Shown here: in pieces, positions 1 through 64,000 of the stretch
Position numbering within the stretch: the stretch's first letter is position 1
Layout: the number at the start of each line of letters is the position of its first letter
Origin: Pirellulaceae bacterium
GTDB taxonomy: Bacteria > Planctomycetota > Planctomycetia > Pirellulales > Pirellulaceae
Assembly (NCBI GenBank): GCA_020852965.1
Contig: JADYZV010000026.1
Span: forward strand, 1 to 64,000
Direction: 5' to 3'
DNA: 64,000 nt
The notes under the pieces: model-generated
Seen by the model: only the letters and a program-made list of their open reading frames with translations
Told to the model about the DNA's origin: nothing
Databases searched by the model: none
Translations under genes and position numbers: made by a program

Positions 1-55
1 TTACGAGTCCCAAACGGTTATTGATCCAAAGGGACTCGTAACCTCGTCCACTACT
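1..55. repeat. Family A palindromic repeat, left-truncated by the window edge
   Basis: The stretch has an inner left arm (TTACGAGTCC), a loop with AAACGGTT, and a right arm reading GGACTCGTAACCTCGTCCAC. The right arm is the reverse complement of the left arms at 4147, 7809, 17693 and 31644. The outer part of the left arm would lie before base 1. It sits just downstream of the helicase stop codon, so it may shape the 3' end of that transcript. Confidence 0.8.
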
Positions 56-79
56 CTAAATTTAAATGTGGACAGATCG

Positions 80-2140
80 CTAGCTCTTTTTGGAAGATTT
101 GGCGGCGGACTTTTTCGCAGCGGCGCGCGTGGAGGCGGCGACTTGCTTGCGGGCCGAGTCGATGGAACGGCGGCGATTGGGATTGTCCGCTTGTCCGGTC
201 ATTTCATACAGAAAACGACTGGCGAAGGTATCTTGCGGTCGTCCCCATTTCATCCGCTGCAAAGGCAGGCAGAGCGTCAATTCATCTTGGGCTCGCGTCA
301 CACCGACATAACATAGGCGACGCTCCTCTTCGACATCGTCGTAGTTCTCAGCCAACGAACGACGGTGAGGCAAGATACCTTCTTCCATCCCGACCATATA
401 CACAAACGGAAACTCGAGTCCCTTGGCGCTGTGGTAGGTCATCAGCGAAACGGCGTTGCGCTGTTGCTCTTTGTCTTTGGGGCTTCCAAACTCCTTACCG
501 GCTAGGGTGACGTCATCCAAAAAGCCGGCCAGGCTGGGGCTCTTGGCATCTGCTTCATACTCGGCGAGGGCGTTGATGACTTCCTCGACCGAAGCTTGAC
601 GAGCCTGCGCCTCGTCCGCTTGAGGGTACATGCGCTCCAGCGCAGCCATGTAGTCCAGGTCATAGACCAGCTCCCGCAAGACGCCCGCCAAAGCGGCCTC
701 GGGCTGGGTGAGTTTGTTCTGGCAGCGGGCCGAGAGGAGTTGCAAACGTTCAATACCACGTTGGGCCGGCTCGGGCAGACCACGCACAAATACCTTGTCG
801 GAAAAGATTTCCCAAACGGTTTTGGCTTGTGATACTGCGTGGGTTAGCAATGCCTCGACCGACTTGGCACCGATGCCTCGCTGGGGGACGTTGATAATGC
901 GCAGCAGGCTGACTTCGTCGAGCGGATTGTCGACGATTCGCAAGTAGCAGAGCAAGTCGCGAACTTCCTTGCGATCGAAAAACGATTGGCTACCGACCAA
1001 GGAATAGGGGATCTGAGCCTTGCGCAGCTCCGTTTCGAACACTCGCGGCTGTTCGTTGGTACGGAACAAAATGGCGAAGTCGCGTGGTTCGTGCTGGCGG
1101 CGCTCGAGCACCTTGCGGATCTCGTCGGTGATCCCACGAGCTTCTTCGACTTCGTTCTTGAACTGCAGAATGCGCGGCGGAGTTCCACCGGCGCGGGCCG
1201 GCTTGAGCACCTTGTCGTGCCTCGTTTTGTTGAAGCCGATCAGGCGATTGGCCACCTCCAAAATAGCGGTCGTGCTACGATAGTTGGCTTCGAGTCGCAC
1301 GATTTTTGCATCGGGCCAGTCTTTGCTAAAACTGAGAATGTGCCGCACTTCCGCACCGCGCCAGCCGTAGATCGATTGGTCGTCATCGCCGACCACGCAC
1401 AAATTGCGATGGGTACCAGCCAGCGCGCAGATAATGGCGTATTGCGATTGATTGGTGTCTTGGTATTCGTCGACTAGCACGTGATCAAAACGTCCCGCCT
1501 CCGCCACACGCACTTCGTCAAATTCGCGGAACAACTGCTCCGTCGACAACAGAAGATCGTCAAAGTCCATCGCTCCGCACAGCTTGATCGCTTGCTGATA
1601 GCGCCGATAACCGCTGGCCGCGACGTGCTCGGCGTCGGTCCGTGCCAGCTCATGTGCCTGATCGAAGCGCACACCAGCGTTCTTCCAACGGCTGACATGT
1701 GACAGGAATTCGGCCGGTTTGAGCATGCCCGTGTGGACTCGCAATTGCCTAAGCACCTCGCGAGCCGTCGATTCTTGGTCGCTGCGGTCGTAGATGGCAA
1801 ACCGTTCGGGGTAGCCCAGCTTGCGCGCATGACGCCGAAGAATCTGGACGCAGTTCGAGTGAAACGTGCCGATGACGGGGGCGGGTGGAGCAGTTGCACC
1901 ACGTGGGGGGCGTCGCTTGGGACCGATCATCTTGGTGATCCGCTCCCGCATTTCCTTGGCAGCCTTGTTGGTAAAGGTGACTGCCAGAATGCGGTCTGCC
2001 CGGGTGCCATGGCGGATCAGATTGGCGATGCGAAAGGTCACCACACGCGTCTTGCCAGAGCCCGCACCGGCGAGAACCAGCATGGGACCAGTGAGCGTTT
2101 GTACAGCTTCTTGCTGTTCTGGGTTGAGGCCGTGAGACAT
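80..2140 (-). CDS. UvrD/PcrA/Rep-family ATP-dependent 3'-5' DNA helicase
   Basis: Superfamily 1A helicase of 686 aa, expected to unwind DNA during nucleotide-excision or mismatch repair and to clear replication blocks. Visible motifs are the Q-motif region LNPEQQEAV (residues 5-13), Walker A GAGSGKT (25-31), motif Ia TFTNKAAKEMRER, motif II DEYQDTN (about 222), motif III GDDDQSIYGWRGA, motif IV with EANYRS, motif V TYHSAKGLEF and motif VI YVGVTRAQDEL. The length is near that of PcrA/UvrD. The last 35 or so residues are rich in Lys, Ala and Ser, as in the basic tails of UvrD proteins that contact partners or DNA. UvrD, PcrA and Rep cannot be told apart from sequence alone. It is a single gene, convergent with nothing in the window. 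Confidence 0.95.
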   Translation of the reverse strand: MSHGLNPEQQEAVQTLTGPMLVLAGAGSGKTRVVTFRIANLIRHGTRADRILAVTFTNKAAKEMRERITKMIGPKRRPPRGATAPPAPVIGTFHSNCVQILRRHARKLGYPERFAIYDRSDQESTAREVLRQLRVHTGMLKPAEFLSHVSRWKNAGVRFDQAHELARTDAEHVAASGYRRYQQAIKLCGAMDFDDLLLSTEQLFREFDEVRVAEAGRFDHVLVDEYQDTNQSQYAIICALAGTHRNLCVVGDDDQSIYGWRGAEVRHILSFSKDWPDAKIVRLEANYRSTTAILEVANRLIGFNKTRHDKVLKPARAGGTPPRILQFKNEVEEARGITDEIRKVLERRQHEPRDFAILFRTNEQPRVFETELRKAQIPYSLVGSQSFFDRKEVRDLLCYLRIVDNPLDEVSLLRIINVPQRGIGAKSVEALLTHAVSQAKTVWEIFSDKVFVRGLPEPAQRGIERLQLLSARCQNKLTQPEAALAGVLRELVYDLDYMAALERMYPQADEAQARQASVEEVINALAEYEADAKSPSLAGFLDDVTLAGKEFGSPKDKEQQRNAVSLMTYHSAKGLEFPFVYMVGMEEGILPHRRSLAENYDDVEEERRLCYVGVTRAQDELTLCLPLQRMKWGRPQDTFASRFLYEMTGQADNPNRRRSIDSARKQVAASTRAAAKKSAAKSSKKS

Positions 2141-2257
2141 GCAGGCATCGTAACCCTGCGCGAAGCTTTGCCCAGGGGGGATTTGGTGTTGCGAATTTGG
2201 CCAAGCATCCTAGAATACCCACCAATCAGAATAGTCAGACTACGGATCGAGCCGCTT

Positions 2258-2281
2258 CCCTGCGAGCTTGCCTCCGAGCAG
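2258..2281. repeat. Possible degenerate family C hairpin
   Basis: The stretch contains TGCGAGCTTGCCTCCGAGCA, close to the CGAGCTTGCCTCG core of the hairpins at 22841 and 22887. The pairing is imperfect. It lies between the divergent helicase and L36 genes. Confidence 0.35.
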
Positions 2282-2325
2282 TAAAGATAGCATTTTTAAT
2301 CCAACGAATGTGAAGGCTGCCAGCC

Positions 2326-2478
2326 ATGAAAGTTGTATCGTCGATCGGTGCGTTGAAGTTCCGCCATCCTGACTGCCAAGTCGTCCGTCGACGGGGTCGC
2401 ATTTACGTGATTTGCAAGAGCAATCCGCGTTTCAAAGTCCGGCAAGGTGGTGCCAAGAGCAAGAAACGCAAGCGATAG
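2326..2478 (+). CDS. rpmJ: Ribosomal protein bL36 (50 aa)
   Basis: This short gene encodes 50 aa beginning [18 protein letters not shown] and containing [20 protein letters not shown]. That is the L36 signature, with CQVV, a basic run, IYVICK and NP(R/K)FKxRQG. L36 is a small basic protein of the large ribosomal subunit, at the base of the L7/L12 stalk region. The spacing resembles the alternative (YkgO-like, zinc-free) form: only Cys17 and Cys30 are present, not the C-x2-C...C...H zinc set. The C-terminus carries an extra basic tail ([10 protein letters not shown]). AAGG just upstream (about 2313-2316) may be part of a ribosome binding site. It stands alone, not in a ribosomal protein operon. 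Confidence 0.93.
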
Positions 2479-2733
2479 AAGCCTGCATGGAAACCGGCGA
2501 CGGAGCATCGGTTCTCATGCTGAGGCCATGCGCAAGTAGCTTTACCGCACTTGACCCCGCAGGGAGTCGGGTTGTGCCGTCGCTGACGGTTCTTACTTTT
2601 TGCCTCCAAGGCAATTGCCTTGGACCTCCGGCGATGCTTTTGAGGGGCGCGCATGGGCAAAAATCCTGAGCTACATTAGAGCAGTTCGTGGCCACTCTCG
2701 AACTCACAGAAACTGCCCTCTTCGGTTTGCCCC

Positions 2734-4080
2734 ATGCCTGAAAATCCTGCGGCTGATTCAAACGCTCAAGACGATCTCCCTACAGACACGAAACTAACGG
2801 AAGTTGTCCAGGTGTCGCCGAGAAGTCCTGCCTCGTTGGACGCCGGCGCGCAGAGTGGTAACTCGGCTCTCTCTATCGAAGCGGCGAGCCCGCTCCCTAC
2901 GAAGAGCGAGTCTGATGATGATGTGGCAGACGAAAATACGGCGCACAACAACCACTCAGACGCTCAACCGCTGTCAGCTAACCTGAGCCTGCTCCCGCGT
3001 TGCTGGGCTATCATCGCCCCCCATGCGTTGCTAATAACGGGGTGTGTGGCGAGCCTACTGATGGGCGTCAGTTTGGGCTACTTGGCATTTAGGCCTGCGG
3101 CGGTCGAGTCTTCGCCGCCGGTCAGCAGTGAACCCGACAAAGCGAGTGCTTCGTCGCCGGTCCGTTTGTTTGCCACGACTCATCGTCGCAACGAACTAAT
3201 CAAGCCACTGTTTCCCTTCGACCTGGATCAAGCGGTAGTTGACCTTGGTCGGCGACTGTTTCACGAACCTGCTCTGTCAGGAAATGGTCGCATGTCGTGC
3301 GCCAATTGTCATAGCTTGGCTCAGGCGGGAACCAGCCGCGATGCCCTACCTCGCGGTATTAATGGACAAAAAACCAAGTTCAATCCCCCCAGCGTGCTGA
3401 ACGCCGCATTGAGTTTTACGTATGGATGGGAGGGGCGCTTCGCTACCCTTGAAGATCAGCTTGACGACCCGATCACTCACCCCGACAAATTGGGGTCGAG
3501 CTGGGAACGAGTGCTGAAGTTCCTCGACGGCGATGCCAGCTACCGAGCGGAGTTCATCGAATCCTTCGGAGGCGAGCCCTCACGCGATTTAGTAGCTGCT
3601 GCTCTGGCTTCGTACCAGCGTTCGCTACTCACTCCCAATTCACAATTCGATCAATGGTTGGCTGGAGATGAGAGCGCCCTGAACAGCGATGAGTTTGGAG
3701 GCTACCACCTTTTCAAAAAATATGGATGTGTCAACTGTCACCAGAGTGAAGGTGTTGGCGGATCGATGTTTCAGAAGCTGGGAGTTGCGAAAAATTACTT
3801 CGAATCGCCTTCTGATCCGACAGGACTGGGACGTTTCGCAATCACCCAGCGCGAGCGAGATCGACACGTGTTTCGCGTTCCAGCGCTGCGCAATGTTGCG
3901 GCCACCGCTCCCTACCTACACGACGGACGGGCCGAGACGCTCGAAGCGGTCGTGGCGATCATGCTTGAATTCCAATGTGGCGAACCGGTAAACAACGAGG
4001 ACGTTCGTCGATTGACCGCATTTCTAAAAACGCTTAGCGGCGAACTGCCCGATACCCGCGCAAAAGACACGGGAAACTGA
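2734..4080 (+). CDS. Membrane-anchored di-haem cytochrome c peroxidase / MauG family protein
   Basis: A 448 aa protein. It has an N-terminal region of about 85 polar residues, one membrane segment (roughly residues 90-116, from CWAIIAPHALLITGCVAS), then a two-domain haem c region. Two CxxCH haem sites are visible: CANCH at about 189-193 and CVNCH at about 332-336. The flanking signature GRRLFHEPALSGNGRMSCAN and the WEGRFATLEDQLDDPITHP segment are typical of bacterial CCP/MauG proteins. The C-terminal VPALRNVAATAPYLHDGR is also typical. Expected role is reduction of peroxide, or oxidation of a protein or organic substrate, in the periplasmic space. The long polar N-terminus before the anchor is unlike classical secreted CCPs. 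Peroxidase and MauG-like activity cannot be separated here. Confidence 0.9.
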   Translation: MPENPAADSNAQDDLPTDTKLTEVVQVSPRSPASLDAGAQSGNSALSIEAASPLPTKSESDDDVADENTAHNNHSDAQPLSANLSLLPRCWAIIAPHALLITGCVASLLMGVSLGYLAFRPAAVESSPPVSSEPDKASASSPVRLFATTHRRNELIKPLFPFDLDQAVVDLGRRLFHEPALSGNGRMSCANCHSLAQAGTSRDALPRGINGQKTKFNPPSVLNAALSFTYGWEGRFATLEDQLDDPITHPDKLGSSWERVLKFLDGDASYRAEFIESFGGEPSRDLVAAALASYQRSLLTPNSQFDQWLAGDESALNSDEFGGYHLFKKYGCVNCHQSEGVGGSMFQKLGVAKNYFESPSDPTGLGRFAITQRERDRHVFRVPALRNVAATAPYLHDGRAETLEAVVAIMLEFQCGEPVNNEDVRRLTAFLKTLSGELPDTRAKDTGN

Positions 4081-4146
4081 CTTCGAAAGGTTTTAGTGGA
4101 CGGTTCGCTCCTAGCGCTCCGTCCAGATTAGAATTTGGGGATGGCG

Positions 4147-4212
4147 GTAGTGGACGAGGTTACGAGTCCCAAACGGTTAACGATTCAAACGGACTCACAG
4201 GCCTCGTCTAAT
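4147..4212. repeat. Family A palindromic repeat with degraded right arm
   Basis: The left arm GTAGTGGACGAGGTTACGAG is perfect. The loop carries AAACGGTTAACGATTCAAAC. The right arm (GGACTCACAGGCCTCGTCTA) has several changes from the consensus. It lies between the convergent peroxidase and DUF1501-partner genes. Confidence 0.85.
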
Positions 4213-4263
4213 TCGCTAGGCTAGCACGGCTGGCAAGGCCGGAGCATGCATCGTAAGGCTAGT

Positions 4264-4896
4264 TTATTCTGCGACCAATAGCGTCGCCAGAACGCGGCCA
4301 TAGAGCGATTGCCCCCCAAACAGTTCACCGTTGCAATCCTGCGCAATCGACGAAAGGTGGCGTTTGAAACTTCGCACGTCATCGAGGGCGGCGGGAGTGT
4401 TCAAGTTTTGTTCGGCTTCCTGAACGCGACGATTGAAGCGACCTATATCCAAGTTGGCAGCCAGCTTGAGCTTATCTAACTGCTCTTGAGTCAGTCGATG
4501 TTGTTGCGCGGCCTGCGCTAGTCGTTGGAGCAATCGCTGCTCGAAGAAAGCCTGCAACTCGATGCTACCAGCGCGACCAACGGCCAATGAACGCCCATGG
4601 GGATCGCGCAGTATGAACACCACCGTACGCTCGCGTACTCCATCACGATTGGTGTGAGTCGATTCGACGGTGGTTATGTGATTGTCTGAATCTCGCCACC
4701 AATTCAAGGCGTTTTCCTGGGCCGCTTTGAGCTGCGGTGGGATGGCCCCTTCATTATCGTCGGCAAACAGAGGGGAGTGCATGCTCAAGCCAATCCAGCA
4801 ACACGCGACTAGACAAGCCATTGGATGGCCTAGTCGCCAGTTTGGCTGTGGGCAATAGTGGATTAGATAGTGTGAGACCACGGCCGAGCCATACAT
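4264..4896 (-). CDS. Small secreted protein of unknown function, partner of the DUF1501 gene
   Basis: A 210 aa protein with no family I recognise. A hydrophobic signal-like stretch (MACLVACCWIGLSM, ending before FADDNEG) begins at residue 26, so the true start may be the internal ATG at 4821, giving 185 aa. The mature part has a central segment (RERTVVFILRDPHGRSLAVG) that looks like a beta sheet, then a helical, Gln/Leu-rich stretch of possible coiled coil (about 115-165). The ATG at 4896 lies 2 nt after the DUF1501 stop, so the pair is very likely co-transcribed and may be translationally coupled. It may be exported with, or act beside, the DUF1501 protein; that is inferred from position only. 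Confidence 0.75.
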   Translation of the reverse strand: MYGSAVVSHYLIHYCPQPNWRLGHPMACLVACCWIGLSMHSPLFADDNEGAIPPQLKAAQENALNWWRDSDNHITTVESTHTNRDGVRERTVVFILRDPHGRSLAVGRAGSIELQAFFEQRLLQRLAQAAQQHRLTQEQLDKLKLAANLDIGRFNRRVQEAEQNLNTPAALDDVRSFKRHLSSIAQDCNGELFGGQSLYGRVLATLLVAE

Positions 4897-4898
4897 CG

Positions 4899-6275
4899 CT
4901 AAACCAATAGTTTTTTCAGCGGGACACCATCATCGCAAATGCGAAACGGTCTGCCGTTAGGAGCGACGAACTCTTGATCGATCGGCAACCCCAGGGCGGT
5001 CGCAATCGTGGCATTCATGTCTTGGTGTGTTACGCCGTCCTGCTCGACGGCTTGTCCCAATTCGTCGGACTGACCATAGACGCCACCTCCTTGAATACCC
5101 GCACCACACAGCAGGCTGGAGAATACTGCGGGGTGATGATCACGACCTGCATTCTCATTGATCTGCGGCGAGCGTCCAAACTCGGTAGAGAGTACCACCA
5201 GTACCTCCCCCAGCATCTGCTTGCTGGCGAGGTCGCGGAGCAAAGCACCCAACGCATTGTCAAGCTCGGTGGTCATGTCGGGTAGATGTTTGTAAATATC
5301 GCTGTGATGATCCCAATTGCCGTAATCGATTTCGACGAATCGCACGCCACTTTCGACCAGTCGCCGGGCGAGCAAACAACCCTGCCCAAGTCGATTGTGG
5401 CCATACAGTTCGCGCACCTCGGGCTTTTCTTGACTGATGTCAAAGGCATTCAACTCGCTCGATCCCATGAGCTGGACCGCTTCGCGATAGGTTTGGTCGT
5501 AGGCTTCGATCAATTGACTCTGATACTGGGCTTTGAATTTGGCGTCGAATTGTCGAGCCAGGGCCATGCGCTTAAGAAACTGCTCTTGGCTAAGGTAGCT
5601 GGGGCTCTGCGTATTTTCCAGTCCGACAGCGGCGTTAGTAACCGGAACGGGGGCCAAAGAGGCTGGGAGGAAGCCGGCGGCAGGATGCCCTGTGGCAGAA
5701 CCGATCAACACATTCCCCGGCAAGTTGCGATTGGATTTTTTGAGCAGATGTCCAGCCCAAGCCCCCAAGCCTGGATGCCGCATCGAATTGAGCGGCTTGT
5801 AGCTGGTCCGCATGATGTACGTTCCCTGTTCGTGAGCACCGGTTTCGGTAGTCATCGACCGTACGAGCGTGATACCATTCATCAAGTAGGCGAGCTTGGG
5901 GAGTTTCGCCGATAGCGACACACCGGGTAGTCGACTCGACACGCTGAGCGTCTCACCTTGGCTGGTCGTCCCCCCTTTCGGGTCGAGCGTATCGAGGTGG
6001 CTCATGGCCCCATTCATGAACAGAAAGATGACGCTCTTGGCCTTACCTACAGCTAGGCCCGCATCGCCCACGGTCTCGGCTGCATAGGCCAGCGAGCCGC
6101 GACTGGAAGACTGAAGTGCCGCCGCGCAGCCAACCCCCAATAGCGATTGAGCCGCATCGGCTATAAAGGTACGACGCGTCGGGTGAAAGCCATGATAGCC
6201 GGCCTGTTCTGCCAGCTCCGCATTGCGAGCAAAGGTCTGGCTCGCGAAAGTTGATTTGCGGCTGAACATCGTCAT
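4899..6275 (-). CDS. DUF1501 family exported protein
   Basis: A 458 aa member of the DUF1501 family (distantly sulfatase/alkaline phosphatase-like fold), which is expanded in planctomycetes. The N-terminus has a twin-arginine-like leader, RRTFIADAAQSLLGVGCAAA, from about residue 33. Family landmarks are KSVIFLFMNGAMSHLDTLDPK near the start of the mature protein, then GVRFVEIDYGNWDHHSDIY, LGEVLVVLSTEFGRSPQINE, GRDHHPAVFSSLLCGAGIQG and VTHQDMNATIATALG. These supply the Asp and His residues expected of a metal site. The substrate is unknown. Family members usually sit next to a DUF1549/DUF1553 cytochrome gene. Here the immediate partner is instead a small secreted protein of unknown function. 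Confidence 0.92.
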   Translation of the reverse strand: MTMFSRKSTFASQTFARNAELAEQAGYHGFHPTRRTFIADAAQSLLGVGCAAALQSSSRGSLAYAAETVGDAGLAVGKAKSVIFLFMNGAMSHLDTLDPKGGTTSQGETLSVSSRLPGVSLSAKLPKLAYLMNGITLVRSMTTETGAHEQGTYIMRTSYKPLNSMRHPGLGAWAGHLLKKSNRNLPGNVLIGSATGHPAAGFLPASLAPVPVTNAAVGLENTQSPSYLSQEQFLKRMALARQFDAKFKAQYQSQLIEAYDQTYREAVQLMGSSELNAFDISQEKPEVRELYGHNRLGQGCLLARRLVESGVRFVEIDYGNWDHHSDIYKHLPDMTTELDNALGALLRDLASKQMLGEVLVVLSTEFGRSPQINENAGRDHHPAVFSSLLCGAGIQGGGVYGQSDELGQAVEQDGVTHQDMNATIATALGLPIDQEFVAPNGRPFRICDDGVPLKKLLV

Positions 6276-6385
6276 CGGCTCCTAGCGGATGTGAGTGAGT
6301 AGCGTCAGCATGACGTCATCCTGTTAAACCAGTTTACACTAGTTTGGCCCAGTAGGGGAAACAAGGCACCCCCACGTCCTAGTGC

Positions 6386-7732
6386 TCAGGTTGTCAGCGA
6401 CCAGCCCTCTCGCGGAGTGCGGCTGATGAAGGGAGCTGCCGCAGGATTGCCGATGGCTCGCATGTTGGCCGCGTCCCACTCAATCCGTGCTCCGCTGCGG
6501 AAAGCGACATTACCCAAGTGATTGGCTTCCGTTAGCGGCCCGGCGTAACTGAACGGACTACCGGTCGGTGAACCCGTGCGACAAGCGGCGAGCCAATCTT
6601 GGTGATGCCCGGCCACGTCAGGGATGAACGGTGCAGGAGGTTTGAAGTCGGCGAATTTTTCTTCCGGCAATAGCAGATGCTTGCCATAGTCGGAGAGCAG
6701 CATGCCATCGTCGCCGACGAATAGAACGCCCGAATCGAATTGTGGAATCGAGCCGTCATGCCATTGCGGCGGTTTGTACTTGCCTTGATACCAGGTCAAT
6801 TGACACGCGGGCAAGTCACCGCGCTCACCGTACTGATAGACCGCTTTCATCGAAGCGGGGGCGATTTCCGGATGCGGCTCAGCCCCGTCGGCTCGAACGC
6901 TCTGCGGTGCGTCGAGCTTCAATGCCCAGAAGGGGAGATCGTTCCAGTGGCTCCCCAAATCAGACATCGTCCCATTGCCAAAGTCCCACCAGCGATACCA
7001 GGCCGGACCAGGGAAGTAGATGCTGTTGTATGGCCTCTCAGGTGCAGGCCCAAGCCACAGATCCCATTCCAAGTAATCGGGGACGGGCATGACTTCGCTA
7101 GGGCGTTCGGTAACGAACACCGGATCGTGGAAGCGCTCCGCGTCCTCTTTGCTTTGCAGCCCCCACGAGCGACCGACCCAGACGTGCGCCTCGCGCACCG
7201 AACCAATCGCACCACTTTGGATCAGCTCGACCACGCGATGGTAATTATCGGAAGCGTGGAGTTGAGTGCCCATTTGCGTGGCCACATTGGCCTCAGCCGC
7301 CGCCGCAGTGATGATGCGCGATTCTGCAATGTTATACGTCAACGGCTTTTCACAGTAGACGTGTTTTCCCATGCGCAGCGCGGGAAGCGTGGCGTAGGCG
7401 TGCGTGTGCTCGGCTACACTGACGACCACCGCATCGATGTCATCGGCCTGTTGATAGAGCTCGCGAAAGTCGACGTAGGTCCGCGCGGCGGTGAATTGCT
7501 TTTGCGCTGCTGACAGGTTTTGGCGGTTGACATCGCACAACGCAACCACTTCGACGTCAGGGTCGCCAGCCACCGTGTTCAGGTTTCCTCCACCGCGTCC
7601 GCCGACTCCAATGAATGCAACCCGCAATTTGTTGGCTGCGGCACCACGCACCGAGCTATGCACCATCAACCCAGCGGCGGCTGCTAAAGTCGTCGAGCGA
7701 TGGATAAACGTTCGTCGATTCAGTCGTGTCAT
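6386..7732 (-). CDS. Gfo/Idh/MocA family oxidoreductase, probably Tat-exported
   Basis: A 448 aa NAD(P)-dependent sugar or polyol oxidoreductase-type protein. The leader [20 protein letters not shown] has the twin-arginine pattern. A Rossmann motif GVGGRGGG follows at residues 42-49, and the family's catalytic EKP motif ([10 protein letters not shown]) is at about 127. The second half contains [20 protein letters not shown], typical of the C-terminal alpha/beta domain of this family. Export of a nucleotide-dependent enzyme is a known peculiarity of many planctomycete members; the substrate cannot be read from sequence. GGAACGAG upstream of the ATG is a reasonable ribosome binding site. It has the same strand as the DUF1501 pair and lies 110 bp upstream, but co-transcription is uncertain. 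Confidence 0.92.
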
Positions 7733-7808
7733 GTTGCTCGTTCCTAAACGGTTTGAATGGTGATAGAAATATTTGGTGGTCTGTGGCAGCTAAGCACTAG
7801 AGCGGATC

Positions 7809-7875
7809 GTAGTGGACGAGGTTACCAGTCCCAGGCGTATGCCGAATCAAACGGACTCGTAACCTCGTCCACTAC
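7809..7875. repeat. Family A palindromic repeat, complete copy (67 bp)
   Basis: The outer arms GTAGTGGACGAGGTTAC and GTAACCTCGTCCACTAC are perfect inverted repeats. The inner arms are CAGTCC and GGACTCG. This copy defines the full element ends. It lies between the oxidoreductase and LarA-like genes, both minus strand. Confidence 0.9.
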
Positions 7876-7898
7876 GCGATGCAGGCTGGACCAAGCCA

Positions 7899-9104
7899 TT
7901 ATGCAGGTATCCCGTGATGTTGGACCGCTTCTATGATTGTGCATGAAGGGAATTGCTCCATCAACCGAGTTAGCTGCCCACCATCGGCAATGGCTCCCAT
8001 GCCGAGACTTTCGACCGTATCACTGCGCAAGCTCGAAATCAAGTAGACGTGATAGTTGCTGGTGGCTTGCAGTAGCACCGCGGCGGCCAGCGCATCGTCG
8101 CTGGCGTCTTGAGCTAGTTTCTTGGCGATCGACTCGGGAGTTTGATGTGGATCGCGCAGTCGGCCCAATCCGCTGCCGACAGATTGCGACAATTGGGTCA
8201 CCAACACGATCGCCCCCCCGGGCGCGACGTGCCCTTGAGCAGTGGCCAGCGCCCGAGCTACGCTGAGCCAGCTTTGCGACTGCGGGGGGCCGTCGATCAC
8301 GGCGACGACGAGCGGGCTATCGGCCAGCGTTTCATTCCACTGCTGTGCAAGGGTTGCTTGTGCGACGGCTTCAAGCGACTCCAATTGTCCGGCGAAAATC
8401 CCGCTGGCCCGATCGTCGCCGGCTGGGATGACTTGGATACCCACCAACACTCCAACCCACCATGCCGCCTGATCGGCCCAGCCGGTCAGTTTGGCATGGC
8501 AATGAGAATCTTCCAGACTGGGGAGCGAATGGAATTTGCCACGAGTCTCGCGATTGGAGAGCAGCGGAAAGATTCCGAATGGGCCAAAATAGTCCACGCT
8601 TCCTCGAGGCCGTGCGGCGCTGATGGGAATGACCACGTCGGCGTCAACCAGGCTGCGATTGAGGTAGATTGGATCGGAGGCTTCGTTGGCTGCCACGTAG
8701 GCTAGCCGCTCGGAGTCGTCCAAATCGTGTCGCTCGACGACGACGGTTAAACCGCATCGCTGGTTGATCCGCTCGGCGAGTTCCTCACACGACCATTGTC
8801 CGTCACCGGCAAGCACGATGCGTATATTTGCCTCAACCGTTCCTCGCTCGCAAAACCATTCGGCAGTGGCCGAGACGACATCAATTAATGCCGGCGTGGC
8901 GGGATCGACGGCCAGGACCAACTGATCACCAGGCACGAGAGCTTGATCCAACGACGGGAAGTCGAGTGGCGAGCTGAGGGCCGTATTGACCGCTTCCCTC
9001 CAGTCCTCGATCACCGCAGCGGATCTGGGCGTGCTAGCAAAACGCCGATCGCTGGGGAGTGTCCAGGTCGAGTTCTTGCCGAAGTGAATTTCCAATGCGG
9101 TCAT
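7899..9104 (-). CDS. LarA-like (DUF2088, nickel-dependent lactate racemase family) protein
   Basis: A 401 aa protein resembling the lactate racemase LarA family. The N-terminal part contains ALVPGDQLVLAVDPATPALI and IRIVLAGDGQW, matching the DUF2088 fold. The middle contains HDLDDSERLAYVAANEASDP then LVDADVVIPISAARP, matching the LarA linker before the nickel-pincer site. The segment GVLVGIQVIPAGDDRASGIF followed by AGQLESL matches the C-terminal FAGD region. In LarA proteins a Lys and several His bind the pincer cofactor. I see a DSHCHAK motif but cannot assign the exact ligands, so racemase activity is not assured. Planctomycete homologues often have unknown substrates. It is a single gene, and the larB/C/E cofactor genes are not in the window. 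Confidence 0.7.
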   Translation of the reverse strand: MTALEIHFGKNSTWTLPSDRRFASTPRSAAVIEDWREAVNTALSSPLDFPSLDQALVPGDQLVLAVDPATPALIDVVSATAEWFCERGTVEANIRIVLAGDGQWSCEELAERINQRCGLTVVVERHDLDDSERLAYVAANEASDPIYLNRSLVDADVVIPISAARPRGSVDYFGPFGIFPLLSNRETRGKFHSLPSLEDSHCHAKLTGWADQAAWWVGVLVGIQVIPAGDDRASGIFAGQLESLEAVAQATLAQQWNETLADSPLVVAVIDGPPQSQSWLSVARALATAQGHVAPGGAIVLVTQLSQSVGSGLGRLRDPHQTPESIAKKLAQDASDDALAAAVLLQATSNYHVYLISSLRSDTVESLGMGAIADGGQLTRLMEQFPSCTIIEAVQHHGIPA

Positions 9105-9169
9105 CGGGCCTATTTCCGTTGCTTTTGAGCTGTTATTTGTGCTACTGAGTAGCGAATGGATTGTAAACC

Positions 9170-9185
9170 AACGTCTCGTCCACTA
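9170..9185. repeat. Family A half-copy (right outer arm only)
   Basis: The sequence AACGTCTCGTCCACTAC-like, containing CTCGTCCACTAC, matches only the outer right arm of family A. No left arm is seen nearby. It lies in the intergenic region between divergent genes. Confidence 0.5.
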
Positions 9186-9258
9186 CGAGCCACCCAAATT
9201 CTTAGCTATCACAGACCACTGGACCGCCTTCGCCATTTTTAACTCAAGTATATCGTTT

Positions 9259-11739
9259 ATGTTGATTCACATGCACCGCTCGCTGCGTACCGTCGCCTTG
9301 GTTGGAGGGCTGCTGGCATGGTTAATGGCAACCGGCTGCGATACGACTGGCGACGCCCTGCTGCCCACTGCCGACAGCGGTCCAAGCGGAGGGCACCCGA
9401 TAGGCACATCCGCTTCACCACGCGCGACGATCGAGCAGATGGTGCGGAACTATCAACAATTGCACAGCTACCAAGACGAAGCGTATGTCCGCTTACTCTA
9501 CGACCTGGATGGCAAACGATTGGAAGACCGCGCACCGCTGTCGATCGCTTGGGATGATCGGGGGCGGTTGGGTTTGCGCGTTTATTCCGTCCAAGCGGGA
9601 CCTAGTACGGATCCCAGCTCGGGGCGTTGGCGTTTGCGTCTTCCCGAAGCGGAGGCGATCGTGCCGCAGCAAGTGCTCAGCCGTGCCATTCCGCCGCGTG
9701 TTGACTTTGCCTGGTTGCTGGGCGATCCACTGGTGGCCGAGCGCTTGTCGGCTGGACTCGCCGGCTTCCCACCGCAACTCGATCTGTTGCTCGCGCCCAA
9801 ACCGCTCAAGGGGCTCATCGACGATAAGGTAGCCCTATCGTTCTCGCATCCCGAGACGGTCGACGGCCGCACGTGCCTGGTTATTCGCGTCGAGCGTGGT
9901 GCGGCCGAATTCATGCTCTGGATCGACCAGGAAAAGCTATTGCTGCGTCGTCTGCGTCTACCGCGTTCGCATCTCACTCCCACGATGCTCCAAGATGGCC
10001 GTATTTCGAATGTTGATTTGACCATTGAATTCGCAGGCGCTCGTGGCAACGAGAACACCGACTGGACCTCGTTTGAAGTGGCGAGTCAGCCTGAGGAACT
10101 GCGGGTCAGTCGCTTTGTCCCAGCGCCGCTACCGATCGATACATCTGGGTTGGGAGAACAGGTTCCCGGTTTTCACCTCGAATCGCCTACGGGCGAAACG
10201 GTTTACAGTTCCGAAAAGGTATCGCCGCATCGCAAAGCGACGGTGCTCGTTTGGTTGGCCGATCATCCGACGTGTCGCATGGCCTGCGAGCAGATGCAGC
10301 GCGTGCGCGAATCGCTGCCAGCCCTGGGGCTGCCTGAAGGAGCGGTCGAGTTCGTGATGGTCTGGGCCGAACCTCAGCCGCCGGCCGGTAGTACCTTTGA
10401 AACTCTTGCGAAACAATGGAAACTACCAGGCATCTTGGCGCTCGACCGCGAAGCGATGGGACGCGACCTATTCAATGTACAAGAAGCCCCGACGCTCGTA
10501 GTCGTCGATCATCAGAATCGCTTGCAATTGCGCGAATCGCGCAGCAATCCGCTGCTCGATCAAGTGTTGCCTCAATTGCTATTGCGCGTTTCCAACGGCG
10601 AGAACTTGGCTGATGAATTGGTGCAAAAACAGATCCAGTTGGCTCAGCGACATCGCGCAGAGCTACGAATGGCAGCAGCGATCGATGCGCGCCCTACCGG
10701 CGATCCCTTCACGGGGCGACCCTATCCGCCAGAGACATTTGCTTTGCGCGAATTGACTCGCAGCCCTTCGAAGGGAATCGCCATTGCGGCCGACAGTGAT
10801 GAGCAAGGGAGTATGTGGACGCTCTACAACACAGGACAACTGCGCCAAGATACTGCGTCGACGCTCGCCCTGCCCGACGCGAATGCGACCCAGTGGCTCG
10901 ACACGCGCTGGCGCAATGAGGCGAGTGATACGGGACGTATCGAGGTTTCGCCCGCGTCCAATTTCGTGGCTTATAATTCGCATGGCGACACGGCGATCCA
11001 ATGGATCGATTGCGAAACCAAAGAAAACCGCACCATAGAGCTCGACGTGGCTGGACGTCTGATCGATATGCGATGGTTGCCCAGACGCGAGGGGAGCAAG
11101 GCTCGGCTGGCAGTCATCACCTCGGAAGGGCAAACACTGCTGATCGACCCCACCGATCGCCAGCAGCTCAGCGGCTACAGTTCCGTGAAACCGCTGGCTC
11201 TATTGCCGGGCAGCCCGAGCGATTCGAGCATTGCCGGCTACGTGGTGCTCGCCGATCGCAGCATACAGCCGTTGCAGCTTAGCGCGACGGCAGGTGTTGC
11301 CGCCAGCGATTCCGTCCAGCAGCTTTTGGCGTTTCAACCCAAACAGGGTCCATGGATGGTGGGGAATGAGCGTGAGCGAACTTGGACTCTGGCCCGCGGT
11401 TGGTTGGCGGCAGACGAGCCTGCGCTGTTTCTACTCGACGAACAGCGCAAGCAGCATTGGCACTATCGGATGCCGCTCGAGCCAGGGCCGTCGCCCACTG
11501 CATGCAGCGTGGCCATCGATCCCACCACTGGCCAAGTCTTGTGGGCCGTGTTGTCCGGCACGCAGACGATACACTTGTTGCGAGCCGACGGTCGCATCAT
11601 CGATCACTTTCGCACCGCAGAGCCTGTCGTTGGTTTATCGCTGCAGCCCAACGGCGCCAGGATAGAACTAACGGTAGTGCATGCCGGACAAGCCGTGCGG
11701 TACGCCATCGATTGGAATGCGGTTGGTGAAGTGAAGTAG
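9259..11739 (+). CDS. Lipoprotein with thioredoxin-like domain and C-terminal propeller-like domain
   Basis: An 826 aa predicted lipoprotein. I chose the ATG at 9259 because it gives a clean signal peptide with a lipobox (LMATGC, Cys27). An N-terminal LolA/DUF2092-like region follows (about 60-280), with tandem statements such as YVRLLYDLDGKRLEDRAPLS. Next is a thioredoxin/redoxin fold (about 300-440: VPGFHLESPTGE, TVLVWLADHPTCRMAC, APTLVVVDHQNRL). The last 350 residues resemble WD40-like beta strands (SNFVAYNSHGDTAIQWID and others). The thioredoxin part has CRMAC, a Cys-x3-Cys, not the CxxC redox pair. Such spacing is known in Sco-like proteins, so metal binding or a degenerate redox role are both possible. 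Substrate and partner are unknown. Confidence 0.75.
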   Translation: MLIHMHRSLRTVALVGGLLAWLMATGCDTTGDALLPTADSGPSGGHPIGTSASPRATIEQMVRNYQQLHSYQDEAYVRLLYDLDGKRLEDRAPLSIAWDDRGRLGLRVYSVQAGPSTDPSSGRWRLRLPEAEAIVPQQVLSRAIPPRVDFAWLLGDPLVAERLSAGLAGFPPQLDLLLAPKPLKGLIDDKVALSFSHPETVDGRTCLVIRVERGAAEFMLWIDQEKLLLRRLRLPRSHLTPTMLQDGRISNVDLTIEFAGARGNENTDWTSFEVASQPEELRVSRFVPAPLPIDTSGLGEQVPGFHLESPTGETVYSSEKVSPHRKATVLVWLADHPTCRMACEQMQRVRESLPALGLPEGAVEFVMVWAEPQPPAGSTFETLAKQWKLPGILALDREAMGRDLFNVQEAPTLVVVDHQNRLQLRESRSNPLLDQVLPQLLLRVSNGENLADELVQKQIQLAQRHRAELRMAAAIDARPTGDPFTGRPYPPETFALRELTRSPSKGIAIAADSDEQGSMWTLYNTGQLRQDTASTLALPDANATQWLDTRWRNEASDTGRIEVSPASNFVAYNSHGDTAIQWIDCETKENRTIELDVAGRLIDMRWLPRREGSKARLAVITSEGQTLLIDPTDRQQLSGYSSVKPLALLPGSPSDSSIAGYVVLADRSIQPLQLSATAGVAASDSVQQLLAFQPKQGPWMVGNERERTWTLARGWLAADEPALFLLDEQRKQHWHYRMPLEPGPSPTACSVAIDPTTGQVLWAVLSGTQTIHLLRADGRIIDHFRTAEPVVGLSLQPNGARIELTVVHAGQAVRYAIDWNAVGEVK

Positions 11740-11777
11740 CTTTAATGTGGCCCGACGCTCCGCCGTCGGTTTTCGTC
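11740..11777. repeat. Family B hairpin (REP-like), terminator-like after the propeller lipoprotein
   Basis: Directly after the stop codon comes CTTTAATGTGGCCCG, then the stem CCGACG-CTCCGC-CGTCGG followed by TTTTCGTC. The 15-base lead is repeated exactly at 23806. The stem with its GGGCCACATT flank is repeated on the other strand at about 26805 and 26859. A GC-rich stem followed by four T could act as a terminator. Confidence 0.65.
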
Positions 11778-12160
11778 GCTCAGCGTGCAAGTTCTTCATC
11801 AGCCAGCACGGCTACGTAGCGCATGCGCAACTTTGCATTGAGCGGCAATTTCCTCAACCCGCAGATCCTGGAAATTAAACGGATCAGACCGATTGGATCG
11901 CGCAACATAGCGCAGCGGTGGCGGGTTTTGGACTCTGCGAGCCACCGCTTGGTCCGCTCTACCAAGAACTTCATTTGCGCATCCGACATCGTCGTGACTT
12001 GGTAGAAAAATCGACACTAAGGTTGGTCAGGCATACGCTAGTATTGGCTTCGGTCAGGGATTCACGTAGCGATAGCCACACTGGTTAGAATTGCCCGTCC
12101 CACGTATACTACGCGGTTTGGTTTTCTGGCCTGCCCAGAGGCGAATCCGCGAAGGGATGG
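11778..12160. other. Intergenic region upstream of guaA, no confident gene
   Basis: About 380 bp without a gene I trust. A minus-strand open frame of about 69 codons (11780-11989) has no clear ribosome binding site and no family resemblance. The guaA ribosome binding site GAAGGG lies at 12151-12156. No purine riboswitch-like structure was recognised. Confidence 0.5.
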
Positions 12161-13738
12161 ATGGTGGTCGATAGTTCTTCAGTTAACGCAACAGCTCTTT
12201 CCAACGAACGCGTTCTCGTTCTCGATTTCGGCTCGCAGTACGCGCAGCTCATCGCGCGTAGAATCCGCGAGCAGAATGTCTACTGCGAGATCATTCGGCA
12301 CGATTTGTCGGCGGAAGCCATTGCAGAAAAAAAACCGGTAGGCATCATCCTCTCTGGTGGTCCTGCCAGCGTTTATGCCGAGGGTGCTCCCAAGTGCGAC
12401 CCAGCCATTTTCAACTTGGGTATTCCCGTATTGGGGATTTGCTATGGCATGCAATTGGCCTGCGAGGCGCTTGGCAGCCGCGTAGGGCACTGCGAATCGC
12501 GCGAGTACGGTCGCGCGGTGCTGAAGATCGGCGACTCGTCCGGTCTATTAGCTGGGCTGCCTGCCAGCATGGATGTGTGGATGAGTCATGGAGATCAAGT
12601 CAACGAGGTCTCGAGCGAATTCGAGCCGCTGGCGGCCACTTCGACCTGCCCCTACGCCGCCGTGCGACACACGCGTCTGCCGGTGTTCGGCCTACAATTT
12701 CACCCCGAGGTCACGCACACGCCGTTGGGCGGCACCATATTGCATAACTTCCTATATGCCGTGTGCGGTTGTCAGGGCCTGTGGCACTTGGCGGATTTCG
12801 CTCAGCAAACGATCGAGCGGCTGCGGGCGGAGATTGGTGACGATCGCGTCATCTGTGGATTGTCGGGCGGGGTCGACAGCGCGGTCACAGCGGCGTTGCT
12901 CTACAAGGCAATCGGTTCGCAATTGAGCTGCATTTTGGTCGACAACGGCTTACTCCGCAAAGACGAGCAGGCGGCCGTAATCGCCGAATTTACCAATCAC
13001 TTCAAAGCCGACTTGCATGTCGTCGAGGCCGAAGATCGCTTCCTGCAGACGTTGGCTGGAATCAGCGAGCCCCAAGAGAAGCGACGGCGCATCGGCTATT
13101 TGTTCATCGATTGCTTTAAAGAAGAAGCGACCAAAATTGCCGGTGCCAAGTACTTGGCTCAAGGGACCCTCTATCCCGATGTCATCGAAAGTGGCGCGGC
13201 GAAGGACGGACCCGCTGCGACGATCAAGCTGCATCACAATGTCGGTGGGCTCCCCGAACAGCTCGGCTTCGAGCTCGTCGAGCCGCTGCGAGATCTGTTC
13301 AAAGACGAAGTCCGTAAGCTGGGATTGGAATTGGGACTGCCGGAGCAATTGGTATGGCGACATCCATTCCCGGGTCCAGGGCTGGCAGTACGCTGCCTGG
13401 GTGAAGTAACCCAAGAGAAACTCAACGTGCTGCGCGAAGCTGACCACATTGTCGTCAGCGAAATCAAAGCGGCTGGTTTGTATCGTCAGACTTCGCAAGC
13501 CTTTGCCGTATTGCTACCAGTTCAAAGTGTGGGAGTTATGGGAGACGCGCGGACCTACGAAAATGCGGTGGCAATTCGCTCGGTCAACACCGACGATTTC
13601 ATGACAGCCGACTGGAGCCATCTGCCTTATGATCTGCTTGCGCGCATGAGTAGTCGCATCATCAACGAAGTGCGCGGGGTCAATCGCGTTTGCTATGATA
13701 TCAGTAGCAAACCACCTGCCACGATCGAATGGGAGTAG
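12161..13738 (+). CDS. guaA: GMP synthase (glutamine-hydrolysing)
   Basis: A 525 aa enzyme that converts XMP, ATP and glutamine to GMP, the last step of guanine nucleotide synthesis in the cytoplasm. The class I amidotransferase domain shows the nucleophile motif LGICYGMQ (Cys near residue 94) and the catalytic FHPEVTHT. The ATP pyrophosphatase P-loop is LSGGVDSAV (about 233). The C-terminal dimerisation domain ends in KPPATIEWE, the normal GuaA terminus. The full length matches the family. GAAGGG lies 5 bases before the ATG. The 3' end overlaps the next gene by 10 bases, so the M24 peptidase is probably translated from the same mRNA. Confidence 0.98.
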
Positions 13739-14895
13739 TGAGCCACGTGTCGCGAACAGCCGTCTTGCTGGCTGGAGTTCCCAGCGAAAACCCAGCCCTC
13801 TATCATCGCGTTCGCTTTCGCGTCGGCGACCCAGCCGCTTGGATAGCGCTGAATTTGGATGGCCAGCAACGGACTGAGTTCATTGTGCGCGACATCGAAA
13901 TGGATCGCGCTCGCAAGTCGGTCCGCGTCGACTCGATCGCTTGCCCCGCCGACTACTCCCCGTCGGGCGGTTTGTCAGGAGATCGCGGCACGGCCACGGC
14001 CCAAGCTGTAGCTGAATGCCTCCACCGAGCCAACGTGACGCGTGTAACCACCGACCGCACCCTTCCCTACATCTATGCTTGGCACATCGCGCAAACTGGG
14101 ATTGAAATAGAGTACTCGCCCGAGTTGGGTGTAATCGATCGACGCGTAAAGGACGCTCAGGAGCTCGAGTGGTTGGCCGAGGCACAGCGTGTGACCGAAG
14201 ACGCCATGCGCATGGCTTGCGAAACTGTCGGCCACGCTACGGCCAATGCCCAGGGCGAGCTGCAGCATGGAGGCTCAGTCCTGACCAGCCAGCGGCTACG
14301 CAAGATGATCAGCCTCTTTTTGCTTGATCGCGATTTTAGCAACCCGCACGATTCGATCGTCGCCAGTTGGCCTCACTCGGCCGATTGTCACGAGCGCGGC
14401 AGCGGTCCACTGTTAACAGGCCAGGGGGTGATCATCGACATTTTCCCGCAATGCCTAGCCACCGGTTATTGGGGGGATTGCACGCGCACCGTCGTGCATG
14501 GGGAGCCGAGCGAAGAAATGCAGCGGATGCACTCTGCCGTGGTCGATGCCAAACGGGCTGCCATCCTTGCTGCCACCGCCGGAGCTACCGCCGACGATGT
14601 GCATCGTGCCACCAAACAAACTTTGAAAGCTCATGGCTACGAGTTCGAACGGGGGGCGATCTCCGATTTGCCCGTCATGCCGCATGGCACGGGGCACGGT
14701 GTGGGGCTGGAAGTCCACGAACCGATTTTATTGGACGACAACGGTGGCACGCTCTTGGCCGGCGAGGTTTTAACGATCGAGCCTGGGTTGTACAGCCGCA
14801 ACTTTGGCGGTGTGCGCGTCGAAGATATGGTCGTCATTACTAGTGGAGAACCTGTCAATTTCAATCGATTGCCTGAAGGCCTCTGTTGGGGCTAG
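13729..14895 (+). CDS. M24-family metallopeptidase (Xaa-Pro aminopeptidase-like)
   Basis: A 388 aa protein with an N-terminal creatinase-like domain and a C-terminal pita-bread domain. All five metal ligands of the family are visible: Asp in VIIDIFPQ (about 237), Asp in GDCTRT (about 249), His in [14 protein letters not shown] (about 322), Glu in LTIEPGLY (about 351) and Glu in [11 protein letters not shown] (about 364). It should cleave N-terminal Xaa-Pro bonds or a related dipeptide; the substrate is not fixed by sequence. The start overlaps the guaA stop by 10 bases. A GTG at 13747 is an alternative start. The linkage to guaA looks like translational coupling and is not a known pathway link. 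Confidence 0.9.
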
Positions 14896-14920
14896 CAATG
14901 CTAGTTTTGCTAGCATAGCT
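14892..14920. terminator. Hairpin at the end of the guaA-peptidase pair
   Basis: An inverted repeat starts within the stop codon: ATGCTAG-TTTTG-CTAGCAT, flanked by further AGC/GCT pairing. There is no long T-tract after it, so an intrinsic terminator is possible but not proven. Confidence 0.4.
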
Positions 14921-15084
14921 TACCTAACACCACCTCCCATTTCATGAATCCTCGCATAGTTGAGGATGCGAAATCTTCGCCACTGCATTACAATGATCTA
15001 TGTGTCCACGAAAAGTGGTGACCACTACACCCCGCTTTAAGGTGGTTTTCGACCCCAGTTCTATCCAAAAAGCACCGTCGGTCC

Positions 15085-16344
15085 ATGACAACAGGTACTT
15101 TCGATCGAAGTTTGCGACGATCCCTTCCGGGACTAGGCTGGACGATGGCGATTGTTTGCGCCGCAACGACTAGTCTTTGCGGGCAGGGGCCCGATGCGCC
15201 GGTGCAGCAGCACATTGCTCAATTGGTAGGGCAACTCGGTGCCACCGATTTTGACTCGCGCGAGCAGGCGACCGCCGAATTGCTTAGCCAGGGCGAAGTC
15301 GCCTTGCCGCGCTTGCGTGCCGTCCCCAACTCGGCCCCTTATGAAGTTCGCCATCGCGCAAGACTGATTCAGCAGCAGATCGAAGACGACAAGTTCCGCA
15401 TGTTATCGCGCAGTTTTTTGCTCGATCTAGATGGTAGCAAGTCGTACGGTCTACCTGGCTGGGACCGCTATCGCCAATTGGTCGGTAGCACGCGAACTTG
15501 CAAGCTCCTATTCTTGGACATGATTCGGCAACAACCCGAAGTGGCTCAGTTGATCGAGCTGGCCAGTGCGGAGAACGCTTCGCCTGCGGCGGCTAGCTCT
15601 TTGGCCAAGCTCGCCTCGATGGAAGCCTCGCGTTTGCGAGACGAATTGTATTTGTTGCGTGAGCCCAAGATTGGTGACTCAGTCGCCATGCTGATGGTCG
15701 CCGCGACTCTCTCATCGCAGACGCCCGTTGAAATAAGTGACATCATTTCCATCAGCGAGCGCCGCTCGTTTGAAGGAAACATTCACAAAGAGGGCTATCG
15801 AAACTGTTTGCGCAAGCTATTGGGCGCATGGCTTCCCAAAACACACGTGGCCATGGCTCCTGCCGCAATGGACTGCGCGTTGAACTATGATTTGGTCGAA
15901 GGCAGCGAGATTGCGCGACGCTGTCTGACCGCCAACTTCGACTACGATACCCGCAAGCTCGCGTTTTATTGTTTGGCGAGATTCGGCAACGAGACCGATG
16001 TAGAACGGATCGCACCTTTCCTCGAAGATCGTGCGGTAGTCGATCAAATCGCCATAGGTGCCCCCATGGGCGAAGTCCACGAGAGCAACACGCCCCCCCC
16101 TTTCGCACCGGCAGAGCCAGTGTCTGGAAACAACTTGGTCGTGCGCATCAACGACCTGGCGCTGGTCACCTCCATCCTACTCCTGGGTGAAAATCCGCAG
16201 CAAGTCTTTCCGCGTTATGAAGAGCACGATAAGCTCGGCTTCTTCATCCATTCGCTCGCCTCGCCGGCCGATGCTGACGTAGAGCAACAGCAGCGAATCG
16301 ACCAATGGAAGCAGCGCCACCTGCCGCCGAGCAGCAAAAGCTAG
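15085..16344 (+). CDS. Secreted HEAT-like repeat protein of unknown function
   Basis: A 419 aa protein. The N-terminus (about 1-33, with a hydrophobic stretch GWTMAIVCAATTSLCGQ) looks like a signal peptide. The mature part starts with a helical-repeat segment, LVGQLGATDFDSREQATAEL followed by LLSQGEVALPRLRAV. This resembles the HEAT-like 'split into tests of the reaction of rows of ADFxxREAA' pattern common in planctomycete secreted proteins. Further helical repeats may extend to about residue 330 (LTANFDYDTRKLAFYCLARF). No catalytic motif is seen. A role as a scaffold or protein-binding surface is inferred only from the repeat type. Confidence 0.75.
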   Translation: MTTGTFDRSLRRSLPGLGWTMAIVCAATTSLCGQGPDAPVQQHIAQLVGQLGATDFDSREQATAELLSQGEVALPRLRAVPNSAPYEVRHRARLIQQQIEDDKFRMLSRSFLLDLDGSKSYGLPGWDRYRQLVGSTRTCKLLFLDMIRQQPEVAQLIELASAENASPAAASSLAKLASMEASRLRDELYLLREPKIGDSVAMLMVAATLSSQTPVEISDIISISERRSFEGNIHKEGYRNCLRKLLGAWLPKTHVAMAPAAMDCALNYDLVEGSEIARRCLTANFDYDTRKLAFYCLARFGNETDVERIAPFLEDRAVVDQIAIGAPMGEVHESNTPPPFAPAEPVSGNNLVVRINDLALVTSILLLGENPQQVFPRYEEHDKLGFFIHSLASPADADVEQQQRIDQWKQRHLPPSSKS

Positions 16345-16355
16345 CCCCACCTCTC

Positions 16356-16385
16356 GCTCCCCTGCTAGCTTGCCTGGCAGGGAGC
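16356..16385. repeat. Family C hairpin after the HEAT-like gene
   Basis: The stem GCTCCC-TGCTAG pairs with CTGGCA-GGGAGC around a CTTGC loop, followed by AAAGTTTT. Its CTAGCTTGCCTGGCAGG core matches the array at 59575-59838 and its flank. It may act as a terminator for the gene ending at 16344. Confidence 0.7.
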
Positions 16386-16481
16386 AAAGTTTTGTAATAT
16401 AGAACTCGCCCCCACCCCTCGCTCCCCTGATCAGCGACTATTAAAACTCACCGGCATCCAATCAAAGTAGGAAGCGGTTTC

Positions 16482-17621
16482 ATGCCCCAGAGTTGGACGG
16501 CGTTTCTCGATCACTCGCTGCAACGCACCGCCGAAGCTCGACGCATTCGAGTTCGCCGACCGCTTGAGCTCGATGGACTCATCGACTTTGGCAGCAACGA
16601 CTATCTTGGTCTGCGCAGCCACCCCGACGTACTTGCCAGCTTACACCATGCCAGCCAGCTCGCAGGGGCGCGGTGGGGAGCGGGTGCCAGCCCTGTATTA
16701 TCGGGGTACAGCGCGCAACATGCCAATTTCGAGCGTGCGCTGGCCGAATTCTCTAGTACGCCTGCAGCGATTATCTTCAGCAGCGGCTTTGCCTGCCACT
16801 CAGGAAGCGTAGCATGCTTGGCTGGCCCAGGCGATTTGATTCTTAGCGACCAACTGAACCACGCCAGCCTGATCGACGGTTGTCGACTGAGTCGCGCTTC
16901 CACGGTCATTTACCCGCACGCGGATGCCGACTTTGTTCGCTGCTACCTACAACAACACCGTCACCAATTTGACAAAGTGTTACTGCTGAGCGAATCGATC
17001 TTCAGCATGGATGGCGACGCCGCACCGCTGGTGAGTTTGTCCGAGATCGCGGACCGGTACGACACGGGTTTGGTCGTCGACGAAGCGCATGCCGTGGGCA
17101 TCTACGGCCAGCGCGGCGGCGGCTTGCTGGAAGAGCTGCATTTGCAATCGCACGTGCTCGCCAAATTCGGTACGCTCAGCAAGGCGCTGGGCTGTGTTGG
17201 CGGCTATGTGGCCGGAGAAGAAAAGTTGATTGACTACTTGGTCAATCACTGCCGCAGCTATCTTTTCAGTACCGCCGCACCAGCCCTAGTGGTACTGGCT
17301 GCTCAGCGCGCCCTACAGTTACTCGTCAACATGCAAGACGAGCGACAATCGCTGCGCTGCACAGCCCGCTTGTTGCGCCAGCGATTGCACGATCTCGGAC
17401 TTGGAAGTCCCATAGGCGATAGCCCCATCATCCCAGTTATGGTTGGCAGTGAGTCCCGCGCATTGGCGCTCAGCCGGCAGTTGTGGGAGCGGGGCATCTA
17501 TGTACCTGCAATCCGTCCCCCTACGGTTCCCGAAGGCACCTGTCGTTTACGCGTTAGTCTCTCCACGTCGCACACGCCTCAGCACATCGACCAGCTCGTC
17601 TCCGCCCTCGCAGAGTCTTAA
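16482..17621 (+). CDS. bioF: 8-amino-7-oxononanoate synthase (BioF) or close alpha-oxoamine synthase
   Basis: A 379 aa PLP-dependent enzyme of fold type I that condenses pimeloyl thioester with alanine in biotin synthesis. Motifs include FGSNDYLGL (substrate/N-terminal), GAGASPVLSGYSAQHANFER, FSSGFACHSGSVACLAGPGD, VVDEAHAVGIYGQRGGGL (the Asp that pairs with the PLP ring nitrogen) and KFGTLSKALGCVGGYVAG (PLP Lys at about 233). The length is normal. The related enzymes KBL (2-amino-3-ketobutyrate ligase) and serine palmitoyltransferase share the fold. SNDYLG plus the short length fits BioF best. No other bio genes are nearby, so the biotin pathway is dispersed here. Confidence 0.88.
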   Translation: MPQSWTAFLDHSLQRTAEARRIRVRRPLELDGLIDFGSNDYLGLRSHPDVLASLHHASQLAGARWGAGASPVLSGYSAQHANFERALAEFSSTPAAIIFSSGFACHSGSVACLAGPGDLILSDQLNHASLIDGCRLSRASTVIYPHADADFVRCYLQQHRHQFDKVLLLSESIFSMDGDAAPLVSLSEIADRYDTGLVVDEAHAVGIYGQRGGGLLEELHLQSHVLAKFGTLSKALGCVGGYVAGEEKLIDYLVNHCRSYLFSTAAPALVVLAAQRALQLLVNMQDERQSLRCTARLLRQRLHDLGLGSPIGDSPIIPVMVGSESRALALSRQLWERGIYVPAIRPPTVPEGTCRLRVSLSTSHTPQHIDQLVSALAES

Positions 17622-17679
17622 AGTAGCTCGGCGATCCCCCACCGAAGTTAAAAAGTAGCTCGGTGGTCCCCCACCGAGA
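17622..17679. repeat. Two tandem GTAGCTCGG hairpins after bioF
   Basis: Two near-copies of AGTAGCTCGG...CCCCCACCGA lie at 17622-17645 and 17653-17679. The second forms a perfect 8 bp stem, CTCGGTGG-TCCC-CCACCGAG. They could act as terminators or as a REP-like unit. Confidence 0.65.
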
Positions 17680-17692
17680 GTCACGGAAAATC

Positions 17693-17777
17693 GTAGTGGA
17701 CGAGGTTACGAGTCCCTAATGGCAAACGATTCAAAGCGACTCGCAAACCGTTTGGGACTCGTAACCTCGTCCACTAC
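17693..17777. repeat. Family A palindromic repeat, complete copy (85 bp, longest)
   Basis: The outer arms are perfect (GTAGTGGACGAGGTTACGAG and its reverse complement). The central part holds a second copy-like segment (AAACGATTCAAAGCGACTCG then AAACCGTTTGGGACTCG), which makes this the longest copy. It lies in the convergent space between bioF and the minus-strand iron-type binding protein gene. Confidence 0.9.
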
Positions 17778-17805
17778 AACCATCCAATTAAATATGGTCG
17801 AACCG

Positions 17806-18897
17806 CTAGCGAAAGATGCTCCGCAGTTTTTCTGCAGCGGCATCCCACTGCTGGGCGGCCGTCGTGAAATCCGCGTCCATCCAGCGCACGGGATTGCCTG
17901 CTTGAGCTCGCGAGCTCTGCTCGTGCCCTGGGCGGACGGGAAACTGTCCGCTGACTCCCATGGCCAATCTCCCTTCAGTATCGGACGATACGAGGTAATT
18001 GGCTAGTTCCGCGGCGGCCACGGGGTGTGGACAACCAGCCAGTACGACCACCGTGTTCGGAATGCGCAGCGTGCCGCTTTGATCGGGACGTTGGTCGGGA
18101 AAGACAATCTCGACTGGCAAGCCAGCGTCGATCTCAATTAATGCATCATCGGTATCGGTTAGGCCGAAAGCCAATTGTCCGGACGCAACTGCTTGGGCGA
18201 CTTGTTTATTGCCTCCCAACACCACGGCGTTGTCTTTGACTGCCTGGAACCACAGGTCGGCTTCTGTTTGTCCCAAGCGGTCGCGCAAGACCGTGAAGTG
18301 GGTTGCCGTAGTGCCAAACAACGGTAGGGCCACACCACAGCGGGATTTCCACTGAGGATCGCCCAAGTCCAATACAGAGTCGGGTCGCGATTCACCGTCA
18401 GGGAGCAGTTCCCGGTTGACCAGCAGCACGCGAGCTCGAGCGGCGAAGCCGACCCAATTGCCATGCGCGCTGCGCATGTTTTTGGGCCAATCGCTGGGGA
18501 TATCCCAGGCGACGGGCTGCAACAAGCCGGCTTGTTCTAAACGCAACGTGTGTAGGATCTCGTTATTCCAAAAGACATCAGCCCTTGGACGTTCGCGTTC
18601 GCTTTCAATACGAGTTACCAAGCCGACCGTCTTGGTCGACTCGACATCGAATTGAGGAACCACTTCGGTAGACGAATGGCGGCGAGCGAAGGCTGCCAAG
18701 ATGGGTTGGGCGTATTCGCGGTCGGCGGCCGAATAGATCACCACCGAATTCTCGGCCCGTGGTACACAGCCAGCACCGGCCCCAAGCAAGCTCATCACCA
18801 GCAACAACCAGAGCAACGAGAACGCATGACGTGAGAAAATGCCAAACGAGATTGAGCAACGCAACAGCTCGCGCGCATATTTTGAAAGCAAACTCAT
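17806..18897 (-). CDS. ABC transporter substrate-binding lipoprotein, iron (FutA/FbpA) type
   Basis: A 363 aa protein. The signal peptide has a long n-region and a lipobox ending in GAGC (Cys44). The opening of the mature part, VVIYSAADREYAQPILAAFA, matches ferric-iron or sulfate-type periplasmic binding proteins. RADVFWNNEILHTLRLEQAG and GVALPLFGTTATHFTVLRDR are also typical of that fold. The later IPNTVVVLAGCPHPVAAAEL and GVSGQFPVRPG are standard. The likely ligand is ferric iron or an anion; tyrosine ligands could not be assigned. No ABC permease or ATPase gene is next to it, so it may serve a transporter encoded elsewhere. The stop is at the window side of the family A repeat. Confidence 0.82.
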   Translation of the reverse strand: MSLLSKYARELLRCSISFGIFSRHAFSLLWLLLVMSLLGAGAGCVPRAENSVVIYSAADREYAQPILAAFARRHSSTEVVPQFDVESTKTVGLVTRIESERERPRADVFWNNEILHTLRLEQAGLLQPVAWDIPSDWPKNMRSAHGNWVGFAARARVLLVNRELLPDGESRPDSVLDLGDPQWKSRCGVALPLFGTTATHFTVLRDRLGQTEADLWFQAVKDNAVVLGGNKQVAQAVASGQLAFGLTDTDDALIEIDAGLPVEIVFPDQRPDQSGTLRIPNTVVVLAGCPHPVAAAELANYLVSSDTEGRLAMGVSGQFPVRPGHEQSSRAQAGNPVRWMDADFTTAAQQWDAAAEKLRSIFR

Positions 18898-18900
18898 CGA

Positions 18901-20088
18901 TCATTTAACTTTGTTTGGCTGATATTCGTGGTCTCGCTTGAAGAGCACCTCGATGGAAACGATTTCGTCGAGCATCGCGGCAGGCTTCTTTTTCTCTTCG
19001 TCCTCGGATTCAGGATTGACGCGGACTAGGTCGCCGAGCACGTCGATGCCCGCCGTGACACGTCCGAAAGCGGTATACTGACCGTCCAAATCGGGGCGAG
19101 GTAGAAAGGTGATGAAGAACTGCGAGCCACCCGAATCGGGATGACCGGACAGGGCCATTCCCACCGTACCGCGAAAGTACTTGCGGGCACCGGGGCGATC
19201 GGTTTCGCCATAGATGGTGTAGCCTGGACCGCCGCTACCGTCGCCGATGGGGCAGCCGGTCTGGGCCATGAAGTTCTCGATCACTCGGTGGAAAACGCGT
19301 CCGACGTAGAAGTCCGACTCGACCAAGCTGATGAAATTGCCGACCGTCTCGGGGGCTTGATTCTCGAACAACTCGATCTCGATGTCACCCTTCGTGGTAT
19401 GCATCAGTACGCGAGGTAGCGGAGGTCCCTGTGCGTCTTGTTCGCGGGCAGCCAGCTCTTCGGCCCAGGCCGATTCAAGCTCGTCGACCTCGTCGGACAG
19501 CGTTTGCAATTGGGGGCTGGCGACACCTTCGTCGATCATTTCAGTCGCTACTTTACGCATGACGGCATACTCGTTCAATGCAAATGCGGTACGCGCGGCA
19601 ATCCCACGAAGCTCGGGGTTCTCAAAGCCATTTTCCAGCAGAGCTAGGGCGATCGGCAACATCCCTTCATAGCGGTCGAGCTCGGCATTGCGTTTCAAAA
19701 TCCCCCACAGCATTTCTGCTAGTGGAATCTTTTCGCTGGGTGCCATTTGATACTCGGCTGCCGCCGCGTCGAGCATGCGTTGATAGAGTGGCAATCCCTC
19801 GCGATGGTACGCAAACCATTCGCTGCGCATCTGGCGATCCTGCGGTCCAGGGGGAGTCGTATTGAAGCGCACCATTACCTCGCGCATTTTCTTCAAGTGC
19901 GCGCGAAACGCATCGGACGCCGCCTTGAACTCGGCCGTTTCGGGTTCGACCGGAAGCGGTTCTTTTTCCTCTTGTTCTTGAGGGGGCTGAGCTACCGCGA
20001 GCCCTGCGCCCAACGGGCTACCTGCTAGCCACAATGGGCAGCTCAAGGCAAGCAAAAAACATGCAGTAAAACGCAAAGGATTCATCAT
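18901..20088 (-). CDS. Secreted cyclophilin-type peptidyl-prolyl isomerase
   Basis: A 395 aa protein. I prefer the ATG at 20088, which opens directly on a signal peptide (MNPLRFTACFLLALSCPLW); an upstream ATG at 20127 adds 13 residues. A helical, charged middle region (about 30-220) precedes the cyclophilin domain. That domain runs MHTTKGDIEIELFENQAPE, VGRVFHRVIENFMAQTG, GHPDSGGSQFFITFLP, LDGQYTAFGRV, and carries the active-site Arg in FHRV and the Phe/Gln of the QFFIT motif. Its role is proline isomerisation, probably in the periplasm. The helical N-terminal half is unlike simple cyclophilins and may bind a partner. The stop is 4 bases from the ATG of the downstream iron-type binding protein gene, so the two may be co-transcribed. 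Confidence 0.9.
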   Translation of the reverse strand: MMNPLRFTACFLLALSCPLWLAGSPLGAGLAVAQPPQEQEEKEPLPVEPETAEFKAASDAFRAHLKKMREVMVRFNTTPPGPQDRQMRSEWFAYHREGLPLYQRMLDAAAAEYQMAPSEKIPLAEMLWGILKRNAELDRYEGMLPIALALLENGFENPELRGIAARTAFALNEYAVMRKVATEMIDEGVASPQLQTLSDEVDELESAWAEELAAREQDAQGPPLPRVLMHTTKGDIEIELFENQAPETVGNFISLVESDFYVGRVFHRVIENFMAQTGCPIGDGSGGPGYTIYGETDRPGARKYFRGTVGMALSGHPDSGGSQFFITFLPRPDLDGQYTAFGRVTAGIDVLGDLVRVNPESEDEEKKKPAAMLDEIVSIEVLFKRDHEYQPNKVK

Positions 20089-20144
20089 TTCTGTGAAGTC
20101 AGTCTTTAAAAAGGAAGTAGCAAGCACCCAGTATAATTAATAAT

Positions 20145-20176
20145 GGTAACCGTTCGCGAACTTGTGAACGGTTGCC
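20145..20176. terminator. Strong inverted repeat between lipase and cyclophilin genes
   Basis: The arms GGTAACCGTTC and GAACGGTTGCC pair with one mismatch over 11 bases around a 10-base loop. An AT-rich stretch follows on the minus strand. It may end the lipase transcript or serve as an operator upstream of the cyclophilin gene; sequence alone does not decide. Confidence 0.5.
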
Positions 20177-20193
20177 AATAATGTACCAAAAAT

Positions 20194-21048
20194 CTACTTG
20201 GGTGGCGTTTTCAACACCGGCTTGATGCGACCAGCCGCTTCATCTTCGAGAGCCCGCTGCAGCGACTCGATGTACTTGGACATATTGTGATCGGCCAAGT
20301 GGTCGATCTGCCAATTGCGCAGCGAAAGAAAGAATCCGTACCAGCGATCGCGAAAGCGTCGCCAAGGGGTATATTTTCGAAATCTTCCAAAAGCGTTGAA
20401 GTACATCTCGCGACCGCAGTGGGAATAGCCCAGCCAAGGTGGTGGGACGCGGGCCACGATGTCGTTGTTGTTGACCCAGCGATAATGCGGGATGCTCACA
20501 AAGTTGATGTAACGATTGTTGCCGACGCGCGGGCTACCAAAAGTGAACAACCCTTCAGGGTTCGAGGAGATCTCGGCCAACTTACAACGACCGGCACAGA
20601 TGGTGGCCATCGCACCGCCGAGTGAATGGCCGGTAAACCACAGCGGCTTTTGATTTTCGCGCAATGCGTGTTCGAGCTTGGGCCACAAGTCGTCGACCTC
20701 GCGTTTAAATCCGCGATGAACTCGACCAGCATTCTCGGCGATGACCGTCATGGCATTCACGTCCGCCTTTATGTCATTCCACTCATTGGGCTCGGTACCA
20801 CGACAGACGACGACGCAGTCGTGTTGATTGGCGACGATATAGGCCTGGGCACCGTCGCGATCGAAGAATTCATACTCTTCGAAGCCGACAGAGCTGACAG
20901 CTTCCCAAACGATGTCGGGGCGGTAATAGGAAATTTTCGAGATCTCGCCAAACAACAACGATTGCTGCAACAGGCTCAGTTCACTGATAGGTTGACTCAA
21001 CGGATGACTGAGCATCCTGATAGCTTCGTCCACTATCGAGCTGGCCAT
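20194..21048 (-). CDS. Class 3 lipase-family alpha/beta hydrolase
   Basis: A 284 aa enzyme when started at the ATG at 21048. GGAG lies 9 bases upstream of that ATG, within the codons of an alternative ATG at 21063. The class 3 lipase signature is clear: the nucleophile elbow WFTGHSLGGAMATICAGR, the Asp region LFTFGSPRVGNNRYINFV and a His near HYRWVNNNDIVARVP. The N-terminal YIVANQHDCVVVCRGTEPNEW matches the oxyanion-hole FRGTE motif of this family. It should hydrolyse acyl esters such as triacylglycerols; the true substrate is unknown. No signal peptide is seen, so it is probably cytoplasmic. Confidence 0.9.
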   Translation of the reverse strand: MASSIVDEAIRMLSHPLSQPISELSLLQQSLLFGEISKISYYRPDIVWEAVSSVGFEEYEFFDRDGAQAYIVANQHDCVVVCRGTEPNEWNDIKADVNAMTVIAENAGRVHRGFKREVDDLWPKLEHALRENQKPLWFTGHSLGGAMATICAGRCKLAEISSNPEGLFTFGSPRVGNNRYINFVSIPHYRWVNNNDIVARVPPPWLGYSHCGREMYFNAFGRFRKYTPWRRFRDRWYGFFLSLRNWQIDHLADHNMSKYIESLQRALEDEAAGRIKPVLKTPPK

Positions 21049-21081
21049 AATCTTTAACTCCATCGGTACGTCGGCGTCGGT

Positions 21082-21150
21082 TGCTCGCTCAGTCGCTGCT
21101 CGCTCAGTCGCTGCTCGCTCAGTCGCTGCTCGCTCTGCCGCTCAGTCGCT
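21082..21150. repeat. 15-bp tandem repeat array between lipase and citrate synthase
   Basis: Three perfect copies of TGCTCGCTCAGTCGC and a fourth with two changes run from 21082 to 21141, followed by a partial copy. The unit length is a multiple of three but no gene reads across it. It sits in the leader of the lipase gene, downstream of citrate synthase. Confidence 0.8.
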
Positions 21151-21231
21151 TGGGCGTCTTTCGTAACCGTTGCGCTACCCATGCACCATTCGCCAAGAGC
21201 ACGGACGGCGGAGCGACCAGCGAATAAAGCG

Positions 21232-22554
21232 CTATTCGCGCTCGGACATGGGGACCACTTCGCGTAGCGTGGGGCCAGTATATATTTGACGCGGCCGACC
21301 GATGCGATTGGTCGGTGATTGGTGCATCTCGACCCAATGCGCGATCCAGCCTGGCAAGCGGCCAATAGCGAATAATACGGTGAACATCTGCGTGGGCAAG
21401 CCCATCGCGCGATAGATAATCCCCGAATAGAAGTCGACGTTGGGATACAGCTTGCGCTCGATGAAGTATTCGTCGCGCAAAGCGGTTTCTTCGAGCTTCA
21501 TCGCTACCTCGAACAGTGGATCGTCCAAGCTCAGTTTAGCCAGCAGTTTGTCGCAGGCCTTTTTGATAATCGTCGCGCGTGGATCGAAATTCTTGTATAC
21601 ACGGTGCCCGAAACCCATCAAGCGGAAGTTGTCGCGTTTGTCCTTGGCCATGTCCACATATTTTTTCACGTTGCCGCCGTCAGCAGCGATCTGTTGCAAC
21701 ATATTCACGCAGGCTTCATTGGCACCGCCGTGCAGCGGGCCCCACAAAGCGCAGATGCCAGCCGAAATCGAAGCGAATAAGTTGGCGTTGGACGATCCGA
21801 CGATGCGCACCGTCGAGGTGCTGCAGTTCTGCTCGTGATCGGCATGGCAAATCAGGAGCAGATTCAGCGCTTCGACCAACACCGGATCCGACTCGTATTC
21901 CATGGTCGGCACGGCAAACATCATCCGCAGAAAATTCTCGCAATAGCTCAAGTCGTTCTGAGGATACATGAACGGCTGGCCAATCGACTTCTTGTAACTA
22001 TAGGCAGCGATCGTCGGCAGTTTGGCCAACAAGCGATGGATCGACACCTCGACCTGCTCCGCATCGTGGGGATCGAGCGAATCTTGGTAGAACGTCGACA
22101 GGGCCCCCACGACCGATGAGAGGATGGCCATGGGGTGCGCATCTTTGGGAAACCCATTGTAAAACGAACGCATCTCTTCGTGAATCATCGTATGCTGCCG
22201 AATCGACTCGCGGAAATCGCTCAACTCGTGGGCGTTGGGGAGCTTGCCGTAGATCAGCAAGTACATGGTTTCCACAAAGTCGCAGTTGGCGGCAATTTCG
22301 TCGATCGCATAGCCCCGATAACGCAGTATCCCCTTTTCGCCATCGAGAAAGGTAATCGCACTGGTCGTGCTGCCCGTGTTGACAAAGCCCTCGTCGAGCG
22401 TCACACAACCGGTTTCCTTGCGAAGCGAGGAGATGTCGATCCCCAGCTCATCCTCCGTCCCAACCACCACCGGCAGCTCGATATCATAGCCTGCCACCGA
22501 AAGCTTCGCGGTTTGTGTCGGGGGAGTTTTGGGCGGTGTAGCGGAACTCATCAA
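21232..22554 (-). CDS. gltA: Citrate synthase
   Basis: A 440 aa type II-like citrate synthase that joins acetyl-CoA and oxaloacetate, the entry step of the TCA cycle. Seen are GILRYRGYAIDEIA at the N-terminal end, then HADHEQNCSTSTVRIVGSSN, WGPLHGGANEACVNML (catalytic His) and MGFGHRVYKNFDPRA (the second His and Asp environment). The C-terminal FYSGIIYRAMGLPTQMFTVL and RIGRPRQIYTG finish the family pattern. The length matches hexameric Gram-negative GltA proteins. The gene is alone on the minus strand, 183 bp upstream of the lipase start. Confidence 0.97.
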   Translation of the reverse strand: MMSSATPPKTPPTQTAKLSVAGYDIELPVVVGTEDELGIDISSLRKETGCVTLDEGFVNTGSTTSAITFLDGEKGILRYRGYAIDEIAANCDFVETMYLLIYGKLPNAHELSDFRESIRQHTMIHEEMRSFYNGFPKDAHPMAILSSVVGALSTFYQDSLDPHDAEQVEVSIHRLLAKLPTIAAYSYKKSIGQPFMYPQNDLSYCENFLRMMFAVPTMEYESDPVLVEALNLLLICHADHEQNCSTSTVRIVGSSNANLFASISAGICALWGPLHGGANEACVNMLQQIAADGGNVKKYVDMAKDKRDNFRLMGFGHRVYKNFDPRATIIKKACDKLLAKLSLDDPLFEVAMKLEETALRDEYFIERKLYPNVDFYSGIIYRAMGLPTQMFTVLFAIGRLPGWIAHWVEMHQSPTNRIGRPRQIYTGPTLREVVPMSERE

Positions 22555-23026
22555 TCATCTCCGGTGAAGACGACACGTGTCATGTCGTCGAAGCAAAGCT
22601 CGAAACGGGTGGGCCGCAGCGCTCAGGAAGTAAGCGAGGCTGCACAAACTGCGAAAAGAGCAGTTTACCCTTCCTAGCGGAGCTCGACAATTGACCGTAA
22701 GCCGAACTCAACTGCTTGCCACCGCTCTGGGAATATCCCGATTGCACAGATTTCTCGCCCCCAGCCAGTCAACCCGTGCTGGTGATGCCGTTTTCTAGCC
22801 CGCTGTCGACTTGATTCGCTCGCAAAGCCGAGGCTTTAAACCCCCGGCGAGCTTGCCTCGCCGGCGCCGTAAAACGGGTCCTTAGACCCCCGCGAGCTTG
22901 CCTCGCTGGTGAATCAGTTTTCTAGCTAGCCGGCGGCCAATCCGTCCCACTCACCTTCCCATCGCCCTTGCCGCCGCAATCACCCTAGGCTAACAAAACC
23001 GGCTATTTCAACTCCGTTTCCACAAT
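22555..23026. other. 472 bp intergenic space between gltA and the ATP-grasp gene
   Basis: I see no gene. It contains two family C hairpins (22841-22866 and 22887-22909). The side near gltA would hold that gene's promoter; no clear -35/-10 pair is picked out. Confidence 0.5.
22841..22909. repeat. Pair of family C hairpins
   Basis: The first copy is CCGGCGAGCTTGCCTCGCCGG (stem CGGCGAG/CTCGCCG, loop CTTGC). The second is CGCGAGCTTGCCTCGC about 45 bases on. They share the CGAGCTTGCCTCG core with each other and the hairpin layout of the 16356 and 59575 copies. Confidence 0.75.
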
Positions 23027-24304
23027 TCAACTGCGGCAAAGCATGAGTGCGGTTTCGCGAAGCTGTGTCAATTGTTCGAGTAGGCTCGAGGACGGGCCGC
23101 TGGCACGCACGGTCAACAAGGGCTCGCCATGAGACACAACCCTCGTTGCTGGTTCACTCCTCGAGCCAACATGGCTCGGCAAATCGGCAAAGGACGCTGG
23201 CGGTAAGCTGTGTAGGCGCTCGATGCGTTCCCGAGTCAATGTCAGCTCGCGATCGGCATAGACCACCGCCTTGGCAAAGTGAGTATCGCCAGGGCTAAGT
23301 GTTGCCATACTCGATTCGAAGCTTGCAGGATCACTTGAAGTTTGCCATGCGCGGCAGTGATGCGCGACGGGGTTGATGCCGGCGAGAAAGAGGATTTCCA
23401 TCCCAGCGGCCCAGCGCGGATTGAGTTCAAGCAACCACAGTACGCCAGCGGCATCTTCGATGAAGTCGAATTGTAGCCAGCCACGACAACGGCTCGTGGT
23501 TTGGATGACCCGGCAGAGCTGATTGATTTGTAGTCGCTGCGAGTCGGACAAAGAGATTGGACCGAGCGAACCGCGATAGATGAACTCGCTCGGGCCCGGC
23601 CATTGCTCGGCTGACAACGCCTCGGTGGCACCCAGCAATTCGGCTTGGCCGTCCGATGTGAGATTGCAATAGACACCCAATGACCGGCCGCTAATTCTGC
23701 GCTGCCAGTAGTGAGAGTCCTCAACTGATTGGAGGCTGGCGTGGTAGCCGTTGACTCGTCCAATGCCGTGGCCACCGGCGCCACGTCGCGGCTTGATCAA
23801 CCAGTCTTTAATGTGGCCCGCCGGTCCCTCGGCGGATTCGCGCATCACACCCGCTTCGATCGAACCGTCATCGACGGCAGAAGCCCCCTTCCAGTGTGTC
23901 TCCGGGAAAGCCACGCCAGCGGCCCTCGCGCAAGTCTGCCAGTACTCGGGGCTGCGAAGCTGTTGCAATTGGCGGGCAGTTGGCCCCAACACGGTAAAAT
24001 GCTGGTGTAGCAGCTCGACCAACTCGGGCCAATTCTCTGTACCGCCGCCGAGCAGAACTGGGCTGCTGGGCTGGGCACCGGCTGCCTTTAACTGTGGCAA
24101 GACGTGCCACTCCGAATCCAGCAGCCCCCCCCAATGGTCAAGTTCCAAGCAAATCTTCGCCGTTTTCCGGCAGTCGTGATCGGCGAACCGATCCACCACC
24201 AAAGGGTGGGGTGAATGCGCCATAGTCGCTTCTGCCAATGCTCTGGCAGAGAATCCAACCACAAGCAGAGGTGGGCTGGTGGTCCGTGGCGGAACTTTGG
24301 GCAT
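23027..24304 (-). CDS. ATP-grasp domain protein of unknown substrate
   Basis: A 425 aa ATP-grasp fold protein. An N-terminal Rossmann-like preATP domain (PPLLVVGFSARALAEATM) precedes the lid and ATP site: LIKPRRGAGGHGIGRVNGYH is the phosphate-binding Gly-rich loop. GWLQFDFIEDAAGVLWLLEL then NPRWAAGMEI supplies the acidic and Asn metal ligands (ExNPR). Enzymes of this fold ligate a carboxylate to an amine or thiol at the cost of ATP. The substrate cannot be deduced. A family B repeat copy lies inside the gene (23806-23845) and encodes part of the loop before DWLIKP. No operon partner is adjacent. Confidence 0.85.
   Translation of the reverse strand: MPKVPPRTTSPPLLVVGFSARALAEATMAHSPHPLVVDRFADHDCRKTAKICLELDHWGGLLDSEWHVLPQLKAAGAQPSSPVLLGGGTENWPELVELLHQHFTVLGPTARQLQQLRSPEYWQTCARAAGVAFPETHWKGASAVDDGSIEAGVMRESAEGPAGHIKDWLIKPRRGAGGHGIGRVNGYHASLQSVEDSHYWQRRISGRSLGVYCNLTSDGQAELLGATEALSAEQWPGPSEFIYRGSLGPISLSDSQRLQINQLCRVIQTTSRCRGWLQFDFIEDAAGVLWLLELNPRWAAGMEILFLAGINPVAHHCRAWQTSSDPASFESSMATLSPGDTHFAKAVVYADRELTLTRERIERLHSLPPASFADLPSHVGSRSEPATRVVSHGEPLLTVRASGPSSSLLEQLTQLRETALMLCRS
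23806..23845. repeat. Family B hairpin inside the ATP-grasp coding sequence
   Basis: CTTTAATGTGGCCCG matches 11740-11754 exactly over 15 bases and is followed by the stem CCGCCG-GTCCCT-CGGCGG. The stem bases differ from the other copies but still pair. The gene reads through it, giving SAEGPAGHIK. Confidence 0.65.
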
Positions 24305-24469
24305 ACGCAGGTGTTCGAATAGTTGGAAATGAACGAAGTTGCAGGCTTCTTAACCTGATTCTACGGATTGGTACATGCTTTCATTAGTGGTCTGGCGGCA
24401 CGTTCAATTAAATTAAGGCTACTAGTGTTTTTTATACACGGTCCTCTGGAACCAGAACTGAACCGATTT

Positions 24470-27400
24470 ATGTTGCTCAACGATAACCTGTTGAACCTCA
24501 AGCGAGTGAAAATACCGCGTGCCGGCTGGCTTGCAGCTTGCCTGATGCTGACTTGCGCCTTCACGACTCAAGGGGTAGGGCAAGACTACGTGGGTGTCCT
24601 GCCGGAAATGCTCAAGCCCGAAGTGTCACAGAAACTGGGGCTGTCCGAAGAACAGCGAGAGAGTATTCAGCAGCTAATTCGAGCGCGCATGAGTGCGGTC
24701 ATTGGTCTCGGTCAAGCTTTGCGCGAGGCACCGGCTGACACCCACGATCAATTGCGAAGCGAATTCAACGCAGAGTCAGAGCGGCTCGGATTTGCCCTGC
24801 TCGACTCGGAGCAACAGAATTTGTTGGCCAAGTACCGCGTCGGCTGGATGGGGATGCTTTCGCTGGGGGACGAACAGGTCGCGACGGCCCTGAACTTGGC
24901 CGATTGGCAACATGAGGTCGTCGACCATTGGCTAGAGCAAGTCCGCAACAATCGACGGGGACCCACTGTGGCAAAGACGCGCAGCGCGGCCGAGCAATCG
25001 ATTCGGCAAGCGCTGTCGGAGAGCCAATGGGCAGCTTGGCAGCTAGCCGCCGGATTGATCGAAACATCGACGGCTGGGCCACCAACACCGCCACAGCGAC
25101 CTGACGCAGATCAGCTAGCGCAGCCGGACGAGGCAGCCACCGCCGACCAGCCCGCAACAGAATCGCAAGTCGACAACTCGGAATTGCCGGTCGACCAAGT
25201 ACAGCTTGAGATGAATTTCCAAGCTCAGCCGTGGAATGATGTCGTCCAGTGGCTGGCCAAGCAAGGCGACTTGTCGCTGCAGAACGATACCGCCCTACCC
25301 GGCACGTTTACCTACCGCGATCGCTCGCGCAAGTACTCGGTTACCGAAGCGATGGACATCATGAACGCATCGCTTCTGAACGCGGGCTACACTTTGTTGC
25401 GTCAGGGACGCATGTTGCGCGTGATCGACTTTGAAACCGATCAAGAGAAAAGCGGTGAACTGCTGAATGAGCTGGCCGATTATGTTGACGAAGATGAATT
25501 GGCGCGACGCGGTTACTACGAGCCGGTGAAACACATGTTCACGCTCGAGCGGCTCGATCCAGACACGCTCAAGGAAGAAGCTGAACAACTGCGTAGTATT
25601 CAAGGCTCGGTTCGCAGCTTCCCTACGTCGCGGCAACTGTTGGTCACCGACATGGCAGGCAATGTGCGCGCCATTGCGGAGATGATCCGACGCGCGGAAG
25701 ATTCTGGTGCCTCGACCGTGAAGATCTTCCCATTGAAAGCGATTACCGCCGAAGAAATACTGAGCGTGGTGCGACCGCTAATCGGCTTGGAGGAAGATGC
25801 CAATTCCAACGACGACATCAGCATCTCGACCAACACCTTTGGAACCACCATTTTCGCGCGTGGCAAGCCGGACAAGGTTCAGATTCTCAAGGATCTGATC
25901 GATCTGATGGACGTCCCGCCTGATGAATCGGAGTCGACGATCGACAAAGTGGAGCGACTGGTATTGCAGAAGCACAAGGTCGTTGGCATCGATATGCAGT
26001 TAGCCTACGAGATCGTGTCGCAGTTGCTGGCAGGTTCTCCCGACGTCAAGCTGGCGCAGGACGCTGTGGCCAAACAATTGGTGTTGCAGGCGCGTCCTTC
26101 GGAGCACAAACTGGTCCAAGAGGCGCTCGGTGAATTGGCCGGCGACACTTCGGATTTCGTCGTCATTCAGCTCAAGCGGCTCGATCCGACCATGGCCATT
26201 GCAGCGATCAAGAAGTTCTTCGCACTGCCCGATACTCCGACTGCGGAAAGTGGTGGCCCCGTCATCGATGGCGATTTGCTGGCTCGGCAAGTGTGGATCA
26301 AAGGCTCCAGCAGCCAGGTTTCGCAGATCCAACAACTGCTCGAAAAACTGGAAGAGAACGCCAACAGCAACGACTTGCTGGGGGATACGATCCGCATGAT
26401 TCCGCTCACCGGATCGTCCGCGCGGCAGACGCTCGAACAAGTCGAAAAACTGTGGAAGGCGCACAATGGGGGGGCGAATCCAATCCGCGTAATCGCCCCA
26501 TCGACCAGCAGTACCTCCAATCTATTGCAGCAGAAGACTTTTTCTCGTTCGCCCAATGAGGCTCGACGCGTGCGCCCAAGTCCACCGGGGCACCAGCCGT
26601 CCGAAACTTCGCAAACGCTGGAATCTGGGAAGGCGGAAGCCGCCGCCAAACAGTCTACGGCACCAGTCGAGTCGACTGCACCGCAAACGCGAATCGCTCC
26701 CCGCAGCATAGTTCCAACGGGACGCTTGGTCGCGTTTCCACAGCAAGAGGCTTCGGCTTCGGATGAATTGGTTCAAGGCGATGGAGATGATGAGTCGGAT
26801 ACATCCGACGGCGGAGCGTCGGGCCACATTCCAAATGCAGAAGATGAGTCGGGAACATCCGACGGCGGAGCGTCGGGGCACAGTCCATTTCCTGTGCCTG
26901 GCGACGACGCGCCAGCATCTGATAGCGAAATCATCATTATGCAAGGCCCCGGTGGATTGATCATCCAATCGGAAGACAAACAGGCCTTGGCCGAGTTCGA
27001 TAGTTTGCTGCGATTGCTGGTCGATCAAGCGGCTTTGGGAGATAGCGAACCTACGATCGTCTATTTGAAACATCGCCACGCAGAGGCGGCCAAAGAGCTA
27101 TTGGAAACCATCTTGAGCGGCAGTTCTAGCTCCTCCGGTAGCAGTGGCGGACTGCTGGGTGACATGGCTGGCGCAGTCTTGGGCGGTTTCGGTGGAGGCA
27201 TGTTCGGCTCGATGCTCGGTGGCAGCGGTGGGAGTAGCGTCTCTTCAAGCTCCGGTATTGCCTCGGGCGATTACACGATTACCGCCGACCCCTGGCTCAA
27301 TGCTCTGGTGATCAAAGCCAGTCCCTCGGACATGCAATTGATCGAACAACTATTGCATGTCATCGATCAAGCGGAAGGACCGTTGTCGATCGAGACTCAA

Positions 27401-28057
27401 GGGCAATTGGCCATGATTCCCGTCATCTCGCAAGATGTCAATCAAATGCTGAACATGATTAAGCAGCTCTACGGCGATCGCATCGAGGGCAATTCGAGTG
27501 GCGGCGGAGGCGGAGGGCGCGGCGGCGGTGGCGGTGGACAGCCCAATCCAGCAGAGATTATTGCTGCCCTACGTGGCGGTGGCGGCGGTGGACGCGGCGG
27601 AGGCGCACAGAGCAAATTGGTCGAGCCGAAGATCTCGATCGGCGCGGATACGAACACCAATTCGCTAATCGTACGGGCACAACCCAATCAGATCGAAGAG
27701 TTGCGACGACTGGTGGAAGACATTGACGAAGTGGGGGAGGCTGAAAAGGAGGACTTTGCTTACTCCTCGTTGGACGGTGTCGTCAGCGCCACCTTGTTTA
27801 AGGATAGCATTACTCGTATTTTGGGCCCCAAGGCGGTTACTAATATTTCTTCCACCGCAACGCCTAGCAATAACGCTACTCAGCCCACTCAAACTGCTGC
27901 GGCACCAGGTGGTAGCGATGATGCCGCCACGCAGGCGCGTCGCGCCGCCTTTGCTGAGATGATGCGATCTCGCTTCGGAGGCGGACGAGGTGGTGATAGC
28001 GGTGGTGACGGCGGTGGTCGTGGTGGTCGCGGTGGCGGTGGTCGAGGTGGCAACTAA
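24470..28057 (+). CDS. GspD-like secretin N-domain protein, glycine-rich, no clear barrel
   Basis: A 1195 aa protein at the GspD position of the secretion locus. I chose the ATG at 24470 because a signal peptide follows (LAACLMLTCAFTTQGVGQ). An STN/N0-like domain (VQLEMNFQAQPWNDVVQWLA) is followed by about six secretin N1-type repeats, such as TVKIFPLKAITAEEILSVVR, FVVIQLKRLDPTMAIAAIKK and TIVYLKHRHAEAAKELLETI. Long Ser/Gly-rich linkers interrupt them, for example around residue 890, and a Gly-rich C-terminus ends the protein. The conserved end of a secretin barrel (VPLLGDIPxLGxLF type) was not found. The stop overlaps the next ATG by one base (TAATG). It may form a periplasmic channel base or need a separate barrel. 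Confidence 0.8.
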   Translation: MLLNDNLLNLKRVKIPRAGWLAACLMLTCAFTTQGVGQDYVGVLPEMLKPEVSQKLGLSEEQRESIQQLIRARMSAVIGLGQALREAPADTHDQLRSEFNAESERLGFALLDSEQQNLLAKYRVGWMGMLSLGDEQVATALNLADWQHEVVDHWLEQVRNNRRGPTVAKTRSAAEQSIRQALSESQWAAWQLAAGLIETSTAGPPTPPQRPDADQLAQPDEAATADQPATESQVDNSELPVDQVQLEMNFQAQPWNDVVQWLAKQGDLSLQNDTALPGTFTYRDRSRKYSVTEAMDIMNASLLNAGYTLLRQGRMLRVIDFETDQEKSGELLNELADYVDEDELARRGYYEPVKHMFTLERLDPDTLKEEAEQLRSIQGSVRSFPTSRQLLVTDMAGNVRAIAEMIRRAEDSGASTVKIFPLKAITAEEILSVVRPLIGLEEDANSNDDISISTNTFGTTIFARGKPDKVQILKDLIDLMDVPPDESESTIDKVERLVLQKHKVVGIDMQLAYEIVSQLLAGSPDVKLAQDAVAKQLVLQARPSEHKLVQEALGELAGDTSDFVVIQLKRLDPTMAIAAIKKFFALPDTPTAESGGPVIDGDLLARQVWIKGSSSQVSQIQQLLEKLEENANSNDLLGDTIRMIPLTGSSARQTLEQVEKLWKAHNGGANPIRVIAPSTSSTSNLLQQKTFSRSPNEARRVRPSPPGHQPSETSQTLESGKAEAAAKQSTAPVESTAPQTRIAPRSIVPTGRLVAFPQQEASASDELVQGDGDDESDTSDGGASGHIPNAEDESGTSDGGASGHSPFPVPGDDAPASDSEIIIMQGPGGLIIQSEDKQALAEFDSLLRLLVDQAALGDSEPTIVYLKHRHAEAAKELLETILSGSSSSSGSSGGLLGDMAGAVLGGFGGGMFGSMLGGSGGSSVSSSSGIASGDYTITADPWLNALVIKASPSDMQLIEQLLHVIDQAEGPLSIETQGQLAMIPVISQDVNQMLNMIKQLYGDRIEGNSSGGGGGGRGGGGGGQPNPAEIIAALRGGGGGGRGGGAQSKLVEPKISIGADTNTNSLIVRAQPNQIEELRRLVEDIDEVGEAEKEDFAYSSLDGVVSATLFKDSITRILGPKAVTNISSTATPSNNATQPTQTAAAPGGSDDAATQARRAAFAEMMRSRFGGGRGGDSGGDGGGRGGRGGGGRGGN
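26789..26896 (+). repeat. Two in-frame 54-bp repeats containing a family B stem
   Basis: GATGAGTCGG starts both units, at 26789 and 26843, 54 bases apart. Each contains TCCGACGGCGGAGCGTCGGG (stem CCGACG/CGTCGG) and encodes TSDGGASGH. The first unit continues GGGCCACATT, as in the reverse complement of the 11740 repeat. Confidence 0.75.
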
Positions 28058-29760
28058 TGCTCAATTTTGATGCGGGGGAAATACTCTTGCAACGTGGGTT
28101 GCTCGACCAAGAGCAGCTCAACGAACTGCGTGCTCAGGCTCTGGGGGGGCGCGAACTGTTCTCCACTGCCATCGATCGAGGGCTGGTCGAGGAAGAGGCC
28201 GCGCTGCGCGCCGTGGGCGATGTGCTCGGTATGGAGTTCGTCGATTTGCGCAATGCGGACGTCGATTTGAATGTGGTGAAGAACTTCCCACAAAAGCTAA
28301 TCTATCGCCACTCGCTCTTTCCGCTCAGTCGCGTCAACGGCTCCTTGACCCTTGCAACCAGCGACCCGCTCGATGTATACGCGCTCGATGAAGCGAGCGC
28401 GGCTACGGGCCTGTCGATTGTGCCGGTGGTTTCGGAGAAAGCCGAAATAGCCCGCTTGATGAAGAAGCATCTCGGCGTCGGCTCGGAGACGGTCGAAGGA
28501 TTGATGGCCGCCCGTGAGGATGACGAAATCCAATTGCTCGAGGACATCGAGTCCGACGGTAGCGAGCTTGGCGAGATGGCCCAGCAGGCATCGGTCGTAA
28601 GGCTGGTCAACGAAATACTGGTGGAGGCCGTCGATTCGCGGGCGAGCGACGTACATATCGAATCGCAATCTACTGGGATTGTCGTGCGTTATCGCATCGA
28701 TGGCATTTTGCATGATCAGCCCGTCCCACCGGAGATCAATCGCTTTCAAGCTGCGATTATTAGCCGCCTGAAGATCATGGCCCGCTTGAATATCGCTGAG
28801 AAACGCTTGCCGCAAGACGGACGAATCAAACTTAAAGTCCATGGCCGTGAGATCGACATTCGCTTGTCGGCCATTCCAATGATCCACGGCGAGAGTCTGG
28901 TCATGCGTATTCTCGACAAAGGCTCGATGAAATTCGACTTGCAGGGACTCGGCATGGACCCTCACACCTACGGCATCTTTAGTCAATTGATACGCTTACC
29001 CCACGGCATTGTCTTGGTCACTGGCCCAACCGGCTCGGGAAAAACCACCACGCTGTACAGTTCATTGTTGGAAATTCGCAGTCCAGAAAACAAAATCATT
29101 ACCACGGAAGATCCCGTGGAGTACCAGCTCGATGGCATCAATCAAATCCAAGTTCACTCAAAAATCGGCTTGACCTTTGCTGCATCTCTGCGAAGTATTC
29201 TGCGTCACGACCCCGACATTGTGCTAGTCGGTGAGATCCGCGATGCCGAGACGGCCGAAAATGCCATTCAAGCTTCCCTGACGGGGCACTTGGTATTTAG
29301 CACGCTGCACACCAACGACGCAGCCGGTGCTTTTACTCGGATCGTCGATATGGGGATCGAACCCTTCTTGGTGTCGAGCACCGTGGAAGGGATTATGGCC
29401 CAGCGTTTGTTGCGCAAGTTGTGCCCCGCTTGTAAAGTCCCCTACACACCTGCCAACGAGGATATTCCGAGTGATTTTCCGTGGGAGAAGCTGGCAGGCC
29501 AGCCACTGTATCGCAATGTTGGCTGTCGCAATTGTCGCAACGTCGGCTACGCTGGTCGGATGGGGATTTATGAACTGTTGGTAACCAATGAAGAGATCAA
29601 GACTTTAGCCCACGATCGTGTCAGCACTTGGGAGATCAAGCAGGCCGCATTGAAGGCCGGCATGCGAACCTTGCGCATGGATGCTTGGGACAAAGCCATC
29701 GAGGGTCGCACCAGTGTTGAAGAAGTTATTCGCGTCACCAAAGGCGATCGGTTGTCGTAG
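28057..29760 (+). CDS. gspE: GspE/PilB-type secretion ATPase
   Basis: A 567 aa cytoplasmic ATPase that powers pseudopilus assembly. The N-terminal GspE-type domain (residues 1-150) is followed by the CTD. Walker A GPTGSGKTTTL is at about 322, the Asp box EDPVEYQLDGINQIQVH follows, Walker B is ILRHDPDIVLVGEIRD and the His box is TGHLVFSTLHTNDA. A zinc-binding pair CPAC (about 455) and CRNC (about 490) is present, as in GspE/PilB. The ATG overlaps the preceding stop by one base. The gap to gspF is 53 bases of low-complexity TTTCACATTTC-like sequence. GspE and PilB cannot be told apart on sequence, but the pseudopilin set points to a T2SS-like machine. Confidence 0.96.
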   Translation: MLNFDAGEILLQRGLLDQEQLNELRAQALGGRELFSTAIDRGLVEEEAALRAVGDVLGMEFVDLRNADVDLNVVKNFPQKLIYRHSLFPLSRVNGSLTLATSDPLDVYALDEASAATGLSIVPVVSEKAEIARLMKKHLGVGSETVEGLMAAREDDEIQLLEDIESDGSELGEMAQQASVVRLVNEILVEAVDSRASDVHIESQSTGIVVRYRIDGILHDQPVPPEINRFQAAIISRLKIMARLNIAEKRLPQDGRIKLKVHGREIDIRLSAIPMIHGESLVMRILDKGSMKFDLQGLGMDPHTYGIFSQLIRLPHGIVLVTGPTGSGKTTTLYSSLLEIRSPENKIITTEDPVEYQLDGINQIQVHSKIGLTFAASLRSILRHDPDIVLVGEIRDAETAENAIQASLTGHLVFSTLHTNDAAGAFTRIVDMGIEPFLVSSTVEGIMAQRLLRKLCPACKVPYTPANEDIPSDFPWEKLAGQPLYRNVGCRNCRNVGYAGRMGIYELLVTNEEIKTLAHDRVSTWEIKQAALKAGMRTLRMDAWDKAIEGRTSVEEVIRVTKGDRLS

Positions 29761-29813
29761 GGTTCAGATTTTAGATTTCACATTTCAGCTTTCATATTCT
29801 AGACTTCCCATTC

Positions 29814-31013
29814 ATGCCTGAATTTGCTTACATTGCTCGAGATCTCAGCGGCCATCGCAAGACGGGTTCGTTGAATGCTAACAGCCAGCATGAGGTGCTG
29901 GCGCAGTTGGATGGTCTGGGGTTGATGCCGGTCGAAATCAAGTCGCTCAAGTCGGCTGGCGTTGGTCGTTCGCCGCGCGTCGGTGGCCAGGTCATGGCCA
30001 ATACCTACAATCAACTCGCTTCCTTGCTACGCAGCGGTGTGCCGCTGCTCAGAGCGCTGACGGTGATGAGCACTCAGGCCAGCAAGCCAGCTTTGAAGCT
30101 AGTGCTGGAAGAGATCAAGGCCAAGGTCGAAGAGGGAGAGCCCCTACCGACCGCCATGGCTCGCTTCCCACGAGTCTTCAATGACATGGCCGTCAACATG
30201 ACGCGGGCCGGTACCGAAGGTGGCTTCTTGGAGGATGCTCTCGAGCGCGTGGCGGCGTTTACTGAACAACAAGAGGACATGAAGGGACGCGCCGCCGGTG
30301 CATTGGCCTATCCGGCGTTCTTGGGTTTGGCCGGTACTGGGGTCGTCTCCGTATTAATTATTTTCTTTGTCCCCAAATTTGAATCGCTATTTTCGAACTT
30401 ACGCGAAAAAGGTGAATTGCCCTATGCAACCGACCTGCTGCTCGCGTTTAGCGCTATCCTAGGTGCCTATTGGTGGTTGGTATTGGGAGCCATGCTAGTG
30501 GCCATCTTCGCCTTGTGGACCTTTCTCAAGACGGACGAGGGCCGCTGGTGGCTAGACTGGGCGAAGATAAAGACACCCCTGTTCGGGACTATTTTCTTGA
30601 ACTTGGCGGTGGCTCGCTTCTGCCGCGTGCTGGGAACGCTGCTGAGCAATGGGGTGCCCATCTTGAAATCGCTGGACATCAGCCGCAATGCAGCGGGCAA
30701 TCGTATCCTATCGGCAGCGATCAAGAAGGCGAGCGAAAATGTGACTGCCGGTCAAAAGCTGGCTACCCCGCTGGCCGCGTCAGGGCATTTTCCGAATCAA
30801 GTCGTCGAGATGATCTCGGTGGCCGAAGAGTCCAACACGCTCGACAAGGTGATGGTCAACATCTCGGACAGTTTGGAGCGGACCACCTTTCGTCGCTTGG
30901 ACATTTTGGTGCGCTTGCTCGAACCGTTGATGTTGCTGGTAATGGCCGGAGTTGTGTTTTTTATCGTATTGGCCCTAATGGTGCCGCTACTTAGCAGCGC
31001 CGACGCGGTTTAA
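29814..31013 (+). CDS. gspF: GspF/PilC-type inner membrane platform protein
   Basis: A 399 aa polytopic protein with two T2SSF domains. The N-terminal half shows FAYIARDLSGHRKTGSLNAN then QLASLLRSGVPLLRALTVM. Membrane segments are AYPAFLGLAGTGVVSVLIIF (about 165-187), a second at about 210-240 (SAILGAYWWLVLGAMLVAIF) and a C-terminal one (LLEPLMLLVMAGVVFFIVLA). The second half contains ARFCRVLGTLLSNGVPILKS, EMISVAEESNTLDKVM and ends with ALMVPLLSSADAV. It forms the platform that contacts GspE. It is followed by 83 bases with a 7-bp tandem array before the pseudopilin gene. Confidence 0.95.
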   Translation: MPEFAYIARDLSGHRKTGSLNANSQHEVLAQLDGLGLMPVEIKSLKSAGVGRSPRVGGQVMANTYNQLASLLRSGVPLLRALTVMSTQASKPALKLVLEEIKAKVEEGEPLPTAMARFPRVFNDMAVNMTRAGTEGGFLEDALERVAAFTEQQEDMKGRAAGALAYPAFLGLAGTGVVSVLIIFFVPKFESLFSNLREKGELPYATDLLLAFSAILGAYWWLVLGAMLVAIFALWTFLKTDEGRWWLDWAKIKTPLFGTIFLNLAVARFCRVLGTLLSNGVPILKSLDISRNAAGNRILSAAIKKASENVTAGQKLATPLAASGHFPNQVVEMISVAEESNTLDKVMVNISDSLERTTFRRLDILVRLLEPLMLLVMAGVVFFIVLALMVPLLSSADAV

Positions 31014-31020
31014 TTTAATA

Positions 31021-31062
31021 GGTTCTTGGTTCTTGGTTCTTGGTTCTTGGTTCTTGGTTCCT
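31021..31062. repeat. Heptamer tandem array upstream of the major pseudopilin gene
   Basis: Five perfect GGTTCTT units and a sixth with one change run from 31021 to 31062, 35 bases before the chosen pseudopilin ATG. Slipped-strand copy changes here could alter the spacing of the leader. Confidence 0.85.
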
Positions 31063-31096
31063 CGACTCCGACGCAAATGAAGAAAGCGAGCTCAAT

Positions 31097-31603
31097 ATGC
31101 AAAAGGAAATGAAACGAACTATGGTGGAAACATATCAGCCAACTCAGGCTGCGGCCAAACCGACTCAGCTCAACGCGGCACGTCAACTACGGCATCGGCT
31201 GCGGCGTCCATTGTGCCGTCAACACCGGCAGCGAGCATTTACGTTGCTCGAGGTCATGCTCGTGCTGGTCATCATCGCGGCCATCGCGGGGATTGCTGTG
31301 GTCAATGTCGGCAGCTTTCAAGAGAAAGCCTATCGCCGCACCGCTGCGGCTGAGATCAGCAACCTCAAGACAATGCTCGATAGCTATAAGCTGGAAGTGG
31401 GCAGCTACCCGACACAGCTCTCGGCGCTGTACGAAAAGCCATCCGACCTAGCCGATCCTACCAAATGGATGAAAATCTCGAAGGAGCCGATCAAGCCAGA
31501 TCCCTGGGGTCGTCCGTACGAGTACACCCTCAACGGTGCCGAATTCGAACTGAGAAGCCTCGGCCCCGATGGCCAGAGCGGCAATGAAGATGATGTCACC
31601 TGA
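31097..31603 (+). CDS. gspG: GspG-type major pseudopilin
   Basis: A 168 aa pseudopilin from the ATG at 31097. The upstream frame, which needs a TTG start, runs through a simple repeat and was not used; ATGs at 31109 and 31121 are alternatives. A basic leader of about 45 residues ends at the prepilin cleavage motif RA|FTLLEVMLVLVIIAAIAG. The C-terminal half has the GspG signature DPWGRPYEYTLNGAEFELRS, then LGPDGQSGNEDDVT with the Asp residues that bind calcium in GspG. The major pseudopilin polymerises in the inner membrane and pushes substrate. The long basic leader is unusual; typical GspG leaders are under 15 residues. Confidence 0.93.
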   Translation: MQKEMKRTMVETYQPTQAAAKPTQLNAARQLRHRLRRPLCRQHRQRAFTLLEVMLVLVIIAAIAGIAVVNVGSFQEKAYRRTAAAEISNLKTMLDSYKLEVGSYPTQLSALYEKPSDLADPTKWMKISKEPIKPDPWGRPYEYTLNGAEFELRSLGPDGQSGNEDDVT

Positions 31604-31616
31604 TAGGTTGCTGCCG

Positions 31617-32348
31617 ATGCGGCAAGCCCGTAATGCCTTCACTGTAGTGGACGAGGTTACGAGTCCCTTTGAGTTGCGGCTCAAGTGGCGCGCCCTCAGT
31701 GCCTTTACCTTACTAGAAGTCATGCTGGTGTTGGCAATCGTCGCTATGATTGGTGCGATCGCCGTACCACGCATGGAGGCAATTTACGAGCGATATAAGC
31801 TGCGAGGAATGGCCAATGAACTGCGGCTGATATGGGATACCGCTCGGCTGGACGCCATGCGCACGGGACAATCTCAAGTCTTTCAGTGCTTACCCGAGAG
31901 CGGTTCGTACAGCGTCGCTCCGTTAGTGCTGCAATCGGACACTGCCAGCGCGGGAGCTGGCGCGACAATCATGCTCAGTGGTGGTGCCCAAGCCGAAACG
32001 CAGTCCAACGGTTTTCTCACCGCAGTGGACCCACCATCGCAGTCCGCCAAAAAGCTCGAAGAAGGCATTACGTTTGTCAGTTGCCAAGTCGTCGGCAGCC
32101 AGCGCGCTTACGCAGTGGCTCAAGATGCGCAAGTCAGTGGCAACAACGATGTCAATTCGCAGACGGTTGGTCAAGCAGTCCTCTTCTATCCCGACGGCAG
32201 CACCAGCACCGCAGAGGTGCGCATTCAGAATGAACGCGGCGATATGCGCGCGGTTCAATTGCGAGGTTTGACGGGTCACAGTCGCGTGATCGAAGTCGCC
32301 AGTGCCAGCGCCGTTTCGGATAGCGACGAGAGAGGCGGTGTAAAATGA
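31617..32348 (+). CDS. GspH-type minor pseudopilin with repeat-derived leader
   Basis: A 243 aa pseudopilin when started at ATG 31617. In-frame ATGs from 31569 would overlap gspG and add up to 16 residues. The cleavage site SA|FTLLEVMLVLAIVAMIGA is conventional. The leader contains VVDEVTSPFE, encoded by a half-copy of the family A repeat (31644-31670). The rest of the protein has the IYERYKLRGMANELRLIWDT helix and a beta region expected of GspH/FimT-type pseudopilins. The stop overlaps the next ATG by four bases (ATGA). Its identity as H rather than another minor pseudopilin rests on order. Confidence 0.8.
   Translation: MRQARNAFTVVDEVTSPFELRLKWRALSAFTLLEVMLVLAIVAMIGAIAVPRMEAIYERYKLRGMANELRLIWDTARLDAMRTGQSQVFQCLPESGSYSVAPLVLQSDTASAGAGATIMLSGGAQAETQSNGFLTAVDPPSQSAKKLEEGITFVSCQVVGSQRAYAVAQDAQVSGNNDVNSQTVGQAVLFYPDGSTSTAEVRIQNERGDMRAVQLRGLTGHSRVIEVASASAVSDSDERGGVK
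31644..31670. repeat. Family A half-copy inside the GspH-type pseudopilin leader
   Basis: GTAGTGGACGAGGTTACGAG plus TCCC matches the left arm of family A exactly over 24 bases. No matching right arm follows. It is immediately preceded by TGCCTTCACT, and TGCCTTTACC occurs at 31700-31709. Confidence 0.85.
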
Positions 32349-33367
32349 GGGGCGTGAGGCCATTTGGTTGGAGTCTAGCTCGCAGGGGTCTGGGTCTGTC
32401 GCTGTTGGAGGTGGTTCTTTCACTGGCCATTCTGGCGATTGCTTCAGCCTACCTGGCACAGTCGATGCAGTTGGCAACGCACAACGCGCTGCGCGCCGAA
32501 CGATTGACGCAAGCCGAATTGGTTGCCGAGAGTGTGATGAACCAAGTCATCGCCGGAGTGATCCCCAATAAGCCGGTCACGTGGACCAATTATCACAACT
32601 CGACCGGGTTGACCGAGTGGCTCTACGAATTGCGCAGTATACCGACCGAAATCGATGGCATGGTGGGGCTCCAAGTAGCCGTGCAGAAGAGCGATCCCAA
32701 CGTCGGCTTGGTGCAAACGCAATATGATTTATTTGCCAATCGCTGGATCATCGATCCCGCCTTGGAGCTCGACGTACCTCCGGAACCAACCGAAGAGGAA
32801 GCTGCTTCCGAGTCGACAGGCGGCGAGCAGGGGAGTGGTTCTGGGAGTTCAGCGGCAGCCAACACGGCAGCCAGCGCGGCTGGCGCCTCGGCCTTTGGCG
32901 GAGCAGCCACGGGCGGCATGGGTGGCGCGCAAGGAGCCGGCGGCGGACGCGGTGGGGCTGGTGGCCCTGGCGGTGGACGCGGCGGCGCTGACGGAGGACG
33001 TGGCGGCGCGGGTGGAGGACGCGGCGGCGCGGGTGGAGGACGCGGCGGCGCTGGTGGAGGACGCGGCGGCGCTGGTGGAGGACGCGGCGGCGCTGGTGGC
33101 GCGGGCACGGGTTTTGGCGGGGCAGGTGGTGGTGCCGGCGGCGGACGCGGTGGCGCGGGTGGAGGTTTTGGCGGGGCAGGTGGTGGTGCCGGGAGCGGAC
33201 GCGGTGGCGCGGGTGGAGGTTTTGGCGGGGCAGGAGGAGGCGCCGGGAGCGGACGCGGTGGCGCGGGTGGAGGTTTTGGCGGGGCAGGAGGAGGCGCCGG
33301 GAGCGGACGGGGCGGGGCAGGATTTGGTGGCGCGGGCGGTGGATTTGGTCCGGGCGGCCTCAATTGA
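32345..33367 (+). CDS. GspI-type minor pseudopilin with glycine-rich tandem-repeat tail
   Basis: A 340 aa protein. The first 150 residues are pseudopilin-like: RRGLGLSLLEVVLSLAILAI (cleavage at about G/LSLLEV), a hydrophobic helix, and a beta-rich part resembling GspI. From about residue 170 the sequence is mostly Gly, Arg, Ala and Phe. It shows a 7-residue unit (GGRGGAG, about six copies) and then an 18-residue unit (GGFGGAGGGAGSGRGGAG, four copies at 54 bp spacing from 33110). Such a tail is not part of the family and is likely disordered and surface exposed. Frame, start and stop are clear. The start overlaps the previous stop by ATGA. It is followed by a 391 bp gap. Confidence 0.85.
   Translation: MRGVRPFGWSLARRGLGLSLLEVVLSLAILAIASAYLAQSMQLATHNALRAERLTQAELVAESVMNQVIAGVIPNKPVTWTNYHNSTGLTEWLYELRSIPTEIDGMVGLQVAVQKSDPNVGLVQTQYDLFANRWIIDPALELDVPPEPTEEEAASESTGGEQGSGSGSSAAANTAASAAGASAFGGAATGGMGGAQGAGGGRGGAGGPGGGRGGADGGRGGAGGGRGGAGGGRGGAGGGRGGAGGGRGGAGGAGTGFGGAGGGAGGGRGGAGGGFGGAGGGAGSGRGGAGGGFGGAGGGAGSGRGGAGGGFGGAGGGAGSGRGGAGFGGAGGGFGPGGLN
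32975..33325 (+). repeat. Coding tandem repeats (21-bp and 54-bp units) in the GspI-like tail
   Basis: 21-bp units of the form GGACGCGGCGGCGCTGGTGG run from about 32975 to 33100. 54-bp units begin at 33110, 33164, 33218 and 33272, each opening GGTTTTGGCGGGGCAG. Units are highly conserved at DNA level, which points to recent expansion or conversion. Confidence 0.9.
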
Positions 33368-33758
33368 TTGAATGGCGACGTTCGACGTTCGCACGAACTT
33401 CCCGAAAGGGCATTGGTTTTCTGTCTTCTAACGTATTCCGAATTGATAATTGAAAAATGCAAATGGAAAAATGCAAAATGAAAGAACGAAAATTTGACAC
33501 GTGCCGCTGAACACACCGCCGAATTTGTCAAAAAAGGATTCCACTGGTCGTCAATTGTCAGGAAAATATAGTGGAGTTCAGAGAGAAGCATCGAAGATTT
33601 AGAGAATTTGCATTTTGCGCTTTTCAATTATTATTTTTCAATTGCTGAGCGCTTGCTGCCACCGAGCGCAGGCCTTCGAACAACCCCCTATTTTTGATTC
33701 TTGACACTTCCTTAAGACCAGCGTCGCATCCCACAACCATTCGAAAGAGTCAGCAGCA
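33368..33758. other. 391 bp gap within the secretion locus, no gene
   Basis: AT-richer, simple-sequence DNA including ATTGAAAAATGCAAATGGAA and AATGCAAAATGAAAG. I see no gene or clear promoter. The following pseudopilin gene may have its own promoter here. Confidence 0.5.
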
Positions 33759-34784
33759 ATGCAACATAAAAATTCGCGCAGCGCGTTCACGCTGATTGAA
33801 TTGCTGCTTTCGCTTGCGCTGATTGTGGTGGCGACGGCTCTGGTAGGCTCGTTGATGCAGATGTTCTCTCGCAACTTCGCTACGCGCGGCGATGACATTC
33901 GTCGTGAACAATTAGCTCGGGCACTACTCAGCAAGATTGCGGACGACGTCCGCGCCGTTATCCTTCCTCAAGAGTATGACTCGAGCGTGCTAGAACAACT
34001 ACTCGGGGCAAGCGGTGGATCGAGTGCCGCTGACGCGCAAGCCGCCACCGACTCAACTAGCTCTCTGGCTGGCTCCACCAGCCCGACCGACTCGTCCAGT
34101 ACGACAGCCCCAGCCAGCGGCGGGGAGCTGTCCACGACGGTCACCACCAGCCTGCCGCCGGGTATCTACGGAGACCAGTATTCATTGATCGTTGACGTCA
34201 GCCGCATTCCACGCCCCGACGAGTACAACATGCAAACGGCGAGCATGTCCGATCCCTTCATAGCCGATGTGCCTGGCGACATGAAGACGGTCACCTACTT
34301 CATCCAATCGCCGACAAATATGGGAGTCGATGATACGCTGGCGCAGTTCGAGACGACAAATGGTTCGTCCAGCGGGCAAGCCAGCGGACTGGTTCGCCGC
34401 CAGCTCGATCGGGCCGTCACCGCTTATGCCGAAGAGATGGGAAACACGCAACGCTTGCAGCGCACGGGCGATTTGCTTGCCCCCGAAGTGGTCGCGCTCG
34501 AGTTCGCTTACTTCGATGGGGTCGATTGGTTGACTGAGTGGGACTCGTCCACGCAGTCGCTGCCGTGGTTGGTCGAAATTACGCTAGCCATGCAAACCGC
34601 TACAGCCGGTGAGACGACGCCGTTCACTCCCGGCGTTTCCATTAGCCTGCTCCCCCATGCGGATCGCCAAGCCTACGGAATCGAAGTTTATCAATTGGTT
34701 GTCGCCATACCCGGCGCGCAATTGCACGCCGTCGATGCCGCATCGGCCGATCAAGCGGCAGGAATGGAGTCGATGGGCTTATGA
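33759..34784 (+). CDS. GspJ-type minor pseudopilin
   Basis: A 341 aa protein. The leader MQHKNSRS precedes A|FTLIELLLSLALIVVATAL, a classical prepilin cleavage site with the conserved Glu. The helix continues with LVGSLMQMFSRNFATRGDDI. A Ser/Thr-rich linker (about 90-130) interrupts the beta domain. The C-terminal half has VVALEFAYFDGVDWLTEWDS then LPWLVEITLAMQ, which resembles the GspJ FxxYDG / W...P..V pattern. The stop overlaps the next ATG by four bases. It is larger than typical GspJ (about 200 aa) because of the linker. Confidence 0.87.
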   Translation: MQHKNSRSAFTLIELLLSLALIVVATALVGSLMQMFSRNFATRGDDIRREQLARALLSKIADDVRAVILPQEYDSSVLEQLLGASGGSSAADAQAATDSTSSLAGSTSPTDSSSTTAPASGGELSTTVTTSLPPGIYGDQYSLIVDVSRIPRPDEYNMQTASMSDPFIADVPGDMKTVTYFIQSPTNMGVDDTLAQFETTNGSSSGQASGLVRRQLDRAVTAYAEEMGNTQRLQRTGDLLAPEVVALEFAYFDGVDWLTEWDSSTQSLPWLVEITLAMQTATAGETTPFTPGVSISLLPHADRQAYGIEVYQLVVAIPGAQLHAVDAASADQAAGMESMGL

Positions 34785-36727
34785 AATCACCAAGAACTTA
34801 TGACGATCGACATATGCTGCCACGACGCGGCGCAATTGCGTATCGCACGATGGGTCGGCAAAGCGGTTTTATTCTGTTATTAGTTCTCGTCGTAGTGGCG
34901 ATTGCATCGCTTGCCACGTTAACCTTCTCGCGGTCGATGTTGATTACGCATGAAGCCGCGCGAATTTCAACTGGGCAACTGCAAACGCGGATGTGCGCCG
35001 AATCGGGTGCACAGGCCGTGCGTTTGATGCTCGCCTATCCGCACACTGAGCGACTGGGCATGGGGGGCACCTGGGACAACGCGGCCATGTTCCAAGCGAT
35101 CAATGTCATCCCCGACAACGATCCGGCGCGGCGTGCTCACTATACGATCATCTCCCCCAGCCTCGATGAAGCGGGCTACTACACCGGCCTGCGTTATGGA
35201 CTGCAAAACGAATCGGCCAAACTGAACCTCAACGCGCTCGCCCAGCTCGACGCACTCGCCTCGGCCGGAACCATGGCTGCCGCAGCCGTTGGTGGAGGTG
35301 CCCTCGGTGGTGAGACAAGTGGTGCGGGGAGCGGCCTGGGCAGCTCCATGTCGTCACTGGCCAGCACAGCCGCCGACGGCACGTCGCCTTCGATGGCTAG
35401 TGGCATGTTGATGGCCTTGCCAGGCATGACCGAAGATGTCGCCGATGCCATCCTCGACTGGCTCGATAAAGACGAAGAACCACGACCGATGGGGGCGGAA
35501 TTCGACGACTACTATCTACACTTGCCAAACCCGTATAAACCCGCCAATGGTCCGATCGAGTCGATTGAACAACTGCTGTTGGTGCGTGGCGTCACACCGC
35601 AGTTGCTGTTTGGGTACGACGAAAATCGCAATGGAGTGCTCGATGCGGCCGAGTCGACTCGGATGAGCCGGGGCACGCCTGCCGGATCGGCGCCCGGATC
35701 TCTCCCCGCAATGTCGAGCGATCCGAACATCGCACCGCCTCCGCCACTGGGCTGGGCCCCCTACCTTACGTTGCAAAGCTTAGAAAAAAATGTGGCTGCT
35801 GATGGCACGCAGCGCGTCAACATTAACTCGGATGACATGGAACTGCTGGCGGAAGACCTCTCCACCGTGTTGCAGAGCGAAGATTGGTCCAGCTTTATCT
35901 TGGCCTATCGCTATGGAGGCAAGCCGGGTGGTGCGGGCACGAGCCCACTGTTGGCTCTGGCCAGCATGGCTGCAGCGGACAGCGAGCAGACCGATGGTGC
36001 CCTGGGGGCTCAGCTACAAGGTTTGAACAATGCCGCTCAGGGAAATAGTGGCGCTGGCAATACCGGAGCTGGTGGTAGCCAAGCAAATGGTGCGCCCCCA
36101 CCGCGTTGGACGGCTGACCAAATCTCTTCGATCGATCTCACGCAAACTGGATCGGTAAAGTTCAATCAGGTGCTCGACCTGATTGACGCAACCGTCACCA
36201 TCAATGGGTCGGCCGGTGCGGTGACCTACGCTTCGCCACTGAGCTCCTTGCCGCTCGACTTGGCCAATTCGACGCCACAATTGATGGACTACTTAACCAC
36301 CGTCGATGCACCGGCAATCCCTGGGCGGATCAACATCATGGAATGTCCACAGGAGATCTTGCGTGGCATTCCTGGACTTACCGACGAAATGGTAGACCAG
36401 ATCCTCGAGGCTCGTGGCGATGGCTCCGATAGTCCAACTCGCCAGTTTGAGACTTGGTTAGCGGTGGAAGGAATTGTGACCATGGATCAAATGCGAGCTA
36501 TCCTGCCGCTGGTGACCTGTGGCGGCGACGTATTCAAAGCTCAGATTGTCGGCTATATCGAAGGTGGTGCAGCCTTTTCACGCATCGAAGCGATCATCAG
36601 CGGCGCTGGGGACGTTCCGAATATTTTGTTTTTTCGCCGCATGGATCACTTGGGACGTGGGTTTGATATTCACACCTTGGGACAAAGATTCGACGCTAAC
36701 CTACCGACAGGGCCCTCGATACGATGA
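34781..36727 (+). CDS. gspK: GspK-type pseudopilin-tip protein
   Basis: A 648 aa protein. A short basic start leads into GFILLLVLVVVAIASLATLT, the GspK-type transmembrane helix. Two helix-hairpin-helix-like regions of GspK follow: LPGMTEDVADAILDWLDKDE with PYKPANGPIESIEQLLLVRG, and IPGLTDEMVDQILEARGDG. GspK caps the pseudopilus and its saddle binds metal. The protein is about twice the size of classical GspK, with an extra middle region including a Gly/Asn-rich stretch. It overlaps gspJ by ATGA. After its stop comes a 365 bp gap. Confidence 0.9.
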   Translation: MKSPRTYDDRHMLPRRGAIAYRTMGRQSGFILLLVLVVVAIASLATLTFSRSMLITHEAARISTGQLQTRMCAESGAQAVRLMLAYPHTERLGMGGTWDNAAMFQAINVIPDNDPARRAHYTIISPSLDEAGYYTGLRYGLQNESAKLNLNALAQLDALASAGTMAAAAVGGGALGGETSGAGSGLGSSMSSLASTAADGTSPSMASGMLMALPGMTEDVADAILDWLDKDEEPRPMGAEFDDYYLHLPNPYKPANGPIESIEQLLLVRGVTPQLLFGYDENRNGVLDAAESTRMSRGTPAGSAPGSLPAMSSDPNIAPPPPLGWAPYLTLQSLEKNVAADGTQRVNINSDDMELLAEDLSTVLQSEDWSSFILAYRYGGKPGGAGTSPLLALASMAAADSEQTDGALGAQLQGLNNAAQGNSGAGNTGAGGSQANGAPPPRWTADQISSIDLTQTGSVKFNQVLDLIDATVTINGSAGAVTYASPLSSLPLDLANSTPQLMDYLTTVDAPAIPGRINIMECPQEILRGIPGLTDEMVDQILEARGDGSDSPTRQFETWLAVEGIVTMDQMRAILPLVTCGGDVFKAQIVGYIEGGAAFSRIEAIISGAGDVPNILFFRRMDHLGRGFDIHTLGQRFDANLPTGPSIR

Positions 36728-37092
36728 ATTGCAGTTCACTTAAGTTCTTCGGCAGCGCGGTATGCTTGCCGAAGCGATCGATTGTTTAACCGCGTAGCGC
36801 GCCGCATGGTGGATTGAGACCGAGAAGACAGCCCCTGTTGCACCGGTGGTCGCCCCAATGGGTGTCGCAATTGGACTAAGCATTGGTCGCGCTGCGCGGT
36901 TCATCAGATCAGATTGGCTCCGAGCCGTCAAATTAGCGTCAGACGCCGGATGGAGCGCAAGGCCTCGAGCACTAACGCCAAAACGGCTGAACCTAGAATT
37001 AAATGTTACAAAGCACCTTGGGTCAATTAAAATAGAGCTTTGCGGTCCTTGTTGACACAAGCCATGCACCAATTTAGAGAAGACGAAATCCA
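36728..37092. other. 365 bp gap before the PilM-like gene, no gene
   Basis: No convincing gene or repeat was found. The following coding start is a GTG at 37093, with AGAGAAG about 12 bases before it as a possible ribosome binding site. Confidence 0.5.
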
Positions 37093-38679
37093 GTGTCCAA
37101 AAAGACCATCATCGATTGGCAGCGCGATAGTTTGATCGTGGCAGTGGGGCAAGCCCACAGTGGCACGGTGGTGATCGACCGACTGAGCCAGCAGGCGATC
37201 GGGCACTCAGCGGAGAGCGCGGCAAACGAGCAAGACGAGCTCTTGCCACTCAATGGCGATGCGGCGCAGGGTCTAGTTCGAGCCGTCGATGAGCTGGGGC
37301 TGCGCAAGAGCGACGTAACAATCATTCTCTCGCGAGATTTGGTCGAAGTGCGGACGCTCTCGATCCCGCGCATCGAAGCTGCCGAGCTACCGGATGTGAT
37401 TCGTTTCCAAGCTCAGCGACAATTGGCCAACATGGGAGACGCCTGGACACTTGACTACGTGCTGTTACCCGACGCACCTGGTCAAGAAATGCTCACCGCC
37501 CTGGTCGGTGCCATTTCACCAGCTACGCTGCAAACGATTGAAACCGCATGTGAGCAGGCTGGTATCACGCCGTCCCACATTGTGCTACGTCCCATTGAAA
37601 TCGCACGCTTTGTCATTGCCTCGGGAAAGCTGCCCGGTAATGAGCCGGCGTTGGTCGTCTGTTTGTCGGAGCAACATGCCGATCTGCTCATCCTCGAACA
37701 AGGTCGAATCGTTCAGGTTCGCAGCACCAAGCTTCCCAGCGAAGCAGCTCAATGGCAGGCCGCACTCGGTGGCGAACTGCGGCGTAGCCTGATGGCCGCC
37801 GCTGTGCAACTGTCCAACAAGTCGGTCAGGCACGCGCTGCTGATCGCCGCTCCTGCAGCGACGCAAAGTGCAGCCGAACTATTGTCGGAAATGCTCGACT
37901 GCCAAATTGCGTTCATTGATCCAGCCAGTTTGCTTTCCGCCGAGGTGTCGCAGCAACCACAGATCGTCGAGCACTCAGCCCATCGCCTGGCGGGTATCGC
38001 CGGTAGTTTGAGTCTGCCCACGGCCGCTGGCGATTCGAAGCTCGACTTCAAGGCCCCCAAGAAGCGACCTCCGCCACAGAAGAGCACTCGCACGTACGTG
38101 TTGGCTGCGGTCGCTGCCTTGCTGTTGTTCGTTGGAGGATTGACATGGTGGCTCAGCGTGCAGCGCAAGCTCGATGATCAGTTGGCGCATTTTCAATCGG
38201 AAATAGAGAGTCGCAAAGCGGCTATTGCTACGGCGCAAGAACGCGTCACCCATGTACAAGAGATCGATCGCTTTCTGCAAGCTGCCCCAAATTGGCTCGA
38301 CGAAGTGGCCTATCTGGCCGAGAGAATCCCCCCCTCGGACAAGGTTTTGATAGGCGAACCCACCTTCATGGTTTTGAATGATGGGAGCGGTCGCATTACT
38401 ATGCCGGTGGCCGTCGATTCGTCGCTAACGATTAAAGCCTTTGAAAGCTCACTACGCGACGAGCATTATGGGGTGACTGGCTCGAAATCCACCATGCTCG
38501 AGACACCCCTGTTCGGCCGTTACCATTGGCGCATCGATGAAACGATCACTGTGCGTGGCCGTGGTTGGGATCTCGTCTCCCAGCTCGACACAAGCCGCTG
38601 GGCCGGTAAAACGCCCGACGCGACTCCCAATTCAGCGACTCCCAGCACACCAGTATCCGCGGCTCAAACCAACAACTGA
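37093..38679 (+). CDS. PilM/GspL-like actin-fold assembly protein with PilN-like extension
   Basis: A 528 aa protein starting at a GTG. The cytoplasmic part (1-320) resembles PilM/GspL: IILSRDLVEVRTLSIPRIEA, then ELPDVIRFQAQRQLANMGDA. It also has a beta pattern with LVVCLSEQHADLLILEQGRI. One membrane segment lies at about 335-355 (YVLAAVAALLLFVGGLTWWL), followed by a coiled-coil-like periplasmic helix and a PilN/GspL-like ferredoxin fold domain. GspL recruits GspE to the membrane in T2SS; here the PilM and PilN modules are fused in one chain. The gap to the next gene is 10 bases, so the two are co-transcribed. Confidence 0.82.
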   Translation: MSKKTIIDWQRDSLIVAVGQAHSGTVVIDRLSQQAIGHSAESAANEQDELLPLNGDAAQGLVRAVDELGLRKSDVTIILSRDLVEVRTLSIPRIEAAELPDVIRFQAQRQLANMGDAWTLDYVLLPDAPGQEMLTALVGAISPATLQTIETACEQAGITPSHIVLRPIEIARFVIASGKLPGNEPALVVCLSEQHADLLILEQGRIVQVRSTKLPSEAAQWQAALGGELRRSLMAAAVQLSNKSVRHALLIAAPAATQSAAELLSEMLDCQIAFIDPASLLSAEVSQQPQIVEHSAHRLAGIAGSLSLPTAAGDSKLDFKAPKKRPPPQKSTRTYVLAAVAALLLFVGGLTWWLSVQRKLDDQLAHFQSEIESRKAAIATAQERVTHVQEIDRFLQAAPNWLDEVAYLAERIPPSDKVLIGEPTFMVLNDGSGRITMPVAVDSSLTIKAFESSLRDEHYGVTGSKSTMLETPLFGRYHWRIDETITVRGRGWDLVSQLDTSRWAGKTPDATPNSATPSTPVSAAQTNN

Positions 38680-38689
38680 TTGACCGAAC

Positions 38690-39886
38690 ATGGCGATGAC
38701 AAAACGAGAGCGATTGTTGGCGATAGGCGTAGGGGTTGCCGTCGGCCTATTTGGGTTGCAAACTGCGGTTAGCTCCGTCAGTAACCGCTGGCAAGCCAAA
38801 CAAGACTTGGTCGATAGCGCCCGCGCCGACTGGGAGGCGATGCAACGCATCGAGACGGCCGGCACGATCGCCGAGCGCCAATTGCAACAATTGAATGCTA
38901 AATCTCTGCCGAGTAAGCAAGAGACGGCGGTTGCCGAATACAGCGCCTGGCTGCACAAAATCGCCTTGGATACCGGCGTAACCAACATCGTAGTCACGCC
39001 ACCTGATCGGCCTGAGAGAGAGTCTCTGGCGTATAAAGAGTATAAGTTCATATTGTCTGGCCAGTGTCGCATCGATCAATGGCTCGATCTTATGGCGACC
39101 TACTACGATGCAGACTTTTTGCACAAAATGCAGACGATGAAATTGACTCTGACAAGTGTCCCGAATGTGATCAGGATCGTCGTAGACTCTCACGCCCTCG
39201 CCTTGAACAGTGCCGCGCCCAATCAACCCGCCAGCGGTTTATCTTCGGGGCGACTGAGTAGAACGGTTGATGAATACAAGCAAGTCATACTCAATCGCAA
39301 TCAGTTTTCCCCACCCAATCAGGCACCCACATTTGCCGGTCCACGCAGTTTTGAAATACCGCGTGGTACGCCCTGGGAGCAGATCCTCAAGACGGAAGAT
39401 GCAGAGAACCACGAAGTGACGCTGAGCCTGGATGGTGACTCGCTGCCTGAGGGGCTGCGCCTAGCTGGGAAGACGCTCAAGTGGACACCGACCGAGAACG
39501 GCGAGTTCCAGCTCACGCTGCGCACAACCGACGATGGCTGGCCCAGCGCTACGCACGAAGAGAAGCTAACTTTAAAAGTCGTCGATCCTCTGCCAGCCGA
39601 AGAGCCTGCGGCCGAACCGGCCAAATTCGACGCAGCCACACAAGCCTTTGTCTCAGGTTTGGTTAGCGGCCGCGCGGGGAGTGAAGTCTGGATTCACTCG
39701 CGAACCGAAGGCAAGACGCATGAGCTCTCGGTGGGCTCCACCTTCGAGATCGGATCGATCAAAGGCAAAGTGATCAGCATCAATCTCAATGAAGACTTTG
39801 TCGAATTAGAGAGCGACGGCAAGCTCTGGACGGTCGGCATGGACACATCGCTGGCCGACGCCTTCGCCAAAAGTAAAATAGATTAA
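38690..39886 (+). CDS. GspM-like protein with Ig-like and PilP/GspC-like C-terminal domains
   Basis: A 398 aa protein. The N-terminal hydrophobic segment (LLAIGVGVAVGLFGLQTAVS) and a coiled-coil helix lead into a PilO/GspM-like ferredoxin fold (YSAWLHKIALDTGVTNIVVT, then QCRIDQWLDLMATYYDADFL). Residues about 215-300 resemble a cadherin/Ig-like 'putative Ig' domain (EIPRGTPWEQILKTEDAENH, LRLAGKTLKWTPTENGEFQL). The C-terminal 85 residues (VWIHSRTEGKTHELSVGSTF and VISINLNEDFVELESDGKLW) resemble the HR domain of GspC or PilP. If right, the GspC function is fused here, which would explain the absence of a separate gspC. It is the last gene of the locus. Confidence 0.72.
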   Translation: MAMTKRERLLAIGVGVAVGLFGLQTAVSSVSNRWQAKQDLVDSARADWEAMQRIETAGTIAERQLQQLNAKSLPSKQETAVAEYSAWLHKIALDTGVTNIVVTPPDRPERESLAYKEYKFILSGQCRIDQWLDLMATYYDADFLHKMQTMKLTLTSVPNVIRIVVDSHALALNSAAPNQPASGLSSGRLSRTVDEYKQVILNRNQFSPPNQAPTFAGPRSFEIPRGTPWEQILKTEDAENHEVTLSLDGDSLPEGLRLAGKTLKWTPTENGEFQLTLRTTDDGWPSATHEEKLTLKVVDPLPAEEPAAEPAKFDAATQAFVSGLVSGRAGSEVWIHSRTEGKTHELSVGSTFEIGSIKGKVISINLNEDFVELESDGKLWTVGMDTSLADAFAKSKID

Positions 39887-40078
39887 ATCTGAAACTCCTC
39901 GCTTACTTCTACTCGCATCTGTAGCTATCGCCGCCAGACGGTAGTTTTCCGTTAGTCATTCATCAGTTTTGCAATCGCTCGCGCTATTCGCCTGACAATG
40001 CATGAGTGCATGGAGGCGAGTAGGATCGTCGTCTGTCCCATTCATCCGCGCACCGATATGAATGCTACTCTGTTGCAA

Positions 40079-40981
40079 TTATTTTTCGACCCAGGTTCCG
40101 TCGAAGGAGGTGCGACGACGTAGGTCGTCGATCGACATCTGGTGCTTGCCAAAGTTCACGTGCTCGATGTCGGCGAGCTCGGTAGGAACACGCGGAGGAA
40201 GTCGAATCGTGCGTCCGCGCGCATCGATCAAGCTGGTACCGTTGGTCGAGTTGAGGTCTTCAATGGCTATGGTCGCATTGTCAAATAGTATGCGAGCGTG
40301 AAACGAGGAGACGGTATGATCAGGGATGCATACTTCGCATTGATCGCTGCGCCCGACAAAACCAACGCGTTGTCCACGTAGTGATGCAGGAAAGAAAGAG
40401 GTCGGCAGCTTCAATCGCGTATCGCGGCCGAGAATGATCAAATCGCTGGGAGTGGCCTTGGACGGACGTACGACACGCGAAAAATTCAAGTAGGTCCCGT
40501 TGGTCGATTTGAGGTCACGCAGGATCACTTTTTCGGCTCGACGCATCACCGAGCAGTGAATGCCCGAGATGATGGGCAAGTCGATCACGATATCGCAATG
40601 ACGATCGGAACCGACTATGAGTGTTTCTTCGCTGAGCTGTTCTTCGTAGGTACCATGGCGATCTCCATCTGCCTCGCGTTGCAGCTCAGCCCTTAGTCGT
40701 TCGTCGTAGAGCTTGCGCTTTTCTGGCTTCAGCAAGCAGATCTTGGCGGCCTCAATATCGTTGAGAAGATCTTGGCCTCGTTTTTCGTACTGGTTGATCC
40801 CCAGCCGTTTTACATGCGCGCGCTGACGATCTGCCGCGTTGCGAATGACCTCGGCATTCTGCTCGAACAGTCGCACTCCCAATAGTCGATAGTGCGACGG
40901 CGGCTGTTCGTCAGGGGGGATACCCAACCACAGGTGATATGCGTCGTATTCGTCCATCGCACCGTACCCGAACTCAGCCAT
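40079..40981 (-). CDS. Degenerate J-domain protein with two FHA domains
   Basis: A 300 aa protein. The N-terminus (about 12-95) carries the planctomycete WLGIPPDEQPPSHYRLLG segment, then AEVIRNAADRQRAHVKRL and LLNDIEAAKICLLKPEKRKL, followed by YDE. The layout is that of a DnaJ J-domain (YxLLGV, helix II, KRxxYD), but the HPD loop that triggers Hsp70 ATPase is absent. Two FHA domains follow: ETLIVGSDRHCDIVIDLPII with LKSTNGTYLNF, and RVGFVGRSDQCEVCIPDHTV with LNSTNGTSLI. Both keep the Arg/Ser/Asn residues used to bind phosphothreonine. It overlaps the upstream hsp70 stop by 8 bases, so the two are translationally linked. Its likely role is to deliver phospho-partners to the adjacent Hsp70; this is inferred. 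Confidence 0.85.
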   Translation of the reverse strand: MAEFGYGAMDEYDAYHLWLGIPPDEQPPSHYRLLGVRLFEQNAEVIRNAADRQRAHVKRLGINQYEKRGQDLLNDIEAAKICLLKPEKRKLYDERLRAELQREADGDRHGTYEEQLSEETLIVGSDRHCDIVIDLPIISGIHCSVMRRAEKVILRDLKSTNGTYLNFSRVVRPSKATPSDLIILGRDTRLKLPTSFFPASLRGQRVGFVGRSDQCEVCIPDHTVSSFHARILFDNATIAIEDLNSTNGTSLIDARGRTIRLPPRVPTELADIEHVNFGKHQMSIDDLRRRTSFDGTWVEK

Positions 40982-42929
40982 CCAGCACCGTTTGAAGTTC
41001 GCGGGCCTCGTCTAAGAAGCCATCGGCTTTGGTATCGACCAAATTTCCGACAATGCACTCGCGTCCCAGTACGACTAACGAATGATCCAGCAGTCGCATC
41101 GAGTGCTCCCAAGCCATTTTGAGTTGCGCCAGTTGTCCGGCCAGCTCCAAGCGATCCTGGAATCGTTCCGTCTGTTGATGTCGCATTTCGAGTTGCCGAA
41201 TGAGCTGTTTGAGAGTGGTCGTTTCTTGTTGCATCGAGCCGACGAGGCGATGTGTCTGAACGGCACTGGCCGGTGGCGTCGCGTTGACCGACAGCTTGCC
41301 AACGAAGCGATACAGTTCATCTAAACGGGCGATGACCTTATCTTTGTCAGTCCGATCGGCCAAGGGGAGCGCCGCCGGGCGGCCCGCCAATTGAGTCAAA
41401 ACATCCGTCGATTGGATGTCACCGCCGGAGGTCAGCCGCGCCGTCCACACGTCGAGCGATTCTAGCGTCGAGTAGCCGTCGCGGCGAATCTCAACGTAGG
41501 CCGCCGTATTGTTATGCGCCAATTTTGCCGTTACGGATATGGTACCATTGGCGGCGTAATTGCAAATGACTTTGATGCCAGTACCTTTGGGCAATGGCAC
41601 GTCGATTTTGACTAGGCATTCTCCGAGAAGAGTGCAGAAGTCTGGATTTTCGCTCTCCCCTTCCAGCAGCGGCACTTTGGCATTGCGTTGGCCGTCGCGC
41701 GAGGTGACAAAGCTGTAGATGCGTGAGGCGGGCAATGGGGTATTGCGTGGGATCAAGATCTTATTGACCTTGTGCTTGGTGGCCGCATCGGTTCCACGCA
41801 CACCCAAGCTATGCGCATTGACGTTGACCACATCGAAGCGCGCGGCTGCATCGAGAATATCGCCCCGTTTGGTGGCTGCGTAGAGAGCTGCCCCATGGGC
41901 GATCAGCTCGTCCGGGTTGCTAGCCAATCGCGGCAGTAGCCCCGACAGCTCTTGGGCCTTGGCCGCAATCAGCGGAATGCGGCTCGAACCTCCCACCAAA
42001 AGGAACTCGTCAATTTCATCCCAACTACTCCCAGCGGCCAAAATAACATCGCGCGTAGTGGCCATTGAACGTTCGACCAGCGGTTCGATCGCATCCTCGA
42101 AATCCTCGCGCGCCAGTTCAAACTGAACACGCATCCCATCGCACTCGAAGTCAACGGGGACACTGGCTTGCGTGGACAATACGTGTTTCAGCTCGCGCGC
42201 ATGCTTCCATAGCTTTTGCATCTCCACAATATTCTGACGCGGGTCGATTCCGTGGCGGTCGCGGAATTGATCGGAGATGATGGCGATGATGCGTTCGTCG
42301 AAGTCGCGTCCGCCCAAGTAGATATCCCCGTCGGTGCCCAGCGCGCGGAACGTGCGATCGGCAAACTCGAGTAGCGTGACGTCGAACGTCCCCCCTCCCA
42401 AATCGTAAACTAACAAGCGCCGCGGCTTTTCGTTGGGCTTCGAGTCGATCATCATCTCATGCCCCAGTGCGATGGCCGCTGCTGTAGGCTCGTTGATTAT
42501 GTCGAGCACCTCTAGGCCAGCCAACTGGGCAGCTTGTTGCGTCGCTGTACGCTTGCGCTCGTCGAAATAGGCTGGCACGGTAACCACCGCCGAGTTGACA
42601 TCTCCACAGTGGGAACGGACGTTGGCGAGCAGGTGACGAATCAGGAAGCCCGTTAGCACCTCGGGGGGAACCTGGGTCGAGCGAATCTCGCGGCTGTAAT
42701 GCGGTTTGCCAATATCGCGTTTGAATGCTTCCGCCAAGCCCTCTGGGTCTCGCAATCCCAGCTCGAGCGCGCTTTCACCAACGACGATATTGGCGTCGAA
42801 ATAGATAGCGCTGGGGATCAAGTGCCTTCCCACCGGACCACTAACGACCTCGGGGCGTCCGCGACTATCGACGATCGACGCCAGGGACGTGGTGGTTCCT
42901 AAATCTAATCCTAAACCGGCGCGTTGCAT
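40974..42929 (-). CDS. Hsp70/DnaK-family ATPase, FHA-operon paralogue
   Basis: A 651 aa Hsp70 homologue. The nucleotide-binding domain has GLDLGTTTSLASIVD (phosphate 1), AVVTVPAYFDERKRTATQQA, INEPTAAAIALG, YDLGGGTFDVTLLEF (phosphate 2) and LLVGGSSRIPLI (adenosine motif). The substrate domain begins near residue 390 (VVNVNAHSLGVRG) and includes IPRNTPLPASRIYSFVTSRD, close to the DnaK IPRNTxxP sequence. The C-terminus is a helical region without the DnaK lid end (no EEV-type tail). It sits 6 bases after the pseudokinase stop and overlaps the J-FHA gene by 8, which marks it as a dedicated chaperone and not the housekeeping DnaK. GrpE is not encoded nearby. Confidence 0.95.
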   Translation of the reverse strand: MQRAGLGLDLGTTTSLASIVDSRGRPEVVSGPVGRHLIPSAIYFDANIVVGESALELGLRDPEGLAEAFKRDIGKPHYSREIRSTQVPPEVLTGFLIRHLLANVRSHCGDVNSAVVTVPAYFDERKRTATQQAAQLAGLEVLDIINEPTAAAIALGHEMMIDSKPNEKPRRLLVYDLGGGTFDVTLLEFADRTFRALGTDGDIYLGGRDFDERIIAIISDQFRDRHGIDPRQNIVEMQKLWKHARELKHVLSTQASVPVDFECDGMRVQFELAREDFEDAIEPLVERSMATTRDVILAAGSSWDEIDEFLLVGGSSRIPLIAAKAQELSGLLPRLASNPDELIAHGAALYAATKRGDILDAAARFDVVNVNAHSLGVRGTDAATKHKVNKILIPRNTPLPASRIYSFVTSRDGQRNAKVPLLEGESENPDFCTLLGECLVKIDVPLPKGTGIKVICNYAANGTISVTAKLAHNNTAAYVEIRRDGYSTLESLDVWTARLTSGGDIQSTDVLTQLAGRPAALPLADRTDKDKVIARLDELYRFVGKLSVNATPPASAVQTHRLVGSMQQETTTLKQLIRQLEMRHQQTERFQDRLELAGQLAQLKMAWEHSMRLLDHSLVVLGRECIVGNLVDTKADGFLDEARELQTVLDG

Positions 42930-42935
42930 GGCGTG

Positions 42936-44678
42936 TTACTTCGTTTCAGCCGTGGGTAGTGGATTCTCGGAAACCTGACCGCCGAGCGTATCGACGTCTG
43001 ACGCGTTGCTCTGCTCAGGTGCCCGTGGTTGGCTATTTTGTGATTGGCTTTTCTCAGGTGCCGTCTGCTGCAATTCGGGTGCTGCTTGTTCGGTCCCTTG
43101 CTTCTCGATCACTGTCGGTGGCGACGTGCTTGGGAACAGAAACACCGCCAGCAGCACTAGAATTCCTACGACTGCAGCAATGATCGTGTTGGTCAGGTTC
43201 TTGCTCCGTGTTTTGGGGGCGCCCCTGGAGACAACATTGGCCGCTGTGGTAGTATCGTGTTTTTGAGTTGCCTGTGCTCGATGCGTCGCAGTCATTGGCG
43301 CCGCAGCGACAGGCTGCCCCGCCGGGGAACGCGCCGGCGATTGCATTGGCGGCATCTGCTGCTGCGGTAATGGTGCTGCCTCCGGCGCGGGACGCTTCGC
43401 CGGTCCGGCGGCCGGTCCTCGCGGAGCGTGGGGATGCGAAGGCAGAAAGCGATCGACCAAGGCTCGCACGGCGACTCCACCGCTCTGCATTGTGAACTGA
43501 ACATCAGGGCCACGCGACGAAAGCCGCACGATGTCGCCGGAGCGCAACGGTGACTTATCTTCGAGCAGGTGTTGATTGACGAATGCCGAATCGCCCGCTA
43601 CACGCAATACGTACCATCCCTCGGAACTGCGACGCATGAGCACTTTGCCACTCCCGTGTGGGTACTGCTCACTGGAGAAGCGGAGGAAGCAGTCGTGGTC
43701 GAAACCAATCATCAATTCGTTGTCGTTGGTGCCAATCATTTCCCCGGCTCGTGTTCCCGAGGCGATAGCCAGCACGATTCCGGTAGCTGGCCGCTCGACC
43801 ACGTGGGCTGAAAGCACTTCACGCTTAGCCTGCGTGGCGACAGCCTGCGTGGCGACAGTCTGCGTGGGGAGCCTGGATTGGACCGTGATGTCTTGAGGCA
43901 AGTCGTCGAAGGCCTGTCGCGCCGAACGGTAGCGTTCGCTCGGCTGTTTGGCTACCAATCGCGCGATAACCGCCGACAATTCCGCAGGGCAGGTTTTCGA
44001 GAACGAATTGGCGCTCGGGGCTTCTTGCGAGGAGCCGTGCCATTGGAACCAAGCCACGTCATCGTCGGCAGCGTCGTCACGGATTCCTTGAAAGGCACGG
44101 CCAAAGTGGTCACCAGCCAAGAGCTCCAGTGCCATAAAGCCGACGGCGTAGAGATCCGTAGCCGGCGTCATCGGGCCGAACTCTTGGCGGATGTGTTCGG
44201 GGGTCAAGTACTTTTGATTGCTGGGCGGTGGCAAGGTAAGCGGAGCGTTGGCACTAATCAACAGACCGTCGCTCAAGCGGGCTCGGCCGTCGCCATCAAA
44301 GAAGACATTGGTCGGTTTAAGATTGGCATGCAACCAACCTTGCTCGTGCAGCTGTGCCAGGGCTGCCAGAATTCCACGCAGCGCGTGCAGCACCAACCGC
44401 GGATCGGAGTGACCTTCTCTCAGCCGAATGGCAGCGCTGCGGTCGAATCGTTCCATCACCACTTCATTCCGCTCGGGAGCCACTTCCAAGTAGGGGACCA
44501 AGCCAGAAATGTTCAGTGTCGTCCAGCGCTGGGCGGCGGTGAAAATGAGTTCGTGTTCGATTTTGGACAGCGGCTGACGATTGTATTCCTTGAGGGCAAA
44601 GTGCGTCCCTTGAGGCGTCTGATACTCAGAAACCGTAGCGAATTTGCTGACTCCAATTCGGCGAATCGGTTTGGGCAT
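42936..44678 (-). CDS. Membrane-anchored Ser/Thr pseudokinase with FHA domain
   Basis: A 580 aa protein with a kinase fold, an FHA domain and one C-terminal membrane segment. The Gly-rich loop is degraded (RIGVSKFATVSEY, one Gly). Lys30 (ALKEY) remains. The catalytic loop is HANLKPTN (117-124), so the essential HRD Asp is Asn119; the DFG position reads SDG (136-138). Thus phosphotransfer is unlikely, though ATP binding may persist. A C-lobe APE-like TPEHIRQEFGPMTPATDLYA is visible. The linker has VATQA repeats (from 15-bp DNA repeats near 43832-43870). The FHA part is about 295-385, then a Pro-rich linker and the TM TNTIIAAVVGILVLLAVFLF. A strong GGAGGA ribosome binding site lies about 12 bases before the ATG. 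It is first in the operon. Confidence 0.88.
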   Translation of the reverse strand: MPKPIRRIGVSKFATVSEYQTPQGTHFALKEYNRQPLSKIEHELIFTAAQRWTTLNISGLVPYLEVAPERNEVVMERFDRSAAIRLREGHSDPRLVLHALRGILAALAQLHEQGWLHANLKPTNVFFDGDGRARLSDGLLISANAPLTLPPPSNQKYLTPEHIRQEFGPMTPATDLYAVGFMALELLAGDHFGRAFQGIRDDAADDDVAWFQWHGSSQEAPSANSFSKTCPAELSAVIARLVAKQPSERYRSARQAFDDLPQDITVQSRLPTQTVATQAVATQAKREVLSAHVVERPATGIVLAIASGTRAGEMIGTNDNELMIGFDHDCFLRFSSEQYPHGSGKVLMRRSSEGWYVLRVAGDSAFVNQHLLEDKSPLRSGDIVRLSSRGPDVQFTMQSGGVAVRALVDRFLPSHPHAPRGPAAGPAKRPAPEAAPLPQQQMPPMQSPARSPAGQPVAAAPMTATHRAQATQKHDTTTAANVVSRGAPKTRSKNLTNTIIAAVVGILVLLAVFLFPSTSPPTVIEKQGTEQAAPELQQTAPEKSQSQNSQPRAPEQSNASDVDTLGGQVSENPLPTAETK

Positions 44679-44903
44679 GACAGCGAGTTTCCTCCAGACT
44701 CACGAAACGAAATTCCAAGTGTCCATCATACTACGACGACGACACCACTATTAGAGGGTAATTGCCCGATTGGCCTAGAAAACCCAGTAGAGCCGGCCGC
44801 GCGTCAACTCGGTCGCCCCAGGTGGCTGTCGCAGGTATCGCCAGTAAACTACACTAGTGCCTACTACTTTCGGCTCCCTTTTCGCCAACTTGTCTCAAAA
44901 AGC
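44679..44903. promoter_or_regulatory. Divergent promoter region between the pseudokinase operon and sigma-54 activator gene
   Basis: 225 bp separating two divergently transcribed units. The pseudokinase ribosome binding site lies at its left edge. I could not pick out a convincing -24/-12 (GG-N10-GC type) or -35/-10 promoter by eye. Confidence 0.4.
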
Positions 44904-46799
44904 ATGACGTCATCGTCTCAATCCGGTACTGGTTGCTCGATCGCCAGCGAGCTTTTGGCGGCCATCGCGCGCAGCAAAACGGCCAGTGAATTTCGCGAAC
45001 ATGCCTTGGCGGCCGTCGGTGGCCAGTTTGGCCAAGCGCGAGTGGCCTGGGTCCACCAGCATGGCGCCCACTGGGAAGTAGCCGGTTCGGCTGGCTCATT
45101 GGCCCAGCTTCCCATCGAGCTAGCCGCTTCGTCGTGCGAACAGATGTCGGTACTCAGCGCCGGAGGCTGGCTAGCTGTGCCAATCGCCGGACGATTGCAG
45201 GCCCCTGAAGTTCTGTTGCTCAGTCCTGCCAACATGGTCGACGCAGACGAAGCGGAGGCGATGAGCCACATGCTTCGCAGCGGATTGGTCATCGCCAAAG
45301 ACAATTCCGAACTGCAATCGCGCGTCGAGCAGTTGCAAACACTCTTGCAACTCGCCGCCGATTGGCAGCAGAGTCATGATCTGACTGAACTGCTCAGCAA
45401 CATGGCCGTAGCCGCCGCGCGCGTGCTACACGGCGATCGCGCAAGCATTTTCTTGTGGGATAAATCGGCGAATCAATTGGTCGGTCATCCAGCCATGGGC
45501 GTGGAAGGGGGGGACCTGCGCATTCGCGATGATCAAGGAATTGCTGGACTGGTGCTCAAGAGTGGACAAGCCGAACGCTGGGACATGTCGGGCGATCCAG
45601 GGGCGATCAACGCCAAAGTGGGCCAGCAGCTCGGTTACACCACGCGTTCTTTAGTCGCCGTACCGCTGCTCGATCGACGCCATCGTCCGCTGGGGGTCTT
45701 CGAAGTCCTCAACCATCGCTCGGGGCAGTTCACCAGCGAAGACGAACGTTTTTTGTCCGAGATGGCTCGGCACGCTGCAGCGGCGGTCGAAAACACACAG
45801 CACATCGCTTCGTTGATCAAGAGTCGCGATCGTTTGGTGCAGAGCGTCTCCGAATCGCTACAATTAATTGGCGACTGCCCGCAGATTCGCGCCCTGCGCG
45901 ACACCGTCGCGCGCGTGGCTCCGACCGAGTTGGCGGTACTCATCCTCGGCGAAAACGGGACCGGCAAGGAGGTCATCGCGCGTAGCCTACATCTGCAAAG
46001 CAACCGCCGGGATCAAGCCTTCGTTGCCGTCAACTGCGCGGCGATCGCCGAAACGCTTCTCGAAAGTGAATTGTTCGGTCACGAAAAAGGGGCCTTCACC
46101 GACGCGGTTAGCGAACGCGCCGGCAAATTCGAACTCGCCACTGGCGGCACGCTACTGCTAGATGAGATTGGTGAAATGAGTGTGGGAGGACAAGCCAAAC
46201 TGCTACGCGTGCTGGAGGACAAAGTGGTCGTGCGTGTCGGTGGTAGCAAGTCGATTCAAACCGATGTACGCGTCATCGCAGCCACCAACCAGGACCTGGT
46301 CAAGCTCGTCCGGGAGAAACGATTCCGCGAGGATCTCTATTTCCGCCTAAACGTGGTCACCTTGCAATTGCCCCCCATGCGCGAACGTGGGGATGATGTG
46401 ATTGTGTTGGCAGAACATTTCTTGCAGCAGTTCGGCCACCAGATTGGTCGTCCGCCGCCGACTCTTTCCGCAGCCGCACGCAAACGGCTGCTCGCGCACG
46501 CTTGGCCAGGCAATGTTCGCGAACTGCGAAATTTGATGGAACGCGTGGCCTACCTGACTAGCGGACCTGTGGTCGAGGAATCGGATCTGGCCTTTGTGCT
46601 TTCGCCGCTGTCGTCGGGCGACGTGGCCCACGTGCCCGCCAATATGACCCTGGCCGATGCCACCTCGACATTCCAACGCCAATACATCGCCAGGCACGTC
46701 GAATCCGCCTCCGGCAATCTGGCGGCGGCCGCCAAGCAATTGGGAATGCATCGCTCGAATCTCTACCGAAAAATGCAGCAGCTCGGTATGAGCGAGTGA
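44904..46799 (+). CDS. GAF-domain sigma-54-dependent transcriptional activator
   Basis: A 631 aa regulator. The ATG at 44904 was chosen; an open frame continues upstream only as antisense of the pseudokinase gene. Order: an N-terminal sensor-like region (30-150), a GAF domain (about 165-300: DRASIFLWDKSANQLVGHPA, SLVAVPLLDRRHRPLGVFEV), the AAA+ domain with Walker A GENGTGKEVIA (about 345), then FGHEKGAFTDA in the sigma-54 contact loop, Walker B GGTLLLDEIGEMS, RFREDLYFRLNVV, and a C-terminal Fis-type helix-turn-helix (LAAAAKQLGMHRSNLYRKMQ). The GAFTGA consensus reads GAFTDA. It should activate sigma-54 promoters on sensing a small molecule or redox cue; the target may include the divergent operon, but no binding site was identified. 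Confidence 0.93.
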   Translation: MTSSSQSGTGCSIASELLAAIARSKTASEFREHALAAVGGQFGQARVAWVHQHGAHWEVAGSAGSLAQLPIELAASSCEQMSVLSAGGWLAVPIAGRLQAPEVLLLSPANMVDADEAEAMSHMLRSGLVIAKDNSELQSRVEQLQTLLQLAADWQQSHDLTELLSNMAVAAARVLHGDRASIFLWDKSANQLVGHPAMGVEGGDLRIRDDQGIAGLVLKSGQAERWDMSGDPGAINAKVGQQLGYTTRSLVAVPLLDRRHRPLGVFEVLNHRSGQFTSEDERFLSEMARHAAAAVENTQHIASLIKSRDRLVQSVSESLQLIGDCPQIRALRDTVARVAPTELAVLILGENGTGKEVIARSLHLQSNRRDQAFVAVNCAAIAETLLESELFGHEKGAFTDAVSERAGKFELATGGTLLLDEIGEMSVGGQAKLLRVLEDKVVVRVGGSKSIQTDVRVIAATNQDLVKLVREKRFREDLYFRLNVVTLQLPPMRERGDDVIVLAEHFLQQFGHQIGRPPPTLSAAARKRLLAHAWPGNVRELRNLMERVAYLTSGPVVEESDLAFVLSPLSSGDVAHVPANMTLADATSTFQRQYIARHVESASGNLAAAAKQLGMHRSNLYRKMQQLGMSE

Positions 46800-47023
46800 G
46801 CGATTTGCCTGAAAGAAGGAGCTGCTCCGACGGGCCTCTTGGGACGCCTGGCATTTTTTTAAGTTGGTTGAAGCACAGCCTTTAGGTGCCTTGGAATGCA
46901 GAACTCTGTACGAGCGGCTAAAGCCCCGACTCCCGCGCGAAATGGTGCTGTCCAAGTAGGCAAATGGCCTATAATGAATGCGTATTGGCTACGAATATCA
47001 AATCTCTGGGAGAAGCGTTTAGC

Positions 47024-48232
47024 ATGAATCGGAATTCACACACAAGCTCGTTGTGGCGAGTCAGGTTGCTAGCTGGACTAATGATGTTCTCGCTCAGCCT
47101 CGCGCTCCACGGCTCTCGCACGCTTGCCGACGAAGGAGACGCCGCCAAGGCCAACGAACCAAACGAGTCTCCACCGAGGCCCGCTCCGCAAGTTGACGAA
47201 GGGACATCCGAACCTACCCAACGTGCCTTCGAAATGAACCCAAGCGACGAGTCGCTGGCGCATGCGCGCGCCCTGTCGTTTGCCTTTCGCAATTCGGCTC
47301 AAAAGGCACTCCCCTCCGTGGTCACGATTTTTAGTCGCTCGAAGGAAGCCAGTGCAGCCAACCCCGTGCTCGACATCATCGGCGGCGAACGCGCTCAAAA
47401 GTTCGATAGCGTCGGCTCCGGTGTCATCATCAGCAGCGATGGTTTGATTCTGACCAATCACCATGTGGTTGCGGACGCCGCCATCATCGAGGTGCGTCTA
47501 CAGGATGGCCGACAATTTCGCGCCGAAAACCCGAGATCGGATCCACAAAGCGATGTGGCCATTTTGAAAATTGATGTCCATGGTGGACTTCCCGCTGCCG
47601 AGATCGGCGATTCGGATACCCTCTTCGTGGGCGATTGGGTCATCGCCATCGGCAGTCCATTTATGATTGAGTCGTCGGTCAGCGCAGGGATTATCAGCGG
47701 CATGGGGCGCTACCAATCGCTGTCGCGAAGTGTCAAAGGGCAGTTTCTGCAAACCGACGCAGCGATCAACCCCGGCAATTCCGGAGGACCATTGCTCGAT
47801 TTAGAAGGCCGCGTGGTCGGCATCAACACCGCCATCTCGTCGCGTTCCGGCGGCTTTGAAGGGATTGGCTTTGCGATTCCAATCAATCGGGCCATTTGGA
47901 TCAAGAACGAACTGCTCAAACACAATAAAGTGCGTCGCGCCTACGTAGGTGTGAGCGCGTCGAGCGTGCCTTACGATCTCGCTCAGCAGTTGGACCTTCC
48001 CGACAATACCGGCGCGCTGGTCAACCGGGTCGTCCCCGGTTACCCTGCAGCCAAAGCGGGCTTGCGAACAGGGGATGTGATCATCGATTTCGCCGGTGGC
48101 CGCGTACATTCCAACGCAGGCTTCGCAGAATTGGTGCTGCAATCGCCGATCGGAATAGCGCTACCCATGACGATCATTCGCGATGGCCAGCGACTCGAAC
48201 TGCAATTGGAGTTGGTTGAGAAGCTGGAATAG
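47024..48232 (+). CDS. HtrA/Deg-family periplasmic serine protease with PDZ domain
   Basis: A 402 aa protein. ATG at 47024 follows GGGAGAAG and starts a signal peptide (AGLMMFSLSLALHGSRTLAD). The trypsin-like triad is clear: His in TNHHVV (about 146), Asp in SDVAILKID (about 177), Ser in NPGNSGGPLLD (about 252). A C-terminal PDZ domain (about 305-395: RAYVGVSASSVPYDLAQQLD, GYPAAKAGLRTGDVIIDFAG) ends the protein; only one PDZ, as in DegS-like members. It degrades or refolds envelope proteins. It lies 224 bases after the activator, so a separate promoter is likely. Confidence 0.95.
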   Translation: MNRNSHTSSLWRVRLLAGLMMFSLSLALHGSRTLADEGDAAKANEPNESPPRPAPQVDEGTSEPTQRAFEMNPSDESLAHARALSFAFRNSAQKALPSVVTIFSRSKEASAANPVLDIIGGERAQKFDSVGSGVIISSDGLILTNHHVVADAAIIEVRLQDGRQFRAENPRSDPQSDVAILKIDVHGGLPAAEIGDSDTLFVGDWVIAIGSPFMIESSVSAGIISGMGRYQSLSRSVKGQFLQTDAAINPGNSGGPLLDLEGRVVGINTAISSRSGGFEGIGFAIPINRAIWIKNELLKHNKVRRAYVGVSASSVPYDLAQQLDLPDNTGALVNRVVPGYPAAKAGLRTGDVIIDFAGGRVHSNAGFAELVLQSPIGIALPMTIIRDGQRLELQLELVEKLE

Positions 48233-48429
48233 TCGCGGATCGCGCCGTCGATCCGTCGCTTTCGTGTCGCTGTCCGGTCAGTCGTTTTGGTGTCGCTGAT
48301 CGCTTCGACGCATTGGTGTCACCCGTGACATTGACGCGAACCATTTGACTAACGACAAAAACATGGACCGACGGAGCAGTCCACGACTAGTTTGCTAAAC
48401 CCATGAACGGTTACAAAAGAGAAGCATTC

Positions 48430-51400
48430 ATGATTGGTCTGAAGAATAGCGTTTGCTGCTGGTTATTGCTTGGGATCGTGGCGACCCACTGTCAGGCGCA
48501 GTTTCCAAATCGCAGGCAGAACGACGCATCCGAAGAAGCCTTCCCGATCGCCCCGCGTCCGTTGATGCGTTTGTTGCGAGAAGGGGAGATTGCTTTCAAG
48601 GAGGAGCGTTGGTCCGACGGCATTACCGCATTATCTGCATTGCTTTGGTCCGATGACAATACATTGCCAGCCGATTTGCGTGGGCAGGACTACTTTGTCG
48701 ACCATGGGATCGCAGGGCTGTTGAACAAGAGTGTCAAAGGGGAGGCGATCCGCTTGTTGAGCGAACTGCCTGCCGAAGGTCGTCGTACGCTGGAGTTGCA
48801 ATTTGGCGTCACTGCCCAACGCGAATTGGCTACCGCCATCTCCGAAGCCGACTTTGAGCGTTTGGGGTCGGTGGCTCGAAAGTACATGCACACGGAAGCA
48901 GGCTACGACGCACAAGTTCTGTTGGCCCAATATAAATTGACTAGCGGGCATCCGTTGGCGGCGGCGGGGTTGTTGCAAAACCTGCTCGGCTATCCGGCCG
49001 CACGTCAGCGATACGGGGCCGCGTTGGCGCTGGCCACCGCACGTGCCCTGCGCGCTGCTGGTAACGTGGACGCGGCGGGTACGACACTCAAATTGGCCGC
49101 CCGCAACTTCCCTGGCGAGAGCCTCACGATCGCTGGTCAGCAAATGCCGCTGGACGCGGTCACCGATTGGAGGTCCATCCTGTCGCGCGATGCCGACAAA
49201 GAGCAGCCAATCGTCGACACTACCGCCGGCAGTGCCTGGACCATGAGTGGCGGATCGCCTGAACGGAATGCAACGTCCCAAGCTAGCATGCCATTGCCGA
49301 CAGAACGCTGGATGAAAAAAATCCACAGCAGTCTCCCCGAAGAGGAAGCCATCGAGCGCCAGAGCCAAGCCGAAACTCAGAAGGGGCGCGTGCTGCTTCC
49401 CAAATTCGAACTGCGGATGGTCGGCGACCTTGTGCTGACCAAAACCACCGATGCTTCGCTACTGGCGATCGACTTTGATACGGGCGTCATCAAGTGGCCC
49501 CTCTATTTCCACAACGCGCCAGTGCAATTGACCAATCTTCCCTACGCGGAAGTTGGTGGAAACGCCCCTCTGTCGGACGAACTGCAAAATCGCATATGGG
49601 GTAGTTCAGCCTTTGGTAAATTCAGTTGCGATGAACAACGACTTTATTTGGTCAGCCAACAGTCGGACCATCTCCTGGCGGGCGAATCGGTTTTCAAGGT
49701 CGAAGATACCACGCGGGACAGCAATTTCTTGGAAGGGGCCAGTCTTCGAGCCCAAGGGGCGATTCTGTGGCGCGTAGGTGGCAGTTCTGGAGTCGACGAG
49801 CCGCAGTTGTCGGGTGCCTACTTCCTCGGTCCTCCTCTGCCCTATCAAGGCGATTTATATTGTGTCGTCGACATTCGTGGAGAAACCAAGCTGGTGGTGC
49901 TCGATGCGGCCACGGGTAGACTGAGATGGAAACAGCAATTGGTTCAAGCCTCCAATGCGATGCCGCGACTCGACGGCGAACGCAATAGCCAAGCGCTGTC
50001 GCCGACGATTGCCGATGGTGTCATCCTTTGTCCGACGGGCGTGGGGGCGATAGTCGCAGTCGATCTGCTCTCGCGCGGCCTGCGCTGGGGTGCTGCCTAC
50101 GCTACTCACCGCAGCAATGTGAACAATGCCTTTCTGCAACGCGGTGCGTTTGGCGAAGGGCCCGAGTTCTCGGCGCTGGAACGGCGATGGCAAGAGCCAG
50201 GCATGATCGCCCAGGACGGCATTGTGGCGATCAGCCCTCCCGAGTCGGATGAAATGTTCTGCCGCGACATTTTGACCGGTGCCATACGGCTCGCGCCGCA
50301 ACGCCGAAACGCGTATCGCTACATCGCGGGTATGAGGCACGGCAGGCTGTTTGCAGTCGGTGAAAGACAAGTTGTGGCCATCGATTTGGCCACGGGTCGT
50401 CCAGCCTGGCAACGCGATTTCCCGAAGGGTTTGAGCCTGGCGGGAAAAGGCCTGTGGCAGTCCGATAGCCTGCTCATTCCGCTCTCAGACAATCAGCTTA
50501 TTCGCGTCAGTACCGACGATGGACGCGTGCTCGAATCGGCACAAGTCGCCCAACCGTTGGGAAATCTGTTTGCCTATAAAAACCAATTGCTCTCCGTCGG
50601 CTCGTCGTCAGTGACCGTCTATTACACCCGCGACGCTCTAAGCGAGGAAGTGGCTCAGCGGCTGGCAGCCAATGCCAACGACACTTGGGCGCTCAATCAA
50701 CAGTCGCAATTGGCATTGGTCCAAGGTGATTTACCACAAGCCCTACGGTCGCTGGAAGCGTCCTACGCGCTCGACCCGAATAGCGCCGACACGCGCTACT
50801 TATTGGTCGATCTACTGCTCAATGGACTAGTGGCCGATTTTCCACGATTCGAAGAGCTGGCCCATAAGTATGCTGCGGTTGTCGAGTTCGGCCCCCAACG
50901 CTTCCGCTTCTTGCAGCAACTCGCACTAGGAAAGATACGCTCCGGACAATATCTGGATGCCTTCGAGCGACTGCTGTCGCTGATCCCGCAGGTTGGCAGC
51001 ACGTTTGCCACCACGCAGAATCGACAGCGCGATATCACGCTCGGCCGTGGCCACCAAGTCGACTCGGACGCTTGGATCGCTACCGAACTATCGCGTGCAT
51101 ATGTTGCGGCTACCCCCACAGATCGTCGGTCGATGCAACGATCGATCGAGTCTGAACTGAGTTCGATCGAAAACACCATGGTGCCCTTGCGGCGCGAGAA
51201 ACTTCGGTTTCTGCAATGGCTACCTACGGCCAATCCAGCCCTCATCGCCTTGGCTAGCTCCCTGCTCGGTGGTGAAGAGCAGACAATTGCCGAACAATTG
51301 CTGCTCCCCCCACTCGTTTCAGGCGACGCGAAAGATTCGCAGATCGCACGTGAGTTGCTAAAACTACCAGCCTTGGCAGACCAACGCTTTGCCAGTCCGA

Positions 51401-52965
51401 ATTTCAGTGCATCGCGTTTAGCCAACCGGGCTGGTTTCAACGATGCCGCGTTGCTCACACCTGAAAATGCAAGTCCCGATTCAAACCACGCTCGTTGGCC
51501 CGACGAATGGAATCGCGGGGTGGTGCGCATGGATGCCAGCGACGAGAGCCGTTATCAATTTGGCTCGAAGGTCGAACTGGTCGCCGAGCGCTATGGTCGA
51601 CCTGAGTTGTCTGTAGCTTTGTCCGCTTCGATGGTGGTACTGCGCACAGGGCAAGGTGACGATCGCGCCCACTTCGAGTTTCCCGGCGCCTCTTCCGACG
51701 CTTCGACCGATGCCATTACTCGCGCTACCATTCGCGGCGGTTTGTTGCTAATCGAGAAGAGTTCTGAAGTCGCCGCCTTCGATATCCATCGCGACATGAC
51801 TTCGCGAGTGGACGCGATGCTATGGCGACATTCACTTTTTAATCCCGGTGCGGGACCATCGGTTCCATTTTCCATCCCCGAAGTATCGACCGACAACACT
51901 CGCTTGGGGTTTACGCTCACCCATCGCCAGATGCCTGGTAAACAACAGGCACTTGTCGGCCCGCTAACACCGTCCGGTCTGGTGCTGCAAGTCGGCACTC
52001 GAGTGATTCTGCTCGACGCTCTAACTGGGCGCCAAATCTGGTCGCGTGAGGGCTATGACGATCGAGTGCGTCTGGCCGGACAAGGCTTGGAAGTGGCCAT
52101 CGTCAACCCATCGCTGGGCGTGGTTCAAGTGGTCGATTGCCGTGACGGTACCGAATTGCGCACGCGAGAATTTCGCGGCGACTGGAAACCTTGGTTCTCT
52201 CACAACGGCATGCTGGTCGACTTTTCAGAAAGCCAGATAGTCCCTCCGCCACCAACGACGCTGCGAGTTTGGAATGCGCTGACCGGCGAAGAAGCCTTGC
52301 GATTGGAAGTTCCTCTCGGTGGCTGCGCCCAAGTGTGTGAAGGACGCTATCTGGTCGTGCTCGAACCAAACTCCTATCTGCACTACTGCGACCTGAACGA
52401 CCCACAACATATCCTGGTCAAGCGGCACGCCATCAAGACCGATTTGAATGTCGAGTCGATTGCGGTGCAGCGTTTTGAGAATCGACTGGTCGTTTTACCC
52501 AATAGCGGAATAGCCCGTACCGCGTTGGACGATATGTTGCCCGTCAGCGGCGATGTGTATACGCTCGATACCGAGACCGGCGAGCTACTGTGGGACAAAC
52601 CGGGCCGTTTGATCAATATGCAGTTTCCTAAATCGCAGCCACGCGAGAGTCCATTCATGTTCGTGTTTCGCATGCAGCCCCAAGAAATTGGCGAACATCA
52701 TGCCGCCGTAGCGCTGATCGACCTTCGATCCGGTCGGCTTGCCTACTCCAATCCCGATTTGCCGCTACGCGCTAGCATGGGCTTTGCCATGAGCTTGCGT
52801 CCCGAGCGGCAGACAATCGACATTGGTCTCGGGGCGCGCAGCCTGCGCTTCACCCTGACCGACCAAACGCCTCCTCCACGCCCAGTCTTCAGATTCGGTG
52901 GCTCTGCCCAGTCGCAGCGCTCCGCTATAGAAGACGGCTTCGGTGATTCCCTTTTCGGTCGCTAG
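48430..52965 (+). CDS. Giant secreted PQQ-propeller/TPR protein
   Basis: About 1511 aa from the ATG at 48430, which starts a signal peptide (MIGLKNSVCCWLLLGIVATH, ending AQF). The first 250 residues are TPR-like. Two eight-bladed-like PQQ propeller regions follow, with repeats such as LLAIDFDTGVIKWPL, LVVLDAATGRLRWKQQL, VVAIDLATGRPAWQRDF, ILLDALTGRQIWSREG and YTLDTETGELLWDKPG. A TPR-like segment about residues 750-800 (ALRSLEASYALDPNSADTRY) separates them. Cofactor-binding residues of true PQQ dehydrogenases were not seen, so this is more likely a structural or binding propeller in the envelope. Function unknown. ATG 48403 is an alternative start. Confidence 0.85.
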   Translation: MIGLKNSVCCWLLLGIVATHCQAQFPNRRQNDASEEAFPIAPRPLMRLLREGEIAFKEERWSDGITALSALLWSDDNTLPADLRGQDYFVDHGIAGLLNKSVKGEAIRLLSELPAEGRRTLELQFGVTAQRELATAISEADFERLGSVARKYMHTEAGYDAQVLLAQYKLTSGHPLAAAGLLQNLLGYPAARQRYGAALALATARALRAAGNVDAAGTTLKLAARNFPGESLTIAGQQMPLDAVTDWRSILSRDADKEQPIVDTTAGSAWTMSGGSPERNATSQASMPLPTERWMKKIHSSLPEEEAIERQSQAETQKGRVLLPKFELRMVGDLVLTKTTDASLLAIDFDTGVIKWPLYFHNAPVQLTNLPYAEVGGNAPLSDELQNRIWGSSAFGKFSCDEQRLYLVSQQSDHLLAGESVFKVEDTTRDSNFLEGASLRAQGAILWRVGGSSGVDEPQLSGAYFLGPPLPYQGDLYCVVDIRGETKLVVLDAATGRLRWKQQLVQASNAMPRLDGERNSQALSPTIADGVILCPTGVGAIVAVDLLSRGLRWGAAYATHRSNVNNAFLQRGAFGEGPEFSALERRWQEPGMIAQDGIVAISPPESDEMFCRDILTGAIRLAPQRRNAYRYIAGMRHGRLFAVGERQVVAIDLATGRPAWQRDFPKGLSLAGKGLWQSDSLLIPLSDNQLIRVSTDDGRVLESAQVAQPLGNLFAYKNQLLSVGSSSVTVYYTRDALSEEVAQRLAANANDTWALNQQSQLALVQGDLPQALRSLEASYALDPNSADTRYLLVDLLLNGLVADFPRFEELAHKYAAVVEFGPQRFRFLQQLALGKIRSGQYLDAFERLLSLIPQVGSTFATTQNRQRDITLGRGHQVDSDAWIATELSRAYVAATPTDRRSMQRSIESELSSIENTMVPLRREKLRFLQWLPTANPALIALASSLLGGEEQTIAEQLLLPPLVSGDAKDSQIARELLKLPALADQRFASPNFSASRLANRAGFNDAALLTPENASPDSNHARWPDEWNRGVVRMDASDESRYQFGSKVELVAERYGRPELSVALSASMVVLRTGQGDDRAHFEFPGASSDASTDAITRATIRGGLLLIEKSSEVAAFDIHRDMTSRVDAMLWRHSLFNPGAGPSVPFSIPEVSTDNTRLGFTLTHRQMPGKQQALVGPLTPSGLVLQVGTRVILLDALTGRQIWSREGYDDRVRLAGQGLEVAIVNPSLGVVQVVDCRDGTELRTREFRGDWKPWFSHNGMLVDFSESQIVPPPPTTLRVWNALTGEEALRLEVPLGGCAQVCEGRYLVVLEPNSYLHYCDLNDPQHILVKRHAIKTDLNVESIAVQRFENRLVVLPNSGIARTALDDMLPVSGDVYTLDTETGELLWDKPGRLINMQFPKSQPRESPFMFVFRMQPQEIGEHHAAVALIDLRSGRLAYSNPDLPLRASMGFAMSLRPERQTIDIGLGARSLRFTLTDQTPPPRPVFRFGGSAQSQRSAIEDGFGDSLFGR

Positions 52966-53010
52966 CCTGAGTTTAGAGTGTGGGAGAATTTGCTTTACCA
53001 CTTTGGATAC

Positions 53011-54765
53011 TTAGAAATCGCAATTCAGTCGCGTCCCGAGAATGGTGAAGTTGCCGCCATCAAAGCCAGCTACAGGACGGTGTTCGCGAATGTCACCGAA
53101 GATAAGATTGGTTTGCACTTTCGCATAGGCATTCCAGTGCCAATTCAAGCCGAGCGTAAAGTTCTGCGCGACGCCACCGGCAATATCTTGGTCGGTTAGG
53201 TCGAGATAATCGTATCTCGCGATGATTTGCCAGGCGCCCCAACCTCTGCCGTCGTGTCGACCACACATTCGGTCGGCCAGGAAAAAGTTCTTGTGCGGCT
53301 TGACGCGGTCGAGTGTCCCCGATGTCCGATCATAGGCTATGTGTTCGCCAGTCAGAAAGTAGGCACCATAGATATAGAACCCATGAAAGAAAGTATCGGG
53401 TCCAGTCCCCGGGGTATTGCTGTCGCGTTGTAAGAAGCTGACCATGTATTCGCTGGTCAATTGAAATGGCCCGTTATTGATGATGCTTTCTGCCGCTAAA
53501 ATCTCGTACCAATTGGCACCCGCAATCGGCCCCGTATCGAGCCATCGTGTGTCGGTACGCGCCTCGGGACGAGTGCGAAAGCGTCCTTCGTTACGGTTCG
53601 TTACTCTCGACCTAGCATCGCCGCCATCGGGATGCGCAATCGCCCCGGCTATTGCCAAGTGGCTGTAGCAACGTCCGTCCGTCGAGTACGATGGGCTGGC
53701 AACCAAGCGACCGTAGCCAGCCATCTGCAACGAGTCACCAGTGTACCGCCCCGTGGCGGATGTATTTTCCAGATTAAAAATACCGTATCGCCAATTGAGC
53801 GATTCATCATCGGAGTAACCGTATAGGCAAGCACCGATGCGCCGTGAATCTTGATTGAATGCCTCAACCACCAACGGCCGTTCCATAAACACGTTGAAGC
53901 GTGAGCTATTGAGGTGATCCAATCCGAGTGGGCGCTTCTGATTGCCCACCAATAAAGAATGATTTCCCGACAGTTCATTCCAACCCAAATAGACATCTTT
54001 GTATTCAGGGATCGAGGGATTATTGAAATCTATCTGCATCCGCCACAGCATGTGGGTGGGAATATCGCCCTGCATTTCCAGTCGAATTCGGCGAAATAAA
54101 AAGCGATCTTCCGGATCGTCGCCGTAGTTGGGTAGGGTTGGGAAGGGATGCTCTAGGAAACCCAGCCCAGGTTGGTTGGCCGGAAAAGTCCAGTAATCGA
54201 GGTGAATCCGGCCACCCAGCTCGAAGGTCGGCTTCTCTTTTGCCGCATCGTCGGCCTCCTTCTTCGCGTCGGCTTGCGTCTGGAATTGGTCTTCCAACTC
54301 CTTCAAACGCTCATCAAACTTCTTTTGCAGCGCTTGCAGCTCTTTTGTTGACTCGTCGGCGCTCGGCTCGGTGTCAGCCGACAAACCCTTTTCCGCTTCG
54401 AGGTTCTCGCTTCTACTGGGCGCCCCCGCAGCGGATGCGACTGGACTCTCAACGGACTCCTGCTTACTTTCCGCCTTCTTATCGGCCGCTGCCGCCGGGA
54501 GTGTCTCTTGCGCCACCGACCGCCAAGCTGGTTGCCCCTCGAGTAGCGCGGGCAGGCGGTCCAACGGAACTTGTCCAGATGCGCTGTGCGAGAGTATTGC
54601 CAATGACAACAAACTAGCGAACACTAGCGAGCGGTTACTTGCATGAAAAGCCAACGGACTGATCCCTTTGCCGAAACCGACCACAAGTAAAGCGAAGGAG
54701 GATAGACTACTGTGGATAGCTCGGCATCTGTGTAGGTGGCGATTGCGGTATCTGATATACCGCAT
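53011..54765 (-). CDS. OprO/OprP-like outer-membrane porin
   Basis: Up to 584 aa; the start is uncertain because the frame overlaps the end of the upstream TPR gene (54707). A signal-like stretch NRSLVFASLLSLAILSHSAS precedes SGQ, so a non-ATG start near 54654 is possible. After an acidic coiled-coil part (about 125-165: TKELQALQKKFDERLKELED) comes the barrel, with FELGGRIHLDYW, RLEMQGDIPTHMLWRMQIDF, DVYLGWNELSGNHSLLVGNQ and KRPLGLDHLNSSRF. These match the phosphate-selective porin OprP/OprO family. The protein ends in Phe (TRLNCDF), the usual outer-membrane beta-barrel signal. Substrate is probably phosphate or another anion. Confidence 0.88.
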   Translation of the reverse strand: MRYIRYRNRHLHRCRAIHSSLSSFALLVVGFGKGISPLAFHASNRSLVFASLLSLAILSHSASGQVPLDRLPALLEGQPAWRSVAQETLPAAAADKKAESKQESVESPVASAAGAPSRSENLEAEKGLSADTEPSADESTKELQALQKKFDERLKELEDQFQTQADAKKEADDAAKEKPTFELGGRIHLDYWTFPANQPGLGFLEHPFPTLPNYGDDPEDRFLFRRIRLEMQGDIPTHMLWRMQIDFNNPSIPEYKDVYLGWNELSGNHSLLVGNQKRPLGLDHLNSSRFNVFMERPLVVEAFNQDSRRIGACLYGYSDDESLNWRYGIFNLENTSATGRYTGDSLQMAGYGRLVASPSYSTDGRCYSHLAIAGAIAHPDGGDARSRVTNRNEGRFRTRPEARTDTRWLDTGPIAGANWYEILAAESIINNGPFQLTSEYMVSFLQRDSNTPGTGPDTFFHGFYIYGAYFLTGEHIAYDRTSGTLDRVKPHKNFFLADRMCGRHDGRGWGAWQIIARYDYLDLTDQDIAGGVAQNFTLGLNWHWNAYAKVQTNLIFGDIREHRPVAGFDGGNFTILGTRLNCDF

Positions 54766-55705
54766 TGTTGGCAGGCGGGGTGGGTGTCACGGTCGCTTGG
54801 GCAGTACGGTAGATTTGATTGGCCGTTTGATAAGCAGCCACGGCGTTTTGTGCCGTGGGGCTACCGTTGATCTTGTCCATCAAATCGCGAGCTTCTTTGA
54901 GGTTCGGATCGGCTTGCAAAGCCGTTTGTAGGTACTGCTGGGCGCCGGCCAAGTCTTGATTGGCGAAATGTAGGTAGGCCACATTGTAGCTAGCAATTGC
55001 CGGAGGGAAGACCTGTGAAAGCTGCTGTACCGCTTCGTCCGAGCGACCGCTGGCAACTAGCATGCCCGCCAGATTATTTCGGAAACGCTGGCTGCTGGGT
55101 TCTGCCGCAATCGCTTGCTGTACGGCCGACTGTGCCTCGGCCATGCGACCTTGCTTTTGCAGGATAGAAGCAAGTTCGTTATACACATCCGCTTGCGGAT
55201 TGCCGGCCAGTGCTTTGACGAACATCTGTTCGGCCTCGGCGTATTGTTGCTGCCGCACATGCAGTCGCGCCATGCTTAGCAGAGCGGCCTGGTTGGTCGG
55301 TTCAACAGTCAACGCCTTCGTGTAGTTCTCCTGAGCCTTGGCGTACTTGCTTTGGGACTCGTAGAGCTGCCCGTTGGTTACCCAGATTTCAGGGCCTAAG
55401 CTGTCAGGCAGGTTGGACAGGCTGGTTGGATCTCCCTTGTCGGTACTGGGGGCAAACGGAGAGGTGACGATGTTTTTGGCCTTGACCATGGCGGTGGACA
55501 TGGTGGTCCCCATCGACTTGACTTGCCCCGTTACTCCCTGACCGGTATTGCTGAGCGTGCTGGCCAATCCGCCGTTGCCCGTACTTCCCGAGAACCAACT
55601 CCCCGGACCGCTTAGGCTCGCGCAACCCGATGCCAGGCTGAGGGTGGACAGGCCCATTAAGGCAATGCGACAAGCTCGATATTTGAGCAGCTTTGGACGG
55701 TTCAC
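54707..55705 (-). CDS. TPR-repeat lipoprotein
   Basis: A 332 aa protein when started at GTG 55705; GGAG lies 9-12 bases upstream, and a longer frame to 55861 lacks such support. The lipobox is LSLASGC. At least four TPR units follow (QLYESQSKYAKAQENYTKAL, ARLHVRQQQYAEAEQMFVKA, ASILQKQGRMAEAQSAVQQA, YNVAYLHFANQDLAGAQQYL). A Gly/Ser-rich N-terminal linker and a Thr/Pro/Gln-rich tail frame the repeats. It may be an outer-membrane lipoprotein scaffold, co-transcribed with the downstream porin, which it overlaps. Confidence 0.87.
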   Translation of the reverse strand: MNRPKLLKYRACRIALMGLSTLSLASGCASLSGPGSWFSGSTGNGGLASTLSNTGQGVTGQVKSMGTTMSTAMVKAKNIVTSPFAPSTDKGDPTSLSNLPDSLGPEIWVTNGQLYESQSKYAKAQENYTKALTVEPTNQAALLSMARLHVRQQQYAEAEQMFVKALAGNPQADVYNELASILQKQGRMAEAQSAVQQAIAAEPSSQRFRNNLAGMLVASGRSDEAVQQLSQVFPPAIASYNVAYLHFANQDLAGAQQYLQTALQADPNLKEARDLMDKINGSPTAQNAVAAYQTANQIYRTAQATVTPTPPANNAVYQIPQSPPTQMPSYPQ

Positions 55706-56073
55706 GATTAGAACTCCGGAAGGTATACGCGGCGGTGAGCGTGAGCTTCGAGCCGACTGGGCGCAGTGGTAGCAGACCCGCAGTATTGTCTTTATCGCTA
55801 CAATCGGACTCGGCGACTGGATTGCTTGAGCAATTGCGGTTGTTTCCCGGCGATCGAGCACGGATGAAGCAATACCAGCAACAGCCCCACAGTGCTAGTG
55901 GGAAACGCAAACGAATGCTTCCATGCTACTATGGCGGACGGTATTGCGGCTTGGCGATTGTCAAGAAACCGTTTTGGGACTCGTAACCTCGTCCACTACA
56001 CCTCGTCCACTACACCTCGTCCACTACACCTCGTCCACGACCACCAACCCTAGAATCTAATAGGGACCGAGCA
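55706..56073. other. 368 bp intergenic region with a family A repeat array
   Basis: The region holds the 5' leader of the TPR lipoprotein and the array at 55967-56039. No further gene is supported. Confidence 0.5.
55967..56039. repeat. Family A right arm expanded into a 14-bp tandem array
   Basis: The inner right arm GGACTCGTAACCTCGTCCAC is followed by the 14-bp unit ACCTCGTCCACTAC at 55986, 56000, 56014 and a partial unit at 56028. No left arm is present. Confidence 0.9.
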
Positions 56074-56388
56074 CTAGGCAGCGCGTCGACGCTCTGGCTC
56101 GAATTGCCCAGAATCTGGATGCGAATCTAGGTGAGCTTCATACTCATGAATGCACGCAATCGCCGATGTCGACTTGAGCAGATCGCCACAAGGACTGAAA
56201 AATTTAATTTCGTCCTCCTCGATGAACAACACGACGTGGTAGCCCGAACACTGGAATTTTCTACCACAGAATAGACCATTTCGAATCAGAATGGACTCGC
56301 CCACGGAGTCGGTCCCGGTAGCACCAAGCTGGCTCAATTGTTGAGCGACAACCAAACGGATTTTCTCGACAGGTGTAGTAGCATTCAT
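56074..56388 (-). CDS. Small conserved-looking protein of unknown function
   Basis: A 104 aa protein from ATG 56388; the longer frame upstream has low-quality composition and was not used. AGGA lies about 13 bases before the ATG. The sequence has an N-terminal helix (PVEKIRLVVAQQLSQLG) and a beta-like core (ESILIRNGLFCGRKFQCSGY then HVVLFIEEDEIKFFSPCGDL). Two central Cys flank a hydrophobic core. No family was recognised. Antisense or shadow origin seems unlikely because the composition is protein-like and the helix-strand layout is good. Confidence 0.65.
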   Translation of the reverse strand: MNATTPVEKIRLVVAQQLSQLGATGTDSVGESILIRNGLFCGRKFQCSGYHVVLFIEEDEIKFFSPCGDLLKSTSAIACIHEYEAHLDSHPDSGQFEPERRRAA

Positions 56389-56611
56389 GGATCTTTGACA
56401 TTCCTGTGAGAATTCTAGTGCGTAGGTACTTACTTTCCAAAGATCGGCCTCTGCCACCGTAGTCTTCAGATCAGAATTCCCAGCCGACAAACGCTCCGCA
56501 AGCCTCCCATTTTGAAGTGAAATTGGCCACCACTTTTTGCTACGTCTTTTTGTTATGCTATGTCGAGTGCTTAGTTGCCCCCAGGTAGTTGTCACGGACA
56601 TTTGTTTCCCC

Positions 56612-57031
56612 ATGCAACCAGCTTTCCCGATCCTGCAACGCGGCCTGCTGGGCTTGGTGCTCCTCGTATTACTCGCCCTGCTAGCAACAGCGCGCTGCCT
56701 CGAACCTGCTGATCGCGGAGTTGGCACACACCAACAACTGGGCTTACCAGCCTGCATGACAAGAGTAGTGTGGGGAGTTCCTTGCCCCGCTTGCGGTATG
56801 ACGACCTCCTGGGCACTTGCCACACGTGGCCAATGGACGCTGGCGGCCCACGCCAACGCAGGGGGCTTTCTGCTTTGCCTAATCGCTCTAGCATTGGTGC
56901 CGACAAGTTGCTATTGGTTGGCGGTTGGAAAAACTTCCCCAAGCGATCGAACGTGGCTGACGCTCGGCATGAGCCTTCTCGTCGCGCTGGCCGTGGCGAT
57001 TGCACAGTGGGGCTGGCGATTGCTCCATTGA
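56612..57031 (+). CDS. DUF2752 membrane protein
   Basis: A 139 aa integral membrane protein from ATG 56612. Three hydrophobic segments (GLLGLVLLVLLALLATARCL, GGFLLCLIALALVPTSCYWL, TLGMSLLVALAVAIAQWGWR) are visible. The DUF2752 signature GVPCPACGMTTSWALATRG lies between the first two. Function is unknown in this family. It precedes the lipoprotein-type gene at 57108 by 76 bases and may share its transcript. Confidence 0.88.
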   Translation: MQPAFPILQRGLLGLVLLVLLALLATARCLEPADRGVGTHQQLGLPACMTRVVWGVPCPACGMTTSWALATRGQWTLAAHANAGGFLLCLIALALVPTSCYWLAVGKTSPSDRTWLTLGMSLLVALAVAIAQWGWRLLH

Positions 57032-57107
57032 CCAGCGCTGCAAGGTTTCCAATCGCTTCCCATGCGCTCGCGCACCATTAACGCACTAGCTCAAAGCCAG
57101 CACAATC

Positions 57108-57761
57108 ATGAATCAACGGACTCGGCAGACCTTTCTCGTCATCCTGTTGGTCGCAGGTATTTCGTCGTTCGGTGGCTGCATCAACTTTGCAGCCAACATG
57201 ATTCACGCCATCACAGGCAATAATCGCGCAGCCGACTTCGATGGTCTCAAAGAAAAACGGGTCGCTGTGGTGTGCTTGACCGACGGAGGCTTAGCCGCCG
57301 ATGCCGACAGCGCTATGTTGACCAGCTATATTCACGCGGGGTTTAATTCCAATATCAAGAAGATCGACGTGGTGCGTTCCTCCGAGGTCGAACGATGGAT
57401 CGATTCCCACAGCCATGAGGGCGCCGACTATTTGGAAATCGGCAAAGGGGTCAAAGCCGATCGTTTGGTAGCGGTCGAAGTGGTCAACCTTTCGGTCAAG
57501 AACGGTGCCACGCTCTTCCAGGGCAAATCCGATATTGCGGTAACGGTCTACGACATTTCTGCTGGAGGAAAGATCTTATACCAAAAAAACATTCCTGAAT
57601 TTGTCTTTCCCAAAATGGGAGGTCCGTCCATTACCGACGTCAGCGAAGCCAAATTCCGCGCTCGTTATTTGGCCATCGTAGCACGAACGGTTTCGACCCT
57701 ATTCTACCCCGTCGATGCCACCGCAGATTTCGCACTCGACGCCACCGCCCACAGCTTCTAG
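57108..57761 (+). CDS. Predicted lipoprotein of unknown function
   Basis: A 217 aa protein with a signal peptide and lipobox (VAGISSFGGC). The mature part has an alternating beta/alpha layout (KRVAVVCLTDGGLAADADSA, VVRSSEVERWIDSH, LVAVEVVNLSVKNGATLFQG, IAVTVYDISAGGKILYQKNI). It is reminiscent of the LpoB/CsgG-like or DUF799-type fold seen in envelope lipoproteins, but no specific family is claimed. It probably sits in the outer or inner membrane facing the periplasm. Confidence 0.75.
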   Translation: MNQRTRQTFLVILLVAGISSFGGCINFAANMIHAITGNNRAADFDGLKEKRVAVVCLTDGGLAADADSAMLTSYIHAGFNSNIKKIDVVRSSEVERWIDSHSHEGADYLEIGKGVKADRLVAVEVVNLSVKNGATLFQGKSDIAVTVYDISAGGKILYQKNIPEFVFPKMGGPSITDVSEAKFRARYLAIVARTVSTLFYPVDATADFALDATAHSF

Positions 57762-59549
57762 CTACTCACTCAGCGTTAACAAGAATTCAGCTTGCTGTAG
57801 CAATGGATCATCGTACTCGAGTCGAATAACGCGCTCATCTTTCAATTCAGAAATGGCTCGCTGATGCTCCTCGATGACTTGTCGGGTTACTCGCTCGACC
57901 TTTCTGCGGCTGAGCGAGAGTGTTAGCACGACCATGCAGTAGATGGCCAGCGGCAATAGCGATAGTAGAAGGCTAGTGAATAACAAGGCTGGAGAGGGAT
58001 GTGGAAAGTCTTCCAAGTGCGTCGCAACTTCGCCGCTGAGCACATGGTACGACGCTACGAAGTACTCGCGGTAGATCAGTACGATGGGTCCAGCCATAAA
58101 CATCCAGAATAGAACCACCCCCAGCGCGCCCCAGAGCTGTACCAACCAACCGGGCGTAGCGTGGCGGTCGAGAGCCGCATCAAAAATGTGTTGCGATCGA
58201 GTTTGCAACTCTTCGATACCGCTCAAACGCATGCCGGTTGTGTGCGCGTTATCCTGCCCTCGTTCATCTCGTGGACGCAGCTTCAAGACGGCTCGGTGAA
58301 ATCGCTCGCACAAAGGGCGCAAACGCTCTTCGAGCTGTTGCTGCGTACGGCGGCGTATGCCGTCTTGAATCTCAGTGTTAAATTCACGGTTCTGGCGCAC
58401 GTTCCTCGCCCAAGAGGCCAACGCACCAAACAGGCTTGGCACACTACCAGCCATCGCCAATACGACCCGATCCCAGGCCCCCTGCGTCAAGTGCAGCGTC
58501 GACATCAGCGTACGATAGGGGAACCACAACAACGAAGTGTCTCCCACCAGTCGAGCTCGCAAGCGCATCCGCACTCCGGTGGAGAGCACGGTCGAACTGC
58601 CCAGCAAGGTGTCGAGCACGCGTTCGGGAAGCTGCCTTGTTTCACGATGCAACTGCTCGACGGCTTGCAACAATTGCGGTAGTTCGGTATGGATTTTCCG
58701 TGAGACTTGGGCTTTCAAACGCTCCGTTGCAGCAGTTGCGCGCTGCTCCTGAGCATTCCCCAAACGTCCGTCCGCAACGCCCAACTCACTGAAGCGATCG
58801 AGCACACCGCGCAGGAAAACTGCGCCAGCGGCCGCTTCGTCGCCAGTGATCTCGAAGTCGGGAATCAGTAGCTCCGGCATCATATGCGAATGTGGGGCCA
58901 TCGCTTCGAGCTGCCCTCGTAACTCGCGCAAGTCTTGACGTAGAAGAGTGGCTCCCTCCCCGTCTGACATCTCGTCCGGCTCGACCGACGTTATAATCGG
59001 GATACAAGCCGCTCCGTCGATTTGACGGGCGATGGTCAGATTGGCCGCCGCTCGCAATTGATCTCGGGCAATGACCAACAGCTTCAACGGGGCCAGCGAT
59101 AGGGCTTGCCTCGCTAGTTTGGCCGCCAACTCATTGGCGTCGGTCTGTCCCGGAGTATCGAGGAGCACATACGATTGACCAATTGCGGCCAATTGCTCCG
59201 TTGGGCAGGGATGATAGATTTCGCAGGTCGGATCGAGGCCGTCGGGTGCCAGCGGTCCGATCCATACCAATCGCGTCGTCGCGTCGCCGCTGAGATCGCC
59301 ACTGGGGAGAAGACTTTGCAGCCGCTCGTCGCGTACGAACTGTCGCGCCGCCCACGTCTTACCCTGTCCCTTGGCACCCACGATGGCGATCAACAATGCG
59401 TCAATTCCTCGCCCCGCTTGGATATTGGCCAAATCGTGCGCGTACTGCTCGCACGCCTCTTGCACGGCGGATGTTAACGGCGTCTGGCCGAAGACAGCGT
59501 GGGTCGCGTCAACGACGCGCTGGGCAAGACTGGGAAGAGGCTCGCTCAC
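57762..59549 (-). CDS. Dynamin-like membrane GTPase, second of an adjacent pair
   Basis: I chose the GTG at 59549 (595 aa). Further upstream the frame is open only through a 54-bp tandem repeat and would need a TTG start. The G domain has Walker A GAKGQGKTW (about 58), a switch-II-like YVLLDTPGQTD, and ITSVEPDE near the G4 position. A long helical region follows. Two membrane segments lie near the C-terminus (GVVLFWMFMAGPIVLIYREY and LLFTSLLLSLLPLAIYCMVV), then an amphipathic helix. This is the layout of bacterial dynamin-like proteins that bind and reshape membranes. The gene follows another GTPase on the same strand and they may work as a pair. Confidence 0.75.
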   Translation of the reverse strand: MSEPLPSLAQRVVDATHAVFGQTPLTSAVQEACEQYAHDLANIQAGRGIDALLIAIVGAKGQGKTWAARQFVRDERLQSLLPSGDLSGDATTRLVWIGPLAPDGLDPTCEIYHPCPTEQLAAIGQSYVLLDTPGQTDANELAAKLARQALSLAPLKLLVIARDQLRAAANLTIARQIDGAACIPIITSVEPDEMSDGEGATLLRQDLRELRGQLEAMAPHSHMMPELLIPDFEITGDEAAAGAVFLRGVLDRFSELGVADGRLGNAQEQRATAATERLKAQVSRKIHTELPQLLQAVEQLHRETRQLPERVLDTLLGSSTVLSTGVRMRLRARLVGDTSLLWFPYRTLMSTLHLTQGAWDRVVLAMAGSVPSLFGALASWARNVRQNREFNTEIQDGIRRRTQQQLEERLRPLCERFHRAVLKLRPRDERGQDNAHTTGMRLSGIEELQTRSQHIFDAALDRHATPGWLVQLWGALGVVLFWMFMAGPIVLIYREYFVASYHVLSGEVATHLEDFPHPSPALLFTSLLLSLLPLAIYCMVVLTLSLSRRKVERVTRQVIEEHQRAISELKDERVIRLEYDDPLLQQAEFLLTLSE

Positions 59550-59574
59550 ACGGTTCTCGCTTGTGGAAAGAGAA

Positions 59575-59838
59575 GGAAGTAAACGCCCCCCGCCAGCTTG
59601 ACTGGCAGGAGCAGAAGTTTTCAAATTAGGAAGTAAACGCCCCCCGCCAGCTCGTCTGGCAGGAGCAGAAGTTTTCAAATTAGGAAGTAAACGCCCCCCG
59701 CCAGCTTGACTGGCAGGAGCAGAAGTTTTCAAAATAGGAAGTAAATGCCCCCCGCCAGCTCGTCTGGCAGGAGCAGGAGTTTTCAAATTAGGAAGTAAAC
59801 GCCCCCCGCCAGCTTGACTGGCAGGAGCAGAAGTTTTC
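59575..59838. repeat. 5 x 54-bp tandem array, family C
   Basis: Units start at 59575, 59629, 59683, 59737 and 59791, each opening GGAAGTAAACGCCCCCCGCC. Each holds a hairpin with stem GCCAG/CTGGC. The loops alternate strictly: units 1, 3 and 5 have CTTGA and units 2 and 4 have CTCGT, which suggests duplication in blocks of two. Confidence 0.92.
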
Positions 59839-59895
59839 GATATAAAGAACTAAGCACATAGCGCCTTCCTCATTTGGCATAAAACCAAAACTCGC

Positions 59896-59925
59896 GCTCC
59901 TGCCGGACAAGCCGGCGAGGGGCGG
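59896..59925. repeat. Family C hairpin, inverted relative to the array
   Basis: GCTCCTGCCGGACAAGCCGG with CGAGGGGCGG following matches the array unit on the opposite strand (CGCC...CCGGCAGGAGC, then a TTTT-type flank). Confidence 0.65.
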
Positions 59926-59956
59926 AAGAAAAGCAAACTGAACGAACTAGTAGCGG

Positions 59957-62056
59957 CTAGAGCATGGATTCAAGCGTTTTGAGCTGCGTGGGATTCAGTT
60001 CCCACAAGCTAACTGCGGATGGTTGCGTACTAGGTTTAATCTCCAATTGACTCGCGACCAACCTTCGAAGGGTGCTATCGCAACGCACGCCGGGAAATGC
60101 ATCGCCTGCCGTGGGTCGAGGCAACCCGAGGCTATCGCAACAAATAGCGAACAAATCACTCAACTGTCGCCAGGGTGTCTCGCGATGTACGATGCTCAGC
60201 GCTTCCCCTCCCGTTGCGGTCGGTCCGAGCAATGCGGCTAATCCGGCGGCTGCCAACAACTCTTTGGTCGACGCAAACACCAACACTGCGGTCCCGCCAC
60301 CGTCAAACGGTATGAGGACCACAGCCAAAAGCGGTCCAAACATCACCGCCAGCGGCTGCGTTCCCTTCCAAAGTTTGTCGCGCCACGACATTTCGCGCCA
60401 TACCTGCTGACTCCACTTTTCTAGCTCGCCAGGGTCGAGCAGCGTCTTGTTTTCCTGTGCGAAACGCTGCAGTGCCGTCTCGCTGGCGGCCAGCAGCGTC
60501 TCAGGCATGACGCCTTGCAACGCATCGTGTCGATCGAAACTCCTCAGCGTATCGGCCAGCCGCTGAGGCGTAACCACCTGCGCCCCTTCTCCACGTCGAA
60601 AACGCTGCGTGAATTGCAAAACGGTTTGCGACGCGCTCTGCAGAATCTTGAAGCGCGAGGCTGAGTTGGTAATCGCTTGTTGAAATTGTCGCGCGGTGCG
60701 ATCGATACTTAGGCTGACGCGCATCCAATACGGTGCTGTGCGCTGCAAACTGTCAGCCATCTGGCCGATGATCGCCGGAGAAGCTTGTAGCCGAAGTCCA
60801 ATAGCTTGGCCATCCGCATTACGCTGCGCCATAAATTCATAGCAGGCATCCGCCACCGTCTGCCACGCATCACTCACTTGCTCGTGGCGTTGACGTTGAT
60901 TGGTCGCGAACCATTGTCGGGCTGATGACGATTGAGCCTTGAGTTGCGCAACCAGGCTACGGCTGCTGGCTTCGGCCAGTGCGCCACCATCGAGCCGCTC
61001 TCCCAGGTCGAATAGATAACGGGTAGTCTTCGAGTCGTCCGCGCGAGTCTCCGAGGAGATTTCGAAAAAGATCGGATGTTGTTCTCCCGCCAGCTCCATC
61101 CGAGCAGGTGGAGGCGGAATGCGCGAGCTCGCCAGCGCGCTGCGGAAATCGTAGGCCGCATACACGCCGTCCAGGCCAAAGCGGCTGACCAAGCCGCGCG
61201 CTTCCTCGAAGACAGTGCCTGGAGCATAGCGGGCTTTGATGCGATTGATGGCCAACCAACGGGGTACACCGGGCATCGAATCGCGCAGCGTAGTCAAGAT
61301 CTGCATCAACGCCGTGTCGTGGAGCGTGTTGAGCCGACTAACGACCACGAAAGCCGAACACAATCGACCGATCCGCGACAGTTGTTGTTGCCGTGCGCTA
61401 GCCAGCTCAGCAGGAGCGATTCCCGATGAATCGGTCGCCGCCGCAACAAAGCCTGTCTGAATGTCGGGGCAGTCGAGCAGGCCCAAACTCAGGCTATCGA
61501 GCCGTTCGTCGTAGGCTATCAATGGAACGCCCAGCGAAGCGACCGCCTGGTCACTGTCGTTATACTGCGCCGCAGCCAACTGAGGATCATCGGCCAATCG
61601 CTGTGGGGCATGGCCAAACAAATTGGTCATGAATCCAATCAACACATTGAGCAGGTTGGGATCGTCCCACCAGATTTTGGGAAGCCACAATACAAAGCGG
61701 TGCGTGCCAGCATGATTTGATGTCCCGCGCAGCACTCGTGGCCGATTGGCGGGACTCAAATAGCTGGCCAGCAAGGAGCTTTTGCCGGCGTTGAGCTGTC
61801 CAGCCAAGGCCAAGATGGGACAGCGGCTGATGTTGGCGAATAGCTCCAATTGCTCCAGCAGACCGTCGATGCGTGTGGCCATTTCCCGTCCCGACTCGGC
61901 CATGGCCGAGGAGCAGGCGACCTCCGCATCGCTCAGCGCTTCAAGCAAGCTAAGCTTGCGCGGCGTGGCGGGGAATGTGCGCGACAATCCAGCCGCCGGC
62001 TCGCGCCACAGCTTCACTAACGTTTGCCACGCGGCTGAGTTAGCAGGATCTGTCAT
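59957..62056 (-). CDS. Dynamin-like GTPase, first of an adjacent pair
   Basis: A 699 aa protein. The G domain shows Walker A LALAGQLNAGKSSLLASYL (about 85-92) and the G3-like LLDCPDIQTGF, with FVVVSRLNTLHDTALM and INRIKARYAPG near G4. A switch-I-like Thr region (RGTSNHAGTHRFVLWLPKIW) follows the P-loop. The C-terminal half is helical and contains a hydrophobic hairpin (PLAVMFGPLLAVVLIPFDGG, then VLVFASTKELLAAAGLAALL) that could insert in membrane. The size and order fit bacterial dynamin-like or YfjP/LeoA-type GTPases. The downstream gene encodes a second such protein. Confidence 0.82.
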   Translation of the reverse strand: MTDPANSAAWQTLVKLWREPAAGLSRTFPATPRKLSLLEALSDAEVACSSAMAESGREMATRIDGLLEQLELFANISRCPILALAGQLNAGKSSLLASYLSPANRPRVLRGTSNHAGTHRFVLWLPKIWWDDPNLLNVLIGFMTNLFGHAPQRLADDPQLAAAQYNDSDQAVASLGVPLIAYDERLDSLSLGLLDCPDIQTGFVAAATDSSGIAPAELASARQQQLSRIGRLCSAFVVVSRLNTLHDTALMQILTTLRDSMPGVPRWLAINRIKARYAPGTVFEEARGLVSRFGLDGVYAAYDFRSALASSRIPPPPARMELAGEQHPIFFEISSETRADDSKTTRYLFDLGERLDGGALAEASSRSLVAQLKAQSSSARQWFATNQRQRHEQVSDAWQTVADACYEFMAQRNADGQAIGLRLQASPAIIGQMADSLQRTAPYWMRVSLSIDRTARQFQQAITNSASRFKILQSASQTVLQFTQRFRRGEGAQVVTPQRLADTLRSFDRHDALQGVMPETLLAASETALQRFAQENKTLLDPGELEKWSQQVWREMSWRDKLWKGTQPLAVMFGPLLAVVLIPFDGGGTAVLVFASTKELLAAAGLAALLGPTATGGEALSIVHRETPWRQLSDLFAICCDSLGLPRPTAGDAFPGVRCDSTLRRLVASQLEIKPSTQPSAVSLWELNPTQLKTLESML

Positions 62057-62217
62057 AGGGCAAGTTCATTCTGCGGCAAGCGCACGATTCACAGTTTCCT
62101 CAAAGCAATGGCCTACCACGTGCCCATTGGCTTTATTCGGCAGGACATCCACCGACTGGCGAAGGTGACTACAGATTCAAGGGAGAATACCATACGGCCC
62201 ATTTGGCGCGAACTCAG

Positions 62218-63111
62218 CTAGGTGATAAGTTCGGCCAAACGCAGTAAGCCGCGATGGACCAAATGGTCTTTGACAATCAATGGAGCTGGCACATAGGACC
62301 TCAGCCGCATGCCGTCACCTCCGCTGATTATAATCGGAATCGCTTGGCCGTATTGTTGGCGATATCGCTCCACCAAATGTAAGACGCCCCCGACCAATGC
62401 GCTCGCCGCTCCGCAGATCATTGCCGACTCGGTGTTTTTGCCAGGGAGTGGGGGAAGCCCTAACAATTCGGCCGCGTCGATCTCCGGGAGCATATCTGCG
62501 CCTTTCCCCAGTAGACGCAACATCATCGGCACGCCGGGGAGTATCGCGCCACCTTCGAAGCATCCCAGCGAAGCGGGCTGACGCGGCTCACCAGTGGGTG
62601 CTGTGATCAAGTCGACAGTTACCGCTGAGCCCGCTTGAATGACAACGGCAGGACGTAATGCGGTGAGCTCTAACGCGGCCAGAGCGGCTAACAAGCGATC
62701 GATGCCAACTGCCTGCGGATAATCGACACGAACTTCGAGCGGTAGTGCTGTATGAATCACTACGTCAACTCGACGGCGTACCGGGCCGAATCGAGTTTCA
62801 GGCAAACTCGCCTGCAATAGATGGTCTTGCAACAATCGCAGCGCATCGCGGCGAACACTGCTAATCAACCAACGCGCGGGCAGCGTAGAGTCCGACTGCT
62901 CGGCCGATTCGATATAGCGATCGAGCTCACGAAGCCATTGTCGATCTTCGGGTAGATAGCGTCGCGATGATTCGTCGCAGCGCCGCACTGCATTCAAATC
63001 AGCCGAACACCAATCCACTCTAAGCATTTCGCCCAGTTCGCGACTTCTTAAATCGAGCTCAGCTACGCGAATGCCACTGTTGCCAATGTCGACACCGAAG
63101 GTCTGCTGCAT
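62218..63111 (-). CDS. coaX: Type III pantothenate kinase
   Basis: A 297 aa enzyme that phosphorylates pantothenate in the first step of CoA synthesis. The ASKHA phosphate motif FGVDIGNSGIRVAELD is at the N-terminus. VIQAGSAVTVDLITAPTGEP supplies the second phosphate motif (the usual DxGTAxTxD with Ala-Gly-Ser here). FEGGAILPGVPMMLRLLGKG and the C-terminal IIISGGDGMRLRSY are typical of CoaX. GAGGAA precedes the ATG. A CoaX member is slightly longer than usual (about 250-270) owing to an inserted N-lobe stretch. It follows obg on the same strand, with 51 bases between. Confidence 0.9.
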   Translation of the reverse strand: MQQTFGVDIGNSGIRVAELDLRSRELGEMLRVDWCSADLNAVRRCDESSRRYLPEDRQWLRELDRYIESAEQSDSTLPARWLISSVRRDALRLLQDHLLQASLPETRFGPVRRRVDVVIHTALPLEVRVDYPQAVGIDRLLAALAALELTALRPAVVIQAGSAVTVDLITAPTGEPRQPASLGCFEGGAILPGVPMMLRLLGKGADMLPEIDAAELLGLPPLPGKNTESAMICGAASALVGGVLHLVERYRQQYGQAIPIIISGGDGMRLRSYVPAPLIVKDHLVHRGLLRLAELIT

Positions 63112-63162
63112 GCTCGCTGTAGTTCCTCGAAAAGACGCCAGTTTCAGCTCCGCGCCATGGGT

Positions 63163-64000
63163 TTACGTATGATCGGCGTGCAATGCCTTGGCCTGCGACA
63201 ACTCGATGGCCACACGGCGGATCAAACGGTTGAGTCCGTCACCGGTGACGGCGCTAATCAACAGTACTTCTCCGTCGACTTCGCTGGCCAATTTGTCGTA
63301 CACATCTTGCGATTCGGGAATTTCCGATTTACTAACGACCACGATTTCGGGACGCGCGGCGAGTTCTTCACTGTACTGCTGTAGCTCTTTGCGAATAATC
63401 CAGTAGTTCTCGATCGGATCGCTACCATCGGAAGGCAGGGGTTCGACCAAGTGGACTAGGATGCCAGCGCGCATGATGTGTCGCAAAAAGTCGTGCCCCA
63501 AGCCAATTCCGTCAGCGGCACCTTCGATCAAGCCCGGAATATCGGCGAGGACAAACGAGTGATCGATGTCCACTACGACTTGTCCCAAGTTCGGGAACTT
63601 TGTCGTGAATGGGTAATCTGCGATTTCGGGCCTAGCCCGCGATAGGCGACTCAGTAGTGTGCTCTTGCCCGCGTTGGGCTTGCCAACAAGTCCCACGTCG
63701 GCGATGACTTTTAACTCTAAAATTACGCGGCGCAGTTCGCCCGGAGCGCCCGGCGTTGCCTCGCGCGGAGCTTGGTTGGTCGAGCTCTTGAAGTGTGGGT
63801 TCCCTTTGCCTCCCCGGCCACCACGGGCGATGATCGTCTCTTCACCGTCGGCGACCAGGTCTTTGAGTACTAGTCCACTGGCCCGATCGATGATGACGGT
63901 TCCAGGAGGGACGTCGATGGTCAAGTCTTGGCCACTGCGACCATGCCGATCCGACCCGCCACCCATGCGACCAGGTTCGGCCCGCCAGTGTTTGCGATGA
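63163..64000 (-). CDS. obg: Obg/CgtA GTPase, partial (5' end beyond the window)
   Basis: The reading frame is open to the edge of the window, so only about 279 residues of the C-terminal part are present. The end of the Obg N-terminal glycine-rich domain is seen as HWRAEPGRMGGGSDRHGRSG and LTIDVPPGTVIID. The G domain shows GLVGKPNAGKST, the switch region YPFTTKFPNLG and DIPGLIEGAADGIGLGHDFL. VVSKSEIP fills the G4 position (NKxD replaced by SKSE). The OCT domain typical of some Obg proteins is absent. Obg acts in ribosome assembly and stress control. It is first of a likely obg-coaX unit. Confidence 0.95.
   Translation of the reverse strand, partial: HRKHWRAEPGRMGGGSDRHGRSGQDLTIDVPPGTVIIDRASGLVLKDLVADGEETIIARGGRGGKGNPHFKSSTNQAPREATPGAPGELRRVILELKVIADVGLVGKPNAGKSTLLSRLSRARPEIADYPFTTKFPNLGQVVVDIDHSFVLADIPGLIEGAADGIGLGHDFLRHIMRAGILVHLVEPLPSDGSDPIENYWIIRKELQQYSEELAARPEIVVVSKSEIPESQDVYDKLASEVDGEVLLISAVTGDGLNRLIRRVAIELSQAKALHADHT

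Follow-up and report, generated by a model that had tools for sequence, protein, structure and literature searches.

A pseudokinase, Hsp70 and J-like FHA gene trio in a Pirellulaceae bacterium, and the co-occurrence of a divergent Hsp70 branch with an HPD-less J-like family

Do three closely packed genes, encoding a kinase-like protein, an Hsp70 and a J-like protein with FHA domains, make up a chaperone unit, and how far does the association of their families reach beyond this one locus? The genes lie in the window, the 64,000-nucleotide stretch of Pirellulaceae DNA analysed here, and a preliminary description made from its sequence had read them as an operon for a chaperone machine steered by phosphorylation made elsewhere. 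The coordinates given there, and the tight junctions, were confirmed from the open reading frames, all on the minus strand: 6 bases separate the pseudokinase and Hsp70 genes, and the Hsp70 and J-FHA genes overlap by 8 bases.

40079..40981, minus strand: J-like + FHA + FHA protein P0001, 300 aa (open reading frame; Pfam FHA; AF2 model)
40133..40369, minus strand: FHA2, about residues 205-283 of P0001, with GR, SxxH and NG (second FHA stretch; AF2 strands; sequence)
40427..40618, minus strand: FHA1, residues 122-185 of P0001, without the phosphothreonine-contacting Arg (Pfam FHA; sequence)
40688..40948, minus strand: J-like domain of P0001 without HPD, K58-R59-L60 lying near the HPD position (AF2 helices; E 3.7e-41 with profile A1, whose 8 rows include the window sequence)
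40974..42929, minus strand: Hsp70 P0002, 651 aa, of the non-Arg167 branch (HSP70 E 3.6e-94; residue tables)
42501..42503, minus strand: codon for Asp at the DnaK R167 position of P0002, in LEVLDIINEPT (alignment; signature search)
42936..44678, minus strand: pseudokinase P0003, 580 aa, with an FHA-like domain and one predicted transmembrane helix (Pkinase E 4.6e-18; HAN for HRD; AF2; PknB matches)
43137..43199, minus strand: predicted transmembrane helix, residues 494-514 of P0003 (AF2 helix and hydrophobic sequence)
43488..43778, minus strand: FHA-like beta-sandwich, residues 301-397 of P0003, without GR, SxxH or NG (AF2 strands; sequence)
43911..44663, minus strand: kinase-fold domain, residues 6-256 of P0003, Asp replaced by Asn119 (Pfam; sequence; AF2)

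A sigma-54 activator gene, its start taken at 44904, is divergent from the trio with 225 bases between, and a type II secretion gene is convergent with it across 192 bases. A promoter and terminator scan of the locus returned no excess over shuffles. A test for recent insertion of the trio gave no foreign signature, since the GC content of the three-gene unit (0.576) is close to that of the window (0.570).

The three proteins and their altered contact residues

The kinase-like protein fits the preliminary description, which had it membrane-anchored and without the catalytic Asp. Its kinase part matches Pfam Pkinase (E 4.6e-18), but the catalytic loop, HANLKPTN, carries Asn in place of the Asp of active Hanks-type kinases (H117-A118-N119), and the corresponding loop in the relative G059 reads HLN. 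The VAIK-type, ATP-binding Lys (K30), the loop residues K121 and N124 and the DFG-type D137 are retained, motif positions having been assigned by eye. The AF2 model (13 rows, mean pLDDT 72) contains the kinase part, strands over residues 301-397 and a long helix at 494-514, and PknB chains rank top in the fold search. Pfam gives no match for the FHA-like domain. GR, SxxH and NG form the residue motif of phosphothreonine-binding FHA domains; all three are absent from the FHA-like region, as they are from its homologues in G059, G046 and G041, and this domain probably does not bind phosphothreonine. Among 18 loci holding the best other matches to the kinase, the loop Asp is present in 10 (8 HGD, 2 HRD), HAS or HGA stands in 3, all genus relatives, and the other 5 fell outside the loop pattern used. 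Phosphorylation by another kinase would fit the missing Asp of P0003.

The kinase also bears on the idea of a phage-defence or conflict system built on a pseudokinase and a chaperone. PADLOC matches P0003 to kinase families (best E 3.1e-20), as it might any such kinase, and some published conflict systems contain Hsp70, GrpE and DnaJ, according to passages of PMC7159879. PADLOC matches neither the Hsp70 nor the J-FHA protein, and no effector was recognised by Pfam in the four flanking proteins scanned. A defence role for the trio is thus unsupported, and we regard it as very improbable.

In P0001, Pfam detects two FHA stretches (E 9.5e-29) and the sequence holds no HPD, as had been claimed. 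Its J-like region draws no Pfam match and, in NCBIfam, only DnaJ_bact at E 0.18. Compared with solved structures, the profile of the J-like family places DnaJ J-domains top, weakly (E 0.006), and Pfam DnaJ matches 11 of 33 family members (best E 4e-4). The AF2 model (33 rows, mean pLDDT 88.7) has helices at residues 43-60, 63-84 and 86-105, a layout that fits a J-domain; the fold search is uninformative on this part, with FHA-type structures alone among its 50 best matches. Where a J-domain carries HPD in the loop between helices II and III, P0001 reads HVKRL, K58-R59-L60 forming the end of helix II in the model, and simulations described in part of PMC13012618 have the P34A substitution lengthening helix II into the HPD. 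HPD occurs in none of 112 distinct J-like domains tabulated. Arg or Lys fills the K58 column in 106/112, and Phe or Tyr stands two columns further on in 97/112, in a set gathered with a profile near the window's class that under-represents the Gln type of other families; the register between J-like and DnaJ sequences is uncertain by about one residue. Of the two FHA domains, FHA1 reads GS and lacks the Arg, while FHA2 keeps GR, SSFH and NGT, so that a complete phosphothreonine residue set is found in one of the three FHA domains of the trio. The proposed steering by phosphothreonine would thus depend on FHA2, which keeps the binding residues, and not on FHA1 or the FHA-like domain of P0003.

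P0002 is an Hsp70, as first described: the Pfam match (E 3.6e-94) runs over residues 6-486, with homology to both nucleotide- and substrate-binding domains, and K70 is kept. Its full-length alignment gives 42% identity to the G059 protein and 40% to that of G046, and residues 5-501 share 43% with the G041 Hsp70. The HPD-R167 contact is regarded as the core of J-protein control over Hsp70 in the relevant parts of PMC8215388 and PMC13012618, and the first of these names DnaK R167 and Q378 as the residues contacting HPD Asp35 of DnaJ. Rather than the canonical docking triad of R167, Q378 and D393, P0002 has Asp, Tyr and Asn. The same is broadly true of its branch, as aligned in 37 rows including the window (of 47 rows at first, nine were removed by hand because they were Arg-type or divergent paralogues, and a tenth was a fragment that lacks the site): Asp occupies 167 in 36/37, Q378 is retained in none, and the linker D393 has become Asn in 32. 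Retained in these rows are K70 (37), P143 (36), P419 (37), N170 (36) and L484 (32). This branch has therefore replaced its contacts with DnaJ Asp35 and left the sampled residues of the ATP site and client signal in place.

The housekeeping DnaK of the window genome retains R167, Q378, D393 and D477, and E. coli HscC and HscA retain the first three. Across a wider comparison, all 25 Arg167 rows keep Q378 and D393, against 2/67 of the non-Arg class for Q378. Hsp70s adjoining J-like genes in the families f40, f60, f86 and f97 carry Ser or Gly at 167. Loss of the whole acidic J-docking patch was rejected as a mark of the branch: HscC and HscA likewise lack D211 and have another residue for D477, and position 217 is not Glu in many Arg167 DnaKs of the sampled genomes.

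Co-occurrence of the Hsp70 branch and the J-like family

A DNA signature for Asp167 was found in 34 of 392 genomes of the phylum, with no hits for the reversed control; in the loci examined, it recovers 81/90 Asp167 Hsp70s and 0/60 other rows. The J-like profile matches 69 of the same 392 genomes, falling in 32 of the 34 with the signature (G068 and G244 are the exceptions) against 37 of the 358 without it (Fisher 2e-25, the relatedness of genomes being still in the counts, as it is for the neighbour test below). The matches in those 37 genomes include weak ones; loci were read for 20 of the 37, some of which hold Ser-, Gly- or Asn-167 Hsp70s and others Arg- or Lys-type only. The window contains the sole signature site, and the sole strong J-like match, of its genome. 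When an alignment of the Hsp70 C-terminus (A2) was run against the 392 genomes, two gave a match, its own genome and one weak; with at most 8 candidates scored per genome, this counts as a weak negative.

Adjacency follows the same pattern. A J-like gene lies within 5 kb of 25/67 non-Arg Hsp70s and 0/25 Arg167 Hsp70s (Fisher 1.2e-4), leaving 42 of the 67 without such a neighbour. This count took in every listed Hsp70 match to E 6e-78, with a J-like neighbour or not, the window's own excluded, one gap row set aside and hand-picked DnaK-type rows added as controls. Within 3 kb, none of 36 Arg-167 Hsp70s in the loci has a J-like gene. In the 392-genome phylum sample, a J-like match lies no more than 5 kb from 27/38 signature sites. 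These are the fairer measures of adjacency, as the locus set behind the 59 Hsp70/J-like pairs discussed below was picked for a J-like or signature match and its adjacency fraction is biased. Two-gene arrangements of Hsp70 and J-like genes, of about 525 and 340 aa, were found in 12 genera of the order, and 17 further loci of the same class have the arrangement. A scan of all GTDB species for the J-like domain gave 269 relatives, of which the best 80 include 75 with Planctomycetota-type titles; an Hsp70 is present in 5 of these 80 loci, many of them cut by contig ends.

It is thus shown here that an HPD-less J-like family and an Hsp70 branch with replaced docking residues co-occur and adjoin, and this pattern is a stronger finding than the trio itself. 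From co-occurrence, adjacency and the loss of docking residues on both sides, we infer that the two proteins pair physically. The opposite view is that the branch entirely abandoned J control, and that a degenerate scaffold is all the J-like domain now provides, tying FHA domains to some target other than Hsp70. The absence of HPD, the replacement of both main Hsp70 contacts for it and the small share of J-like scan loci with an Hsp70 (5 of the best 80 among 269 relatives) all speak for such independence, which nevertheless seems unlikely to us, as it leaves hard to explain both the 32/34 co-occurrence and 27/38 adjacency of the phylum sample and the two-gene layout of the 12 genera and 17 further loci.

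Were the proteins to pair, the contact might have been re-wired at residue 167. In 59 Hsp70/J-like pairs, classified by residue 167 and the J-like column, acid faces basic in 42, acid other in 3 and neutral other in 14, with no neutral/basic pair (Fisher 5e-11); one of the neutral/other pairs is a gap row, one J-like gene of G096 is counted in two pairs, and four Ser/Gln pairs come from the single genus g163. Mapped on a tree of 58 pairs, residue 167 switches between acid and neutral twice and the J-like state follows in 1.8 of the 2 on average, a number at which significance is unreachable, and the pair ranks 483 of 41,251 column pairs. With two independent changes and this rank, a specific swapped salt bridge at 167 is kept as a hypothesis: the DnaJ Asp35-DnaK Arg167 bridge would have given way to J-like Arg or Lys facing Hsp70 Asp167 in the window's class, and to J-like Gln facing Hsp70 Ser or Gly in other families of the phylum. 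On that tentative view, which we hold to be possible and no better than one in a few, planctomycetes would have a second Hsp70/J system beside DnaK/DnaJ, kept orthogonal by the re-wired contact, in which many J-like proteins would recruit non-Arg Hsp70s to separate sites of signalling or at membranes, and the window trio would be the version guided by phosphothreonine.

The trio in relatives and the link to kinases

Conserved synteny in relatives was the check that the preliminary description had set, and it failed for the complete set, which was found in the window only among 59 relatives searched. In the genus sample (15 genomes including the window's, 6 of the 14 others being <90% complete), none of the 14 relatives has the Asp167 Hsp70 signature, and none has a strong match to the J-like profile, which scores weakly in 10 (E 6e-7 to 8e-4) and finds nothing in the other 4; an Arg167 signature used as control matches 12/15 genomes. 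A conserved trio is rejected for the genus, and parts alone are found elsewhere, in three genomes of the order. G059 has a pseudokinase adjoining an Hsp70, with a J-like + FHA + FHA protein about 24 kb away. In G046, which has no kinase domain there, an FHA-like membrane protein and an Hsp70 are accompanied by a 2xFHA protein that gives no J-like match. G041, also without a kinase domain, has the FHA-like membrane protein and Hsp70 and, three genes upstream of the latter, a J-like gene on which the canonical-J profile scores higher. In G020, a J-like + FHA + FHA protein adjoins a clpX-like gene, and there is no Hsp70 match within the 12-kb locus. The exact trio is rare.

Rarity is what one would expect of ordinary neighbours, unrelated signalling and chaperone genes packed together by chance. 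The flanks give some further reason to think so: type II secretion genes on the left are common to the 12 genus loci fetched and the right flank is not, although several of these loci end short at contig ends. Junctions of 6 and -8 bases, and pairwise links that recur in other families, are difficult to reconcile with chance packing, to which we give little credence.

One such link joins kinases and Hsp70s. An N-terminal kinase domain is fused to 8/114 non-Arg Hsp70s (the 114 rows including two gaps and one Lys at 167) and to 0/36 Arg167 Hsp70s, and the catalytic Asp is present in all 8 fusions. The window genome has such a fusion of its own, L004, in which the Hsp70 is divergent. The trio is read as a split form of this kinase-chaperone link in which the kinase has lost its Asp. 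The link between kinase, Hsp70 and J-like protein proposed at the outset has accordingly gained ground beyond the locus, through co-occurrence, adjacency and fusions, while the expected conservation of the trio has been lost.

The fusions also lend themselves to a different division of labour, in which the Hsp70 serves kinase signalling: it would be a kinase-like receptor's output, or a chaperone dedicated to that receptor, with the J-FHA protein as a feedback reader of kinase-linked phosphothreonine and no general delivery of clients. The eight fusions with intact catalytic Asp point that way, as does the kinase gene directly upstream of the Hsp70 in the window and G059. The kinases of these same two loci lack the catalytic Asp, and in G046 and G041 the FHA-like membrane protein and Hsp70 do without a kinase domain; we consider this arrangement improbable.

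A proposed reading and known systems

Our preferred reading, at a probability of roughly 0.5, is that the trio is one transcription unit making an Hsp70 machine tethered to the membrane and guided by phosphothreonine, which would belong, as a specialised member, to a planctomycete Hsp70/J-like system. The three genes would be carried on one transcript, and the J-like domain would partner P0002 through an altered contact. FHA2 would bind a client or partner bearing phosphothreonine made by another kinase and pass it to the Hsp70, and the pseudokinase may bind ATP without phosphorylating, anchoring or gating the complex at the membrane. In this scheme the trio's physical pairing, its control of the ATPase and its delivery of phosphorylated clients are all inferred.

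If the pairing is real, a family in which both HPD and R167 have been replaced would offer a naturally orthogonal chaperone pair and, with it, a direct way to test how far J control depends on the HPD-R167 contact. The trio, in which a chaperone is joined by a pseudokinase and a reader of phosphothreonine, would connect bacterial Ser/Thr signalling with proteostasis. Among titles and abstract beginnings of the top matches in open-licence PMC, there was no planctomycete HPD-less J domain, R167-less Hsp70 or FHA-J-Hsp70 operon; a bacterial Hsp70 phylogeny is that of Barriot et al. 2020, as cited in a passage of PMC8215388.

Of known systems, E. coli DnaK/DnaJ shares the Hsp70 domain order, the sampled ATP-site residues and a neighbouring gene for a J-related helical domain, and differs in that the window's branch lacks R167 and Q378 and mostly has Asn for D393, while its J-like domain lacks HPD. 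HscC/DjlC and HscA/HscB of E. coli are, by annotation, likewise divergent Hsp70s with a dedicated J-type gene nearby, but in both the docking triad survives, unlike in the window Hsp70. The GAP1-N2 conflict systems also have an Hsp70 and a J-domain partner in their neighbourhood, but, as outlined in parts of PMC7159879, they are centred on a GTPase and have another J fusion, and no GTPase is found among the seven window proteins scanned. The kinase-Hsp70 fusions (L043, L075 and L168) differ from the window's split genes and lost Asp in being single polypeptides with the catalytic Asp, and from its trio in having no FHA match in Pfam; as in the window, their kinase domain precedes a non-Arg167 Hsp70.

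Surroundings of the trio

Upstream of the pseudokinase, Hsp70 and J-like+FHA+FHA trio, and divergent from it, lie a sigma-54 activator and a protease-like gene; two further segments were compared with locus L065 of the relative genome G005.

Window 44904-48232: GAF-containing sigma-54 activator; HtrA-like gene of the trypsin/PDZ type
Window 34781-39886: type II secretion genes
Window 54707-56856: second segment compared with L065

The junction at which the type II secretion genes end is variable. That homologues of window 54707-56856 directly follow these genes in G005 suggests that the region holding the trio has been rearranged.

J-like genes and the Asp-167 signature

A stand-alone J-like+FHA+FHA gene adjoins a clpX-like gene in relative genome G020 (L242:5576-6553), and no Hsp70 match was found in that locus. 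Planctomycete-type J-like genes also occurred in records titled Nealsonbacteria or Peribacteraceae (L082, L126 and L132, record JABMRB; L093 and L099, record JAQVVD); such records may be mistitled or come from mixed bins. No J-like domain was detected in either of two genomes of family f31, G068 and G244, despite an Asp-167 signature site in each (G068:C12:122949; G244:C23:16510).

Other Hsp70 and kinase arrangements

A two-gene unit, in which the gene for an Hsp70 of ~525 aa precedes one for a ~340-aa J-like protein, was present in 12 genera of the order and at 17 more same-class loci; it occurs among, though not at all of, L184-L198 and L294-L311 (for example L184:4977-7558, whose J-like protein carries a J-like and an MshEN domain). 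Kinase-like proteins related to the pseudokinase P0003, with the catalytic loop HAS or HGA, were seen in relatives within the genus (L224, L228 and L233), two of them about 1,550-1,590 aa long. Hsp70s with a protein kinase domain fused in front, its catalytic Asp present, were found at L043, L057, L075, L164, L168, L169, L266 and L267, and also at L004, in the window's own genome.
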